Shown piece after piece: positions 1 through 64,000 of a DNA stretch of 64,000 bases. Position 1 is the first letter of the stretch, and every line of letters begins with the position of its first letter. The DNA is taken from the NCBI RefSeq assembly GCF_012489685.1, contig NC_080042.1, forward strand, positions 11,360,150 through 11,424,149, written 5' to 3'. The translations under genes and the position numbers were made by a program. The notes beneath the pieces were generated by a model, which saw only the letters and a list, made by a program, of their open reading frames with translations, was not told the DNA's origin and did no database searches. This stretch comes from Lotus japonicus (taxonomy: Eukaryota; Streptophyta; Magnoliopsida; Fabales; Fabaceae).

Positions 1-16
1 CTTCAACCTCTTCAAA

Positions 17-2866
17 ATGGTGAGACAAACCAGAAGATCTACTGCAGATGCACCTCAGTTCCCTCACATGGTAGTCGGTTTGGCAACGGGTCAACGGGGC
101 TCTGAGAACCTAGCACAAGAACAAGCTCAAGCTCAAGAGGAGATTGTTCCTATTGCAGAACGGGGCTGTGCCGTTCACTGTGTATTTCCTCCTGAGGAAC
201 TCCAAGTCCTGGCAGAATGGAGATTCAACCTCGACAACTTGGCTGCAAATGGGTTTGATCTCCGTCCTGAAGTCCAAGCTCAAGGTTGGGGAAACTACTT
301 CAATCGACTTCGAGGACCGGTGTATGAGAAGCTAGTAAAGGAATTCTGGAAGCACGCTGATTGTGATGACACTCAGGTGGTCTCTTACATACTGGGTAGG
401 AAGATCATCATCACGGAGAAGTCATTCGTGAATCTGCTAGGTGCAGAAACTGCTCATGGGTATCGGTTCTCACTGACGGAATCGAAGCTGAAACCCAGAA
501 CCAAGGACATCGTCAACAAGGCCCTGTACACCACCTTCAAACCGGGCAAGACGAGCTACAAAGTGATGGACCTTCAACCCAAACTCAGGGTCTGGCACAA
601 GATCCTGCTCAACTGCATCAATCAACGACCAAAGGGCAGTTCTCCAGACTACATCAACTTCAATCAGAAGGCGATGCTGTTCTTCATTCAAGACAAGGAG
701 AAGATCTGCCTTCCCTACTTCCTGTTCTCCTATTTGAAGGAATGCATCCGGAAGTCTCGCACCACCTCCTCCATCAAGTCAGCCATCAAATATATCCCTT
801 TTGGGAGGCTGATCTCAGACTTTCTCATTGAAAGCAACTTGGTGCAAGATTTGATCAATGCTGGTTGCACAGAGGACTTGAGCACAATTGTTAGCGATGT
901 CTTCACTGCCAACTCTCTGAAGAAGATGGGTTTGGTCCAGAAGAAGATTGCTCCTGCTCATGAGGACACATCTTCTGAGATCAGAGGAAGAAGAATGCCT
1001 CTGAATGACTACCCTCTGTGGACTCAAGCAGACCATCCTGAAGCCATCAGATGCTATGTTGAAGACCTCAGGGCTCAAGGATTCGAGATTGACCTTGATG
1101 ATTTCGTCAGCAGACTTCCACCAGCTCCAGAGTTTCCTTCTCCTCCCAAGAAGAAAACCAAGAGGAAGATGGTTCTGGACGAATCCTCAGAGGAATCTGA
1201 TGTCCCTCTGGTCAAGAAGGCGAAGAGCAAGCCTGATGATGATGATGGTGATGATAGTGAGGATGGTCCTCCAAAGAAGAAGCAGAAGAAAGTCAGAATT
1301 GTGGTGAAGCCTACTCGGGTGGAACCAGCTGCTGCAGAGGTCAGAAGGACTGAACCTCCTGCCAGAGTGACTCGATCGTCAGCACATACAAGTAAGCCTG
1401 CACTTACCTCTGATGATGATTTGAATTTATTTGATGCACTCCCAATTTCTGCCTTACTCCAACACTCTTCAAATCCCCTCACTCCTATTCATGAATCCCA
1501 GCCAGCCGCACAAACCACCTCTCCACCACATTCCCCAAGATCTTCATTCTTTCAACCTTCTCCTACTGAAGCACCACTCTGGAATTTGCTTCAGAACCAA
1601 TCCTCTAGGTCAGAAGATCCAACCTCTCTCCTTACCATTCCATACGACCCATTACCTTCTGAACCCATCATCCCCAAACAACCAGAACCCAAACCAACAG
1701 AACCACAACCCAGAACGTCTGATCACTCTGCTCCCAGAGCATCAGCACGTCCTGCTGTCAGAACTACGGATACAGACTCTTCATCAGCCTTCACACCTGT
1801 ATCCTTCCCCATCAATGTCTTTGACTCTCCTCCCTCCAATACCTCTGAATCACTTAGAAAATTCATGGAGGTTAGGAAAGAGAAGGTCTCTGCCTTGGAA
1901 GAATATTACCTTACCTGTCCAAGCCCTAGGCAATATCCTGGCCCTAGACCTGAACGTCTAGTTGACCCAGATGAACCTATCTTGGCCAATCCTATCCAAG
2001 AGGCAGACCCCTTAGTCCAACAGGCTCACCCTGTCCCTGACCAACAAGAGCCAATTCAACCAGACCCTGAACCTGAACAATCAGTATCTAACCAATCCTC
2101 GGTTAGATCACCTCACCCTCTGGTTGAAACTTCAGACCCTCACCGTGGAACCTCTGAACCCAATGCTCCCATAATTAACATTGGTTCTCCACAAGGTGCC
2201 TCTGAAGCTCATAGCAGCAATCACCCAGCCTCTCCTGCACCCAACCTCTCCATCATTCCCTATACTCACCTTCAACCCACATCTCTCTCTGAGTGCATCA
2301 ATATTTTCAATCATGAAGCCTCCTTGAGGCTCCGCAATGTGCACGGTCAGACTGACCTCAGTGAGAATGCTGAAAATGTGGCTGATGAGTGGAACGAGTT
2401 GAGCACTTGGCTAGTGGCTCAGTTTCCCGTTATGCTGCAGCTCCTGCATGCAGAGGGACGTCAGAGCATTGAGGCTGCAAAGCAAAGGTTTGCTAGGAGG
2501 GTGGCTCTTCATGAACTCGAACAGAGAACCAAGCTTCTTGAAGCCATTGAAGAAGCCAAGAGACAGAAAGAACAAGAAGAAGAAGCTGCCCGTCAAGCAG
2601 CAGCTCAGGCTGAACAAGCCAGACTTGAGGCAGAACGTCTTGAAGCTGAGGCTGAGGCAGAGCGACTTGCACCAGTTCTGTTTACTCCTGCTGCTTCTGC
2701 TTCCATTCCAGAACCTCAAGCTGCTCAGAACGTTCCTTCCAGCTCTACTCCGACAAGCTCATCCAGACTCGACATCATGGAACAACGTCTTGACACTCAT
2801 GAATCCATGCTGATTGAGATGAAGCACATGATGATGGAACTTCTGCGCCGTACTGACAAATCTTAG
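17..2866 (+). CDS. Sirevirus envelope-like ORF (putative plant transposon domain), 949 aa
   Basis: An uninterrupted 949-codon frame ending in TAG. It sits where Sireviruses carry their extra ORF between pol and the 3' LTR. Residues about 60-340 are a globular block with motifs such as QGWGNYFNRL, LVKEFW and GRKIIITEKS. The same block is recognisable in the broken copy at 53542-56508, and I know it as the putative plant transposon domain (PF20167-type) often labelled envelope-like in legumes. Residues about 375-435 hold acidic runs mixed with basic clusters (KKKTKRK, KKKQKK) that look like nuclear signals. About 435-800 is Pro/Ser/Thr/Gln-rich and probably disordered. About 820-890 is a Glu/Ala/Arg coiled coil, and the tail is Met/Leu-rich. 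I see no signal peptide or membrane segment, so an envelope role is unproven. The intact frame contrasts with the decayed second copy. Confidence 0.85.
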   Translation: MVRQTRRSTADAPQFPHMVVGLATGQRGSENLAQEQAQAQEEIVPIAERGCAVHCVFPPEELQVLAEWRFNLDNLAANGFDLRPEVQAQGWGNYFNRLRGPVYEKLVKEFWKHADCDDTQVVSYILGRKIIITEKSFVNLLGAETAHGYRFSLTESKLKPRTKDIVNKALYTTFKPGKTSYKVMDLQPKLRVWHKILLNCINQRPKGSSPDYINFNQKAMLFFIQDKEKICLPYFLFSYLKECIRKSRTTSSIKSAIKYIPFGRLISDFLIESNLVQDLINAGCTEDLSTIVSDVFTANSLKKMGLVQKKIAPAHEDTSSEIRGRRMPLNDYPLWTQADHPEAIRCYVEDLRAQGFEIDLDDFVSRLPPAPEFPSPPKKKTKRKMVLDESSEESDVPLVKKAKSKPDDDDGDDSEDGPPKKKQKKVRIVVKPTRVEPAAAEVRRTEPPARVTRSSAHTSKPALTSDDDLNLFDALPISALLQHSSNPLTPIHESQPAAQTTSPPHSPRSSFFQPSPTEAPLWNLLQNQSSRSEDPTSLLTIPYDPLPSEPIIPKQPEPKPTEPQPRTSDHSAPRASARPAVRTTDTDSSSAFTPVSFPINVFDSPPSNTSESLRKFMEVRKEKVSALEEYYLTCPSPRQYPGPRPERLVDPDEPILANPIQEADPLVQQAHPVPDQQEPIQPDPEPEQSVSNQSSVRSPHPLVETSDPHRGTSEPNAPIINIGSPQGASEAHSSNHPASPAPNLSIIPYTHLQPTSLSECINIFNHEASLRLRNVHGQTDLSENAENVADEWNELSTWLVAQFPVMLQLLHAEGRQSIEAAKQRFARRVALHELEQRTKLLEAIEEAKRQKEQEEEAARQAAAQAEQARLEAERLEAEAEAERLAPVLFTPAASASIPEPQAAQNVPSSSTPTSSSRLDIMEQRLDTHESMLIEMKHMMMELLRRTDKS

Positions 2867-3080
2867 TTTTTTAGGATCTCTTCTTTTTCTTCCTTTTCCT
2901 TTTTATTTAACGTTGTTTTATTTAAACTCTGCTTCTTTACTTACTTTAATTTGTTCATTTGTGATTCTATATGCATATATCTATATATGTTTGTGTCACA
3001 TATGTTTGCCAAACCTGTTTTATTCATAATTGTTCTATGTTTACATCATAATTCTTTCCATCATACATTATTCCCTATAT

Positions 3081-3473
3081 CTAGAATGGAGGATCCTTCC
3101 TCATTCTTCTGCATTCTTGGCGCTGCTCCACTCTTTCCTTCTCCAGACGATCCAATGCATACTCTATGTTGCCAAGTTTGATGCTCAGATCATCTTTTTC
3201 TAGACTATCTTCTGTCGTCTTAAGTCTCTTTTCCACAGTCTCCTTCTCTTCCAGCAGATTCAGCTCCCGCTGGCAAAGCTCCTGAATCTCTTCCACGAAG
3301 CAGAGGAACTCCTTCAGATCTTTCTCCATCTCTGGACCAAGATCTTCTTCAAGCAGTGTCTTCGTCAGCTCTTGTATGGTCTTTGTACCATCGGGATGCC
3401 TAATATTGAGGAACATATCTTCCTCAAACGCCTTCCTTCTGAGCTCTTCTAATGCCATTCTGTATGATGCCAT
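3081..3473 (-). CDS. antisense coiled-coil ORF inside the Sirevirus 3' region
   Basis: A minus-strand frame of about 131 codons from ATG at 3473 (MASYRMALEELRRKAF...), or 152 codons if the upstream ATG at 3539 is used. It is rich in Glu, Lys, Leu and Arg in heptad-like spacing, so a long coiled coil is expected, and it has no enzyme motif. It runs opposite to the element that contains it. A similar protein (MSYFDLISEL..., then an LKELL coiled stretch) lies in the second Sirevirus at about 52850-53282, but there in the sense direction. Function unknown. I infer homology from matching start, spacing and charge pattern, not from an alignment score. Confidence 0.5.
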   Translation of the reverse strand: MASYRMALEELRRKAFEEDMFLNIRHPDGTKTIQELTKTLLEEDLGPEMEKDLKEFLCFVEEIQELCQRELNLLEEKETVEKRLKTTEDSLEKDDLSIKLGNIEYALDRLEKERVEQRQECRRMRKDPPF

Positions 3474-3714
3474 TTTTTTTCTGAATATTATTCGAGGTGT
3501 GAAGCTTACCTTTCTCTCCAACGTTTTTATAGGCTTCACTTTCTCTCTGAAAGTTAATGCTCTTACAGTTTCTCGAGGTTAAGTACTTGGTAACTGACCC
3601 TTCTATTTCCTCACTTGACCGGTGGTAAACGTTCATCCCTTGCATTAACTCTTCTATTTATTATCGCCTCACTCTGATTCTTACATCGTCTTCATTTTCT
3701 TTCAACTTAGACCT

Positions 3715-4272
3715 TCTCTAAGGGGGAAGTACCTTGTACTTCAAGCTAAGTTTTTCACAACCCAAGCTTTTTGCTTATGACAAAAAGGGGGAGTAAACCC
3801 AGTTTTTGATGTAAGATGTGTTAGTGTGACTTATTTTTCTTTTGGAGATTTTAAGAGTTCCACCTTCATGACCATAGATGTGTCACTGGGCAAATACAAG
3901 GAATACATTTCACTTCTTCTGAAGTGATTCTAAGTTGACTCTGATACCCAAGACTCTGATACCTTGTCCATGACTCTGATCACTTATGCGCTCTGATTAT
4001 TCGTTCTTCATCTATGTCATAAGCTTTTCACTCTGAACTCTTATATGATTTAGCTCAGAATCTAGACTTTACTAACGTTTTCATCAAGTATTAGATTCAG
4101 GGGGAGCTAAGCTCAGAATCAAGCAGTAACTTGAATTCAGAATGAGCAAGATAAACTATTCACATCAGGATAAGTCTTATTCTATATCTCTAAACTCTGA
4201 GTGAATTCAGTTTAATGTTTAAGAATTGTTCATCAAAAATCTTAGTTTTGTCATCATCAAAAAGGGGGAGAT
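3715..4272 (+). promoter_or_regulatory. multiplied polypurine tracts and true PPT of the Sirevirus
   Basis: Purine runs of the AAAAAGGGGGAG type occur near 3721, 3784, 4100 and 4257. The last one ends just before the LTR start TGTAAG at 4273, so it is the likely plus-strand primer. Repeated tracts of this kind are a known Sirevirus trait. The tract near 3784 follows the sequence TTGCTTATGACA. The same pair of sequence and tract recurs in the second element near 52700 (reverse strand), which ties the two elements together. Confidence 0.8.
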
Positions 4273-5488
4273 TGTAAGATCAAGTTTTGATCTAGTAGTA
4301 CAACTCTATGTTTTGATGATTACAAGTTAACCTTTTGATATGAACAATTGTGGTACTCTAACGTGTTTTTCTGAGTGTGCTATTTACAGGCTCTGACCCT
4401 GACTCAATTTCACACAAATCAGAAGCACTGTGTATAAAGGGTAACCCAAGCAACGCTTTCGCATTCACCATGTTCAGTATGAACAGTGGAAAAGCTTCAG
4501 AAGATCTGAAGCTATACAAACTCTGATGAGGACTCAGTCGCTAGAAGCTCTGATGATCCAGAAGTTCTGACAACCAAGAAACACTGAAGGTTCAGATGTT
4601 CCGATGGTGTAGAAGACTCTGAAGATCCAGAAGCTGAATAGTGGAAACTCTGAAGTCCAGAAGCAAGAAACTCTGAAGGCCATGTTCTTCCCTCTGAGTT
4701 CAGAATCAGAAGATACAATGGTCAGAGGATCTGTGCTATCCCTCTGACTCTGATCAACCGGCTTCACAAGTTCCAATACGAAGCATTCCTCTGATCAGAA
4801 GTCTCCTAGGTTAAAAGGTCAAGTCGCTATCCAAGTACAAAAGCAAGTGTACCTTCCTGACGACCTACCTAACGTTCTCAGCCACAGCAGAAGCTGGATT
4901 TTCCAGAACTGCCCTCCAACGGTAGCATTTCCCATGCAACGCTCAACCCTAATCCTTGGAGTATATATAGAGGCTGAAGATTGAAAGAAGCGGCTAGAAG
5001 AAAAAAATATACAAGAAGCAATACACACGCGCAAGATATATTCTAAGCTTTCTTTCATCTTGTAATTTATTTTAGTTTACACTCAGCTTATTCAGAAGCA
5101 AACCCTTGTAAACACCAACCTCAAACAGTTGTTTGATTTTCCTTTAGGAGATCAAGGTTGATCGGATCCTAGAGAAGACTAAGAGAGTGAATCTTAGTGT
5201 GAGCTAAGTCAGTGTAATTGTTAGTCACTTGTAGGTTTCAAGTGCAGTTGTAACTCTTACCTGATTAGTGGATTGCCTTCATTCTAAGAAGGAAGAAATC
5301 ACCTTAACGGGTGGACTGGAGTAGCTTGAGTGATTTATCAAGTGAACCAGGATAAAATCCTTGTGTGCTTTTCTATCTCTATCTTTTGCACTTAGTTCTC
5401 GAAAAGATTTGTTAAAATCTTTAAGGTGGTAGTTTTGTACTGAAAACGTTATTCAAACCCCCCCTTTCTACCGTTTTTCATACCTTCA
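4273..5488 (+). repeat. Sirevirus 3' LTR (1216 bp)
   Basis: Starts TGTAAGATCAAG after a polypurine tract and ends TTCATACCTTCA. Near full-length relatives are the solo LTRs at 49442-50648 (reverse) and 58363-59598 (forward). A TATA-like GTATATATAGAGGC near 4961 suggests the U3/R border. The stretch 4500-4700 is crowded with TCTGA/TCAGA motifs (eight TCTGA in about 190 bp), a pattern kept in the other copies. Confidence 0.9.
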
Positions 5489-6949
5489 GTTGTTTCCTTG
5501 TTCTAGGTTCGCAACTTCCATGCACAACTTCTACTCACAAAGGTAAGGGTAACTCGGTTTTAGCGCGTCTTTAAGTCTTGCATGCTTTTATCGCACTGCA
5601 TGCGTTTGAGATGAAGATATTTAAATTTGATTGTCATTGATTCTGATTATTGTGCTGTACTGGGAAAATGTTTTCTGGAGGCTTCGACCGTGTGAACTTA
5701 TTGAGACGTGTGTCTCCGTTTTTTGAGAGGCTTCGACCGTTTACTGGTTTCTTTCATTACTGCTTTCTAGTGGATAGGACACGACTATGTTTTAGAGCAC
5801 TGAATTGTTGTTTCATCGCTCGATAGAGCTTGATGTGTTTGTGCGAATGTTGTGATTATGAATAACATGTGGTTACTCTGAATTGACTATTGAATTGAGA
5901 GTTGTTGTCTGACTTGGCATATAAGGCTTAAGGTGAAAGTGGCGATGATGAGGTGTGGTCCTATCATTGTCCCGCCCTGTGTGGTGATATAAGAGGCGAT
6001 GAGGAGGTGTGGTCCTATCATTGTCCTGTCCAATGTGATGCTAAGTGGCGATCAGGAGGTGTGGTCCTATGATTGTCCCGTCTTGTGAGACGCTATAAGT
6101 GACGATCAGGAGGTGTGGTCCTATGATTGTCTCGTCTTGTGAGACGCTATAAGAGGCGATTAGGAGGTGTGGTCCTATCATTGTCCCGTCTTGAGAGACG
6201 ATATTGATCGATCCATTTTGATAACAGCATATAGTTTCATTATAGAGTACTAACATTTGATCTTATATTGTTGACATCTGATCTGACTTGTTAAGGTTAT
6301 TGTTATTTGATTTGATGTTATATTGTTGAGGTTGTTGAAATCTGATTTGATGTTATATTGATGAGGTTGTTGATACCTGAGTTGATTTTATGTTGTTGGA
6401 TATATGTCGTCATCTATCTTGAAATAAGTTGCTAGTTTATGTGCCATGATATGCACTTAAATCTGAATAGCATGCTTTTCCCTTTTATACGTGGTAATTG
6501 CATGGAGTTAACCATTTTTGTTTGCTACTTGTTGTTTGGGCGCTTAACGCTATTAGGCGATGGAAATCCTTCCACCGAAGCTTAGCTGCTCGAGTTGGAG
6601 ATCGGGTTGTAGGCGGTGGAGTAGAGGTGTAAGAAGAAGCTTTTCTTTTCTTATTGTGGACTATGTTTGAGCCTCCTTTTCTATATGAGAACTCTATTAT
6701 TAAAGCCTTGCTTCCGCCACTGTTAAAGTGTGCATACTTATTCTGAACCTTACTTATGGTATTGTAAACCATTATTACAGTATATCGGGAAACAAGTTAT
6801 TTAAATAAAGTTATGATGTGTTTCCAACCCTATGATATTTAGTCACTTTCAAAAAAAAAAATACCCTTGGATTTTAGGATTGCAGAATAGTCCTTAGACT
6901 TTGTTAGGTTACTAATGTGATTCCTCAGTTGTGAAATTGGAGCGTTACA
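5489..6949 (+). mobile_element. 3' part of a chromovirus (Tekay/Del-like) LTR interrupted by the Sirevirus
   Basis: The block holds a leader motif GGTAAGGGTAACT near 5541, a hairpin-bearing minisatellite (5941-6203) and a terminal GAGCGTTACA at 6949, the usual 3' end of Tekay-like LTRs. The minus strand of the solo LTR at 31273-35282 has a matching motif (GGTTAGGGCAACT), a tandem hairpin array and an end in GTGTTACA, so I read both as the same broad family. No primer-binding site follows 6949, which suggests a 3' or solo LTR. The 5' part is outside the window. Confidence 0.55.
5941..6203. repeat. minisatellite, five copies of a 54-bp unit
   Basis: Five imperfect units share GAGGTGTGGTCCTAT and GATTGTCCCGTC. 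Most units contain a small palindrome, e.g. CGTCT-TGTG-AGACG, so transcripts could form a row of hairpins. Followed at 6245-6400 by looser TTGTTGA-rich repeats. Confidence 0.85.
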
Positions 6950-7328
6950 ATAATACCTTGGGGAGTAAAAATGATAGGTTGAGAAGAGCAATTGCAGAGA
7001 CTAGGAGCGCATGCAGAAGAAGAGTTGTTGCATGCTCCAAGAAACAATCAGTATCAATAAGAAGGATTATTGAGATAGGAATCTGAATATAATCAAATGA
7101 CTGAAGCATAAGTGACTGAGTCATACCTTGATGTCGAAATTGGCTCAGGTGGTGCGGGTTGGTAGAATCTTGTTTCTCTTTGCGTGCGTACTTTGATTTG
7201 AGAGTGTCATGTGAGGAAAGCTTGTTGAAAATATTTTATAGGGAGATAGTTGAAGCTGAAGAGGTGGGTGATAAGGTGGAACTTGAGAAGGTGGAAGAGG
7301 AAGAAACATTCAAACCTGTTTGATCTTA
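6950..7328. other. intergenic, no gene seen
   Basis: Moderately purine-rich sequence between the LTR remnant and the MITE. Frames are short and broken, and I recognise nothing in it. The last three bases (TTA) are one arm of the MITE target duplication. Confidence 0.5.
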
Positions 7329-7728
7329 GAGCATCTCCAATGCAAGGTTTTTAGTTCTTACTTTTTAGTTAAGAACTAACAACTAAGAACTTTACCATTG
7401 GAGGTGTTGACATGAAGCTCTTAGTTCTTAAAAATAAGAACTCAGTTCTTATATAAGAAGTTTTACTTTTTTAGTTCTTAGCTTAAAATATTAATTACTT
7501 CTCTCTCATCCAAATTACTTTATTACTTTATGAGTTTTGTTTTATTACTTTATGAAAATAAAAAGTATAAATAATGTGGTTGGTGGGACAAAATGAATAA
7601 TGGTAAGAACTAAGAACTCATGGTTGGAGCAAAATTGTTTGAGAGTTGCATAAGCACATATGGTAATACGGACCCACATGAATAGTGCTAAGAAAACTAA
7701 GAAATAAGAACTAGCATTGGAGATGCTC
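7329..7728. mobile_element. PIF/Harbinger-type MITE (Tourist-like), 400 bp
   Basis: Ends are inverted copies of GAGCATCTCCAATGC (right end GCATTGGAGATGCTC). The element is flanked by TTA on both sides (7326-7328 and 7729-7731). A 3-bp TTA/TAA duplication is the hallmark of PIF/Harbinger elements. The inside is AT-rich with repeated TTAGTTCTTA motifs in both orientations and no coding capacity. Confidence 0.85.
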
Positions 7729-7731
7729 TTA

Positions 7732-10349
7732 GGAGTGTCCATGTGAGCATGAAGTAAATTCATTGATGGAAGGTGAGAAGATTGTTGAAGCCCAAGAGGT
7801 TTATGACAATTTGTAACTGCTGAATGGGGAAGAGGAAAAGTAATAAACATATGATGGATGCCAACAACATTGCAAATGGAATCAACGACCCTGATCCAAT
7901 CTAACGAAAATAAGTAGCATTTTTACACATATACTCATGCTTAATTTGAGAGTGGTGTACAATTAAATATTGAATGACAAAGTTGCCCTCCAATATAGAT
8001 TATTGATTATAGATAGATAGATAGTTCTTTTTATAAGTAATTTTTTTTTCAATGGAAGGTTAACGTTTCTTTAAGAATTTTTTTTATAAAAATGTTAGCA
8101 ATCAGATATGTTTTTGAAACAATATCTACCCTATAAAAATTACTCTACACACATGACATCGATGATGTAGGCCTCAATCACCCACATCACAATTTAAAAA
8201 TTAGAATTATAAAACGGAGACAGAAATTAAATTTATTTGATAAATGGTTAATGGTTAAATTATTCTCTAATTTTGTAAGTGAGTATCATTTTAGTTTTTA
8301 GATGGAAAAATGAAGAACAGCCAGTAACTATAAAAATGACTGTCATGAAACGTTATTTTTCGCGATGGACTAAAATCAAACTCGTTTACGAAATTAGGAA
8401 CTAATTTCAAACCAAAAACATTTATAGTAGGGACCAAAACCAAGTTTGAGTATGAAATGAGGGACTATAAACTTATTTAACCCAAACAATGAAAACTAAA
8501 AGCGAAACATAAAACATGATTAAATGTAAGTTTAAGATTTTTTATACTTTTATTGCATATAAATTAAATCCTTCTTAATATAAGTTCCATTTCATTTATT
8601 TTTATATGCTAATTTTATGACAATTAAAAATCATCACAACCATGGTTCGAGTTGTAATTGCTTGATTTGCCTTAAAAAGCATCACAACCTTCGGCGACGG
8701 TGATCAACTGAGAGATGATGACAATGAGGAAAGAGTTGAGGTTCTCTCTAAGGAGTTGTCAAACTCGTATGGCGTGATGACTCGTGCGAGGAGTGTTATC
8801 CTCTTGGGGAAGCGCCTTGGCTTGACGTTCGATTGTCCAGACATCATTATAGAAGGTTAGATTGCAGCTCACATTTTGGAACGTAGACGCCTTTAGCCTC
8901 GGATGAGGGAGGATCGAGGTTTTTTGGTTTGTTTTCCTGTTTTTTTCTAGGCTCTTCGATGTTGTGGGATGATATTTTCGTGGGTTGTAACGGGTCTTGC
9001 TAGATTTTTTTGACCCTCTGGCTGGGTTTTGGTTGGGTCTGCAAAATCTTAGAGGGTCTTTTTTGACTAGTCTTGCTTTTTGGATCCCTATGAGGAGGGT
9101 AAATATCGTGTATATCTCCTTATCTTTATTTAAATACATTTTCACTTTCAAAAAAACAAATAAATAAGGAAATTACCACCAGGAGAGCTAGTCCCATTAA
9201 ATAAATTAGGGCTGATAATTTGTTAATGAATAGTGAGCCAGTAATAATTTTGATAGTTAAAATACTTTTTCCATGTTCAGGAAATGTGATAACAATATTT
9301 AGTGAGTCACAGTCAACGATAGATTGTCCTAATTGTTACCTTATTTATTATAACACTATCATAATAAATTTTGAGACGTGAAAGTAGCCCGCCACATTGG
9401 TAAACATGACTTTATGATACACAATGATTAATAAAAGCAAAATTGTTGGAAACATGTCTCTTCATTCATTACAATCTTTTGAGTTCAGTTTGTCTATACA
9501 GATTAAGAAGACTTTGAGAACTAAAAGTCGGAATAGATAAATAAGCGGTCTATAGTTAGTCAGAAACCACCTCAGCCAAAGGATATTTCGAGCGGACAAT
9601 GCTCGACAAAATTCATGAAGTTTAGCATATCATACTTTGCATGCAAAGCTTGGATTTAATAATCTGGTCGGCCCAAAAGGCCTAATAGCATCTAAGTTGG
9701 TCCAAAGGTTTCACAATTAAGTGAGCACCATAGAGGTGGACGAGGTGACTTAGCTAAGGAACATCCCATACCAGCTAAGGCTGATCGGCCTAACACTGAC
9801 TCACTAATTACTAATCATCATGCAAGCCTACTTAAGGGTAACCACAAACTCAAAAGACCTTATACAAGGTTTCCTAAAGACCTGCAGAGATAAGTATGAT
9901 GGATCCCGAACGTATAAAATATAGGTGTAGTCATTTATTTATGTGCGCATTGCTCATTTATGACTTATGAGCTACGAAATATAGCTCACATGAACTTCCT
10001 TTCTTTTTCTGTTTGTTTCTTCTTCCATTTGTTACAAAAAAAATAAAGAGACAATCATCTCACAAAAGAGTTCATTCACAACAGAACTGATCAAAGGAAA
10101 GTTAAGAAACACCATCAAGTCGTAATGCTACTGAGCTCACAAAACACACAACACAACAAAAGCTGAGATTTTTAGCTTACTAGATACTCAACATGCTAAT
10201 AAATGCAGGAAGCAAAGTAACTCTGCTTCACTAGCTGCCTTTAATAATAGAAACTTCAACTTAATTATGTACACTTCCTCAGATCTTTTGAACAAATTAC
10301 ACAACTGAGACACTTAAAACTTGATGGACTATATGCTAAATGTTAAGAA
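7732..10349. other. intergenic AT-rich DNA with a possible LINE tail
   Basis: No convincing gene. At about 8690-8880 the plus strand reads as a short frame containing GVMTRARSVILLGKRLGL, followed by a T-rich untranslated stretch and an A-rich tail near 9150. This could be the end of a LINE ORF1 or a host gene fragment (weak). 8220-8480 contains phrases such as GGGACCAAAACCAAG and GAGGGACTATAAAC, resembling legume foldback MULE arms. The rest (9200-10340) shows nothing I recognise. Confidence 0.4.
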
Positions 10350-10444
10350 AATCATTAATGAGAAAATCAAAACAATACATGTTAAGAAAATGATAGTTTA
10401 TTATGCCCATACTTGTAATGTCGTTGATTTTCTCATTAATGATT
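10350..10444 (-). terminator. HAC 3' end: poly(A) signal inside a 21-bp inverted repeat
   Basis: On the minus strand, AATAAA (10402-10397) lies about 155 bp after the HAC stop codon. It is enclosed by a perfect 21-bp inverted repeat (arms 10350-10370 and 10424-10444; loop 53 bp). The transcript 3' end is therefore likely near 10370-10395. Whether the stem affects processing is unknown. Confidence 0.55.
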
Positions 10445-10556
10445 GAGATTTCTTGTCTATATGTTTTCCTATTTCATTCCAAAGGGAGGTTGGGATTTCT
10501 CATTACTTTCCCTGCGTTACAAAATCTTTTACATAAATTCACAAAGGTTACAAGGA

Positions 10557-12629
10557 TCAGCACATTTTTCGCATGCTTTCCAGAACAGCTTCTATATGCT
10601 CAGATTCAGATTGCGTTTCTGTCCATTTTCGCTTCTTCAGAGTCCTGTAAAATTGACATAAATATCAAGGAATAAGCATTTACTCTTGCACAATTTAGCC
10701 AAAAACTTGCTTTAAGTTGTGGAATGGAAAAGTGACATACGTGCAACATGGGACGCGACATTGCGAGACTCTGCACATCTTTGAGTGAGCAATTAGAGCT
10801 ACCCGTGCCCTGTTACATTGTAGGCAGCCCTCAGAACCATGATCATGGCCATTAATGGCATGGGATATCAGCTTTTTCATTTTCAGACAGTGTCGATAAG
10901 AGCATGGTTGTGTTTTACTTGAGTTGCATTGAGATACATGCTCCATAAGAGCTAGCAGTTCTTGCATCTGTGTGAGAGCGAGCACTTTATGACAAGGAAA
11001 GAGAGGCAAATAATATTATGGCTAAAATTATACAAGAAAAAAGACAGCCCGGTGCACGAAAGCTCCCGCTATCCGCGGGTCCCGAGAAGGGTTCGACCAT
11101 GTAGTCTATTGAATACAGCCTTATGTTATTTTTTACACAAGAGACTGTTTTCGGGATTTGAACTAGTAACCTTAGTAAAATATGCCATAGAAATTAAAAA
11201 AAAAGGTAGGTGGGAAGAATAACATAGAACAAATGAGTGCAGAAAAAAAAAACTGTGAACAAGGTTAATTATACCCGGATTGGTTTCCGCTTTGACTCTG
11301 CATTCCCTTGGACAGATAGTGATGTTGAATCAGTTTGACTCAACTTGTGTGCATGGCACTTAGCACCTTTCTCCTTATAACATGCAGAGCATGAATTGAA
11401 CACAGGGCAAATCTCACATTTCCAGCTATCTTGGGATAAATTGGGTTCACCGCAAATGCTGCATATTGTTCCGACAGTGAGCTGCGCATAGCTCTGTAGT
11501 TGATGGAGGATCATCATTGAGGAATACTTGGCACGGCGGAGCATGTCAAACTGCAAGTGTTTCCTGTGGCAGAAGCTCAGAAACCAACGCCTGCTCTCAA
11601 ATAATTGATTATCAAGGATGATATCATTGTCTTTAGTATCAAAAGGAATATCTTCCACGAGGACCTGAAAAAGGCACACAATTAAAAGATGATGTATGTT
11701 GAGAAAATAGTATGAAGTTTGCTTCAAGTTTAGGCAGTAATTACCTGACGAAGTCTGTGTTTCTCGCCACTAGTTGAAGTGTGTGAATCAGCAGTATGAC
11801 ATCTGAAACATTCATATGAAAGTTAATGACAAATTCACTTCTTATTGAAGAGAGAAACAGAAAGATGAGGGGAAAAAAATTTGACACCAAAAGGTGCATT
11901 TGCATAATCAAATTCAACATAAGAATCAATGAGCTGATCATTTCAAATTAGTATGTCATCACTTTGGGAAACAACTAAAACCTTCTCTTCTATTGCATAG
12001 TAAGCAACTAAGTTTCAATGTCACAACAGGGAATTTTAATTCTAGGTCCCAGGTAGAAAAAAAGAATGGATAATTGAGAAAAACATTATGTTATATATAA
12101 ATGATAGCTAGTCCAGCTTCATACAATCCATATATGTAATGAAATTAATTACTAGCAAATAAGAATTCGAAATATAGTTGTTTGCATAATGTGTGAACCT
12201 ATTAATACAAATACAAATTAACCTGTACCCATTAATAGAATACACCAGCCTAAATGCTTTCATTTAGTTACTGACATCTTTGCATCTACAAGTTATATCA
12301 AGGAAAGATGAAACTTCAATTTATTAAATGCTACAATAATGAACCCAGATCTAACCACTATAGAGGGGTGAATGATTATCTACATTTTAATGCTATTTTA
12401 AGTAAGCAAAACCAGCTCATGCATAACCAACATACGATAAAAAAGAGAGAAAATAAACGTTCAAATATGAGCTTTTTTAGTTATAATACCTTTCACACTC
12501 CTGGAAGTTCTTGCATTCAGTGCAAAACCACCGCTTCCCTGAAATTATCACTTCCTTGCAGTGCACGCATGTATGCTGAAGGTGAACTACGATGAAGTTT
12601 TCCTTGGAAGGCCAAATATTGTGGCCCAG
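10557..12629 (-). CDS. HAC: HAC exons encoding ZZ, ZZ and TAZ2 zinc fingers and C-terminus
   Basis: Exons 12629-12490 and 11802-11745 encode the first ZZ-type finger (TCVHC, WFCTEC, ECERCH). Exon 11664-11275 encodes [15 protein letters not shown], then the second ZZ finger ([22 protein letters not shown]). Exon 10967-10741 encodes the TAZ-type finger ([29 protein letters not shown]). Exon 10644-10557 gives a short basic/acidic tail ending MRKMC. These fingers dock activators and position the catalytic core in CBP/p300 proteins. For the TAZ exon I chose the acceptor ACACAG|ATGCAAG. The nearer upstream AG (TCATAAAG) would give a stop within 11 codons. Confidence 0.85.
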
Positions 12630-15600
12630 CTAATTGATACAGAGTGGTAAAAAGAAAATGAAGAAAGATCAGATAACACCCATCAAATTTGAAGGATCAA
12701 TTAAAAGACTTAAAACTCATATAAGAACATTGCAAGCTTGCAACATTTCATTAAGGAAATATATCCCATTGGATGAGCATTTAAGTTTATGTAAATTTAG
12801 AACACAACGAAAGGCAGAGAATTTCAAAGCTTAGTATACTGCAGGTATGTTAAATATCACTCAGGGATTCACAAATGAAAATTCAAAAAAAAAAAAAAAT
12901 TGGGTAGTAGAAGAGAAGTTGATAGATTTGAATCTATGGTAGAAGTAGAAGAATAATGATTGCAATGGTAATTAAAATGTTATATTACAGTACTTAGGTG
13001 TGCATCTTCACTTCAATAACTCTGGAGAAATTATAGACTGACGTTAATACATTATCCATTTGGCTACATACTTGTAAAACTGAATGGGAATGAGATCTTC
13101 TCTTAATTAATACATTATCTGTCAAGTAACTTAATCTTCCCAATACTGCATTAAATTCCGTTAATTATTAGATCTTGAATGGGAATTTCTCTTTACCTCT
13201 ACGTTCAAAATTTGATGGTTCAAGGACCAAAGAATACCTCACTTGGGTCCAGGATAGCCGTGTGAAAACCAAATTATGATAAATACTACATCATTCACCA
13301 TCTCATTTAATAACCATTTCAAACCCATAAGGTAGATCAGTCAAATAACATCTTGAACTTGAAGCTACCTAAGCAGATTCAACTATGAAGAGCTACTATA
13401 ACAACTGAATGAAGCTGAACGACAAGGTAGACATACCTTCTGCATCACTAGAATGTCCTTAGCAGTGTCTTTCGAAGGGTTTACAATTCCCATGCCCTTT
13501 AAAGCTCTTTTCGACACATGTTTACTCAAGGCCTTTTCGTACTCCCCTCCGCTCTCTTTTTCAATTTTACAGGCTTCATACATAGCACTAGCAGACCAGT
13601 AGTCCCCATCAAAGTATGGCAAACGCGAAGCAGTCACCTTGGAGTTGCATTTCCCAGTAGGAACAAAGAAATGATCATATATATTGCTTAAACCAACCAC
13701 AATATTCTCATCAGAAGCCTTTCTTAGCATTGAAAGGTACCTGAGTAAATTGAAAAAACAATGTAAATACTTTCTGGTTACGTGGTAGTGCTATTTTCAT
13801 AGCAAGAATAATGATAAAAAAAAGTAACATACTCTCTATAATATGACAATATGAATAATATATGGAAGCAAATACAATGTATACACAAGCACATGAAAAT
13901 CCTATGAACATACAAATGGAGAAAGAAAGAAAGAAAGAGAGACAGACCAGTGCCGTAGTTTATCATTCTTTGGGGTCCTCTGAGTGTCAGGATGACAATA
14001 CAGTATATAATCTTCACCCTTTTTAGGAGGACAGGCCCATATGTAGCATGTTGTAAAACCTCGTTTCTTGCAAAAATCAAGGTATCCAATCTGAAAACAG
14101 AAAGTGAGAATAAAACACGTAAATAGAATTAATGGATGGAGTTCATTGTTCATTTAATTGACTTAGTGCATGAACCCTAGGTGAAATGTGGTTTAAGAAA
14201 AACAAGAAGAAAGTAATTAGAAACAGAGTTTATATGCAGCTACCAATATCTCATGGTATACGAAGGTGCGAAGAGATTCTCCCCGTATGGTCTCTCTTTT
14301 TGGGCTAAAATACTTGACAGAATCCAGGTATGAAATATATACACAACGCTGATTGGGATTGCCACATTCTGCACCAAATTCCTGGACATACATTGCAAAA
14401 AGGCAAACATCTGCCCCATCAATCTGCTGAAACAGAAGAATAACCTGAAATGGAAGAAATTGCTGTCACTTCTGAATAATAAAGGCAAAATGCCTTAGAT
14501 AAAAGTAAAAGCTTACTCCTTCAGTGTTCTGAATTAATAGAGAACTTACTTTTGATCTATAAGAGAACTCAGCAGGGTATTTCTCCTCCGGAAAGATGTC
14601 CAGAAACTGCTTCATCACTTTCAATTCTTTGTCAACAGATAACACTACTTTAACAGAAAGATTTTCTGCTGCTAAATCCTAGTAAGTTGAAGCCATACAT
14701 GGCAAAATTAGTAGTTGAAATTTTAGGCCAAAAAAGGATATAGGAAAAAGCAATTGATAGCCATCAACAATAGTGATTGAGTACTAATTTTCAGCCTTTA
14801 TTTCTGGCTGAAACGCAGCTCTATACTTATATTTTAACAGAAACTTGTTTCTTAGTACCAGAGATATTTATGGTAGAGTGCTAGTTTGCTACAGTTTTTA
14901 TTTTACTTGCTTGTATATAAATGAGAAAAATGTTAGAAAATAAAAAAGTTTATGTACATGAATGCTAATGCTAAATCATGGGTATTCAACAATTTTAACT
15001 GATCAATTTTCTCCAACTCACCTCATCAAGATTCATAGTCCCTCCGAATTTTTTCCAATCTTCTTTCTCTTGCATGAGACGCTTACGAAGTCTTTTCTCT
15101 ATGTGGTTACTGAGCATGGTACTTGGCAAGTTCTTAACACCGAAAATAGAAGTCTTTGGTAAGGGTACATGCACTCCTTCTTCAATTTCCTTCAAGAGGC
15201 ATATAGGACATGTATACTCAGCACAGGAGTCCAAATCTCTTTTTTTGTTATAGAGTGCGCATATTTCATGTTGCCATTTTCCGCATTTGCTACATTCGAC
15301 CCACTAGAAGAAATAAGGGATATCAAGAGTGAGTTTATAGTTCTCCATAAGCAACTGAATTCTAGTAGAGTGATTAAAACTTACCCCTTCATCAAGTACT
15401 TCATCATTTTTCTTTCTATAAAGAAGTGTCTTGGGAACAGATATCTCATTGAATGTGATGTGGTCACCTGGAGAGTTGTTATAACACGGGGTGCAAAAGC
15501 AGTGCGGTGTATCAGATTCTTCTGGTTTTGTATGATAGTAGTTTTGGTTTCGCCTGATCATCTTAGCGCAATATGAGCAATCAATCGGCACCGGTGCAAA

Positions 15601-18600
15601 GGAGAGATTTCCCATTGTACATAACTGGCATTTATTGGCAGCAATTCCCGTTTTTTCTCCAGGTATACTCTGTAAAAAGAGCACTAACTTATATATGCAA
15701 TCTCATAAATTGATAAACTCAATTATTAAAGTGTCACTACAGTTGCTCACTGATATCATTGAATTTAAGAATGAAAAATGCTGGTAGTAAGGATCAAACT
15801 CTTGATTACATGTCAAGTCCCAACTACCAACAATCTCAAAAGCATACGGGTTTAGTTAGAGGCACACAAACAGTTTTGTTTCTTAAAGATGTCTCTCATA
15901 CAAGAGCCTTCTGGAATTGAAGCATGGACAATGTACTTGTCGACTTAACATATGTTGTTGAAATTTAAACTCATTATGTGGCAAGTATTGAACTCTTGGT
16001 CATGCAATCCAAAAGGAACTAATATCATGTGAAGGACCAACTTCACTAAGAGCTAACTTGACAGAGTATCAAGTGCCTCCCCCTTATAATAGTTTCAACT
16101 TTTGATCTTAACAGTGGCCAATACAAAGTATAAAATAAAAGCAAAAATGGACCCTGCCTCAGTACTGCAACCCAGTTGGTTTTCTTAAATATAATTAGCA
16201 TCACATAATCATACTATTACGAAACCTTAATGATTAAAAGGAAGAGAAGAAATCACAAAAAAACAAAAAGGTTCAACAAAAATTGAAGAAATTTTTGTAT
16301 AAACAATCCCTATATAGCTGGAACACACATGTACACAAATTATCATAAAAAGAAATGAATATAACATCAAGGACTGAAGAAACATAAATCAAAATAAAGG
16401 TGAGAATTATATAAATCTTGAAATGCCACAGTAAAATAGAGAGATAAGATAGCAAAACTTATTTAGATAATTGCACATCAGTATAAAAGATTCTGTTCCA
16501 AAATGCTTAAATCTTGTTCAGATTCTTTTCCGTAATCATTTTGTGCAGTTTCCATATCAAATTGAAAAAAGAAAATCACAAAATAAAGATTTCTATGCTA
16601 ATGATATAAGAGTTTTATCCACACAGATAACGGTGATGTAAACACCGGAAGATAATGTACTGACCTGAACAGCCTGCTTCCTCAGACTTTGAATGTGTTG
16701 TATGATTTGATCTTTTGTGAAAATCTCAGTTAAGGAAACAATTTTAACTGTTGTACTTGAGAACTTGGATTCCATCTTTTCATCAGCTTTCTTCTCACTG
16801 ACTTTCTTTTCAGCATTTACCCCAGCAGAGTTGAATCCAGTTCTTCCATTTATCTCCTCTACATCTGCAGTAACAGGACCTTCGCTAAGAGTATCCATAC
16901 TGGAACTCGATGTAACTTCAGTTTCGCTTGGGCTACTGCTGTCTGAGGAATCATGGTTCATGGAGTCAGAGTCAGAATCATCTGATACAAGAACTACTTC
17001 TAAGCCTTTGGAGTGAATTGTTTCACTCTCAAAAGCCTGCCCAAATCTATCATTAATCACATTATTCTCTATGCACTCTGCAACTCCAGTTCTGCCAATT
17101 ATGTCCTCTGCATCTTCAGCAGTTGGATCTTTGCAGAGAGTATGCGTTCTAGAATCTGATCTAATAACAGTTTCCTCTATGTTGCTCAAGTCTACATTGT
17201 CATGGCCGCTGGGGCCTGACTCCTCTGACTCTGACATATGGTCCGCTTCTAAGCCATTCGAGTTCATCGTTTGATTCTTGAAAGTCTGCCCAACCAAATC
17301 ATAAACCACATTGTTCATGATCTCATCTCTCATAGAATCATGCATAGGACTTTTAAATTGTTCCAAAATGAAATCTGAAACTGCAGCTTTTCCATCTATG
17401 TCCTCTATATCTGCAGCAATAGGATTATTTCTGAGAGTACTCATGCTAGAATTTAATCTAGTGGCAGCTTCCAAGTTATTGCTGTCTACTGTATCATCTC
17501 TTCTGAGGTTTGAATCCTCTGATGTTTGATCATCCTCTGATGTAAGATCAATCACATTTTCCTTTATGGCCAAAGATTGAAACATCTTGGGAGTCCATTG
17601 TTCAGAACAGCTTGAATTATTAATACCAGAAGCAGATTCCAGTTTAAGTCTTTTGGTAGGTCGTAGCATAACATCGGAATTACCAGAAGGGGCATCATTG
17701 ATTGGCTTTGTAGGAAGTCCGGAAAACATAAGTGTTCTCTTCCCTGACATTTGACAGCAATTTTGACTCTGATCTACAAAGGACGAACTAGTCTGGAAAG
17801 TAGTAGATTTCCCTTTGAGGTCATATTGAGGGATCATCAAATTTGAAGATTCAGATTGGAGGGATTTCCCCATTGCAGTATGTAAAGCCAAAGGCTCATT
17901 TTTCTGGACAGTCCCCAAACAATTTCCATATTTGTTAAGATTCATCTCCACTGCCAAAGTAGTCAATCAAATGGGTAAACAATACACTACTGAAAATAAA
18001 AAATAATTCTACAAAATGAGAGAACAAAACCAAAAACCAAAAACAAAAACATGGCTGCAGAAGCAAAACCAATAGGTGCACTTATACATATTGAAAGATA
18101 AGAAGAAATCCCAAGAGTTGTTGAAGCTTACAATTATTTGCATGTTGCTGAGGAAAACTGAAATCAATTGATTTGGAGCTAGCTGCCAGATTTCTTCCAC
18201 CACCAGCAGTAAGGATTTGAGAAAGCTCATCCATACCGGTATATGAAGTACTGGTTGAGCCCGCATGAGGTGGAAAAACTGGCTCATGTACAATAGAACT
18301 GTAAAGTATTCCTCCATTTGGAAAGCCATTTCCATTGTCTGTAGCCACTGCACAATAATTAGTAGCATTAATGATAGGATTAGCCATATATGTCTGTGAG
18401 AAAGCCATATTTATTTTTTACAGTACATTTGAAAAAGAAAAAAACAATTCTAACAAAAACGGAGCACAAAACCAAAAACAAAAGCATGGCTTCATAAAGA
18501 AATCAAAAGTTGACTTGTACAATTAGAAACATAGAAGAAATCACAAACGTTAATGAAGCGTACAATTATTTGCATGTTGCTGAGGAAAGTTGAAACCAAT

Positions 18601-19871
18601 TGATTTGGTGCTATCTGCCAGATTTTTCCCACCACCAGTAGCAAATATTTGCGAAAGCTCATCCATACCAGTATATGTATTACTGACAAAACCCTCATGA
18701 GCTGGAAAAACTGGCTCGTGTACAATAGAATGGCTTTGTATTCCATTTGGAAAGCCATGTGTATTGTCTGCGGCCACTGCATAATAATCAGTCACATTAA
18801 GGATAAGATTAGCCAAATATGTCTGTGATAAACCAAATTTATTTTCTACAATACATTTGGAATAAAAATAATTCTGACAAAAAGGGTGCACGTACAAAAC
18901 CAAAAAATTGCACTTATACATATTGAAAAATATGAGTAAATCACAAAAGGAGTTGAACCATACAATTATTTGCATGTTGCTGAGGAAATCTGAAACCAAT
19001 AGAATTGGTGCTAGCTGCCAGATTTCTTCCACCACCAGAATAAAAGACTTGCGAGAGCTCATCCATACCAGTAATTGTAGTAATGCTTGCTAACCCCTCA
19101 TGAGGTGGATAAACTGGCTCATGTCCAATAGAATGGTTAAATGGTCCATTCGGAAAGTCATGCATATTATTTGCAGCCACAGCACTATGATTAGTGGCAT
19201 TAACTATAGGGTTGTACACTGCCTTGTATGACATGGAGCTTCGAAGTTGTTGTTGGCTTTCACTTCTCCTCTTATTGAGTTCAGTTCGCACCCGTTGTAA
19301 CAAGGTCTGTTCATTTAAAAACTCCTCCTGCCAAATATGTAGAAAGAAAAATCAATAATAGACAGAGCTTGCACTTGATCCTCTTACTGTCTTATTACTC
19401 AGAAAATAAAAATCTCTCATGTTCAGGCACCATCCAAGATACAAACCTGTGAAGCAGCATGCTTAAATAGCTCGTTTTCAACAGTATTTACAATAGCAGA
19501 TATTGACTCCTGTGCTTGCCCATGGTGAAAATTGGAGCTTAAAATTTCAGATCTGAGGTAAAAAGTTTAGTTAGTATCAACCCCGTGACAATATTTTGTT
19601 AAGTAAATGCCAAATGTATTAATTTCAGTATATTTATATATATGAGATAAAAGTTCTACAAGTTTCAGTTTAAGATCACTTACATTTTTCTTCTAATGTG
19701 AAAACGGTAATGAGTAATGTTATGATGGTGGCGCCAATATGCGGAGTATCCTACTTCACTTCTTAAATATTGTTGGTGTAAATTAAAACCCTGATGTTGA
19801 GGAAGGTTTGAGAAAGAATATCTTTGTGTTTGTATGAAGTTACTCTTGATATTAGAACTCTTGGAATGCAT
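10557..19871 (-). CDS. HAC: HAC-type (CBP/p300 family) histone acetyltransferase
   Basis: Spliced minus-strand gene for a nuclear transcriptional co-activator that acetylates histones. Coding exons by splice-site reading: 19871-19684, 19552-19447, 19327-18964 (or copies 18822-18564 / 18393-18132), 17950-16665, 15669-15385, 15303-15022, 14678-14550, 14444-14244, 14090-13948, 13740-13437, 12629-12490, 11802-11745, 11664-11275, 10967-10741, 10644-10557. All junctions are GT-AG and in frame, giving 4191 nt and 1396 aa. Domain order: KIX-like N-terminus, acidic low-complexity part, PHD finger, KAT11 catalytic domain, ZZ, ZZ, TAZ2. The N-terminal TAZ1 finger and long Gln-rich region of Arabidopsis HAC1 are absent, so this is a shortened or divergent paralogue. 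An in-frame TGA just upstream in the same exon fixes ATG 19871 as the first in-frame start. Exon edges are my reading and lack transcript support. Confidence 0.9.
11036..11186 (-). mobile_element. Au-type SINE in a HAC intron
   Basis: On the minus strand a box-B-like GGTTACTAGTTCAAATCCCG is followed by AAACAGTCTCTTG, ATAAGGCTG, CAATAGACTACATG, GCGGGAGCTTTCGTGCACCG and GGCTGTCTTTTTTC. This is the known order of the plant tRNA-derived Au SINE, with its short T-rich 3' end. It lies in the intron between the second ZZ exon and the TAZ exon and appears diverged and inert. Confidence 0.85.
13437..15669 (-). CDS. HAC: HAC exons encoding PHD finger and KAT11 acetyltransferase core
   Basis: Exons 15669-15385 and 15303-15022 encode zinc-binding Cys pairs and the PHD-like [17 protein letters not shown] ... 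YTCPIC. Exons 14678-14550, 14444-14244, 14090-13948 and 13740-13437 encode the KAT11 domain. It includes [50 protein letters not shown] and LPYFDGDYW. The Trp of IWACP and the Tyr of WYLSML (the W codon is split across an intron) line up with p300 residues W1436 and Y1467, so the acetyl-transfer site looks intact. Family knowledge: acetyl-CoA-dependent acetylation of histone H3/H4 lysines. Confidence 0.9.
16665..17950 (-). CDS. HAC: HAC large acidic exon with three internal repeats
   Basis: A 1286-bp exon (phase 1 in, phase 0 out). The first part has short basic and Ser-rich stretches (e.g. [13 protein letters not shown]). The middle is acidic and Ser/Asn/Glu-rich. Three degenerate repeats of roughly 85-95 residues can be traced by the recurring pattern TL-x3-P-x-A-x-D-x-EDI-x-G (around [39 protein letters not shown]). 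The end, [19 protein letters not shown], matches the conserved helix that precedes the PHD finger in plant HACs. No TAZ1 cysteines or histidines are present. The acidic part probably acts as a disordered activation or scaffold region (inference). Confidence 0.8.
18132..18393 (-). CDS. HAC: HAC duplicated exon, copy 3 (alternative or cryptic)
   Basis: 262 bp between acceptor TTTCTCACAG and donor ATT|GTAAGC, the strongest donor of the three copies. It is fully open and encodes [16 protein letters not shown] ... [19 protein letters not shown] ... FPQQHANN. Its phases (0 in, 1 out) equal those of copies 1 and 2. The introns between copies are also similar, so the duplicated unit is about 400-432 bp. 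Confidence 0.6.
18564..18822 (-). CDS. HAC: HAC duplicated exon, copy 2 (alternative or cryptic)
   Basis: 259 bp between acceptor TTATCACAG and donor ATT|GTACGC, open throughout, encoding [16 protein letters not shown] ... [19 protein letters not shown] ... FPQQHANN. It is a diverged duplicate of the 3' part of exon 4 together with its downstream intron. It begins in phase 0 and ends in phase 1. It can therefore join exon 3 and exon 7 in frame, but cannot be read in frame right after exon 4. It may be an alternative exon or a skipped duplicate. Confidence 0.6.
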
Positions 19872-19900
19872 CTTCTTGCTTTCATTAGGAACTATTCATT
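18964..19900 (-). CDS. HAC: HAC exons 2-4: leader end, KIX-like domain and first copy of the repeated module
   Basis: Exon 2 (19900-19684) begins after an AG acceptor. It carries two upstream ATGs: a 4-codon uORF at 19899-19885, and an out-of-frame ATG at 19885 whose frame overlaps the CDS start. Exons 2-4 encode [12 protein letters not shown], then [29 protein letters not shown]. This matches the helix pattern of plant HAC KIX-like regions, which bind activators. The last two thirds of exon 4 ([12 protein letters not shown] ... [19 protein letters not shown] ... FPQQHANN) is the first of three tandem copies of one module. Exon 4 starts in phase 0 and ends in phase 1 at donor GTATGG. Confidence 0.75.
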
Positions 19901-20151
19901 CTGCATGCAAAGTTAAACGTGCCATTAATGTTCCTGATATAATATCAGGACTTGGAAGTGAGAAAAAAAAAATTATCAGAAATTTAAAGCTTAAAGATAA
20001 ATGTGCGCACATACAAAGACTATGAATTGCAATATGAAATAGTTAAAAAGTCATCATTTGACAGAGAAGCCTGCCGTCTTGAAATGACACTACAACCAAG
20101 TAAGCACAAAAATGGATCTTCAGAATTCAAATGATTAGTAAGGGCTCGTTT

Positions 20152-21275
20152 GGCACGCCGTATTAGGCATGATAGTATAAGCTTATACAATACATTATGA
20201 GTTTATCCATTGTTTGGTGATGACATTGTATTGTATAAGCTTATCCATCAAAGTCCCCTTATACGTTAAAATGACGTATTATTTAATCCATCATGTGAGT
20301 GATGGATAAGACATGATAAGGTTGCGACGTATAAGTCACCATCACCACCACCCTCTATTGCTGCCAACTTACACCACCATTGGCACCACCACCACCACCA
20401 CCACCATCCGATCACCGCCGCCGCCGCCACCACCGCCCTACCGTCACCACTGGTGTTGCCACCACCACCACCACCGCCGCCCTACCGCCACCACCACCAT
20501 AATCGCCGCCACCACAACCCTATCGCCACCACCACCATAATCGCCGCCACCACCGACACCACAACCACCACCCTATCGCCACCACCACCACCACCACCAT
20601 TGCCTCCACCCTCCACCGTCACCACCACCCTACTAAGCCGCCACCGCCTTACTACCACCACCACACTCTATCGTCGCCAACACCACAACCACCATCGCTG
20701 CCACCACCGCCACCACCGATGTTGCCGCCACCGCCACCGCCCTACCGCCACCACAACCACCACCCTATCGCCACCACCACCATAATTGTCGCCACCACTC
20801 TATTGCCACCACCGACACCACAACCACCACCCTATCGCCGCCACCACCACCACCATTGCCTCCACCCTCCACTGTAGCCGCCACCGCCTTACCACCACCA
20901 CCACCACCCTATCATCACCACCACCACAACCACCATCGCTGCCACCACCACCACCAACCTATCTCCACTGTCACCACCACCGCCACCAACACCAACCTAC
21001 CACCATTGCCACCACCACCACCAACCTACCACTACTTCCATCACCACCGCCACCACCGTTATAATCACCTCCATATTTGATTTTTATTTTATATCATTAT
21101 TCAATACTTCATTAAACATAAAATTGCATTAATTTAAACGATATGGTAAATTATACAGTGTATGTCCAAACGCTGTATAGTATAAGAAAATTATCAGGGC
21201 TTATACTATCAGGCCTAATACTATCAGGCCTTATACTATCAGGCCTTATACTATACGTCACACCAAACGGGCCCT
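20152..21275. mobile_element. MITE-like element loaded with CCA triplets, in HAC intron 1
   Basis: The left end AGGGCTCGTTTGGCACGCCG and the right end (reverse complement AGGGCCCGTTTGGTGTGACG) are near-matching terminal inverted repeats, followed inside by further mirrored copies of GATAGTATAAGC. Subterminal GGCCTTATACTATCA repeats occur at the right end. The centre is about 720 bp of CCACCA/CCGCCA-type repeat. The TIR type resembles hAT MITEs, but a clean 8-bp target duplication is not visible. It has no coding capacity of its own. Confidence 0.65.
20336..21060. repeat. long imperfect (CCA)n tract
   Basis: About 720 bp of CCACCACC with CCGCC, CTATCGCC and ACAACC interruptions, in several sub-blocks that are themselves repeated (CCCTATCGCCACCACC and CACAACCACCACCC recur). 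One strand is almost purine-free. Open frames across it are composition artefacts. Confidence 0.9.
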
Positions 21276-22585
21276 AAAGAATAATTCATAGATTCGGGTT
21301 GTAGTTACTGTAGACATTATAAGGATCAAAGAAGAGTAATATCTAAACAGTGTTGTTCAAGTATCTACTCTGTTGGATATCATTGCATAAACTCGGATTA
21401 CTTTTCTAGATATATATCTAAATTCTTAATTGGATATTATTTTATTTGCATTTAGAGAAGAAAATCATTCACCTTATGTCCGAAGTCTTCTTATATGGTA
21501 ACTGGTAAGTAGTAGTATAATACAACAGCAACAACAACCAAACTAGCTAGTATTTAATCATAAATCATATCCAGAGACTAACCTTTGACACCTAAATTCT
21601 TTTTAATGGTTTGACATAGTTTCAAGGTCTCTTTTTTTTAACTATTAGACAACCCTCAATTTGGTCGGCTCTCCTTATAAGGTTTCTACAGATTTCTGCA
21701 CACATGTGTCCAAATCAATTTTTCCATATTAGATGTTACCACAAAATATCCTTTCTAATCCTATCACATCTTTTTGTCTCCTCTTCAATCATATATATCA
21801 TTCTAATCCTAACATAAGAATTATTTTCTTGTATCTTATGGTTTACATCTCCTATATATTTTCCCATCATTTTGCTTGTGGGACCAAATGAAAGGTAGAA
21901 AAGTAGTAGCATGGCAAAAAGAGAGGGTGCTTTCAAACTTCTCATAATACACTAAGAGAAAATAAAGTTTCTCTATAATCAATTGCTTATTGATTAGAAG
22001 TTTTTATTGCATAATTTGTAAGGAGAGTGTCCGTTCTACTTGACAATTTGTAGTCTTTCCCTCTGTACATTTCAATTAAAATCATTTAATGCCAAACATG
22101 CCTAATCTTTCAAATTAATTGCCATCAAATTAATTTGTCCTTGATGGCTTCCTTCTTAATTAATGGCCTAATGAAGGTGTAGAATTTTACTGTTCAAAGT
22201 TTATAAATTCGTGTTTTTGCATTTAACAACAATACTCATGTTTCCACGCGCACCCGGGGGTTCAAAGTACATTATCAGCTGCGTATATTTTTATTTGTTT
22301 ATCTCTCATCTCACCTATAAATGTCAATTGGACAAGCAACAATTTCCTAAAGTTTGTAACACTTATGTTCACATTATCCAGCTACAGTAACACAATCTAC
22401 ACTATAAGAAGAGTGCTAACATCTCTTTGCATAGGGACCAATGTATATCTAAGCATATCATTTATTTTTCTATAAAAGTCTCAAGGGGTCATACTAAAAT
22501 GATCAATTTTTATATATTTACACTCACTTTTTACCTATCACATGATTAGTCATATCTCTTTTGTTTCTCTCATATTCCATAGTAA

Positions 22586-22725
22586 AGGTGTAGGGGGCTT
22601 GACACAATGGTAAAAGTTACTACCAAGTAAGGAAAAAAATCTCTTCTGTAAAAATATACAAAAACAATTGGTCATGTGGTCCGCCCCTCCCCAAGCTATG
22701 ATGCACTTGAGTGCCCCCTTATATT
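22586..22725 (+). mobile_element. degenerate Au-type SINE in HAC intron 1
   Basis: GACACAATGGTAAAAGTTAC resembles the box-A region of Au SINEs, and the end GATGCACTTGAGTGCCCCCTT resembles their GTGCACCGGGCTGCCCTT tail. Box B is lost in the middle. A weak but oriented match. Confidence 0.4.
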
Positions 22726-23806
22726 CCACAGTAGGTGTCTAGTGAATTTTTTTCCCAATGAACACTTATGCGGTTATGCCCCTTTAAAAGATTGTCACTA
22801 ATTCTCCATGTTTTGTTTTATTCACGCATCTCTTTCTTCCATTTCATTTTCTTTCTATACTTATTTTTTTTTTCTAATTACATCAAATATTATATTTCTC
22901 ACTACTCTCTCATTTCTTCTTTTTTCTCTTAGGGGGAATGATGAATTAAGTGTGAATAAAAACTTAGTGGTAATTCCCCCACCTGCCCACTTTTCAAATA
23001 ATACCCTTCACCAACCTCTCTACAGTATGAATTATTAAGCTGTTTGTGTATTTTATTTTTGTTAATCTATTTTCTAAATGTTCTGTGTACTAAAATCTTT
23101 TACCCACCAGTTTCCTCATTATTCCAAACTCAAAAGTCACGAATTATAATATTGTTAACAATCATACAGCAACGTGTTACTATTACTCAATATTTAAATT
23201 AAAACATTGCCCCAAAAGATACGGCACGAGCTACAAAAACTTTCAGTCACACGTGAGCATTAAAAAAATATAAAAACAATTGAAGCTACCTCAGAATCAG
23301 AATGACCCACCAATTAATTAATCATACAAGTGATTAATAATGCTATCTGCTTCCAAATCCTGTGTACTAAATTGACCATTTTCACAAAAAAACAAAAAAC
23401 AATTTTTTCCCCTCTTTTGCACAATTATAAAGTAAACCAAAGAAAAAAAACAAGAACTTACACTGAAACAGTAGCTTCCTTACAATTCCATGCACCATCA
23501 ACGCTCAATCAACACCCATTTTGATCAATTCCACAAAGCCCTGATTAATCTGTTCAAGAATTTGAAAAAACAAATTGCAATCAAAGATCAAGTCATCAAG
23601 TACCGATTGGTATTAAATCGATCCAAACACATGCAAATCGAAAGATTGAAGTCGTGATCATTTACTCAATGAACCATGCAACACTAGAAGGAGTTAATTA
23701 ATCAATCGCAAAGCAATAAAATCCCGCCATTGATGAAATTGATTCGATTTAATTAGGATTAGGGTTTGGGTAAAAGTAAAATCATAAACCCTAACAGTAG
23801 TAGTAA

Positions 23807-23870
23807 CAGAGACAGAGAGAGAAAGAAAAGGGATAAAGATAGAGAGAGAGAGAAAGAAAAGGGATAAAAA
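23807..23870. repeat. GA-rich tandem repeat just inside HAC intron 1
   Basis: Two copies of GAGAGAAAGAAAAGGGATAAA in tandem. Transcribed as a CU-rich tract about 25-90 nt after the first donor site. Confidence 0.75.
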
Positions 23871-23894
23871 CAGACAGTGATTGAGGTTTTGTAC

Positions 23895-24022
23895 CTGGAA
23901 AAGCGAGATGTGGGTGCTGCTGTCTCTATCTCGAGTTACGGAACAGAGAATTTTATGCGGCTGTGACTGTGAGTGAGAGAGTGAGGGTGGGCCAACATGT
24001 CTCTTTCTCTGTCTTATATACT
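23895..24022 (-). promoter_or_regulatory. HAC: HAC core promoter and 5' UTR exon
   Basis: On the minus strand a TATA-like TAGTATATAAGAC (about 24022-24010) is followed about 30 bp later by the start of a probable leader exon. That exon ends at the good donor TTCCAG|GTACAA (exon end 23895). The matching acceptor is TGCATGCAG before 19900. The leader exon contains no ATG in frame with the CDS. The transcription start is inferred, not seen. Confidence 0.55.
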
Positions 24023-24295
24023 ACTCAGGGCAATAAACTAGGTTTATTAGTTTACCAAAAAGAAAAAATTATTACCGTTGTACCAAAAAAATTTAGAAAA
24101 AAAAAGCTAATTTGGAGGTATTTTTTGAAATTTTGGAGGTCTTTTTTTGAATTTTTTTTAAAATTTTGGAGGTTAAATACAACACAACTCTTTTCAAAAC
24201 CTTTTTTTCTAGAAGATTACGGAAAGTCCCCACACTATCACTAGTTCCTAAATTTTTGTTTTATGTCATGTTTTTTTCTTTTTTTTTAAGCTAAA

Positions 24296-25190
24296 GGAGG
24301 GGCCCATTGTCCTCTTATTTTCAAATAAGTTTCTTTATCTCCTATTTTTATGTGCTCTTATCTTTTTGTCTTATTGCCTTCACGTCTGCGGACAGTGTGG
24401 GAAGCGTTGCGGCTTGTAATAGTTGCTTTTCTTGCAGCTGGAACATTTGTGGCATGGCTGGAGGTTGTGCCAAGGAAAAGGGCAGTACAATTCTTAGTTC
24501 ATGTCTGGTTTATTTGGCGGAGGAGGTGTAGGATGGTTTTCGAAGATGTTTCAGAGTCTTGGCAATCAGTGTTATATAGTGTTGCTTCCATTCTTCAAAT
24601 GTTAGCGCTAGGGTTGGATGCTTCTCCAGCAGTTCTTTGGGGTGCTTGGAAGCGGCCACCGGAGGGGTGGGTGGCGTTAAACATCAATGGGTCATCCCTC
24701 CACAATCCTGGGTGTGTGGGGATAGGGGTGTGATCAGGGATGATAGTGGGGTTTGGAGGTGTGGGTTTGCGGGGTTCAGTGGCACGGCGGAACACCTGAA
24801 AGCTGAGTTGGTGGCCATCTTGTTCGGGTTGAGGCTTTGCTGGAAGCGCGGATGCCGACAAGTACGTGTGTTTTCAGACCCCATGGTGGCATTGACGTTA
24901 GTTTAGAAGAGGGTATCGCTTTTCCATCCTCATGCAACATTGTTTTGTTGGGGAGTATTAGGAAGCTTATCCATGGTCATTGGAAGGTGGTGATGGTCCA
25001 TACTCTGCGGGAAGGGAACTCAATAGCGGATGCCCTGACAAAGAGAGGTCTGCATTGCGGAGAAGGTCTGGAAGTGTTTGATCAACCTCCCTCGGAGGTG
25101 GTGGGTTCCCTGGCTGAGGATTATAGAGGCACGCTGTTCCAGAGGGGCTAGTTTCTGGCTTTTGCTCTTGTTTTTTTTCCTTTTTTTTTT
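24296..25190 (+). pseudogene. LINE 3' end: broken RNase H domain
   Basis: The plus strand reads, with frameshifts, WIWRRRCRMVFE, then PPEGWVALNINGSS, GVIRDDSGVWRCGFAG, AELVAILFGLRLCWKRG, and finally VHTLREGNSIADALTKRG. That is the plant LINE-type RNase H fold with the D-E-D/H-x-REGN-x-AD pattern (PF13456-type). It ends in a T-rich untranslated tail near 25190. At least two frame breaks (about 24725 and 24900) make it non-functional. It lies head-to-head with the HAC promoter, starting about 270 bp upstream of it. Confidence 0.85.
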
Positions 25191-25299
25191 AAAGTTGTAA
25201 TGTACCAAAAAACATCTTTCTGTCTTTTTTTTTATTCAAATTAACTAGTAAGTATTTCGCAAGTGTGTGTATATATATTTTCATTCATAAAAATAACTA

Positions 25300-27100
25300 G
25301 TATGTATACCCGTGCCTATGCACGGGGACATGTTTCCAAGTATATAATAATTTGTTTTTAATATATAGAATTATTAATTTTGTATGAATGAACAAAAAAA
25401 TCTAAATATAATTTATTGTATTTTTAATTTGTTTATGATATAATAAAACAATAATTTGTATGATTTTTTTTATCTTTTTATTTTCGTTTTTCATTTCTCC
25501 AAATACGATGATAGAAAATATGGATTACATATTAAATTTACCTGTGTCGTTGCACCGGGGCATATTTCCGAACATATTAAAAACTGTTTTTAATATATGG
25601 ATTAATTTTTTTATATAAATGAAAATAAATATAAAATAAATTGTATATTTGATTAATGTGTTTATGATGTAAGAATATAGTAAATTACATGATTTTTCGT
25701 TTTTTTATTTCGTTTTTCCTATCTCTAAATAATTATACACAATTTAGAACATATATAAAATGTGATAGAAAAATGTATCACATTAAATTACAATATTTTT
25801 GCACTGTATAATTTTGATTTCATGATCCCTAAATAAATACGGACATTTAAAAAATATATAAAGAATGCAACAGATAGCTCATTCGGAGCATTTGAAACAG
25901 AGGCTTTGAAATGGGGATATGCGTAAAAAGATGGAGAAGCTTTCATGTAATTTGGGAATTGCTCTTTCTCCCTCTCTCTCTCTCTCTCCCCCCCCCCCCC
26001 CTCTCTCACTCGACCCATTAAATTAAAATAAAATTTTCTTTTTTGTTATTTTTAATTAGAAATATTTTAATGTAAACGTTCTTGCTCGTCGGATCCTATT
26101 TTCAAAATCAATTTGTAATGCTTCTGTATATCTACTCCTTAAAATATTTAAAAAGTCTAGAAAAAGTATAAAAATTATATTAAAACATTTTCTATTAGTT
26201 TCAACTTGAAGATATTTTCATGCAAAATGTTCCTAATCGTATCAACTTTTTACTATGTAACCTAAACACCAATAAATATAGAATATATATTTTCAATCCC
26301 CGTGTTCCTATATATTTTCATGCAAAAACTTGATAGTATTTTCATGCAAAATGTTCTTCATGTAGGAGCTTTTTATTATATAATTAATAAATATAGACTA
26401 AATATGTTTATTCTACTATAATTTCCCGTGAGAGCCCTATATTCACAATCAAATTATAATGCTTTTGTATAACTACTCTTAAATTATTTTAAAAGGAATG
26501 AAAAATTACTAAAATTATATTAAAAAATTCTCTTTTAGTTTCATCTTGAAAGTATTTTCATGCAAATTGTTCCTCATGTATGAGTTTTTTACTATATAAT
26601 TAATAAATATATTCTAAATATGTTTATTCTTCTCTAATTCCCTGTGGGAGCCCTATATATTCACAATCAAATTATAATGATTTTGTAAATCTACTGTTAT
26701 GTTATTTAAAAAGTTTGGGAAAAGTACTAAAATTAAATTAAAACATATTTTCTATTAATTTCAACTTGAAACTATTTTCATGTAAAATGTTCATCCCTGT
26801 ATGAGCTTTAAGTAGCTTACACAAATAAATATAGACCATATTATTTGTTAATTTATTCCACTCCCCCATGTGACAAATTTTTAATATCAAAATTTTATAT
26901 TTTTATATATATTTACTTCTAAACTTATTAAAAAAAAATTATAATATTGATAAAAAAAATTTATTTTAATTCATAAATATTTTAGTGTTAATGTTCTTCT
27001 CCGTGAGATCCCTAATTTGACAATCAGATTGCAATGCTTTTGTATTTAAAAAGTAACATTAAAAAATATTTTCTATTTCTTTATATATGATTCGAATAGA
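25300..27100. repeat. AT-rich region with diverged tandem repeats
   Basis: Two blocks at 25303 and 25547 contain a palindrome-like CCCGTGCCTATGCACGGGG / GTCGTTGCACCGGGGC followed by CATRTTTCC. From 26060 on, phrases recur irregularly every 200-400 bp. TTTTCATGCAAAATGTTC occurs near 26217, 26338, 26556 and 26775; CACAATCAAATTATAATG occurs near 26444 and 26662, with variants at 26103 and 27020. These look like decayed copies of one AT-rich unit. No coding potential. Confidence 0.6.
25965..26007. repeat. (CT)n / C-run microsatellite
   Basis: CTCTCTCTCTCT followed by a run of about 14 C and CTCTCTC. A simple repeat, length-polymorphic in principle. Confidence 0.9.
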
Positions 27101-28571
27101 ACTATTTTCAAAGTAATATGGAAGTACCGAGTAACAACATAAATTAATCTTGCTAATAGGAGTTAATTTATCAAGAAAAAAAATCTTTTAGTACTCGTGG
27201 AAGCTCTAGTTTTACCTTCTAATTTATGTTCCTTTTAATATATTTCCTTCTAAAACTATTTTAATTCTTTTGAAAATAGTAGTGAATAATTATAACAATT
27301 CTTTACGATATATATAATTTTTATCCTAAAAACACTTTATGATAAAATAAATTTGTGGAATCTCTCTTCAATACTTTTCTCTAATTTCTATTTCCAATTT
27401 TAGGTTTTATTGTTACATTTGAATATTAACTATAAAATTATATATGATTCGAATAGAACAATTTTCAAAGTAATGTACGTGAAAGTACCAAGCAACAATA
27501 TAAAGCAGCATCTGTGAAACTTGGAAGTACCAACCACCTCTAGCATGAGAAAAAAGTAAGAGCCTTAACCTTGTCCCGAAAAGCCATATAATTTTAATTA
27601 ACTTTTCAATACAAACTAAGAAAATAAAATCTTGATAATCAAATCTTATGTCTAATATGCATATTTTGTCTTTAGTGTCAGAAATCCTCAAGCTTCGATG
27701 TGCTTAACCCAAGACTTTCCTTCCATATTCTGTAAAAAAATGTAGTGAGAAATTATAGCATAGTCAATCGCTCAAAATGTAAAAAATTTAAAAACTACAG
27801 GGGTTCAAATATGTTCTCATCAGAAGCTAATTCCAATAATTAATGATCATAATCAGGAAAGAAACCCACCATAATCAAGTTAGAAACCCACCACTACATC
27901 ACAATGCTTAGTTATGTCACGTTACTGACAGAGTATGTCTCATTCCTTTTTAGATTCTTATAAGCTTGTTGATGCATTCTTACCTTGCACTTGAATATTC
28001 CTCATAAACTTCTTTTGTGAAATGAAAGTTAGGAAGTTGGAATTAAACCACCATATAAAAGTTCAAAGTTTTCAAGATGCTCCACAATGAATGGGTTTAA
28101 CAAGTTAATTCTTCCTAATTTCATCTGAACCATCTTAAAATTCTTAATAGTTCCTGAACGAAAACCATAAGGAGCTATTGTTAGTGAGAAAATGGGCAAG
28201 AATAAAATTGAACAAAGAGATAATGTCAATCTTCTTTTAGAGTGCATCAATGGTGAAGAGCTGTAGAAATTTAGAAGAGTAACTATGTTGGATAATGAAT
28301 GAGTGAGCAAACTAATGAAATACAATACATACACGCTCACAAACCTGTTCTTGAAGTTCTGATTCTGCATTATTTAGCACCCTACATCATCATTAGATAA
28401 AGGAGAACAACATAATAGCTTTCAGAGTTTCAACAACCATACTACAAACACAATACAAACACGCTCACAAACGATTAAAAGGCGCATGACAAAATTTAAG
28501 AACTCACACAGGAGAGAAGCAGAGTTGTGAAAATCATGTGGCTGAACCAATCCTCTTCAATTCCTGTCAAG

Positions 28572-28625
28572 AAAAATAAAAAAAATGTCAAGAAAGGAAT
28601 AAAATACTGATGAACCCTAATTTCC
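28572..28625. repeat. 54-bp perfect direct repeat, copy 1
   Basis: Identical to 30096-30149, with 1.47 kb between the copies. It contains ATGTCAAGAAAGGAATAAAA and TGATGAACCCTAATTTCC. Sequence beyond each copy differs at once on both sides. Confidence 0.9.
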
Positions 28626-30095
28626 TTTCCTCATTAAAGCACACTTTTTTTTGGCACTGGAAGGATTTGCATCCAAGGTTCGGTGGATGCAGCCTATGAT
28701 TCTTACTAACAATAACATTGGCGTCGGATTATGTTGCTCCCATCGGCGACGAAACAGTTCTCGCTGGCGAAGTCTTCAACGTTCCACGACGTGCAAACAC
28801 GAAAAGGGTTTCCGTGAAATCATGTGCGGCTGCTTCCATTGTTTGTGTTGAGTTCTTCCAGGTGAGTGTCTTCTCTTTTTTCTTTGCTGTATTCTCATTA
28901 AGATAGTGTTGAAGATGAGAGCCCTTGATTTTCCTAGCTTACTGCTATTTTGTGATGCATCAGAAATTGGGCTGAATCCCTTTTGTAATTTGATATTTTA
29001 ATTTGTTTCACTTCCTGCTCTTTTACTTTGATAGATTGGAGGTTGACTTGATTTGTAAATTATGAAATGGTATTTTGGCCTATTTTGTACAGGTCGTGAA
29101 TGAGACATTGTACAAAACAATCACTATAACATGAAGGCCTTGGTTAATTGAATGGTTGATGATGATTATTTTCCAGATGTGATGCTAAGTGTTTTGACTA
29201 AGGTTTGCATATATTGTTGCTTTCTGTCTATGCTGCTACTCTAAAAATTGAGATTCAATACTACTTTGAAAATTGCTTTCTGTCTTCCCCGAGGTTTCGG
29301 TATGAAACCCAGATGATATTAAAGGAGCTCTATAGGTTTGTAGAATTTGTGATTCATTGCCCTTTACCGTCTTGCATCTTACATATTAACTACTATCTCT
29401 TCTGTCTGTATTAACATTTGAGCAATGTCCACGAACATTGATGAAAGGTCTAATCTTAATTTTTTTATATGATGTTTTTTATGATGCATTTTTCTTTGAT
29501 TAGCTTTGCAGAGAGTTTCAGTGGAGAGTGACTCGGTGGTCACTGATGTTCTTGCTTGCGATGGTGTTGAGTGTGGCTTCGGCCGCATGATCGTCGAGCT
29601 TTGAGGAGTCGGACCAAATCTGTTCGGATCTTAATCTGCTCTGCAAATCTGTTTGGACCTCTATGCCTTTTCATGTATTCCAGAAGAAAGATTATGCATT
29701 CCCCGGGGTTCAACTTTATGCATTGCACTGGGTACAACTTTTCTGTCTCTCTAGCTAATCTAATTGCTCCTCTTAATAATGATTGATTGGGTTAGTTATT
29801 CCTTGCTTTTTGTATACTTTTAAGCTCATTAGCAAAGTTTGAAGCGATATTTTTTATAATTGAACCAGTTGAATTTTTATCAGATAAATATTGAGTGTGT
29901 GCAATCTCTTATTTGAGCCAGTGATTAACCTGCAGAAATTAAAGACTATTATTTTAGGCATAGCCATACAAATTCAGCCATTTCAGTTTAGGCAACGACT
30001 TTAAGTTGTTAATCGTTGATTTGTTATCCCTTTTGCTTAAATTGTTTACTCAGATCCATTTTGACATGTTTTGATTCATGTGGAATGGCTGAATA

Positions 30096-30149
30096 AAAAA
30101 TAAAAAAAATGTCAAGAAAGGAATAAAATACTGATGAACCCTAATTTCC
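30096..30149. repeat. 54-bp perfect direct repeat, copy 2
   Basis: Second copy of the repeat at 28572-28625. It lies just before the patch where coding-like frames are absent and the MULE foldback begins (30594). Confidence 0.9.
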
Positions 30150-30593
30150 ATGAAGTGTGAAGGCTCAACTCGATTTTGGTTCTCTTCAAGAACCAAGCAT
30201 GAAATGGGCCGAGATATAGAAAAAGAAGAAGGTTGCACACAAAAGGAGAAAATGTATAGCAGGGCAAACAATTATAAGAGAAAAAAAACAATGCAGAGAA
30301 GAAAAACTGAAAAAGTGAAGCAATAGAGAAGAACACATACGTTTTTATAATTTCAAATGATTCAGTCATCTGATTTTAAAGCATTCAAGTGATTGGATGA
30401 TAGTAGAGATTGTTATAAATTAAGTAGGTAGAAAAATGAAGTTTGAAATTTTAAATTAATAATAATTGCAGGTTTATGAAAGGTATTGAGGAAGCTATTG
30501 ACTATTGAGTGAGAAAGTGATAAGAAACAACTTTCAGTCTTGGTAACCACCCAAATAGTTTAAATGTGCATTTGAATTAGAGATAACTATAAA

Positions 30594-31261
30594 GGCTTAA
30601 ATACTCTTTTGGTCCTTGAAATTTTAAAGGGAATCAAATATGATCCCTGTAAAATTTTCGCATCAAATTAGGTCCCTAAAATTGTTTTTTTAATCTAATT
30701 AAGTCCTTTTGCTCAATTTTGACTAGTCAACGATCCAGTGGAAAGCCTAGTCAGCTAAGGATGGCCACATGCACTTTTTTCACATCAATTTTAGTCCCTT
30801 AAAAAATATTTTAATCAATTTTAGTCCTTGTTCTTCCACCTTCCTCTTCCACCTTCTTCCTCTTTCTCCATAACTCAAATCCTTAAACCTAGAAATTCAA
30901 AACCCTAAAAAAATTTATATGTTTATCACATTCACCTTGGTCTTCTTCCTTTTGAATTTATATGTGATTTGAGTTATGGAGGAAGAGGAAGAAGGTGAAA
31001 GTGGAAGAAGGTGAAAGTGGAAGAACAGAAACTAAAATTGATTAAAATACTTTTCAAGGGACTAAAATTGATGTGAAAAAATCCACGTGGCCGTCCTTAA
31101 CTGACTAGGCTTTCCACTTGACTGTTGACCGGTCAAAATTGAGCAAAAGGAGTTAATTAGATTAAAAAAACAATTTTAGGGACCCAATTTGATGCGAAAA
31201 TTTTACAAGGACCAGATTTGATTCTCTTTACAATTTCAAGGACGAAAAGGTTATTTAAGCC
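30594..31261. mobile_element. MULE-type foldback element (668 bp) with 10-bp TSD
   Basis: Begins GGCTTAAATACTCTTTTGGT and ends with the inverse (AAGGTTATTTAAGCC). The two halves are long imperfect inverted repeats of about 290 bp, with phrases such as TTTTAGTCCC, GACTAGTCAACG and TTCTTCCACC mirrored. It is flanked by identical 10-bp direct repeats TAACTATAAA (30584-30593 and 31262-31271). A 9-11 bp duplication plus long TIRs indicates a Mutator-like non-autonomous element. The inside has no ORF. Confidence 0.85.
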
Positions 31262-31739
31262 TAACTATAAATTGTAACACCCCGACTTCCAGGTGTCACT
31301 TTAGTAACCAAAAATAAACTTTACGCGAAAAACAGGTAATTTTTTTTTTTGTTTCTTTCCTTTAAATCAAAGCGATAAAGAAGTAGAGACAACACCCAAC
31401 AACTAAACTAACCGATATACAAATATATACATTTGTACAGCCTCGGCTGCACTCCATGTCACGCGAAGCCGCAGTGACTCCAAAGCAGAACGCCCGCAGG
31501 CAAATATACAAACCAGAACTGTGAGAAAAGTATCAAAATACAGTTATCCAAGAGAAAGTCGGCACTCAAAAATGGCCTGAAAGGAAGACCCCTATACTCC
31601 GACAGACTCTCTGTGATCCTCCTCAAAAGAACCACACAAAAAGCCACACATCGGAACCTACCCTGTCCCAAAAAGAAACTGACGATCAGAGCTCTACACA
31701 AAAAATGTCGCCTGCCCAAACCTAACCTCCCAGCTCAGC

Positions 31740-32441
31740 TCACCAATCCTCCTCCTCCTCATCGCTGCTCGGCGAGTAGCTCTCCCCACTGCTCTCGGAG
31801 TCAGAGTCGAAATCCACCGTAATCATCTCGGTGTCCAAATCCATAACCTCCCTCCTCACTGTCCTGCGCACCGCCCTAGTCGAGCCGGTCTCCACATCCA
31901 CCTCTCCTGTGAGAACATCCTCCTCCTCCACCCTCATCAAGGGGTCCACACGGTAGCCGTGCGGTGAAGAGAAAGATAAGAGACGTGAGACAGATGGGAC
32001 AACAGACTCCCTCCTCGGCTGTACGAGCCTAGAGGACGACGCCACGTCGGTAGAAGCGATGGCAGTAGCCGGAGGTGGCACAACAGATATAGCAGCAGCA
32101 GCAGGCTCGATCTCCTCTGGGTCCTCCTCAACAGAAGGTGAAGTCGGAGGTGGTGCAGGTGGTGCATGTCCAGTGCCTGGTCCACAATGAACTGAGGGCG
32201 GCAAGTCAAAACTCAGCTCCATACGCCGTAGCACTCCGCTCGTCAGGCGTCCTCGCTCATCCGTCCGGTCCTCCATGACCCTTCCCCTATACGTCGCCCG
32301 GTGACCAGCCACATCGATCACCCAAGCGGTGGGGGCATCCCTATCCAGCAACTCATATCTGATCCCCCCCGAGGGAGAGACCGTCGAGAACCAGTCGGCC
32401 ATCGACATCTGGCAGCAGGCCGACCGCCCAAAGACAAACAT
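31740..32441 (-). CDS. 233-aa ORF of unknown function inside the solo LTR
   Basis: An open frame from ATG 32441; an internal start MSMADWFSTVSPSGG about 12 codons later is equally likely. Residues about 14-75 look globular (IRYELLDRDAPTAWVIDVAG, YRGRVMEDRTDERG). Residues 80-130 are Pro/Ala-rich. Residues 140-200 are Arg/Glu/Val-rich. The tail is strongly acidic (DFDSDSESSGESYSPSSDEEEEDW). Codon use is much GC-richer than the surroundings. I do not recognise the family. It is not gag, protease, RT or integrase. Its location within an LTR means it would be present twice in a full element. Confidence 0.55.
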   Translation of the reverse strand: MFVFGRSACCQMSMADWFSTVSPSGGIRYELLDRDAPTAWVIDVAGHRATYRGRVMEDRTDERGRLTSGVLRRMELSFDLPPSVHCGPGTGHAPPAPPPTSPSVEEDPEEIEPAAAAISVVPPPATAIASTDVASSSRLVQPRRESVVPSVSRLLSFSSPHGYRVDPLMRVEEEDVLTGEVDVETGSTRAVRRTVRREVMDLDTEMITVDFDSDSESSGESYSPSSDEEEEDW

Positions 32442-32645
32442 ACAAACAAAGCCAAGGCGCTAGGGCCAACTCACAGCAATAAGTACATATACACACAACA
32501 TGTGACAGGATATATATATAAGTTGTTATACAAGCATATAAGTAATCCTAGCATGTTATGGCTCTAACATTACTTCAATAAACAAACAGCACACAGTCTC
32601 AGTCAGCATGAATGTATGCGTGAAATGCACAATATGAATCCGGAT

Positions 32646-32889
32646 TTGTGACGCGTTCCCGTTCGCCACAAGTGAAGCATTCCCGTTCTTCACTATGGAT
32701 GGACCATTCCCGTTATCCATCCTGGATGAAATCCATCCTGGATGAACCATTCCCGTTATTCATCCTTGGTGAACCATTCCCGTTATTCACCATATGATGA
32801 ACCATTCCCGTTATTCATCATTTATGCAAGGTGAACCATTCCCGTTATTCACCATGATATGCACAGGTGAACCATTCCCGTTATTCACC
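32646..32889 (-). repeat. array of eight hairpins with a constant loop and covarying stems
   Basis: Units at 32646, 32671, 32697, 32740, 32767, 32794, 32830 and 32866. Six of the eight units (3-8) have the loop CCATTCCCGTTA (plus strand); units 1 and 2 have close variants. The flanking arms differ from unit to unit yet stay complementary: AGTGAAG/CTTCACT, GGATGGA/TCCATCC, GGATGAA/TTCATCC, TGGTGAA/TTCACCA, ATGATGAA/TTCATCAT, GGTGAA/TTCACC. The array lies in the predicted transcribed leader of the LTR, in sense on the minus strand (loop TAACGGGAATGG). Confidence 0.9.
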
Positions 32890-32974
32890 CGATTGAATGC
32901 AACGTGGTTAGCCAAACAACGAATCGCCCTTACCACGAAAGTGTCTAGCGCACAACCCAATCTCAAACAACCCA

Positions 32975-33125
32975 ATGAGTTAGTGTCGGTCAATACAACA
33001 CAACTCGGAGTAAGTGTCGGTCAATACAACACAACTCCAACAAGAAAACACAAGGGTCTAGTGTCGGTCAATACAACACAGCCCAAACAACAAGAGCACT
33101 AGGTGTCGGTCAATACAACACGGCT
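32975..33125 (-). repeat. second tandem array in the solo LTR leader
   Basis: Four units share GTGTCGGTCAATACAACAC (starts near 32983, 33014, 33061, 33103) with variable spacers of 12-28 bp. Each unit has GTGT/ACAC arms around a constant centre, so short hairpins are again possible. Confidence 0.85.
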
Positions 33126-34577
33126 CCACAACACTCCCCAAGAGTACTAGAGTACTCGATGACTTCAATCATCACCATAGCTCACCTTAGTGGCTTTCCC
33201 CAATTCCGATAACTCTCCAAACCCACAACAAAGGTCGACTTTTCCCCGTCTTTCGTAAATATTTTCCCCTTTAGTTCTCCTATAACTGTTCATTTAGTAA
33301 AAACGTTTCGAATTGAATTAGTCAGGTTATGAGTTTATTTCTCAAAGTCTAAGTCTCCCAAAGTCTCTAGTTTACAAAATTCTATTCATTCTAGGTTTTC
33401 CGAAAACCAACCACCCAAAAGAAGTTTCCCGGGGAAAGTCTAAGTAAACCAATGAATCCCAACAAATGGCTAAGTCCCAAACCCCTCATTTGGACTTGCC
33501 TAGGGTTGCTCATCCAACCCGAAACATCAAAGATCACCAGATCAATGAATCTCCACTCCGAAGTCGCGTCAAAACGCACAATCCAACAAAGCACAACATC
33601 ACAACATCAGTTCATCAACACAATCAACATCAAAGTAAAGCATAAGTCGAATTGATCGACGCCTATCATGCATTCATAGCTAATATATAGTAAGTTGCCC
33701 TAACCTCGAGCTGTTCCAGCTTCGAAATCAAGGTTGTCCTCAAACAGTTGCTCTGAATATTCCAAAGTTCCTTCAACTGAACCTCGGAGAAAAACAAAGC
33801 AGAATTCAAACAAAATCGATTAGTTCGATCGCAAAACAATACATAAACGATAGACAAAGCATCAAAGCTTCAGAGTACGACAAACGGGTACGAAAGGACA
33901 AGTTTTCGAAAACGAAAAACTCCCCCCCCTTAGGAAAACCCACGGCCAAAAGGAGAAAAGGGCTTCGGCTCTTTTTCTTCGATCAAATCAGTTTACAAGG
34001 TAGTTTTAGGGTAAAACTAAGGCAAAGAAACTGTCAGAACAATTTTCGGACAATCGGGTCGAAATACGACTACGCAGGGGCATTTTGGTCCAAAATAAAG
34101 GCTCAAAACTTCAAAGTTATCAGTTCTGAAAACAGATTTGACAGCAACGATCCTCATGACGTCCGTGACAACAAATCCTAAAGGCACGAAGTCAGATTAT
34201 AGCTTTACGACAATAAAGTTTCGAAATGTGAGACAAAAAGAGTTTTGAGTCAATTTTTCAGATCCTGGACAACTGAATCGCAATCAGAGTTTACTGACAG
34301 AGGTTTTAGACTCAGGGGAACATAAGGAACATAACCCAAGCGAGAAATCAGAGAAATCGGACAATTTTAGAAAAAGCTCAAAACTTAGAGCACAGAAACG
34401 GCTTCAGAAACGCAACAGAAACAACAATCAGAGGTAGGAATCGTGTTAGTTACCTTGATACCTAGAAGTAGGGACGAACTGCACGAAGATTGGTCAAGAT
34501 TTCACGAAAATCTCTCCTCTCCCTCTCTCTCTACAATTCTCGGCCAAAATGGTGAAAATGAAGAGGATATTTGCTTT

Positions 34578-34600
34578 TTCGCCTATTTATAGGCGGGCGA
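34578..34600 (-). promoter_or_regulatory. TATA box of the solo LTR
   Basis: Minus strand CCGCCTATAAATAGGCG is a textbook TATA box inside a palindrome, about 690 bp into the LTR. It implies a U3 of about 0.7 kb and an R/U5 of about 3.3 kb. Transcription would run towards lower coordinates, through the hairpin array and the ORF. Confidence 0.7.
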
Positions 34601-36779
34601 AATCGCGGGAAAATGAAAATTTCGCGATTCCGATTTTTGCAGCACGATCACCGTGGAATTCTAAGAGAGATTCTAGCGTCAGAATTCCAGAACTCAAAAC
34701 AAATATCTAGGATTTGGGAAAAACGATATCGAAAAACTCAAAAGCGGTGTCGGTTAATCTGTCCCGAAAAACTACTTTTTGCTGTGATCGCCGAACGACA
34801 AAACTTCCTTCTGAAGAAAGATTGGAAACGTCGAAACAAGTCTGGCAACGCGGACGGAATCTTCGTTAGAAGTCCCGAATAGAAAAAGTCTTCATCCATT
34901 GCTCGAAAATAGGGTTTCGAAGCAAAGAAATTAGCGTCGGCGGACATCCGAAAAGTGAAACCTATCGTGCGTACAGTCCAGAGTTCCGAAATGAAACGCT
35001 GGTCGATGGAAAAATAAAGAGAATCTTTAAATTTTCCGAGAGTTCGAAATCTCACTCAAAACGTTGCTTTAAGAGCGAAATAGCCTATTCTGGACACGCT
35101 CGCCCTAAGGTAGGTGTGCAGACGACTCGCACTAACTCCGAAAACAACTACGCAACATTCCTCAAGCAATTCCTGAACTTTCTTCTTCATTAATCTTCCT
35201 CAAATATCAAACTCCTGTCACGCTTACACTGATTCTACGCGTGAGTCGGAAACTAGCTTGTTCTGAAAATTCAGGTCTTACATAAATTGTTAATATGCAT
35301 TGTGAGTTACTATAAGAACACGTGATATAATAAAAGACAACAATTAAAGATACCAATGAAAGCAATTAGCAATTTTAATACGTTCAAAAAAAATTAGCAA
35401 TTTTAATTAGAGATTTTATGATTGGTCAAAAATATATCCATAGAGTAAGTATTAAAGAGCACTAACCATGTTATCTCTAATTGGCTATTTATGTGGTTGA
35501 AATAATCATAGTTAAACAGATTTTTTAAATTTTATAAGCTGCAAAAAATGTGATTGGTTACTGAGTTTTTAGTGGGAAGAAAGTTTGAATTGATAATTAA
35601 TGTTATATATTTTATAGATTAAAAAAAATCAAAAATAAAATTAATTAGATGGCTTATTACACACTTACCCTTCAATAAAATTGCAAATATCAAATGAACC
35701 ATTCCAAAGTTTTCAAAAGTGGAATTAAAATTTTCTTTTTGAATTATTTTATTCTTGGAAAAATGCTTGAAACCTATCTTAGTAATTGCCAAGTGTCAAA
35801 ACTAACCATCTTTTAGGTTCTCTTTTATATACTATTTAGATTTAGATGAGTCTTGATAAAATCTTCCTAGGAAAAACTCAAATGAGATAAAAACCTAAGG
35901 TAAGAAAAAGAGTACCACCACACTCTCTATGTCCTTTGAAATAAAACATCAATCCTCAAAGAATACAATCATAAGCCAGAAAATAAATAACCATTACACA
36001 ATAGCTTGACCTCCACTATTTGCCTCCTTGTATCCACGAATAACACAACCAGTAGCAAGCCTCAATGCTTCTTAATACTTTATATCCCAAAATAACATCT
36101 TCGACCAAGCATTTACTAACTGAAAAAGAAGAGATACATAGAGTCAATATAAGATTTCTGTACTAACTTGCACAATTATTTGAATGCATTGAACAAAATA
36201 TTATTAATGTTGTAAGAGAAAAATGTAGCAAAGAAAACCTACTATCTCTTGCTTCATACTTCTGCTTTGTTTAAGCATCAACCCCAGTACAATTAAACTT
36301 CAGAACATCCTTGATCTTTGTGTGTTCTTAGATCTACATATTGTGGCCAAACCCTTTCAAAAATTTGTTCCTACAGATAAGCACAGAAAGCTCTTGAAAT
36401 AAGAAAAGTTAATTAGAAAGAGGTCTAATAGATTAGAGGAAGGGTCAAATGGGAGTAATATTGAAAATAACATGCAAAAAAAATAAAACAAAGCTCAAAC
36501 CAAAATTCATAGACAATACTTCTGTTAGCAAATAAGTTTTACTCCCTCAAAACATCTTTTTTCCAAACTAAGGGGATGTATTATGGAAATGGACCTCAAC
36601 ATTCATTTGAAGTTTAATTTAACAATTATAAGCACCAATATTACATCCATTAAGCAATGTAACATGAAAATACTTGGACAATAGTGAATAAATCAATAAG
36701 TAGGAGAAGGAAACAATCTTCCTGCAAGCACAACATTGCCATACTCATTTGGTCGGTCCTGCAGACGAAATACAATAAA

Positions 36780-37020
36780 ATCTCACATTGACACCCTTTG
36801 GCGTTTACGTTGACTATTAGGATCAAAGTTCTCTCTCAATGGAATATTCTCTATCCAACCATCTTCGCTGTAGGGAAACATCAAAGGGTATTGAAGAGGC
36901 ATGAAATGGGGATGAGTCTCATGAAGTCTTGTAAGACCACCACTGTGACTGTTAACAACGATATCTCTTCCAACCTCCAAATTTGCAAAATCTCCAGATG
37001 TATACGAACGGTAGCTTGAA
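36780..37020 (-). pseudogene. Helitron helicase-like N-terminal domain fragment
   Basis: Minus strand reads YRSYTSGDFANLEVGRDIVV, then GGLTRLHETHPHFMPLQYP, LMFPYSEDGW, which is the core of the Helitron_like_N domain (PF14214-type) found in plant Helitron Rep/helicase proteins. Only about 75 residues remain before a stop. The rest of the Rep and helicase is absent. Confidence 0.8.
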
Positions 37021-37334
37021 TTTTGAACCCTAAGGATTTAGAAAAAAAATATATAGCAATCAGAGAGATACATAACATGTCAATTTCTTTAAATTAAAAA
37101 TTTATAAAATCCAAGAGCAACAAACAATTCAATGATTTACATTTTAAATTAGGAAATCCGTAAAAATCAAATTAAAAGCTTATCAAGAATGAAATAATCA
37201 AGGAGAGGATATTGGTCATACTACATATTGGTTCATATATGATAAACAACTAAATTACGAAAAAAAGAAGATATATGGATCATATTTCATATTGGTTCAA
37301 ATATCATTAATATGAAAAAAAAATATCGATAAAA

Positions 37335-37480
37335 ATACCTGATCATCCATCAATATCATCTCTATTCCGGTTACTTGTTCTCCACTAAATGCACCATAGC
37401 CTAATAACCCTGGTAAGAACATTCCAATTATCCCTGATTGGATTGAGGATGACAATCTTATCATAAACATGAGTCATTGT
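37335..37480 (-). pseudogene. RPA-like OB-fold (DUF223) fragment
   Basis: Minus strand reads YDKIVILNPIRDNWNVLTRV, IRLW, then after a frame break GEQVTGIEMILMDDQ, and stops at a donor-like GTATTTTTATC. This matches the first OB fold of the RPA1-like proteins often carried by plant Helitrons (PF02721-type). The one-base frame break and missing remainder make it a relic. Confidence 0.7.
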
Positions 37481-38339
37481 AAGAGGGAAAACTAAACAAC
37501 TGAAATAAGAAGAGAGGATTCAGAAAGGGATTCGTTTGATTTGAGATGTAAAGTTGTTGAGGTATTTATAGGAGAAATAGATGATTGTATCCGAAAATTT
37601 ATTTCCAATAATTAAAGAAGTATTGGGAACATTGATAAATAATGAATATGATGTATTACTCCCAAGATAATTGTGGACGGCAGCTTACCCAAAAATTCTT
37701 AAAATCTTGATATTTCATTTTTTTATTGGTCATAATGGGTGGTTGAAATTTGCATTAGTTTTTAAACAATTGGAAAATAGAAGATATAAAGGTTTTCAAA
37801 GTTTCACACGTAAAAAGAAAAAAAAAGTTTTGCAATGTATTAAAGACATTTTGAAGAGCACCAAAAACAAGTTTAATCTAATTGGCTATTGTTGTGGTGG
37901 AATTAGTCATAAATAATAATAAAAAAATAAAATTTGAAATGAGTCAAAACTTTGAAGATGAAGTTAATGGGATGAAAGTTTGAAATCAAAATTAATGTTA
38001 GCCATTTTTGAGATTAAAAAAATTAAAAAATAAAAAATGATTGGTCAAGATTTTGGTAGTGGAAGACAAATTGTGGTTAGTCATTAATATGAGATATAAT
38101 TTAATTTAAAAAAAATCAAAATTAAAATAAATTAGGTGAGCTATTACATGCTTACCCTTAAATAAAATTGAAATTATCAAGTAAGCCACTTGCAAGTTTC
38201 CAAAAGTGGTAATAATATTTTATTTTTTATTTTTTTTAATCTTCCAAAAAAAGCTGAAACCTCTTTCAATGTATGCCAAGTGTCAAAACTTGTCATCTTT
38301 TAGGTTCTCTTTTATATGCTATTTAGATTAATTTTTTAT

Positions 38340-38830
38340 TTCGATTTTTTATTTTTTGTTAATAAAAAGATTTTTAATGATTTTTTTTTCATCAGTAAAC
38401 AACAAGACAAAAAAAAAAACCAAAGAACACGAAGATAGTCTCTCAACAAGAAAGGCTCTAACTCAATAGGTGTGGAACGTCCAAAACGGTGATTCGTAAA
38501 AATGAGGAGCAAGCACCCAAACACATAAGCCAATCCACAACTAAATTGTATTCACGATGAATCCTATGAATAGAATTGTTCAATCTTCATGAATCAAATC
38601 CCTGATATCACATATGATAAGAAAAAATATGTCCCACTATCATCCTCTAGAGCCATCAGAAGGCTGGCACAATCAACTTTACACAGGATGTGTATGCAAC
38701 CCCCAATCTAAGCTAACTTCAATCCGCCTCTCATGGCCATTGCCTCCTCGAGTAGAGGATTACCACCACAACCAAAAGACAAAAATCCAAACTTCCACTT
38801 GCCCTCATTATCTCTAACCCGACTACCACT
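38340..38830 (-). pseudogene. LINE RNase H relic
   Basis: Minus strand around 38460-38600 reads ICDIRDLIHED and IHREYNLVVDWLMCLGA, then RITVLDVP and PIELEPFLLRDYLRVL, in two frames. These are the C-terminal motifs of plant LINE-type RNase H (H-x-RE-N-x2-x-DWL). Several frame breaks. Confidence 0.75.
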
Positions 38831-39069
38831 ACTTATACAGTTTTTCTATTCTCAAAAACTCTCATCTGTATTGAGTTTATCCAACCAACAAGAGGAGGTG
38901 ACCAAGAGAAAGCCAAACAACCAGACACTTGCAACTCGAGTCCAGAGTTGAGTCCAAGAATATCGTAAACTCATCATGGTCGTGACAAATGCAAATAGAG
39001 CACATTGTTCCTCCACTTCCACCCCGCATAAGCAAGCTTTGAACTTCACTCCATTATGATTTATCAAAA

Positions 39070-41385
39070 TTTAATTGTATTTTATGCTAATTTTTTAAGA
39101 ATTAAAATAACTCATTGAAATTGAAGATAGTAAAAAAATGTTATTTGGGGGGCCAGCCCCACCATGTTACCAAAAAAAAAATGTTATTTGAATAATTATT
39201 TAAAAAAAAGTAGGAATTCTTAGCAAAACAAATTTTTTGGGAAGACATTTTACTCCTTTTCTGTTGGGGTCTTTGTCTTTTGATTTCCAAGTTGCAACAA
39301 TAAGATCTTAATAATAATTAATTTGTCTAATAACGCACGTGATAGCAGGACACAAATATGAAAGCAAGGAGCATGGTGAGTGAGCTTTGCCATTCATTTT
39401 TATTTTCTGCACACATCTCGGTTTCTAACTCTGACATCCTCACAAGGCATAATAAAGCGAACAACGCTGAGGAAACTGAAACCCTAACCCAAATTTGAGA
39501 ATCGTACAAGATCTCAGGGTGGGACGAGGGAGCTGGCGTGTACTGCAATTGATGAATCAAGCATGAATGGGGAAATTGCAATTAGTAATTTAGGCTTTCT
39601 TTTCTGTTGTGTTTTTGTAGTTTTATGCTGTGTCTTATGTTAGTTTACATAAAAGCTTTCAAAGGGTTGTGGAGGTAGTTAATTATGTGTAATACTTGCT
39701 TCTGTGGAAGTGTGGGTCGTAACTTGTCCAAAGAACCAAAAAATTGTGCACTCACTCATGAATTGTTTCCTTATTGGATTTATGACATCATTCATTTTTC
39801 ATACTATTTGGATAGAAATGATGTTGACTGTTCACTTGTTGAGTGCATGTTATTCCTGAAGGGCTTTTATTCCCAGCTTGAATTCTGTTATGAAAACAGT
39901 GGAGACAGAGACAAATTGGAGTCAAAACACATGGACTTATTTTCTTGAACTTCTATCAATAACTCTATATTAAATTAATTGACTATGCATATTTTGTAAG
40001 TTTTATCCAATCTGTTTTAGTTCTATCCTGAAATTTGCCTTGTCAGATTTTCATATTACGTGTTAATTTCCATGATTGTATCGCTCTTTACCAAACTAAA
40101 CATCTTCTTAAGCCTCAAGTATACGAATCTCACTTTGCTTTCACTTTTTTTTTAGCTGGTTATGTGCTATGTTTCTTATGCTTTTTATATTTTCTTAACT
40201 CAGTAGTTCCTAGTGGTTCACTTTTCTACTTGGCAAGACTGTATGATAAAATGAAGCCTAACAGTTATCCTTCCGCTGGAAATCCTGAATAGAATTAGGC
40301 CTCATACTCAGATGCGTTCCCCCCTGCCCCCAATACAGTCCAAGCGTGACACAAATTCCAATAAAACTGATAAAAAAATTGAAGATTCATGCAGTACTTG
40401 CGAGGTGAAATCAGATGATGAGGTGAAACCAAGGTCTGTAACGGGTGGGACACCATAGTTCTTCATGCTATGAAGCCCTTCTAAACAAGGTGCAAAGCTA
40501 ATCATGCCATTGTTCTTTCTTCTAATTTGACTTAATTTGGTTATGACACAAATGATAAGGTATTGTTCATTCAATATGGCAGCCACTGATACAGGGTAAA
40601 CAATGGAGATAGCTTCATGGGCTTATGAACTTACTTCCTCCTTCAGCATGCGTAATATGAAGAGGCCAAATGTGAGTTTAGATACCTTATATAGGCTGTA
40701 TGGTATGTACCATTTGCCCAAAACTGATAGTATTCAACATTCTATCAATCCTATCAATACCTGTTTCTAAGGTGGCTCAAGATGTTAAAATTAATAAAAG
40801 TAGAAAGACCATGTAAGTTTATTGTATTTCTATGAATCCCGAGTGCATCCTTTGCATGATAATGTTGGAAACTTGTTAATGTAAATGAAGGAGGCATCAG
40901 CCTTGTGCATATGTATTAAGTCTCATGTAAATGACAACATTTTACTTTATATTAATATGATGGTTAAAGGTTGAGATTATATGGTCCTGATGGGTTCAAG
41001 TAATTATATTGTTATATTCATCATTGAATTTGTCACATTACAAATTACTGAATTAATATAATAGTAGAAAGTCTGTTTGATTTTTATGTACCTATTCAAA
41101 TGCAACTGGGCTAATTTCTCTTTTTTTTTTTACCTTTTGCCCGGGGCATGTGTTATAGCTCAACTACAATTTTATTATAGTGACTTATATATTGCGACTT
41201 AAAAAGAAAACTTAATTTGAAGCCAATTGGGAGGGTGTGAGCTTCCGGAGCAGAGGTCTCAGCCATTTACAATGCCATGTTGTTCTGTTTTCAGTTTCAG
41301 GTTAAAAAATGTCACCTTTTAAAGTGACTCGACACTTGAAGTGGGGTGGTCTATTCATGATACTAAATGATTGCCATTCGAAGCT
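39070..41385. other. intergenic, unclassified
   Basis: Contains medium-length plus-strand frames at 39685-39948 (87 codons, Cys-rich start) and 40035-40292 (85 codons, with a hydrophobic stretch), and a minus frame at 40308-40586. None matches a family I recognise and none has convincing splice context, so I do not call genes. They could be exons of a decayed host gene. Confidence 0.35.
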
Positions 41386-41389
41386 TCTC

Positions 41390-41524
41390 AATATGTAAAA
41401 TTTGATTGATTAATTGTGTGGGGTTTCTCATGTATTTAGAGAAAAGAACTATTTTGCGGATGCCTTAGCAAAATCTTTTTGTAGTAGGAAGGATGACCGT
41501 TGGGCATTCTTTGGCAACTGTTGA
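41390..41524 (+). pseudogene. LINE RNase H C-terminal relic
   Basis: Plus strand reads SHVFREKNYFADALAKSFCS, then WAFFGNC and a stop. The H-x-FRE-N-x-x-ADALAK motif is the end of a LINE RNase H domain. Followed by about 290 bp of untranslated sequence with a run of 13 G near 41744 and the AATTTAATAAA segment in which the next element inserted. Confidence 0.75.
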
Positions 41525-41815
41525 GGTGGAAAAGAAATGTTAAGAGTTGTTCTGTGAATTGGAAAGTTACTGCAGTTTGTGGATCTTCTTTCTGGGTGCA
41601 TCAGCTCAACAGATTTCAAGGATGCAATGAATCTATGTGCTGTAATATTGATTGCTCTGATTTGGTTCATCATTGATTTATTCTTAGGCTGAGAAGGGTA
41701 TGTATTGGGAATGAGCTTTTTTTGTAATATATATGCAGTATTGGGGGGGGGGGGTAATGTAATCACTTTTCCTTGTGACGGTTGTGCTTATGACATATTA
41801 TTCCAATTTAATAAA

Positions 41816-43751
41816 TGATGCGGCGGAAGTCGTACTAGGATTGCAAGCGCAAATTCTAAAAAGAAGGTTTCTGGAATCCACCAGAAAGGGAGTTAGCCAG
41901 CGCTAAAATCCTAGAAAATACTAGAAAATACACTGGAATCCACCAGAGAAGAAGAGAAAACTCTTGAATTTTATTATCAATCAAAAACTGAATAGGCTAT
42001 TGCCTTACAAGTGCTTAAATAGGAAAATAAAATATCCTAATAGAAAAATAAATAATATCCTAAAAGATCCTAATTGAAAATAAAAGATTCTAATTGTAAA
42101 TAAATAAGTTTCTAACCAAAAATAAATATGATCCTAAAAGATTCTAATTGAAACAGAATAGATTCGGAATAGATCCTAAATATATTTAAAAATACTAAAA
42201 ATAATAAATTTCTAATTAATCTGCTCCTGCATCAGGCTCCTCTTCTTGTGAAGAACTCGACCCCGAGTTCTAACGTAACAAAAAAAAACAAAGGAGGCAT
42301 CTGTTCGGAACTCATGAACGATATTAAGAATGTCAGGGTCAAATACCCAAATTTGTGTAGAACTATCTGATGCCCGCATGAATGCGTCATAACCAAGTGC
42401 CTCTGATGTCTTTACATTCTCCTCTTCTTCCAAAGAACTTGACCACAAGTTCTCTTCTAAATAAAAGGCTTCAATATGCAAACCAACCAAACGAACAACA
42501 TCATTACTACAACTCCGAACTCTTTTTTCATCATCTCCTTCAACAAATATCTCATGAGCACCATCACTATCTTTAATCAATCCTAACCTCTCCAGTTTCT
42601 CCAAAATAACCTTGGGGGCTTTTGAATTATAGGGGATAGTGCTTTGTACTCCTGTAGGAAGCGGAGTTGAAGATTTGAATGTAAGAAACTCTGAGGACTT
42701 CATGTGGCCTACGTTTTCATCTTTTGTAACGTCAACTTCCCCTGGTTTCTGCGCAGATGGAACCAAATCACCCACCAACGCTTTTGCCTCATCTTCCATG
42801 CCAACAATAGAGGATGGCGCAAATGAAATTTGAGAATCTGATTCCCAAGAAGTTGTGTGCACTGCAGGTGGACATGAATTTGATGTGAATTTTGGTAGGG
42901 GTTGTGGCAAGGAAATTGGATCTGCAGTCAGTGATATGTTGGGATAAGGATTGATAAGGTTGGATGTAGCAGGTTGGGGGTGTGGAGTTTCGGTGGTTTT
43001 AGAGGTTGGGTACTGAACTTGGTAATAAGGTTGAGATACCGATGGTGAAGGTAAGGATTGGGAAGGTAAGTATATAGCGGAACGATTGTTGTTGTTGTCG
43101 TCGCGCGGAAACCTATGTGGTTTCCCTCTCCTGTCTTGCCGGTTCCGATTCACGTTGTAGGTGTTGTTGATCTGCGCTGTTATAGCCGCCGTGAACGTCG
43201 CCATCTGTTGCGTCATAGCATTGAGGGCCGCGGTAAAAGCCGCGGTAACATCCTTCAGGTCTGCTTTGGTTGCTGTTTGATCTTCCATGATTGATCAAGC
43301 TACGAAAAGAGACAGGAGAAACCTGCTCTGATACCACTTGATGCGGCGGAAGTCGTACTAGGATTGCAAGCGCAAATCCTAAAAAGAAGGTTTCTTGAAT
43401 CCACCAGAAAGGGAGTTAGCCACCGCTAAAACCCTAGAAAATACTAGAAAATACACTGGAATCCACCAGAGAAGAAGAGAAAAATCTTGAATTTTATTAT
43501 CAATCAAAAACTGAATAGGCTATTGCCTTACAAGTGCTTAAATAGGAAAAGAAAATATCCTAATAGAAAAATAAATAATATCCTAAAAGATCCTAATTGA
43601 AAATAAAAGATCCTAATTGCAAATAAATAAGTTCCTAACCAAAAATAAATATGATCCTAAAAGATTCAAATTGAAACAATTCGGAATAGATCCTAAATAT
43701 ATTTAAAAATACTAAAAATAATAAATTCCTAATTAATCTGCTCCTGCATCA
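41816..43751 (-). mobile_element. complete non-autonomous LTR retrotransposon with one gag-like ORF (TR-GAG-like)
   Basis: Two LTRs, 41816-42234 and 43339-43751, differ by about a dozen substitutions and one 6-bp gap, so insertion is fairly recent. The whole is flanked by the perfect 5-bp duplication ATAAA (41811-41815 and 43752-43756). On the minus strand the first LTR (43751-43339) ends GCATCA and is followed by AG and the initiator-Met primer site TGGTATCAGAGC. Just before the second LTR is a purine-rich AAGAAGAGGAGCC. Internal DNA is only about 1.1 kb with a single ORF. No protease, RT or integrase, so it must borrow enzymes from another element. Confidence 0.92.
42212..43288 (-). CDS. 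gag-like protein of the TR-GAG-like element, 358 aa
   Basis: An open frame filling the element; the last few codons run into the second LTR. Start MEDQTATKADLKDVTAAF gives an Ala/Thr/Gln-rich helix (residues 1-45), then a basic Arg/Asn patch (RNRQDRRGKPHRFPRDDNNN) and a Pro/Ser/Thr-rich linker (70-150). The C-terminal half is mixed and acidic, ending RTRGRVLHKKRS. The amphipathic N-terminus plus basic patch fit a reduced gag, but I see no zinc knuckle and no certain Retrotrans_gag motif. The identification rests mainly on position. Intact frame. Confidence 0.7.
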   Translation of the reverse strand: MEDQTATKADLKDVTAAFTAALNAMTQQMATFTAAITAQINNTYNVNRNRQDRRGKPHRFPRDDNNNNRSAIYLPSQSLPSPSVSQPYYQVQYPTSKTTETPHPQPATSNLINPYPNISLTADPISLPQPLPKFTSNSCPPAVHTTSWESDSQISFAPSSIVGMEDEAKALVGDLVPSAQKPGEVDVTKDENVGHMKSSEFLTFKSSTPLPTGVQSTIPYNSKAPKVILEKLERLGLIKDSDGAHEIFVEGDDEKRVRSCSNDVVRLVGLHIEAFYLEENLWSSSLEEEENVKTSEALGYDAFMRASDSSTQIWVFDPDILNIVHEFRTDASFVFFCYVRTRGRVLHKKRSLMQEQIN

Positions 43752-44090
43752 ATAAAGCTTGACTCATAAAAAGATAAGAAATGTAAAAATTTATGCTTAT
43801 TTATCTATATACTTAATCAATCACTTAACTCCCAAATGGCTCCAAGAGACATTAGATCCAATGGCAATTAGTTTGATAGCTGAACTGGAACACTCAATAC
43901 AGTTAGTGTTTAAAATTAGTGTTGAAGATTACATTTTTAGTTTTAATTCAATAAATTAAGTTATATTTATATTTGTTAGTCATGTCTTATGAGTTTTGAA
44001 AGACATATTTGCTGATGAACTCTATTATCTAAAGGTGAAATTTGCACTTTTGGAATGCAACATATTCTTGAAGAACATTAGCAAGGTTAG

Positions 44091-44663
44091 TGATAAGAAC
44101 CTTGGGAAAACCACACCACAAAAGCTAGCTGTTGTAGTTGGAGAGCCCAAGGCCTTATAAACCCTACATTAGAATCTCATACTTCCAATGTGGGACTCTA
44201 GTCCCATACCTTGCAATGGGGTCCTAACATCCCACCACGCTCCGCAGCCCCGACGCCCACGCGGGCTGGCTGTGCACTAGCCCCACGACTAGTCCCGGGC
44301 AAACACTGCAATGTCAGCGTCACCACCCGCGCCGCTCGTTTGCAGCTCAGAGACATGGTAGAAGGCTCTGATACCATTGATAGGAACCTTGGGAGAACCA
44401 CACCACAAAAGCTAGCTGTTGTAGTTGGAGAGCCTAAGGCCTTATAAACCCCACATTAGAATCTCATACTTCCAATGTGGTACTCAAGTCCCACACCTTG
44501 CAATGGGGTCCTAACATCCCACTACGCTCCGCAGCCCCGGCGCCCACGCGGGCTGGCTGTGCACTAGCCCCTTGACTAGTCCCGGGCGAACACTGCAATG
44601 CCGACGTCACCACCCGCGCTGCTCGTTTACAGCTCAGAGACATGGTGGAAGGGTCTGATACCA
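44091..44663 (-). mobile_element. tandem TRIM elements (LTR-internal-LTR-internal)
   Basis: Two repeats of about 287 bp. Each has a 139-bp LTR (44091-44229, 44378-44516; minus strand TGTTAGGACC ... GGTTCYTATCA), a GC-rich internal part of about 147 bp, and an initiator-Met primer site (TGGTATCAGAGC; in the second copy TGGTATCAGACC) one base from the LTR. A purine tract GTGGTGGGA precedes the LTR start. TRIMs are short non-coding LTR elements and often form such tandem arrays. A third LTR of the family lies at 50839-50945, on the far side of the chromovirus. Confidence 0.85.
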
Positions 44664-44664
44664 A

Positions 44665-45059
44665 TGTTAGGTTCCAGAAACAGAGTAGGAAAATAGAAAC
44701 TGATTATATTAAAATAGCACTGAATCCTCTAGAATGAACCTAGAAGCAGTGTTTGCAGTAGTACAGAGAAAAAGAAATGAACAAGAAATGAACAAGAACA
44801 ATTTTGAGAGTGCTCAATCTCTCCCAAGTCCTAGCCAATTTCTGCCTCCGGAATCCCTCTCTCCATAACTAACATATATATTCCCTAGGATGATTTCCCT
44901 ATGGTCCTCCCTCACTCACATGGGTGCTGCCACCTCATCAGGTGGATATTTTGAAAGGACAATTTATAGAAGGTGCTGTCATCAGGTACAGCTTGCACCT
45001 GTTTGGGCTTTCTGGCATATACCTTGCCAAACCTGGGCCTGGTTAATGGGTCTGTAACA
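44665..45059 (-). repeat. 3' LTR of the Reina-like chromovirus
   Basis: 395 bp, plus strand TGTTAGGTTCCAG ... GGGTCTGTAACA, directly beside the purine tract on one side and, on the other, one base from a TRIM primer-binding site (44652-44663). No partner LTR elsewhere in the window. Confidence 0.8.
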
Positions 45060-45660
45060 TCTCTCCCCCCTTGAAGAATCACCTTGTCCTCAAGGTGATG
45101 TTCAGGGAACTATTCCAGCAATCTTGTTAGGTCTTCCCAAGAGTCTTCAAACTCAGGCATGTTTTTCCACCTGACTAAAACCTCAACAGTTCCCTTGTCA
45201 CTTTCTCTGGTGTCAAGGATAGTCTCAGGTTCCACCTTGAGTTCCCATTCATCTATTAGAGAAACTAGACGTGGTTGGCTGGGAGTTCCCATAGTGATTT
45301 CCTTCTTGAGCAAGGAAATGTGGAAAACTAGGTGGACTTGACTTCCCTCGGGTAATTGCAGCTTATAAGCAACAGGATTGATCTTCTCAATCACAGGATA
45401 GGGTCCATAAAATCTGGGGCTCAACTTTTGATTCTTTCTTCTAGCAAGACTCTTAAGTTTGTAAGGTTGGATTTTGAGGTACACCATGTCCCCAACCTTG
45501 AATTGGATATCCCTCATGTGTTTGTTGGCTTGTTGCTTCATTCTGTTTTGAGCCTTCTCTAAGTTCTCTTTCAATGTATCCAAAATCAAATTCCTCTCAG
45601 CTGTCATCTTTTCCACCTCATTCACAAAGCCTGGAAAGGGGTGGTTTTGATTGCAGAATG
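45060..45660 (-). pseudogene. chromovirus integrase C-terminus and chromodomain
   Basis: The frame 45625-45110 reads MKQQANKHMRDIQFKVGDMV, YLKIQPYKLKSL, QKLSPRFYGPYPVIEKI, then the chromodomain ETILDTRESDKGTVEVLVRW and WEDLTRLLEQFP. Chromodomains of this class steer integration towards particular chromatin (family knowledge). The usual stretch between ALYGRDPP and the DEVEKM motif is deleted: TPFQAL runs straight into NEVEKM. Confidence 0.85.
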
Positions 45661-47820
45661 GTAGTTAGTATTATACCAAAACTCTGTTCAACTTAGCCAT
45701 TTAGACCACTGTTTAGGTTTGGTTCCTGTTACACATCTTAGGTATGTCTCCACACACCTATTGACAACTTCAGTCTGCCCATCTGTTTGTGGATGGTAGG
45801 CAGAGCTGAACTTAAGTTTGGTTCCAGCAAGTTTGAATAATTCAGACCAAAAAGAGTTGAGGAACACTCTGTCCCTATCAGAAACAATTGAGGAAGGGAA
45901 CCCATATAGCTTTACAATCTCCTTGATAAACAACTCTGCAACTTCCTTTGCATTATAGGGATGTGAGAGTGCTAGGAAGTGAGCATACTTAGTGAATCTA
46001 TCCACAACTACCAAGATGGTGTCTTTCCCCATGGTCTTAGGCAACCCTCCAATGAAGTCCATGGATATATCAGACCATACTTGAGAGGGAATTGGAAGAG
46101 GTTGAAGGTATCCTGCTGGATTAAGAGTCTCATACTTGTTTCTTTGACAAGTCTCACAATTCTGCACATAAGTTTGGATGTCAAGTTTCATTCCCTCCCA
46201 AAAAAATAGTGCAGAAATTCTCTTATAAGTTCTGAAGATTTCAGCATGTCCCCCCACTGCTGAATCATGGAATTCCTTCAGGATGGTGAGGACCTTCCCT
46301 GAAGCTTTGGGGATCATTATTCTGTCCTTGTAAAGTAACATGCCCCTCTTCATGTGATACCCTGCAAGAATAGTCCCTTGTGTGGTTATCTCTTGGAGTA
46401 TCTTTCTGTATTTTTCATCAGCTAAAATTTCAGCTTCCAAGTCTATCCAATCTTCACACTGGACTGATGAAATAGCAGAGAATTGCATCTTCCTAGAAAG
46501 GGCATTTTCTTCCTTGTTTTCAATTCCAGGTTTGTACTTGATTTCAAAGTCAAACCCCATGAGCTTGGAGATCCATTTTTGTTGTTCCTCTCCCATTAGC
46601 CTCTGTTCAGCCAAGAACCTTAGGCTCTTTTGATCAGTATGGATGATGAATTTACTGCCTAATAGGTAGTGCCTCCACTTCTGGACTGCCAACACAACAT
46701 CCATCAACTCTCTCTCATAAACTGACTTGGCTTGAGCTCTATCCGAGAGGGTTTTGCTCATGTAAGCCACTGGTTTTCCCTCTTGCATTAGTACAGCCCC
46801 CAACCCTTTTCCAGAGGCATCTGTTTCCAACACAAAAGTTTTGTGGAAATCAGGGACTACCAGAACTGGCACTGTTGTCATTACCACCTTCAGATTGTCA
46901 AAAGCTTGTGTTGCCTCTGCATTCCAGCTAAAATTATTCTTCTTGAGCAAGTGGTTGAGAGGATGAGCCAACTTGCTATAGTTTTTAACAAACCTTCGAT
47001 AGTAGCCTGTCAAACCAAGAAACCCCCTTAGCCCTTTTACATCCTTAGGAATAGGCCAACTCAACATGTCTTTGATTTTACTAGGGTCAGTTGCCACCCC
47101 CTCTTTAGAGATCACATGCCCCAAGTAGATGAGCTCAAACTGGCCAAAAGAACATTTCTTCTAATTAGCTACTAAATGATTTTCCCTCAATGCTTGCAGC
47201 ACTAATCTCAAGTGTTCCCTATGTAGATCCTCATTTTTGCAGTACACCAAAATATCATCAAAGAATACAAGTACAAATTTCCTCAAATAAGGTCTCAGAA
47301 CTTGGTTCATCAATGCCTGGAATGTGGAAGGTGCATTGGATAAACCAAATGGTAATACCAGATACTCATAGTGACTCTCATGGGTCCTAAAGGCCGTCTT
47401 AGCAATGTCCTCTTCCCTCATTCTGATCTGGTGATACCCAGATTTAAGGTCCAGTTTAGAGAAAATCACTGATGTGCCAATTTCATCTAGTAATTCATCA
47501 ATGATAGGGATTGGAAATTTATAAGGAATGGTCACCTTATTCAAAGCTCTGTAATCTACACAAAATCTCCAGCCTCCATCCTTTTTTTTCACTAGAATGG
47601 CTGGGCTACTGAAAGGGCTTGTACTTGGTCTAATTATCCCAACAGCTAGCATATCTTGTACTAATTTTTCTATTTCATTTTTCTGATAGAATGGGTACCT
47701 GTAGGGCCTGATGTTTGGAATGGATGCCCCTTGTTGCAACAGTATAGCATGGTCTGTATCTCTCTTAGGAGGTAATCCACTTGGTTCCTTGAAAACTTAT
47801 GGGAATTCCGCCAATATATT
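45661..47820 (-). pseudogene. chromovirus reverse transcriptase, RNase H and integrase
   Basis: RT is seen as [49 protein letters not shown] and VFFDDILVY (catalytic DD present). A TAG at about 47163-47161 interrupts LVAN-KKCSFG. RNase H follows (VLETDASGKGLGAVLMQEG, YERELMDVVLAVQKWRHYL). The integrase has the HHCC finger (HDSAVGGHAEIF ... CETCQ) and the core D,D,E (SMDFIGGLPK, VSDRDRVF, YHPQTDGQTEVVNR). A TGA after KWLS ends the frame at 45688. The catalytic residues persist but the frame is broken at least twice. Confidence 0.9.
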
Positions 47821-48099
47821 GTTCCAGGTCTCAGAAATGGCAGCTGCAGCTCTAGGTTCTTCCCCCAAGCATTCATATGAGAGGTGATATTCCTTCCCCT
47901 CATTAAGCACTGACTTCTTAATGGATTTCCAAGTGGCTGCCACTTTGCAAATTGAAGGTTCCCCTTGCAGAATCAGTTTCTGCCCATTGAGTTCCCACAT
48001 AATAGTGAGATTCTTGAAATTGGCATCAATATTACCCAAACTAGCCAACCAATCCATTTCCAGAACTAACTCTATCCCTCCTAAACCTAGGATAAAGAA

Positions 48100-48290
48100 A
48101 TGCTACAGGATTGGAATACCCTGTACCTCCAACTTCAAATTTTTACACACCCTAGAGTTCCTCTCCTTTGTCCCATTCCCAACCTCTACCACATATTCAG
48201 AAGTGGCAGTTACTGGTATTTCCAGTTCAGCTACCAACTCTTGTGATATAAAGTTGCTTGTAGGTCCACAGTCCACAAGAATTAGCACTT
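48100..48290 (-). pseudogene. chromovirus aspartic protease with altered active site
   Basis: Minus strand ILVDCGPTSNFISQELVAEL is the retroelement protease segment. The family normally has D-S/T-G-A; here it reads D-C-G-P, so the Asp and Gly remain but the Ser and Ala are replaced. A stop separates it from downstream sequence (GMDWLASLG region). Confidence 0.75.
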
Positions 48291-49441
48291 ATCTTTCTCC
48301 AATCCTTCCTTTCACCTTAAAAGACCTATTAGAGGTTAGTCCCTCTTTGTTGTTCAGGGAAAGCTGCAACACTTTTCCCTCTAGAACAAATTCCCCATCT
48401 TCTGCTTCTTCAAACACATCTTCTTCCTCATCATCATCCTCCCCTTCTACCAAAATCAGTTGGTAATTTCTCTTAGCACAAATATGTTCCTTTCCCCATT
48501 TCTCACCACATTTGAAACATAACCCTTTACTGCTCCTCTCCTGCAATTCATTTTGGGAAAGCCTTTGTCCCCCATTCCATTTTCTTTCAGGAATTTTCCC
48601 TTCACTGTTTTGATTTTCTGTGCCTTCTTTGTTTTGGTGCGATTTCCCATCCACAATATGGCCACTCCCCCCTTTGTTATGGTAACTCACATAAGAATTA
48701 ACAGATTTCCCTTTTCCTTCTCCAGTATTAGGCCAATACTTCCCTCCAAACCCTCCTTTTTCCTTCCATCCCCGTTTGTCTTCTTCCTTAGCCTTGCCTC
48801 CTCTCATGGCAGAATTTTTCTCTTCCAGCAACATAGCTCTGTCCATCAGATCAGCCAAATCCTCTGTTGGGTATAACTTCATCTCTGCTTTGATTTCCTC
48901 TTGCAAACCATTCAGGAAAACCCCCTTCAGAACTTCTCTGTTAGCATTCCTCATCGGCGCTGCCAAGAGCTCAAAACTCTCCCTGTATTCCATAACACTC
49001 CCCTTTTGCTTCACACTGAGTAATGGTCCAAACGGATTCTGGACAAGGTCGGGTTGGAATCGGCGAATCAGGGCTTGCTGGAAAGGTTCCCAAGCGCGCA
49101 CTGTAGCTTGTTCCTCCCACCATTAGAACCAGCTGAGAGCACTACCCTCCATCGCGATCATCACCATCTCCACCTTCTCTTCCTCCTATACGCGGCTGAG
49201 GCGGAAGAAACGCTCCACTTTTGTGACCCACCCATAAGCGTCACTTCCGTTGAACATCGAAATGTCCACCCTCCTTCCCGTGACGGCTCGTAGATGACTC
49301 CGGTGATGGAAATGCCCGTTCCGCTCCCTACTGTGTGTCGCTGCTCGCGACCCGGAACGTGACCCAATTTGCGACCCGTAGCCGGTTCTCGCTACTGAGA
49401 GTGAATGGTTCTCTCGTGAAGATCTCCGGTGGCGTGGGGTG
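48289..49441 (-). pseudogene. chromovirus gag, main part
   Basis: Reads FNGSDAYGWVTKVERFF, then after breaks RAWEPFQQALIRRFQ, GSVMEYRESFELLA, FLNGLQEEIKAEM, and a zinc knuckle CFKCGEKWGKEHIC (CCHC). A TAA replaces the codon before WWEEQ, and a stop follows FFRLSRV. The frame continues after the inserted solo LTR at 50649-50781 (start MESRVDSLERTIIEMKEV). Confidence 0.85.
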
Positions 49442-50648
49442 TGAAGGTATGAAAAACGGTAGAAAGGGGGGGTTTGAATAACGTTTTCAAAATAAAACTT
49501 CCACCTTAAAGATTTTAACAAATCTTTTCGAGAACAAAGTGCTAAAGATGAGAGATAGAAAAGCACACAAGGATTTTATCCTGGTTCACTTGATAAATCA
49601 CTCAAGCTACTCCAGTCCACCCGTTAAGGTGATTTCTTCCTTCTTAGAATGAAGGCAATCCACTAATCAGGTATGTGTTACAACTGCACTTGAAACCTAC
49701 AAGTGACTAACAATACACTGACTTAGCTCACACTAAGATTCACTCTCTTAGTCTTCTCTAGGATCCGATCAACCTTGATCTCCTAAAGGAACTAAACAAA
49801 CTGTTTAACAAATAATGTTTACAAGAGATTTGCTTCTAAAAAGCTGATAGTAAACACAATGAATTTCAGATGAAAGAATGCTCGGAGGTTTTTGAATATA
49901 GCTTGTGCTTGTGTAAATTCTTCCAACCGCATCTTTCAATATTCAGCCTCTATTTATACTCCAAGGATTAGGGTTTGAACGCTGCATGGAAATGCTACCG
50001 TTGGAGGGCAGTTCTGGAAATTCCAGCTTCTGCTGTGTCTGAGACTATTAGGTAGGTCGTCAGGAAGGTACAGCTGCTTTTGTACTTGGATAGTGACTTG
50101 ACCTTTAAACCTAGGAGACTTCTGATCAGGGGAATGCTTCATGTTGGAACTTGTGAAGCCGGTTGATCAGAGTCAGAGGGAAAGCACAGATCGTCTGGAC
50201 GTTGTATCTTCTGATTCTGAACTCAGAGGGAAGTACATGGTCTTCAGAGTTTCTTGCTTCTGGACATCAGAGTTTCCACTATTCAGCTTCTGGATCTTTA
50301 GAGTCTTCTACACCATCAGAACATCTGAACCTTCAGTGTTTCTTGGTTGTCAGAACTTCTGGATCTTCAGAACTTCTAGTGACTGAGTCCACATCAGAGT
50401 TTGTATAACTTCAGAACTTCTGAAGCTTTTCCACTGTTCATACTGAACATGGTGAATGCGAAAGCGTTTCTTGGGACACTCTTTAAGCACAGTGCTTCTG
50501 ATTTGTGTGAGATTGAATAGAGGTCAGAGCCTGTAAATAGCACACTCAGAAAAACACGTTAGAGTACCATAATTGTTCATACTCAAAAGGTTAACTTGTA
50601 ATCATCAAAACATAGAGTTGTACTACTGGATCAAAACTTGATCTTACA
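49442..50648 (-). mobile_element. Sirevirus solo LTR inserted in gag (TSD gggtg)
   Basis: 1207 bp, reverse-complement relative of the LTR at 4273-5488. Plus-strand ends are TGAAGGTATGAAAAACGG and GATCTTACA. Perfect target duplication GGGTG (49437-49441 and 50649-50653). No internal sequence, so it arose by LTR-LTR recombination after insertion into the chromovirus. Confidence 0.93.
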
Positions 50649-50838
50649 GGGTGTTGGAACGTCCCCTGGTTCACCGGCGTTCGCGACTCATGATGAGTCG
50701 CCTGAGCTCTTCAAACTGCTTGTGAGTCACCTCCTTCATCTCAATGATGGTGCGTTCAAGACTGTCAACACGAGACTCCATGGCGCTGCGGGTAAGTACC
50801 ATAGAAAGCTCCCTCTAGATCGGGAGCTCTGATACCAT
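50649..50838 (-). pseudogene. chromovirus gag start and primer-binding site
   Basis: From ATG 50781 the minus strand reads MESRVDSLERTIIEMKEVTH ... RRLIMSRERR and a TGA, the usual short helical gag start. Upstream is the initiator-Met primer site TGGTATCAGAGC (50838-50827), directly followed on its far side by a TRIM LTR rather than by a chromovirus LTR. Confidence 0.8.
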
Positions 50839-50945
50839 TGATAAAAACCTAGGGAGAACCACACCACAAAAGCTAGTTGTTGTAGTTGGAGAGCCTAAGG
50901 CCTTATAAACCCCACATTAGAATCTCATACTTCCAATGTGGGACT
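50839..50945 (-). mobile_element. truncated TRIM LTR at the chromovirus 5' side
   Basis: TGATAAAAACCTAGGGAGAA ... CCAATGTGGGACT matches the first 107 bp (plus order) of the TRIM LTRs at 44091 and 44378. It is cut by the start of the Sirevirus LTR at 50946. It stands one base from the chromovirus primer site, exactly where that element's own LTR should be. Confidence 0.85.
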
Positions 50946-52187
50946 TGAAGGTGCGAAAAACACTAGAAAGGGGGGGGGAGTTGAATAGAGTTTTTAAACA
51001 AAAGTTTCCCCTTTTGAAGTTTTGACAAACTTAAAGATAAGAACTAGGTGCTGAAGAATATGAAGTAGAGCACGCAAGTATTTTATCCTGGTTCACTTGA
51101 GATAAAAGCTCAAGCTAATCCAGTCCAACCGTGAAGGTGATTTCTTCCTTCTTCTGATGAAGGCAATCCACTAAAATCAATGAATGTTACAACTGCACTT
51201 GCAACCTGTTAAGTGACTAACAGTACACTGATTTTCTCACTAGTATACTCTCAAGAAGCTGATCTACCGATCCTCTCAAGACTAGCTAAACACTGAACCA
51301 AACTTGATTCAGTCCTCTCAAGATCCGACCAAACTTGATCTCTTAAGGAACTTTACAAAGTGTTTGTAAAAGGTTTTGGGTTTACAAGAATCGCTTCTGA
51401 AAAGCTAGTGGTAAACTCAAATGTTTAAGAGTAGTGAAGAAATATTGCTAAGAGATCGGTTAGAATGAATTCAAGAATATCAGCAAAGTTTCTTAGCTTC
51501 TTTCTTCTATCTTCAGCCCTTATATACTCCAAGGCAATTGGTGTAGCCGTTGCTAGGTTTTGCCCGTTGGAGTGGCAATCTTGTAATATCAGACTGCTAG
51601 GCTGAACGAGGTAGGTGGCGGACAGGCTATGACAATACGATGTGTACTATGACAGCGACCTGTCCTTTCACCAGCTGACTTATGATCTGGAGTGCTTCAG
51701 ATGGACGTTGGTGAAGCTTCTAATCAGAGTCAGACGGAAGCTTGGATCCTCTGACCTTGCAACTTCTGCTTCTGGGCAAGTTCCTCAGAACTTCTGAACG
51801 CCAGAGCAAGAATAGCTTGGGTCTTCAAAGCCAACTTCTTGCAGGTCTTCAGAACTTAAGTCTTCTACTTCAGGACCGTTCCTTCTGGAACATCTGGTCT
51901 TCAGAACTTCTGACTCCGGTTCTTCAGTACCTCTTGAGAGCTTCTATCTTCAGAACTTCTGAAGGATTTGCCACTGTTCTGAACGAACATGGTGAGCTTT
52001 AGAACTCTCTTTTGGTTACTCTTGGGTCTTCATCTTCTGATGGAATTGGCTTGGGCCAGAATCAGAACCTGTTTGTCACAACTATAAAAGACAAACATTA
52101 GAATACCATAATTGTTCATCCTCAAAAACCTTAATTGTAATCATCAAAATATAGAGATGCAACCACTGATCAAATCTTGATCTAACA
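50946..52187 (-). repeat. 3' LTR of the second Sirevirus (1242 bp)
   Basis: Plus-strand ends TGAAGGTGCGAAAAACAC and GATCTAACA, next to CTCCCCCTTTTT. It is inserted into the TRIM LTR. As in the other Sirevirus LTRs, AGAACTTCTGA-type motifs are dense (51775-51965). Confidence 0.88.
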
Positions 52188-52839
52188 ATCTCCCCCTTTT
52201 TGATGATGACAAAACAAGTATTTTGATGAACAATTCTTAGACAATAAAATGAATACACAAGAGAGAAGAGATCAGAGTTTAAACTTATCCTTGTGTAACG
52301 GTTTATGTTGCTCCTTCTGAATCTAGGATTGCACCTGATTCTAAGTTGGGGTCTCCCCCTGACTCCCCCTGAATCTATGACTTGATGAGATGATGACGAG
52401 TCTAGATTCGGAGTCTTGTGAGGTGATCAGAAGATACGCATAGAAGAATGTATACTCATCAGAAATTGATGGTTCAGAACTTGCGTAGATCACATGGAAA
52501 CATAGAGTATTGTCCAGATGTATTGGGATAAGGTGTCAGAGGCATGTTTGTTCAGAAGATTGAACAAAATGTATTCCTTGTTTAGGACGCTTGGCAATAT
52601 CTATGTGCTATAAGTATTTGATACTTATTCTCCTCAACTGGTTTTATATTACACAAACAAAATTAAAAGTTTATCAAAAACCATTTTATGTACTCCCCCT
52701 TTTTGTCATAAGCAAAAAGAGTGAAAAACAAAAACAATAACAACAAAGAATTAACTTAGATAAAACGCATGTTATTATTAATGAACGGAAAAGAGTACAG
52801 AGGATAAGAAAATACTAGAAGAACAATTCCTAGACACAT

Positions 52840-53282
52840 AAGAAGGCACGAGATTCCTTCATTGAAAAAAGCTGAAGGTGCAAAGGACGAATGTCCTGAT
52901 CGATGGAGGTTAATTGGGCAGTCAGTTCTTCCTTCAGAATCTCACTCTCATTGATGGTAGGAGTGGAAGCAGCAGCTTGAAGCACTTCACCTGCTTCTTC
53001 TTGATCTTCTCGTTCCCTCTTTTCATGCTCAATGAGCAGACAAATGCTCTCGAATTGAACTTCAAGATCCTTCTAGCGAGAGGCCAGGCGAAGGAGTTCT
53101 TTCAGAACTTCCTGAAGAGTATGCAGACAGTGGGTCTGATTCGATGTCAGTCAACAGTCTAGTAGATACTCAATTTTCGCAAGAGCTTGGGAGATTTGAG
53201 TGAGTGAAAGATTGACACTCCAGGGAAAGGTCTGGTCAAATACCAAAGCCTTAAGTTCAGAAATCAAATCAAAATAAGACAT
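52840..53282 (-). pseudogene. sense coiled-coil ORF of the second Sirevirus, broken
   Basis: Starts MSYFDLISELKALVFDQTFP at 53282. After stops near 53151 and 53072 the frame continues as VLKELLRLASR, EHEKREREDQEEAGEVLQ and LTAQLTSIDQDIRPLHLQLF. Same kind of protein as the antisense ORF at 3081-3473, but here on the element's coding strand. Confidence 0.55.
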
Positions 53283-53541
53283 TTTGATTTGAGGAGAGAA
53301 AGGAATGAGTTGAATTGTGATGGAGAAGAAGGAAAGCAATAGATTATAAAGAAGAGAAGTAACAGAAAAACATGCATAAAACTCATCGAACATAAATGCA
53401 TGTGAGTTACTAAGAGATGTGGACGGTGCATTAAATAAGTTGTAGCAGAAACACATAAGAAAATAAAATATGGTCAAACATAGAATAAGTTCACAGACAA
53501 ATGAGATGAATGAATATGCATGAAAGATAGATGATAAGGGT

Positions 53542-56508
53542 TCAAGGCTTTGATGAAGATGGTAGATGCTCGATCAGATACTTCATCATATTCTCCATTC
53601 TGCTTGAAGATTCCTGAATATGCCGACTTTGTTCATTCTGAATGATGCCTTGATGCTCAACCATCTGAAACAGCCTCTGCTGATCATCTTGTATCCTATC
53701 AATTCTGGCAGCCAGGAGAGCAACTTTCGGATGAGGAGCTGGTTCTGGAGCTTGAATAGGAAAATTCGTAGGTGCTTGAACTCCTGCCTCAACTTGAGTA
53801 GGTACTTCCATCTGAACTTCATCAACCGCTGCAGCTTCATGAATGATGATCTCTTCAGTACTGTCCTCTGAAACCTCTGCTGGAATCATCTCAGCATCTT
53901 CTGAGGTATGTTCAGAGACAACATGTGTTCTTGCAGCAATTGCTTTTCTCATGGGTTCACAAACCTTGTGTAACACCCTCTGCCTATGCTCATAAGCTCT
54001 CTCTGAGGCATCATGAACTCTCAGACGCTTCTCTCTGCTAAGCTGCTTCTCAAGCTCATAAACCCTACTTTATGACCATCTTTCGAATGCAGACCACATA
54101 CCATCAACCAAAGATGCATCAAATTGATTATCAGTTACCTGATATAGCCATTGCAGTCTTCTGGTTGCTTCATCAGAGAACTCCTGAATGAGTTGAGTAA
54201 GACTTTGTGGTCTGAAGGAGGGTGCCAAATCCATGATTGGCTGAGGAGTGTTGGTTGCATTAGAGCTTGATGCATTAGAACTCTCAGTTCTCATTTTCCC
54301 TGAAGGTGCAGATTCATTCACATGAGCCTTCTCTTGTCCCGAATGATCTGATTCATCCATATGCTCAAACTCAGGAATGGTCTCATCTCCTTCATCTCCT
54401 TCGTCTTCCACAGCAGGAATCTTGAGGTGGATGGAGGCTTAGGTGTGAATTGTTGAACCAAGTCCCTCAAGGTGGCCTCACTCTGAGCGATACCCTTAAT
54501 GAATGAATTAAAGAGAGGTACAGACTCAGTGGTGGTGGATGTGGAAGAGGTTTGAATTGGGATGGATGGAATGGTAGTGGTAGCAGTTTGGATGTTTAAG
54601 TGGGGAGCTTGTGTTTCGGCTTGAGATATGGTTTGTGTGTGAGGTTCTGTTTGAGGTGGAACTGTTTGGATTGAGGTTGGCAGGGATGTAGATATAGGTA
54701 CAGGTTGTTTAGGAATAACTACTAAAGCAGAATCTAAATTAATGCTTTCAGTAAGTTCCTTACTTGAATCTCTAAGGATGGTAGATCTGGTGAGTCTGGC
54801 AGTCCTTGCAGGATCAGAAGCTATCTTTGATCTCCTTTCCCTTTGTACCTCTGAAGCACTCTCAGATGCTTGCTTTGGTTCTGGCTCCTTCTTCTAAAGT
54901 GGACCCTTCAGAGGCAGTTTCTTCCTCTTGCCTATGGGCGCTTCATCAGAATCAGTGGATTCTTCAGCTTCTGGAGATTCCCTTATAACTTGGAGCACAT
55001 TCCCAATAATTTCACTATCATCCTGCTCAACTTCCTCCTCAACTTGAATTACTTGAACTCTTTGCCTCTTGGTCAGAGGAACATCATCATCTTCGGTTTC
55101 CTCATCAGAAGATTCTTCCATGACAGCTTTTCTCTTGACATTCCTTCTGAGTGAACCTTCTTTAGAGTTAGAGTGAACATCTCCTCCTCTGTTGGTGTCA
55201 TCTTCTTCTTCTTGAGTTCCAATGGAGGAAGCCATAGAGCTCTCAGAGCTATCAGACTGAGATTTCTGAGGTGACTCCACTGAAGTTCTTTCGGAAGAGG
55301 GTTCTGGAATTGGTTCCCTGATGACTACAGATTTTGATGCAGCTTTCATCTTCTTGGTTTCCTCTATCAGAATCTCTTTGCCTTTGGGATCTGAAGGCTT
55401 GCTGCTAGTTGTTCTCTTGGACTTCCTTGTTGGTACCTCAGGAGGACTACCAGGGAGACTTTTGATAAATTCCTCGAGAGTGATTGGATCTCCTTTACTT
55501 CTGAACATTCTCACATATTCCAGAATGCTGGCTGGATTATCCTTCTTAGACCAGAGAGGATAGTTATCAACAGGGTGATTCTTTTGACGAACCTCTTCAG
55601 ATGATTCTTCAACAGGTTCAACTTGAACTTTGTCAATGATCTGCATTCTCTTTAACTTAGTCCCATTGAGAGCATCTCCAATGGACATAGCCAGATCCTC
55701 GTGAAGTCCTAGGTCAGACAGAGTCTTGACCAGTTTGTTCTGGGTGAATATCTGAGAGCAGCCTGCCATAAGGAATGTAGGAGATAGACCTCTCGGTCTC
55801 AATTGCAATAGTTCTTGACTTCTCAACATATTCCTTCAGATAGTTGAAGAGCAGAAATGGAAGACATACAGGCTCACCCTTAGAGATATAGTACATGATT
55901 ACCTTTTGAGTCGCATTGAGGTAATCAGTTCCTCCTGTTCTGGGGTGAATGCAGTAAATGAATATCTTCTGCCAGATCTTCATTGTTGGCTTCAATTCCT
56001 TTATGGTATACTTTGTCTTTTCCAAAGACCAATTGTCATAAATGGCCTTATTTACTAATTTCCTCATGCCAGGAACATTAGCATCCACATTCTTGATTCT
56101 CTTGCCCTGTTGAAACTCCATTCCCAGCAATTTTGCAATGGATTCCTCAGAGATAACAATCTTCCTATCTAATACATGAGAAACGACATAGTAGTCGTTG
56201 CAGACAGCATTCTTCCAGAATTCCACAACTAACTTGTAATAGATAGGACCACAGAGCCTATTGAAATAGTCAGACCAACCTTGCAAATCGACTTGATCCC
56301 TGATGTCAAACCGATGCTCAGCCAGGTTGTCGAAGTCCACTCTTGCTTCGTTGCACACAACCAGTTCTTCAATCTTCTTGAAGCAGGTGACCGCATTGGC
56401 CGCGTTCAGAATTTGCTGAGCTTCTTCAAATCTTTGCTTCTCTTGCTCTTCGACAGTCAGTTTGGAAGAAGCAGTAACATTTGCTTTCGATTTCCTTGAT
56501 TTGCCCAT
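53542..56508 (-). pseudogene. broken envelope-like (putative plant transposon domain) ORF
   Basis: Starts MGKSRKSKANVTASSKL at 56508. The globular block DLQGWSDYFNRLCGP, VVEFWKNAVC, DRKIVISEESI, PFLLFNYLKEY matches residues 60-250 of the 949-aa protein at 17-2866. A frameshift near 55770 moves the frame to 55829-54894 (SPTFLMAGCSQIFTQNKL ... DNYPLWSKKD). A stop at 54894 and further breaks separate the Pro/Ser-rich part and the coiled C-terminus (IDRIQDDQQRLFQMVEHQG ... YLIEHLPSSSKP). Confidence 0.85.
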
Positions 56509-56922
56509 GATTCTCAGGAATGCGAGGTTTAGGGTTCAGAGAGAAAGGAAATATTGGAGGGAGAAGAGTGAATGAAATGCAATGCACAAAAGTGTTTTGA
56601 AAACCGTTTGGGTAAGTGTATGGATTAGATCGTGTGTGAGATCGTGCGTATAGTGGGTTTAATAGTAATCGTTGAGATTTTAAGAAGCATAAAGTAAAAA
56701 GTAAGATCAACGGTTTGTAAAATAATTAGGCAGAAAATAACACAGTGGAGGAGAGTAGGTATCATCATTATAGCAGTTACACCACACGACACAAGGAACT
56801 ATGTCACAAAAGAAGTGACACGTGTATTGTTGTCTACCACAGAAGTTTAACCGGTGGGTTAAGTGCTTCTGATCGAGTACCTTCTGAATAGGTAACATCT
56901 GATGACTTCAGAAGCACCATGG

Positions 56923-57748
56923 TCAGAAGTTCAAAAAAAAACCTTGCTCTGGACAAAAGTCCATGTTCAGATTTTCAAGAATAAATAAAAACCGATCTTC
57001 TGCTAAGGGCTTAGTGAAGATATCTGCCCATTGATGGTCAGTATCAACATACTCTAATGATAGAGTTCCCTTCTGAACATGATCTCGAATATAATGATAT
57101 TTTACCTCTATGTGCTTTGCTCTTGAATGTAGAATGAGATTTTTGCTGAGGGAGATAGCAGCTGTGTTGTCATAGTAGATAGGAATCTTCTTCAGAAACA
57201 AACCATAGTCCTCCAAATGATTCTTCATCCATATGGTTTGTGTACAGCAAGTGGCAGCTGAGACATATTCTGCCTCTGCAGTTGATAAAGCAATTGTGTT
57301 CTATCTCTTGCTTGACCAGGTGACAAGATTTGCTCCAAGGAAATGGCAGCTTCCTGAGGTGCTTTTCCTTTCCACTCTGTCTCCAGCAAAGTCAGCATCA
57401 CAAAAACCTGAAAGTGTATACTCTGATGTTTTTCTATACATCAAGCCAAGGTTAGTGGTTCCTTTCAGATATTTGAGGATTCTCTTAACAGCTGTTAAGT
57501 GAGTCTCTCTAGGATCTGATTGAAATCTAGCACAGAGATGCACACTAAACAATATATCAGGTCTGGAAGCTGTTATATAAAGAAGAGAGCCTATCATTCC
57601 ACGATAGAGCTTCTGACAAACCTTAGAGAAAACTTCCTCTTTCTCAAGAATGCATGATGGATGCATTGGAGTCTTAGAGATGTTGCAGTCACTCATGTTG
57701 AACTTCTTTAAAAGTTCCAAGGTGTACTTCTTCTGATGGATATACGTG
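56923..57748 (-). pseudogene. copia pol C-terminus (end of RT and RNase H)
   Basis: Reads KKYTLELLKKFNMSDCNISK, YRGMIGSLLYITASRPDILF, VKRILKYLKGTTNLGLMY, GFCDADFAGDRVERKSTSG, then IALSTAEAEYVSAA and IPIYYDNTAAISLSKN ... ADIFTKPL. These are the standard copia RNase H motifs. One stop (TAG for the Gln before NTIALST, near 57303) breaks the frame. Truncated upstream at about 57748. Confidence 0.9.
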
Positions 57749-58117
57749 TTGGATTTATTAATCCAGCGTCACCCTTAGGATTCGATGGGCTTAACATCCC
57801 ACCCCACGACGCTTAACATCGCAGCCCCTTGAGGACTTTGTGCTATAAGGAAATAAAGTTGCGCCCTCACTAACAGCAATTGCTTTTGGCGTAGTGGTAA
57901 GCGCTTGATCCAATAAGTGGTATCAGAGCAAGGTCATGGGTTCGAATTTTGGATTTATTAATCTAGCGTCACCCTTAGGATTCGATGGGCTTAACATCCC
58001 ACCCCATGGCGCTTAACATCGCAACCCCTTGAGGACTCTGTGCTATAAGGAAATAAAGTTGCGCCCTCACTAACAGCAATTTCTTTTGGCGTAGTGGTAA
58101 GCGCTTGATTCAATAAT
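57749..58117 (+). repeat. tandem tRNA-like repeat (SINE- or TRIM-like), about 200-bp unit
   Basis: Two near-identical copies of TTGGATTTATTAATC ... GGCGTAGTGGTAAGCGCTTG (57752-57932, 57951-58115). Between them sits GTGGTATCAGAGC, GGTCATGGGTTCGAATTT. TGGCGTAGTGG and GGTTCGAAT look like pol III A and B boxes about 55 bp apart, which would make it a SINE read across the junction. TGGTATCAGAGC is also an initiator-Met primer site, which would make it two LTRs with a minute internal region. I cannot decide between these. Confidence 0.6.
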
Positions 58118-58362
58118 AGGTTGATTAGAACTGAATTAGTCAAGCAAGAACCCAAGGCATTCTCACCATTGATTATCACACACTTATCTTTGTTAGCTTT
58201 CTAATTAAGTATCATAACAATTAATCAACCTTTAAAACTGAATTTTACTCGCTTTCCTACCGTGAACTCGAGGCTTAAACTGAATTGCCACACCAATTCC
58301 CTGTGGTTCGATAAATTTAAAACCGGGTGAATTCCGTACACTTGCGGATTGACCAACATTGG
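58118..58362 (+). mobile_element. LTR 3' end fragment, probably Ty3/gypsy
   Basis: Contains CAAGCAAGAACCCAAGG, CCCTGTGGTTCGATAAATT and CCGTACACTTGCGGATTGAC, phrases typical of the 3' part of large plant gypsy LTRs. Assignment by recall only. It is the target of the Sirevirus solo LTR that follows. Confidence 0.45.
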
Positions 58363-59598
58363 TGTAAGATCAAGTTTGGATCATGTAGTACAACTCTATG
58401 TTTTGATGATTACAAGTTAACTTTTAAGTATGAACAATTATGGTACTCTAACGTGTTTTCTGAGTGATTACTTGACAGGCTCTGACTCTGATCTAATTAC
58501 ACATAAATCAGAAGCACTATGCTCAAAGAGTAACCTACGCAACGCTTTCGCAGTCTCTATGTTCAATCTGAACAATAGAAAAGCTTCAGAAAATCTGAAG
58601 ATAATTAAGCTCTTATATGGATTCAGATCACTTGAAGTTCTAAAGACCAGATGTTCTGATGATCCAGATGCTCTGAAGATCCAGACGTTTTGAAGGTTCA
58701 AAAGCTCTGAACGTCCAGAGGCTCTGAAGGTCCAGAAGCTGAGAAGTGAAGACTCTGAAGTCCAAGAGTAAGCTGGCTCTGAAGACCAAGTACTTCTCCT
58801 CTGAGTTCAGAATCAGAAGTTACAAAGGTCAGAGGATCCATGCTTCCCTCTGACTGTGATCAACAAGCGTCACAAGTTCCAACCGAAGCATCGCTGTGAT
58901 CAGAAGTCAACTAGGATAAAGGTCATGTCACTATCCAAAGTAGAAAAGCAATTGTACTATCCTGACGACCTTACCTAACGTGCTCAGCCACAGCAGAACT
59001 TGGAAATCCCAGATCTGCCCTCCAACGGTAGCATTTCCATGCAACGTCCAAACCCTAATCCTTGGAGTATATAAAGAGGCTGAAGATTGAAAGATGTCGC
59101 CTAAGAAACTTGTTCACGCGCAAGCAATATTCAAATATTCTCTTAGCAATCTTTCTTCAAACTGAATTTAGTGTGTTTACTTTAGCTTTCTGAGAAGCAT
59201 TTCTTTGTAAACCCAAACTCTTAAACAGTTGTTTATTTGTTCCTTAAGGACACCAAGGTTGGTTAGATCCTTGAGAAGACTAAGAGAGTGAATCTTAGTG
59301 ATAGCTAAGTCAGTGTATTGTTAGTCACTTTGCAGGTTGCAAGTGCAGTTGTAACAAACTCTGATTAGTGGATTGTCTTCATTCTAAGAAGGAAGAAATC
59401 ACCTTAACGGGTGGACTGGATTAGCTTGAGGGATTTATCAAGTGAACCAGGATCAAATCATTGTGTGCTTTCCTCAACTCTTATCTTAGCACCTTTATCC
59501 TTGTGCTTGAAGAGATTTGTCTAAATCTCAAGTGGGACGAGTTTTTAGTTTTAAAACGCTATTCAAACCCCCCCTTTCTATCGTTTTTCATACCTTCA
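58363..59598 (+). mobile_element. Sirevirus solo LTR (1236 bp)
   Basis: TGTAAGATCAAGTTTGGATC ... TTTTTCATACCTTCA, same family as 4273-5488. Flanks ATTGG (58358-58362) and GTTGG (59599-59603) match in four of five bases, consistent with an older insertion followed by one mutation. No internal region. Confidence 0.88.
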
Positions 59599-59603
59599 GT
59601 TGG

Positions 59604-59830
59604 GCCTTCTCCCAGGAAGCCCAGCTAGCCTACTAAGGATAGTTCAGGACAATAGGCCCAGCCCCAAGCCTATAAATATGGGGCGGTTACCAATTGTAAG
59701 GGGGACTCTTAGCTCATTTGAGAAATAACAAGCTTGAAATTCAGTTACTTTCTCTCTCTAAGCGATTACTTTCTAAACTCTCTCTAGATTCTCACATCAC
59801 GATCCTTTCACTCTAGGTACCATACATCAT
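59604..59830 (+). mobile_element. unassigned LTR fragment with TATA box
   Basis: GCCTTCTCCCAGG ... CCTATAAATATGGGGCG, then CTCTTAGCTCATTTGAGAAATAAC and CT-rich leader sequence: the layout of a U3/R region. It abuts the MULE coding relic near 59830. No family assigned. Confidence 0.45.
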
Positions 59831-61332
59831 CTCTATGTTCTTGGATAGAACACTTTCCAAGCTCTGTATCTAGTAATTCCAGTCCCAAGATTTACCCTGA
59901 AGTCATCAACAATCTCATTTGTGCTAATTTTGTTGAAGTCCTAATTTTATTCAACAATTTTTTCTTCACCCATCTAACACTGGGAGACTTATTATCAAAA
60001 ACCCTAGCACATGTGTGCTCTCCCTTAAGAGTTTTGATTCTATAAGTCTGTTTGTTTCCAACCTGGCTGCATAACATCAAAAATGGTTAGTCCTCACTCC
60101 TGCATCCCACCCTACATCTCTTACTGTCATTCTTCAGGAATTTAAATTCTCTGTTATTGTTCACAGAGTAGTTAGTGAGGGCATCTTTGAACTGTGTAAG
60201 TGATATGAAGTCCATACCCAATATGAATTTGAAATTTGGGCCCATGTCATCCTCTCTGAATCTTTCAAACCTTCTCCTAGGAATGTCTTCATGATCACTA
60301 TCAGTGGGGACACTCTCAAGGTCCTCACTCTCATAGCCTCCATCTAAATCTGAAACATTTCCCCCATCACCATTATCCCCATTACCACCAGTTTCTTGAA
60401 GCATTTGGGCAATGTGCTCATTCAGTAGGGTCCTCAGCAAATCATGGGCTTGTAACCTCCCCATTTTCTAAATCTCATTCTTCATCACTGTCATAGAGCC
60501 TATCAACTTCTACAGAAACATCAGAGTCACCATTTTGGTCTTCATGGTTACCATCAGCAGCCAATTCACCATTCACCCCATCTACTACTTCAGGAACTAC
60601 AATTTCAGGCACCACAACATCAGGGATAACAGCTTTAGGCACCACAACATCAGGGATAACAACTTCATCTGCCACATGTCCAGGTAGAACAATAGTTGTC
60701 TAAGGCATAACAGATTCAGGTAGAATAGTTATCTCAGGGAGATCAGATTCAGTTGTTTCAGGGAGATCAGCTTCCAACCAATCATCTTTTTTTCTAGCAT
60801 TGCAACTTCATTATCAAATTGGTCATCATCAGATAAAACTACAACTTCAAGAGGGTCCTGATTTTTTTCCTGTCTCACCATTGCTTGCAACCGATGTGAC
60901 TTTCTCACCTTCAGTTTTTCTAGTTTAACTTTCTTCTTAACATCTTTCTTCTTTTCCTTTACTGCAGTAGGTAGAGTGGGAGGGTCTTCAGATAAGGACT
61001 TTGGTGCATGCACAGGGGGAGGTCTGGGGATAGATTGTCCACAAATATGTAAACTTCACCCCAATCATTTCCAATTGCATACTTAACCAACTCCACAACA
61101 TCCATATCTGTTTTGTAATTCCTGAAAACATGTCTAGCAGCATCCTCAGCAGTAAACCACAGTAAATCAAACTCCTTGTAGACAAGTCCTTTGACAATTT
61201 TCACAGTCTTAGAGAACAACCAATTAGCCTCGTCAAGATCATGGAACTTAGTTTTGCCACCACCAAAGTAATGCCAGTAAGGAGCACTTCCAAACCAACC
61301 ACCATGTCGCACAATCAAAGTAAACACCATCC
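59831..61332 (-). pseudogene. MuDR-type transposase (MULE) gene, broken 5' half
   Basis: From ATG 61330 the minus strand reads MVFTLIVRHGGWFGSAPYW, TKFHDLDEANWLF, FDLLWFTAEDAARHV, WGEVYIFVDN. This is the PB1-like N-terminal domain common in plant MULE proteins. Then, after frameshifts (about 61020, 60780, 60480), come acidic and Val/Pro-repeat linkers (VVIPDVVVPKAVIPDVVVPE). The Mutator DNA-binding domain follows (GMDFISLTQFKDALTNYSVN, CRVGCRSED, GEHTCARVFDNKSPSVRWV). After another break come EIVDDFRVNLGTGITRYRAW, the start of the MULE core. The catalytic DDE part and SWIM finger are missing: sequence changes to an LTR fragment. The start is preceded by an acceptor TTTCGCAG, implying a leader intron with donor GTAGTAAGTTTCG near 61585. 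Confidence 0.8.
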
Positions 61333-61700
61333 TGCGAAATACCAAATTTATCAACCACATAAACCAAAAATGAAGCATGCTAATATAGAAACCATGAAAC
61401 CCAAATTTAGCAACCACATAACCATGCAAATATAGCAAACACGATACCCAAAATCCAAACCCAAAAGCCAAAGCCAAAACCAAAACCCAAAACCCCAAAT
61501 CCCAACTAACTATCGAAGAACAAGAATAGAACAAGAACAAAACAAACAGAGATTGAAGAGGAGAGGAAGAACGAAACTTACTACGAACAAGCACCAGCAG
61601 TAGACGCTTCAACGAGTGGCGACAACGACCGACAAAGACAATCGGCGAACACGACCGGCGACGGAGAAGTCGATGGAAAACGTTAGAGGAAGAAGGAAAA
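61333..61700 (-). other. leader exon and intron of the MULE relic
   Basis: Donor-like GTTCGTA|GTAAGTTTCG near 61585 and acceptor TATTTCGCAG at about 61335 bracket a T/G-rich intron full of TTTTGGGTTTTGGC-type repeats. The presumed leader exon (61590-61690) is GC-rich. Inferred from splice motifs only. Confidence 0.45.
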
Positions 61701-62560
61701 TTAGGGTTCTTTGGGGTGAATCTTCAGATTGAATTGGGAATTGGGGATTTGGGTTAAGTGAGGTGAATAAGGTTAAGTTTGGGGGGAAATTAATTTTGGT
61801 TAATCAAGTTAGGGTTTAATTAGGATTATGTTAATTGTGTTTAAAAAACTGAGGTGTAATTTATTTTTGAATTTTTTTTTAATTCCACATCACTTCATTA
61901 AAGCTAGTCAGCATGTCACACATGCACTCGCCGTAGCTCCGCCCTCCGGCAAGGATCTGCACCAAAAATATTTCAAAAATGAGGACCCAAATCAATAAAT
62001 TTTCTAGGGAGGGACCTCGTTCAGACGTCGAGACAAAGACAGAAACCAATATGACACTTAACCCTACAAAATAAACAAACACGATTTTATGAACAAGTTT
62101 CTGACCTCCCTCCCGAGTTTAGCATCTCCATAAAAAGCACGCCAACACCTTCGATCAGATCTTAGGCCAAGACTATTTGTACCCTCCCTATTTACTATCC
62201 ACACCAATGTTTGCAGAACCAGACCGGTCACTGAACCGGTGAGGGTAACAGTTTAAGGTTTAAAGGTTCAACCGGGGTTGAACCAGGGTCGAACCAGTGA
62301 TAACTAAAAAACAGTTTTTAAATAAATATTATATAGCATGTGAAAATAAATACTCTTTTTTATCACTGTAATTTTTTTTTAAGTGTTTAAATAAATATCT
62401 ATCTTTTTTTTTTGGAGTGAAATAAATATCTATCTATATACAAGAAGAAACAAGCTACAAGTATTTTTTTTTGGTACAAGTTACAAGTTAACGTAAAGCA
62501 AAAAAAAGTTCGTATTATTCTACATTTCTACTTTGACCACCTTACAAATATTTTGTTTGA
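61701..62560. other. intergenic with an AACCGG palindromic MITE fragment
   Basis: No gene seen. At 62215-62310 there is a cluster of mirrored motifs (AACCAGACCGGTCACTGAAC, CCGGTGAGGGT, GTTCAACCGGGGTTGAACC, GGTCGAACCAG) typical of short hAT-like MITE fragments. Otherwise T- and A-rich DNA up to the promoter of the next gene. Confidence 0.45.
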
Positions 62561-62599
62561 AAAATATTATATAGACATTTGATCCACGTATCCCTTCCC

Positions 62600-63041
62600 T
62601 TCTTCAATTTTGTGCTTCCTCCTCCGGTCCTCCCCACCATCTCCCTCTCTCATTCACGGTGCCTTCTCATCTTCCAAATCTCAGAACCATCTACCTCTCT
62701 CATTCAAGATAGAAGGGATTTGAAGAACGAAGGAGGAAGAAGAAGAAGGGAAACCTAAACCTAATCCCCTTTTCTCTGGTTAGTCTCCTCAATCGACCCA
62801 TTTTTGTTGATGATTTCGAACCATGTTTTGGATTTCTGTTGATTTCGCTGTTGCTGATTTCGCTCTGTTAACGGTGGTGCCAGCAACATTTGATTTGCGT
62901 CCTAATTATTATCAAGTTCATGTTTTGATTTTGATTTTGAAATTGTTGCAGATAGAAATGGATCCAAACGAAGTGAAATCCAAACTCTCCAATTTGGCCT
63001 TCGGAAATGTAATGGCCGCTGCTGCCCGTAATTATCAAAAG
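62600..63041 (+). CDS. 5' end of a host gene, probably thioredoxin-domain (TXNDC9-like) protein
   Basis: Leader exon about 62600-62778 (purine-rich, GAAGAACGAAGGAGGAAG; donor CTG|GTTAGT). Intron to the acceptor GTTGCAG at 62951. Then the first coding exon 62952-63041 with ATG at 62958, reading MDPNEVKSKLSNLAFGNVM and AAAARNYQK up to donor AAAAG|GTAACA. This N-terminus matches, from memory, plant thioredoxin-superfamily proteins of the TXNDC9/phosducin-like type. Later exons are beyond the window, so the assignment rests on 28 residues. A TATA-like TATTATATAG at 62565 fits a start near 62600. Codon use and splice sites look like an active host gene, unlike its neighbours. Confidence 0.6.
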
Positions 63042-63369
63042 GTAACATTTGTTTGTTTGTTCATTTTCTTAATTTTTCACGAAAGCAATTTCACAAAACA
63101 CACACACTTCTCTGATTTGCTATGTATGCCTTGCAATTCAATTCGTCCTAGATCATCCTCCTTGTTCAGCTTCCCATTTTTATACTAGACTTGTTGTAAT
63201 TGTTTATTACTTGCCGATTGATTTTCGCCTTTAATGAAATTTGCAAACAAAGAAGTGATGTTGCATTGAAGAGAAATGTTTGTGTACAACTGGTTCATAA
63301 CTGATTTCTGTAAGTTACACAGATAAACTGATATAAATGAAACTAGTTAAGCAAAGTTGATTAAGGTGC

Positions 63370-64000
63370 TTGGATGTATTGTCCTAATGCAAGTTGGAGA
63401 ATGGATGTTATGCATTCTAAGCTTGGAGAGATTGGCGATAAAACAGGTCATAGTGGTTTGGCGAAGATGTCAGCTAGCTTTAATGAATAAGATATCAGCG
63501 AGGAACTTTTCTCACAAGCTATGTACTGTCTAATCCGATGCGTTTTTTTGTATGCTCGTGGAGGAAGGGTTGTGATGTGAGTGAGCTATGTGTATGGATG
63601 GAAGATTGATTGTCTCAGTAGAGAGAGGGAAGAGATAGGACTTTAGCGTGGAAATCGTTGAAGCTAGTAAGTAATCCACTAGGTACTCAGCTTTCGGATG
63701 ACCGAGAAATGGTGGATTTCTTCTTGGACTTCCATGATATAAGAGAGGAGCAAAAGAAAACGCAATATCCAATTGTAGTCTCCTGGTGTCTCAACATCCA
63801 CCCCAATACAAGTCTTTTAAGGCTTTGGGTTTGAAATTAGAATCGGAGGAGAAAAATAGGCATCGGCAAGGAGAAAACTTGATGTATGTTGGGCCAGATA
63901 AGAACCAACTTAATTGCTGGACAGCTAAAGCCATAGCAGGACATGTTGTAGTAAGATATGATAATCTGCATACAAAGCACAGATAAGCACGAAGAATGCC
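63370..64000 (-). pseudogene. Ty1/copia RNase H relic in the intron of the host gene
   Basis: Minus-strand pieces in shifting frames: LYWGGC, YCVFFCSSLISWKSKKKST, ISRSSE, LPSIHIAHSHHNP, and LADIFAKPL near 63440-63480. These are the conserved RNase H phrases of copia pol (DWAGC, SWKSKKQ, NPVFH, LADIFTK). Multiple breaks; the left part is lost and it may continue past 64000. It lies downstream of the first coding exon in the opposite orientation, so probably within intron 2. Confidence 0.7.

What the first reader, a model, noticed from the sequence alone, without database searches (positions are those of the whole stretch)
32646..32889. Eight consecutive hairpins with a constant loop and compensatory stem changes in an LTR leader
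Seen directly: eight units in 244 bp. Six share the loop CCATTCCCGTTA; units 1 and 2 carry close variants. The two arms of each unit change together so that pairing is kept (GGATGGA/TCCATCC, GGATGAA/TTCATCC, TGGTGAA/TTCACCA, ATGATGAA/TTCATCAT, AGTGAAG/CTTCACT, GGTGAA/TTCACC). A plain minisatellite would not co-vary at paired positions, so selection on RNA or single-strand DNA structure, or a palindrome-correcting copying process, is implied. The array lies downstream of the LTR TATA box, so it would be in the leader (or the 3' end) of the retroelement RNA. Possible roles are packaging or dimerisation signal, translation leader, or template-switch site (inference).
Basis: partly seen in the sequence, partly recalled or inferred. 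Interest (0 to 1): 0.9.

Follow-up and report, generated by a model that had tools for sequence, protein, structure and literature searches.

The report
Covarying RNA hairpin array in retrotransposon
A jumping element of the legume Lotus carries a string of small RNA hairpins whose stems change in matched pairs while the loop hardly changes, which looks like a repeated docking site read by a protein, possibly the tag that marks the element's RNA for copying.

Summary
It lies in a 4,010-bp solo LTR (31273-35282, TSD TAAAT) on the minus strand; a related two-LTR copy is Ty3/gypsy (PBS, Gag with CCHC knuckles, integrase). Host: very probably Lotus japonicus. In sense RNA the eight units share a 10-nt purine-rich loop, AACGGGAAUG, closed by U.G or G-C; four further hairpins lie just 5' (32983-33121). 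Genome-wide the loop with U.G flanks occurs 8,663 times, with G-C flanks 2,328, with G..G mismatch 40 (chance level); the T..C count did not complete. In 61 distinct units 406 of 427 stem cells pair (shuffle maximum 359), each of the seven stem pairs shows two-sided changes, and G.U exceeds A.C 24:7, pointing to the sense RNA as the selected molecule. Other LTR lineages with a related LTR-encoded protein carry hairpins with other loops. Best reading: a repeated RNA recognition element of the unspliced leader, most likely a psi-like packaging signal bound by Gag, placed between a conserved candidate splice donor and acceptor. Structure and selection are well supported; protein partner, splicing and packaging are inferred.

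The parts
31273..35282 (-). Solo LTR of a Ty3/gypsy retrotransposon, 4,010 bp, TG...CA, sense strand is minus
   Evidence: Ends and 5-bp TSD read; no exact second copy of either end in the window (one 11-mer with 1 mismatch at 53969 is at chance level); related two-LTR element with PBS, Gag and integrase pieces
31268..31272 (.). Target site duplication TAAAT, left copy
35283..35287 (.). Target site duplication TAAAT, right copy
34582..34593 (-). TATA box CCTATAAATAGG; transcription start expected about 30 nt further (near 34561, inferred)
   Evidence: CCTATAAA at the matching place in 16 of 21 copies looked at
34454..34561 (-). Putative exon 1 (about 108 nt, no AUG), ending at candidate donor (A/G)AG|GTAA, GT at 34453-34452
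   Evidence: AUG-free in 16 of 16 copies that matched a pattern requiring TATA and donor, of 23 looked at; AGGTAA in 18 of 18 copies that hold the adjacent block, of 23; splicing itself not shown
32983..33121 (-). Class B hairpins, 4 units, cores 33103-33121, 33061-33079, 33014-33032, 32983-33001: constant GUGUUG-UAUUGAC-CGACAC, outer stems vary and pair
32864..32889 (-). Class A hairpin unit 8 (first in the RNA), loop AACGGGAAUG
32830..32853 (-). Class A hairpin unit 7
32794..32821 (-). Class A hairpin unit 6
32767..32792 (-). Class A hairpin unit 5
32740..32765 (-). Class A hairpin unit 4
32697..32722 (-). Class A hairpin unit 3 (G-C at pair 3, where unit 1 has G.U and the other six A-U)
32671..32694 (-). 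Class A hairpin unit 2 (closing pair G-C instead of U.G)
   Evidence: the covariance model with default filters did not list this unit
32646..32671 (-). Class A hairpin unit 1 (last in the RNA), loop AACGGGAACG, closing pair G-C
32715..32746 (.). Perfect 16-bp tandem duplication between units 3 and 4 that makes a small palindrome without the loop
32409..32410 (-). Candidate splice acceptor, last AG of CTGCTGCCAG directly before the ORF's ATG
   Evidence: CTGCTGCCAG in 20 of 23 copies; splicing not shown
31740..32408 (-). LTR-encoded ORF, 222 aa, no Pfam match at E up to 1, no PDB relative by sequence
   Evidence: median dN/dS 0.36 among 5 copies

Best explanation
The array is a multi-site RNA recognition element in the sense (minus-strand) leader of a long-LTR Ty3/gypsy retrotransposon. 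Each hairpin presents the same purine-rich loop (AACGGGAAUG) on a stem whose sequence is free but whose pairing is not. The repeats give many equivalent docking sites for one RNA-binding protein, most likely the nucleocapsid zinc knuckles of the element's own Gag, so the array would mark unspliced genomic RNA for packaging or dimerisation, as psi does in retroviruses. The element seems able to make a second, spliced message for an LTR-encoded protein: a conserved candidate donor sits about 110 nt after the expected start and a conserved candidate acceptor directly before the ORF, so the hairpins would be kept only in unspliced RNA. Shown: array, covariation, loop constraint, sense-strand bias, presence in many copies, another lineage with another repeated loop. 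Inferred: transcription start, splicing, the protein partner, packaging.
For: Closing pair genome-wide: U.G 8,663 (control 20), G-C 2,328 (control 86), G..G mismatch 40 (control 34). 61 distinct units from 47 of 63 stretches examined, no pairing filter: 406 of 427 cells paired at pairs 1-7, 5,000 shuffles mean 336.5, maximum 359; each of pairs 1-7 has a two-sided change. At pairs 2-7: G.U 24, A.C 7, other mismatches 13. Mean pairwise difference over 22 copies: loop 0.011, stem 0.055, spacer 0.17, flanks 0.10 and 0.13. Sample chosen by ORF, not loop: 16 of 20 have the hairpin by pattern, loops varying around GGA. Sister lineage: 22 of 30 loci have 5-7 units with loop CGUGAGA, with GAGG/CCUC and GAAG/CUUC stems. 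Gag piece of a two-LTR copy has two CCHC stretches and the PBS reads TGGTATCAGAGC (match to tRNAiMet recalled). Donor 18 of 18 with the block, acceptor 20 of 23. Arrays persist in 7 of 8 stretches without the ORF start. Precedent: MMTV Gag needs a single-stranded purine loop next to the major donor (PMC8096270, passages seen).
Against: No transcript, splicing or protein binding was observed. Distinct units are related, so shuffles and the 24:7 ratio are not independent tests. The T..C mismatch count, the other half of the 2x2 table, did not complete. Unit number is not conserved (8 in the window, often 1-3 in P0003-type copies), and there neighbouring hairpins can have different loops (for example AACGGGAAAG and UUGGGGAAUG in L097, L099, L103). 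4 of 20 ORF-chosen stretches lack the hairpin by pattern and 8 of 30 sister loci lack the array by my filter. The array lies 1.4-1.6 kb before the LTR end and so before the PBS, further than I recall for retroviruses. The copies used for loop constraint were found through an exact loop, which biases that figure. Folding energy does not separate the strands.
Confidence: 0.5

Rival explanations
1. The array is an RNA export or splicing-control element of the unspliced RNA, bound by a host factor or by the LTR-encoded protein, like the repeated loops of simple-retrovirus transport elements (recalled).
For: It lies between a conserved candidate donor and acceptor; repeated identical loops suit a multimeric or host RNA-binding protein; the LTR ORF seems constrained (median dN/dS 0.36 in 5 copies, 0.17 in 24 sister copies).
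Against: The LTR protein has no Pfam domain, a low-confidence model (mean pLDDT 53.6) and an acidic C end. Splicing is not shown.
Confidence: 0.2
2. Translation control: the hairpins and their AUGs (an AUG in 7 of 8 loops) block scanning or promote a ribosome shunt to Gag or the LTR ORF, as in plant pararetrovirus leaders.
For: 42 AUGs precede the ORF in the unspliced leader, 14 of them in the array; plant pararetrovirus leaders have short uORFs and structure (PMC5902531, start of the abstract seen in the listing).
Against: The sister loop CGUGAGA and the UUGGGACG loops hold no AUG; stem covariation and constancy of the whole loop are not needed for uAUGs; arrays persist in copies without the ORF start.
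Confidence: 0.12
3. DNA-level element: cruciform-forming or transcription-factor sites (the sense 12-mer begins TAACGG, a MYB-like core, recalled) in an LTR promoter.
For: TAACGG is in six of the eight window units; a TATATATA stretch lies further downstream on the minus strand near 32512-32523.
Against: The T of TAACGG is replaced by G together with its partner in 40 of 61 distinct units; G.U exceeds A.C on one strand; the array is about 1.7 kb downstream of the conserved TATA box.
Confidence: 0.06
4. No function: a minisatellite kept palindromic by template switching or gene conversion.
For: Unit number varies between copies and a perfect 16-bp duplication exists.
Against: Such copying should make Watson-Crick arms rather than one-strand G.U pairs, and should not spare the loop (0.011 versus 0.10-0.17 around it).
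Confidence: 0.07
5. Decoy or sponge: the repeats titrate a host RNA-binding or silencing protein, as bacterial CsrB/RsmZ hairpin arrays titrate CsrA (recalled).
For: Many identical loops; a chance-level resemblance to PrrB_RsmZ (15.6 bits, 44 needed) only illustrates the architecture.
Against: No host partner is known to me; nothing tested.
Confidence: 0.05

Closest known systems
Retroviral packaging signals (psi), e.g. MMTV SL4 purine loop (PMC8096270, passages seen)
   Same: Hairpin with exposed purines in the leader near a splice donor of an LTR element that also encodes a protein in its LTR (location of sag recalled)
   Different: Here up to eight copies of one loop in tandem with covarying stems, inside a very long plant LTR; no binding shown; the array lies after, not before, the candidate donor
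Ty1/Ty3 packaging regions (PMC4974528, passages seen)
   Same: LTR retrotransposons; Ty3 is also Metaviridae and needs tRNAiMet
   Different: [quoted passage not shown] the words hairpin and tandem do not occur in the text
Plant chromoviruses: Tekay/Del kind (recalled) and LORE1/LORE2 of Lotus (PMC2832683, passages seen)
   Same: Ty3/gypsy with Gag, protease, integrase; chromodomain-like C end by eye
   Different: LORE1a has a 225-bp LTR in that paper; these LTRs are 3.6-4.2 kb with an ORF and hairpin arrays
Plant pararetrovirus leaders with uORFs and ribosome shunt (PMC5902531, listing only)
   Same: Long structured leader with many AUGs
   Different: Tandem equal loops here
CsrB/RsmZ sponge RNAs (recalled; Rfam PrrB_RsmZ below threshold)
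   Same: Array of hairpins with a repeated loop motif
   Different: Bacterial free sRNA; no homology shown

Membership tests
LTR of a Ty3/gypsy retrotransposon | TG...CA ends with short target site duplication | tested here: met
   TGTAAG...TTACA on the minus strand and TAAAT on both sides
LTR of a Ty3/gypsy retrotransposon | Related full-length copies with PBS, Gag, protease, integrase | tested here: met
   Element with two 99.94% identical LTRs; PBS TGGTATCAGAGC; PF03732, PF00098, PF08284 and PF24626 (Tf2-1-like SH3) above cut-off; rve 25.8 bits, below its 32.6 cut-off; reverse transcriptase region not fetched
Tekay/Del chromovirus lineage | Reverse transcriptase or integrase phylogeny and chromodomain | not tested
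   C end of the integrase piece looks chromodomain-like by eye; no Pfam chromodomain hit; no tree built
Conserved structured RNA | Compensatory changes beyond column shuffles across copies | tested here: met
   406 of 427 cells, maximum of 5,000 shuffles 359; caveat: related sequences, no tree-aware test such as R-scape
Retroviral psi / packaging signal | Specific binding by Gag and enrichment of RNA in particles | not testable with these tools
   Needs biochemistry
Retroviral psi / packaging signal | Present in unspliced, absent or masked in spliced RNA | tested here: inconclusive
   Conserved candidate donor and acceptor bracket the array; no transcript data
Known Rfam family | Match at gathering threshold | tested here: not met
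   0 matches in 28000-36500; sub-threshold matches only
Plain minisatellite | Arms drift independently, loop and stem diverge alike | tested here: not met

The most novel reading that the evidence does not exclude
A lineage-specific RNA 'address label': long-LTR lineages of Ty3/gypsy elements in Lotus each carry a hairpin array with its own repeated loop (AACGGGAAUG, UUGGGACG, CGUGAGA), swapped between lineages and read by that lineage's own Gag or LTR-encoded protein, so that thousands of related elements sort their own genomic RNA; the label lies in an intron of an LTR-encoded gene and is therefore kept only in genomic RNA.
Probability: 0.3. Interest if true: 0.9.

Novelty: new variant of a known kind. 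Interest (0 to 1): 0.74.

Why it matters
[quoted passage not shown] Here is a compact candidate with thousands of natural loop copies in one genome, covarying stems, a nearly fixed loop and lineages with different loops: a ready-made specificity test for Gag-RNA recognition in plants.

Tried and rejected
Plus-strand reading: rejected (TATA, ORF, order of PBS and Gag in a related copy, and pairing favour minus; 96.9% versus 84.4% of cells paired). Minisatellite and MYB-site readings: see rivals. Coding reading: the open frames from AUGs in the array are short (longest 39 codons). Viral contigs: an 18-mer hit two contigs (L001, L002) that share one sequence without an array; the LTR-ORF profile confirmed none of 101 candidates; the class B core had none. 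Bacterial and archaeal genomes: four hits (L003-L006) are other repeats. Rfam: nothing at threshold. Covariance model R1 on the window: 7 of 8 units listed (unit 2 missed) plus one chance-level match at 19128. Structure of the LTR protein: pLDDT 53.6, so no fold search was made. Sliding-window folding energy (20 shuffles per window): the array window has z -3.7, the lowest of the minus strand, but on the plus strand 32953-33192 reached -5.3 and 32713-32952 -3.4, so this measure does not separate the strands. Unit 2 alone is slightly more stable on the plus strand (-7.0 versus -6.6). Gag comparison with the sister lineage: the sister piece (L073) is rearranged with four CCHC-like motifs by eye, so it could not test loop-Gag co-evolution. 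Papers: the loop string occurs in 1 paper of the library, listed under a title on a baculovirus and an insect (listing only); ten text searches listed no title or abstract start describing such an array; most listed papers were not opened and subscription papers are not covered. Dropped rows: L068 (single stray loop) from the alignment; loops without a second loop within 60 nt; units whose first four pairs had more than one mismatch; ORFs outside 205-235 aa (window family, 5 of 23 kept) or under 150 aa (sister, 24 of 30 kept).

Full report
What was checked. On the minus strand the unit is a 7-9 bp stem with the 10-nt loop AACGGGAAUG (unit 1: AACGGGAACG); what looks like a 12-nt loop on the plus strand is closed on the minus strand by U.G in six units and by G-C in two. 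Six of eight stem pairs change on both sides between units; 62 of 64 cells pair; column shuffles reach this in 0 of 500. The same count on the plus strand gives 84.4%. One loop column of ten varies against 12 of 16 stem columns (Fisher p 0.0036).

What it lies in. The array is inside a 4,010-bp element, 31273-35282, with TG...CA ends and the 5-bp direct repeat TAAAT on both sides and no exact second copy of its ends in the window: a solo LTR. Its TATA box (34582-34593) and a 222-aa ORF (31740-32408) are both on the minus strand. Of the ORF's seven protein hits five are named Lotus japonicus and two are unnamed; the window maps to contig 2 of a 553.7-Mb, 65-contig assembly. A related element on contig 1 has two LTRs that are 99.94% identical; just inside its 5' LTR is TGGTATCAGAGC, the usual initiator-tRNA-Met binding site (recalled), then Gag with two CCHC knuckles and protease; before its 3' LTR is integrase with a chromodomain-like end by eye. 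It is thus a Ty3/gypsy element, probably of the long-LTR Tekay/Del kind (lineage not tested).

More hairpins. Just 5' of the array in the RNA are four copies of GUGUUG-UAUUGAC-CGACAC (32983-33121) whose outer stems differ but pair with themselves: own flanks give the best total energy of 24 assignments, and over 49 distinct flanks in the copies the own mean (-11.9) is better than each of 60 shuffles (mean -10.6, best -11.0).

Genome-wide test. The loop with U.G flanks occurs 8,663 times (reversed-pattern control 20), with G-C flanks 2,328 times (control 86), with G..G flanks 40 times (control 34). So a G on the 5' side goes with a C on the 3' side and hardly ever with the G of the commoner unit. 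The T..C count did not complete (nine tries). At 108 exact 12-mers in 22 array-bearing copies, 8,663 would mean of the order of 1,800 arrays (estimate).

Copies. Twenty stretches on contig 1, taken from the listed loop hits, and the window carry the array with 6-8 units each; two further stretches gave one array (L067) and one stray loop (L068, dropped). In the aligned region of 22 copies the mean pairwise difference is 0.0105 in loops, 0.0545 in stems, 0.172 in spacers, 0.101 and 0.134 in the flanks; these copies were found through an exact loop, which favours conserved loops. Adding 20 stretches from the first 100 listed G-C loops and 20 chosen by hand from the 150 ORF matches without regard to loops, 47 of 63 stretches hold arrays by a loop-only rule, with 61 distinct arm pairs: 406 of 427 cells pair at pairs 1-7, against a shuffle mean of 336.5 and maximum of 359 (5,000 shuffles); pairs 2-7 hold 24 G.U, 7 A.C and 13 other mismatches (binomial p 0.003 for 24:7, but rows are related). 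G.U and A.C should be equal if only double-stranded DNA mattered.

Loop-blind sample. Of the 20 ORF-chosen stretches 16 have a (G/A)GUGAAG...CUUCAC hairpin at the same place; loops are AACGGGAAUG in 6, AACGGGAAAG in 4, AACUGGAAAG, UCGGGAAAG and UCAGGAAAG in one each, and UUGGGACGG or UUGGGACGA in 3, where the neighbouring hairpin on a different stem (GAAGG/CCUUC) has the same UUGGGACG. In others the neighbour's loop differs (UUGGGGAAUG beside AACGGGAAAG in L097, L099, L103). Four lack the hairpin by this pattern (L096, L098, L101, L105), though L101 has one unit by the looser rule. By that rule 8 of 20 have no AACGGGAAUG-like unit, 11 have 1-3 and one (L114) has 6: the eightfold array looks like an expansion in the window's subfamily.

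Sister lineage. LTRs whose ORF matches P0006 (51% identical to the window's ORF) have no AACGGGAAUG loop in 30 of 30 fetched stretches of about 3.5 kb, but 22 of 30 have five to seven hairpins with loop CGUGAGA, with GAGG/CCUC and GAAG/CUUC stems; in L035 the units are 36-37 nt apart (counted with a loose pairing filter). The other eight have none by this filter; L046 looks like a nested insertion and L063 seems to lack the array; the remaining six were not resolved. Order is the same in 4 of 4 longer stretches: TATA, array, acceptor-like CAG, ORF. So the design is shared and the loop differs between lineages.

Likely working. The candidate donor (A/G)AG|GTAA about 108 nt after the expected start is in 18 of 18 copies that hold the neighbouring block (of 23), and CTGCTGCCAG directly before the ATG in 20 of 23. 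The first exon so defined has no AUG in 16 of 16 copies that matched (the pattern required the donor), while the unspliced leader has 42 AUGs before the ORF in the window. A spliced message for the LTR protein is thus plausible; the protein seems constrained (median dN/dS 0.36 in 5 copies; 0.17 in 24 sister copies chosen by protein similarity, which lowers it). The arrays would then be kept only in genomic RNA, where repeated purine-rich loops suit nucleocapsid knuckles (inference). MMTV offers a parallel: Gag needs a single-stranded purine loop next to the major donor to tell unspliced from spliced RNA (PMC8096270, passages). In 8 of 23 copies the ORF start is absent by pattern; seven of these still hold 6-8 loops (L017, L022, L025, L027, L030, L032, L034), the eighth is the stray L068, so the array does not seem to serve that ORF alone.

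Limits. Everything rests on sequence. No transcripts, probing or binding were available; the copies come from one genome; shuffles ignore relatedness; the lineage name is by resemblance. I put selection for the sense-RNA structure at about 0.9, the packaging reading at about 0.5.

Noticed in passing
30594-31261: Fold-back element with long inverted arms flanked by a 10-bp repeat TAACTATAAA (30584-30593 and 31262-31271); the solo LTR's left target repeat overlaps the right copy, so it probably came later.
   Followed up: partly
31740-32408 (-): LTR-encoded 222-aa protein with thousands of first-look candidates in the genome (6,618 and 9,899 for two relatives, 150 scored each), many scored ones with open frames; no known domain.
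   Followed up: partly
L073: Sister-lineage element with a rearranged gag region holding four CCHC-like motifs by eye and no visible capsid part, perhaps non-autonomous.
   Followed up: no
L069 about 2330-2400: Exon-like block before a strong-looking donor (CAG|GTGAGG) between the TATA box and the array in the sister LTR, with a similar block in the window near 33690-33760 (-); a possible middle exon (by eye).
   Followed up: no
5937-6204, 18101-19144, 20384-21072, 44091-44671, 57749-58121: Other repeat arrays of the window (54-bp, about 400-bp spaced, CAC-rich, 287-bp and 200-bp units).
   Followed up: no
42212-43294 (-), 41816-43751: 360-aa open frame between two 97% identical 300-bp direct repeats 1.5 kb apart; no Pfam match.
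   Followed up: no
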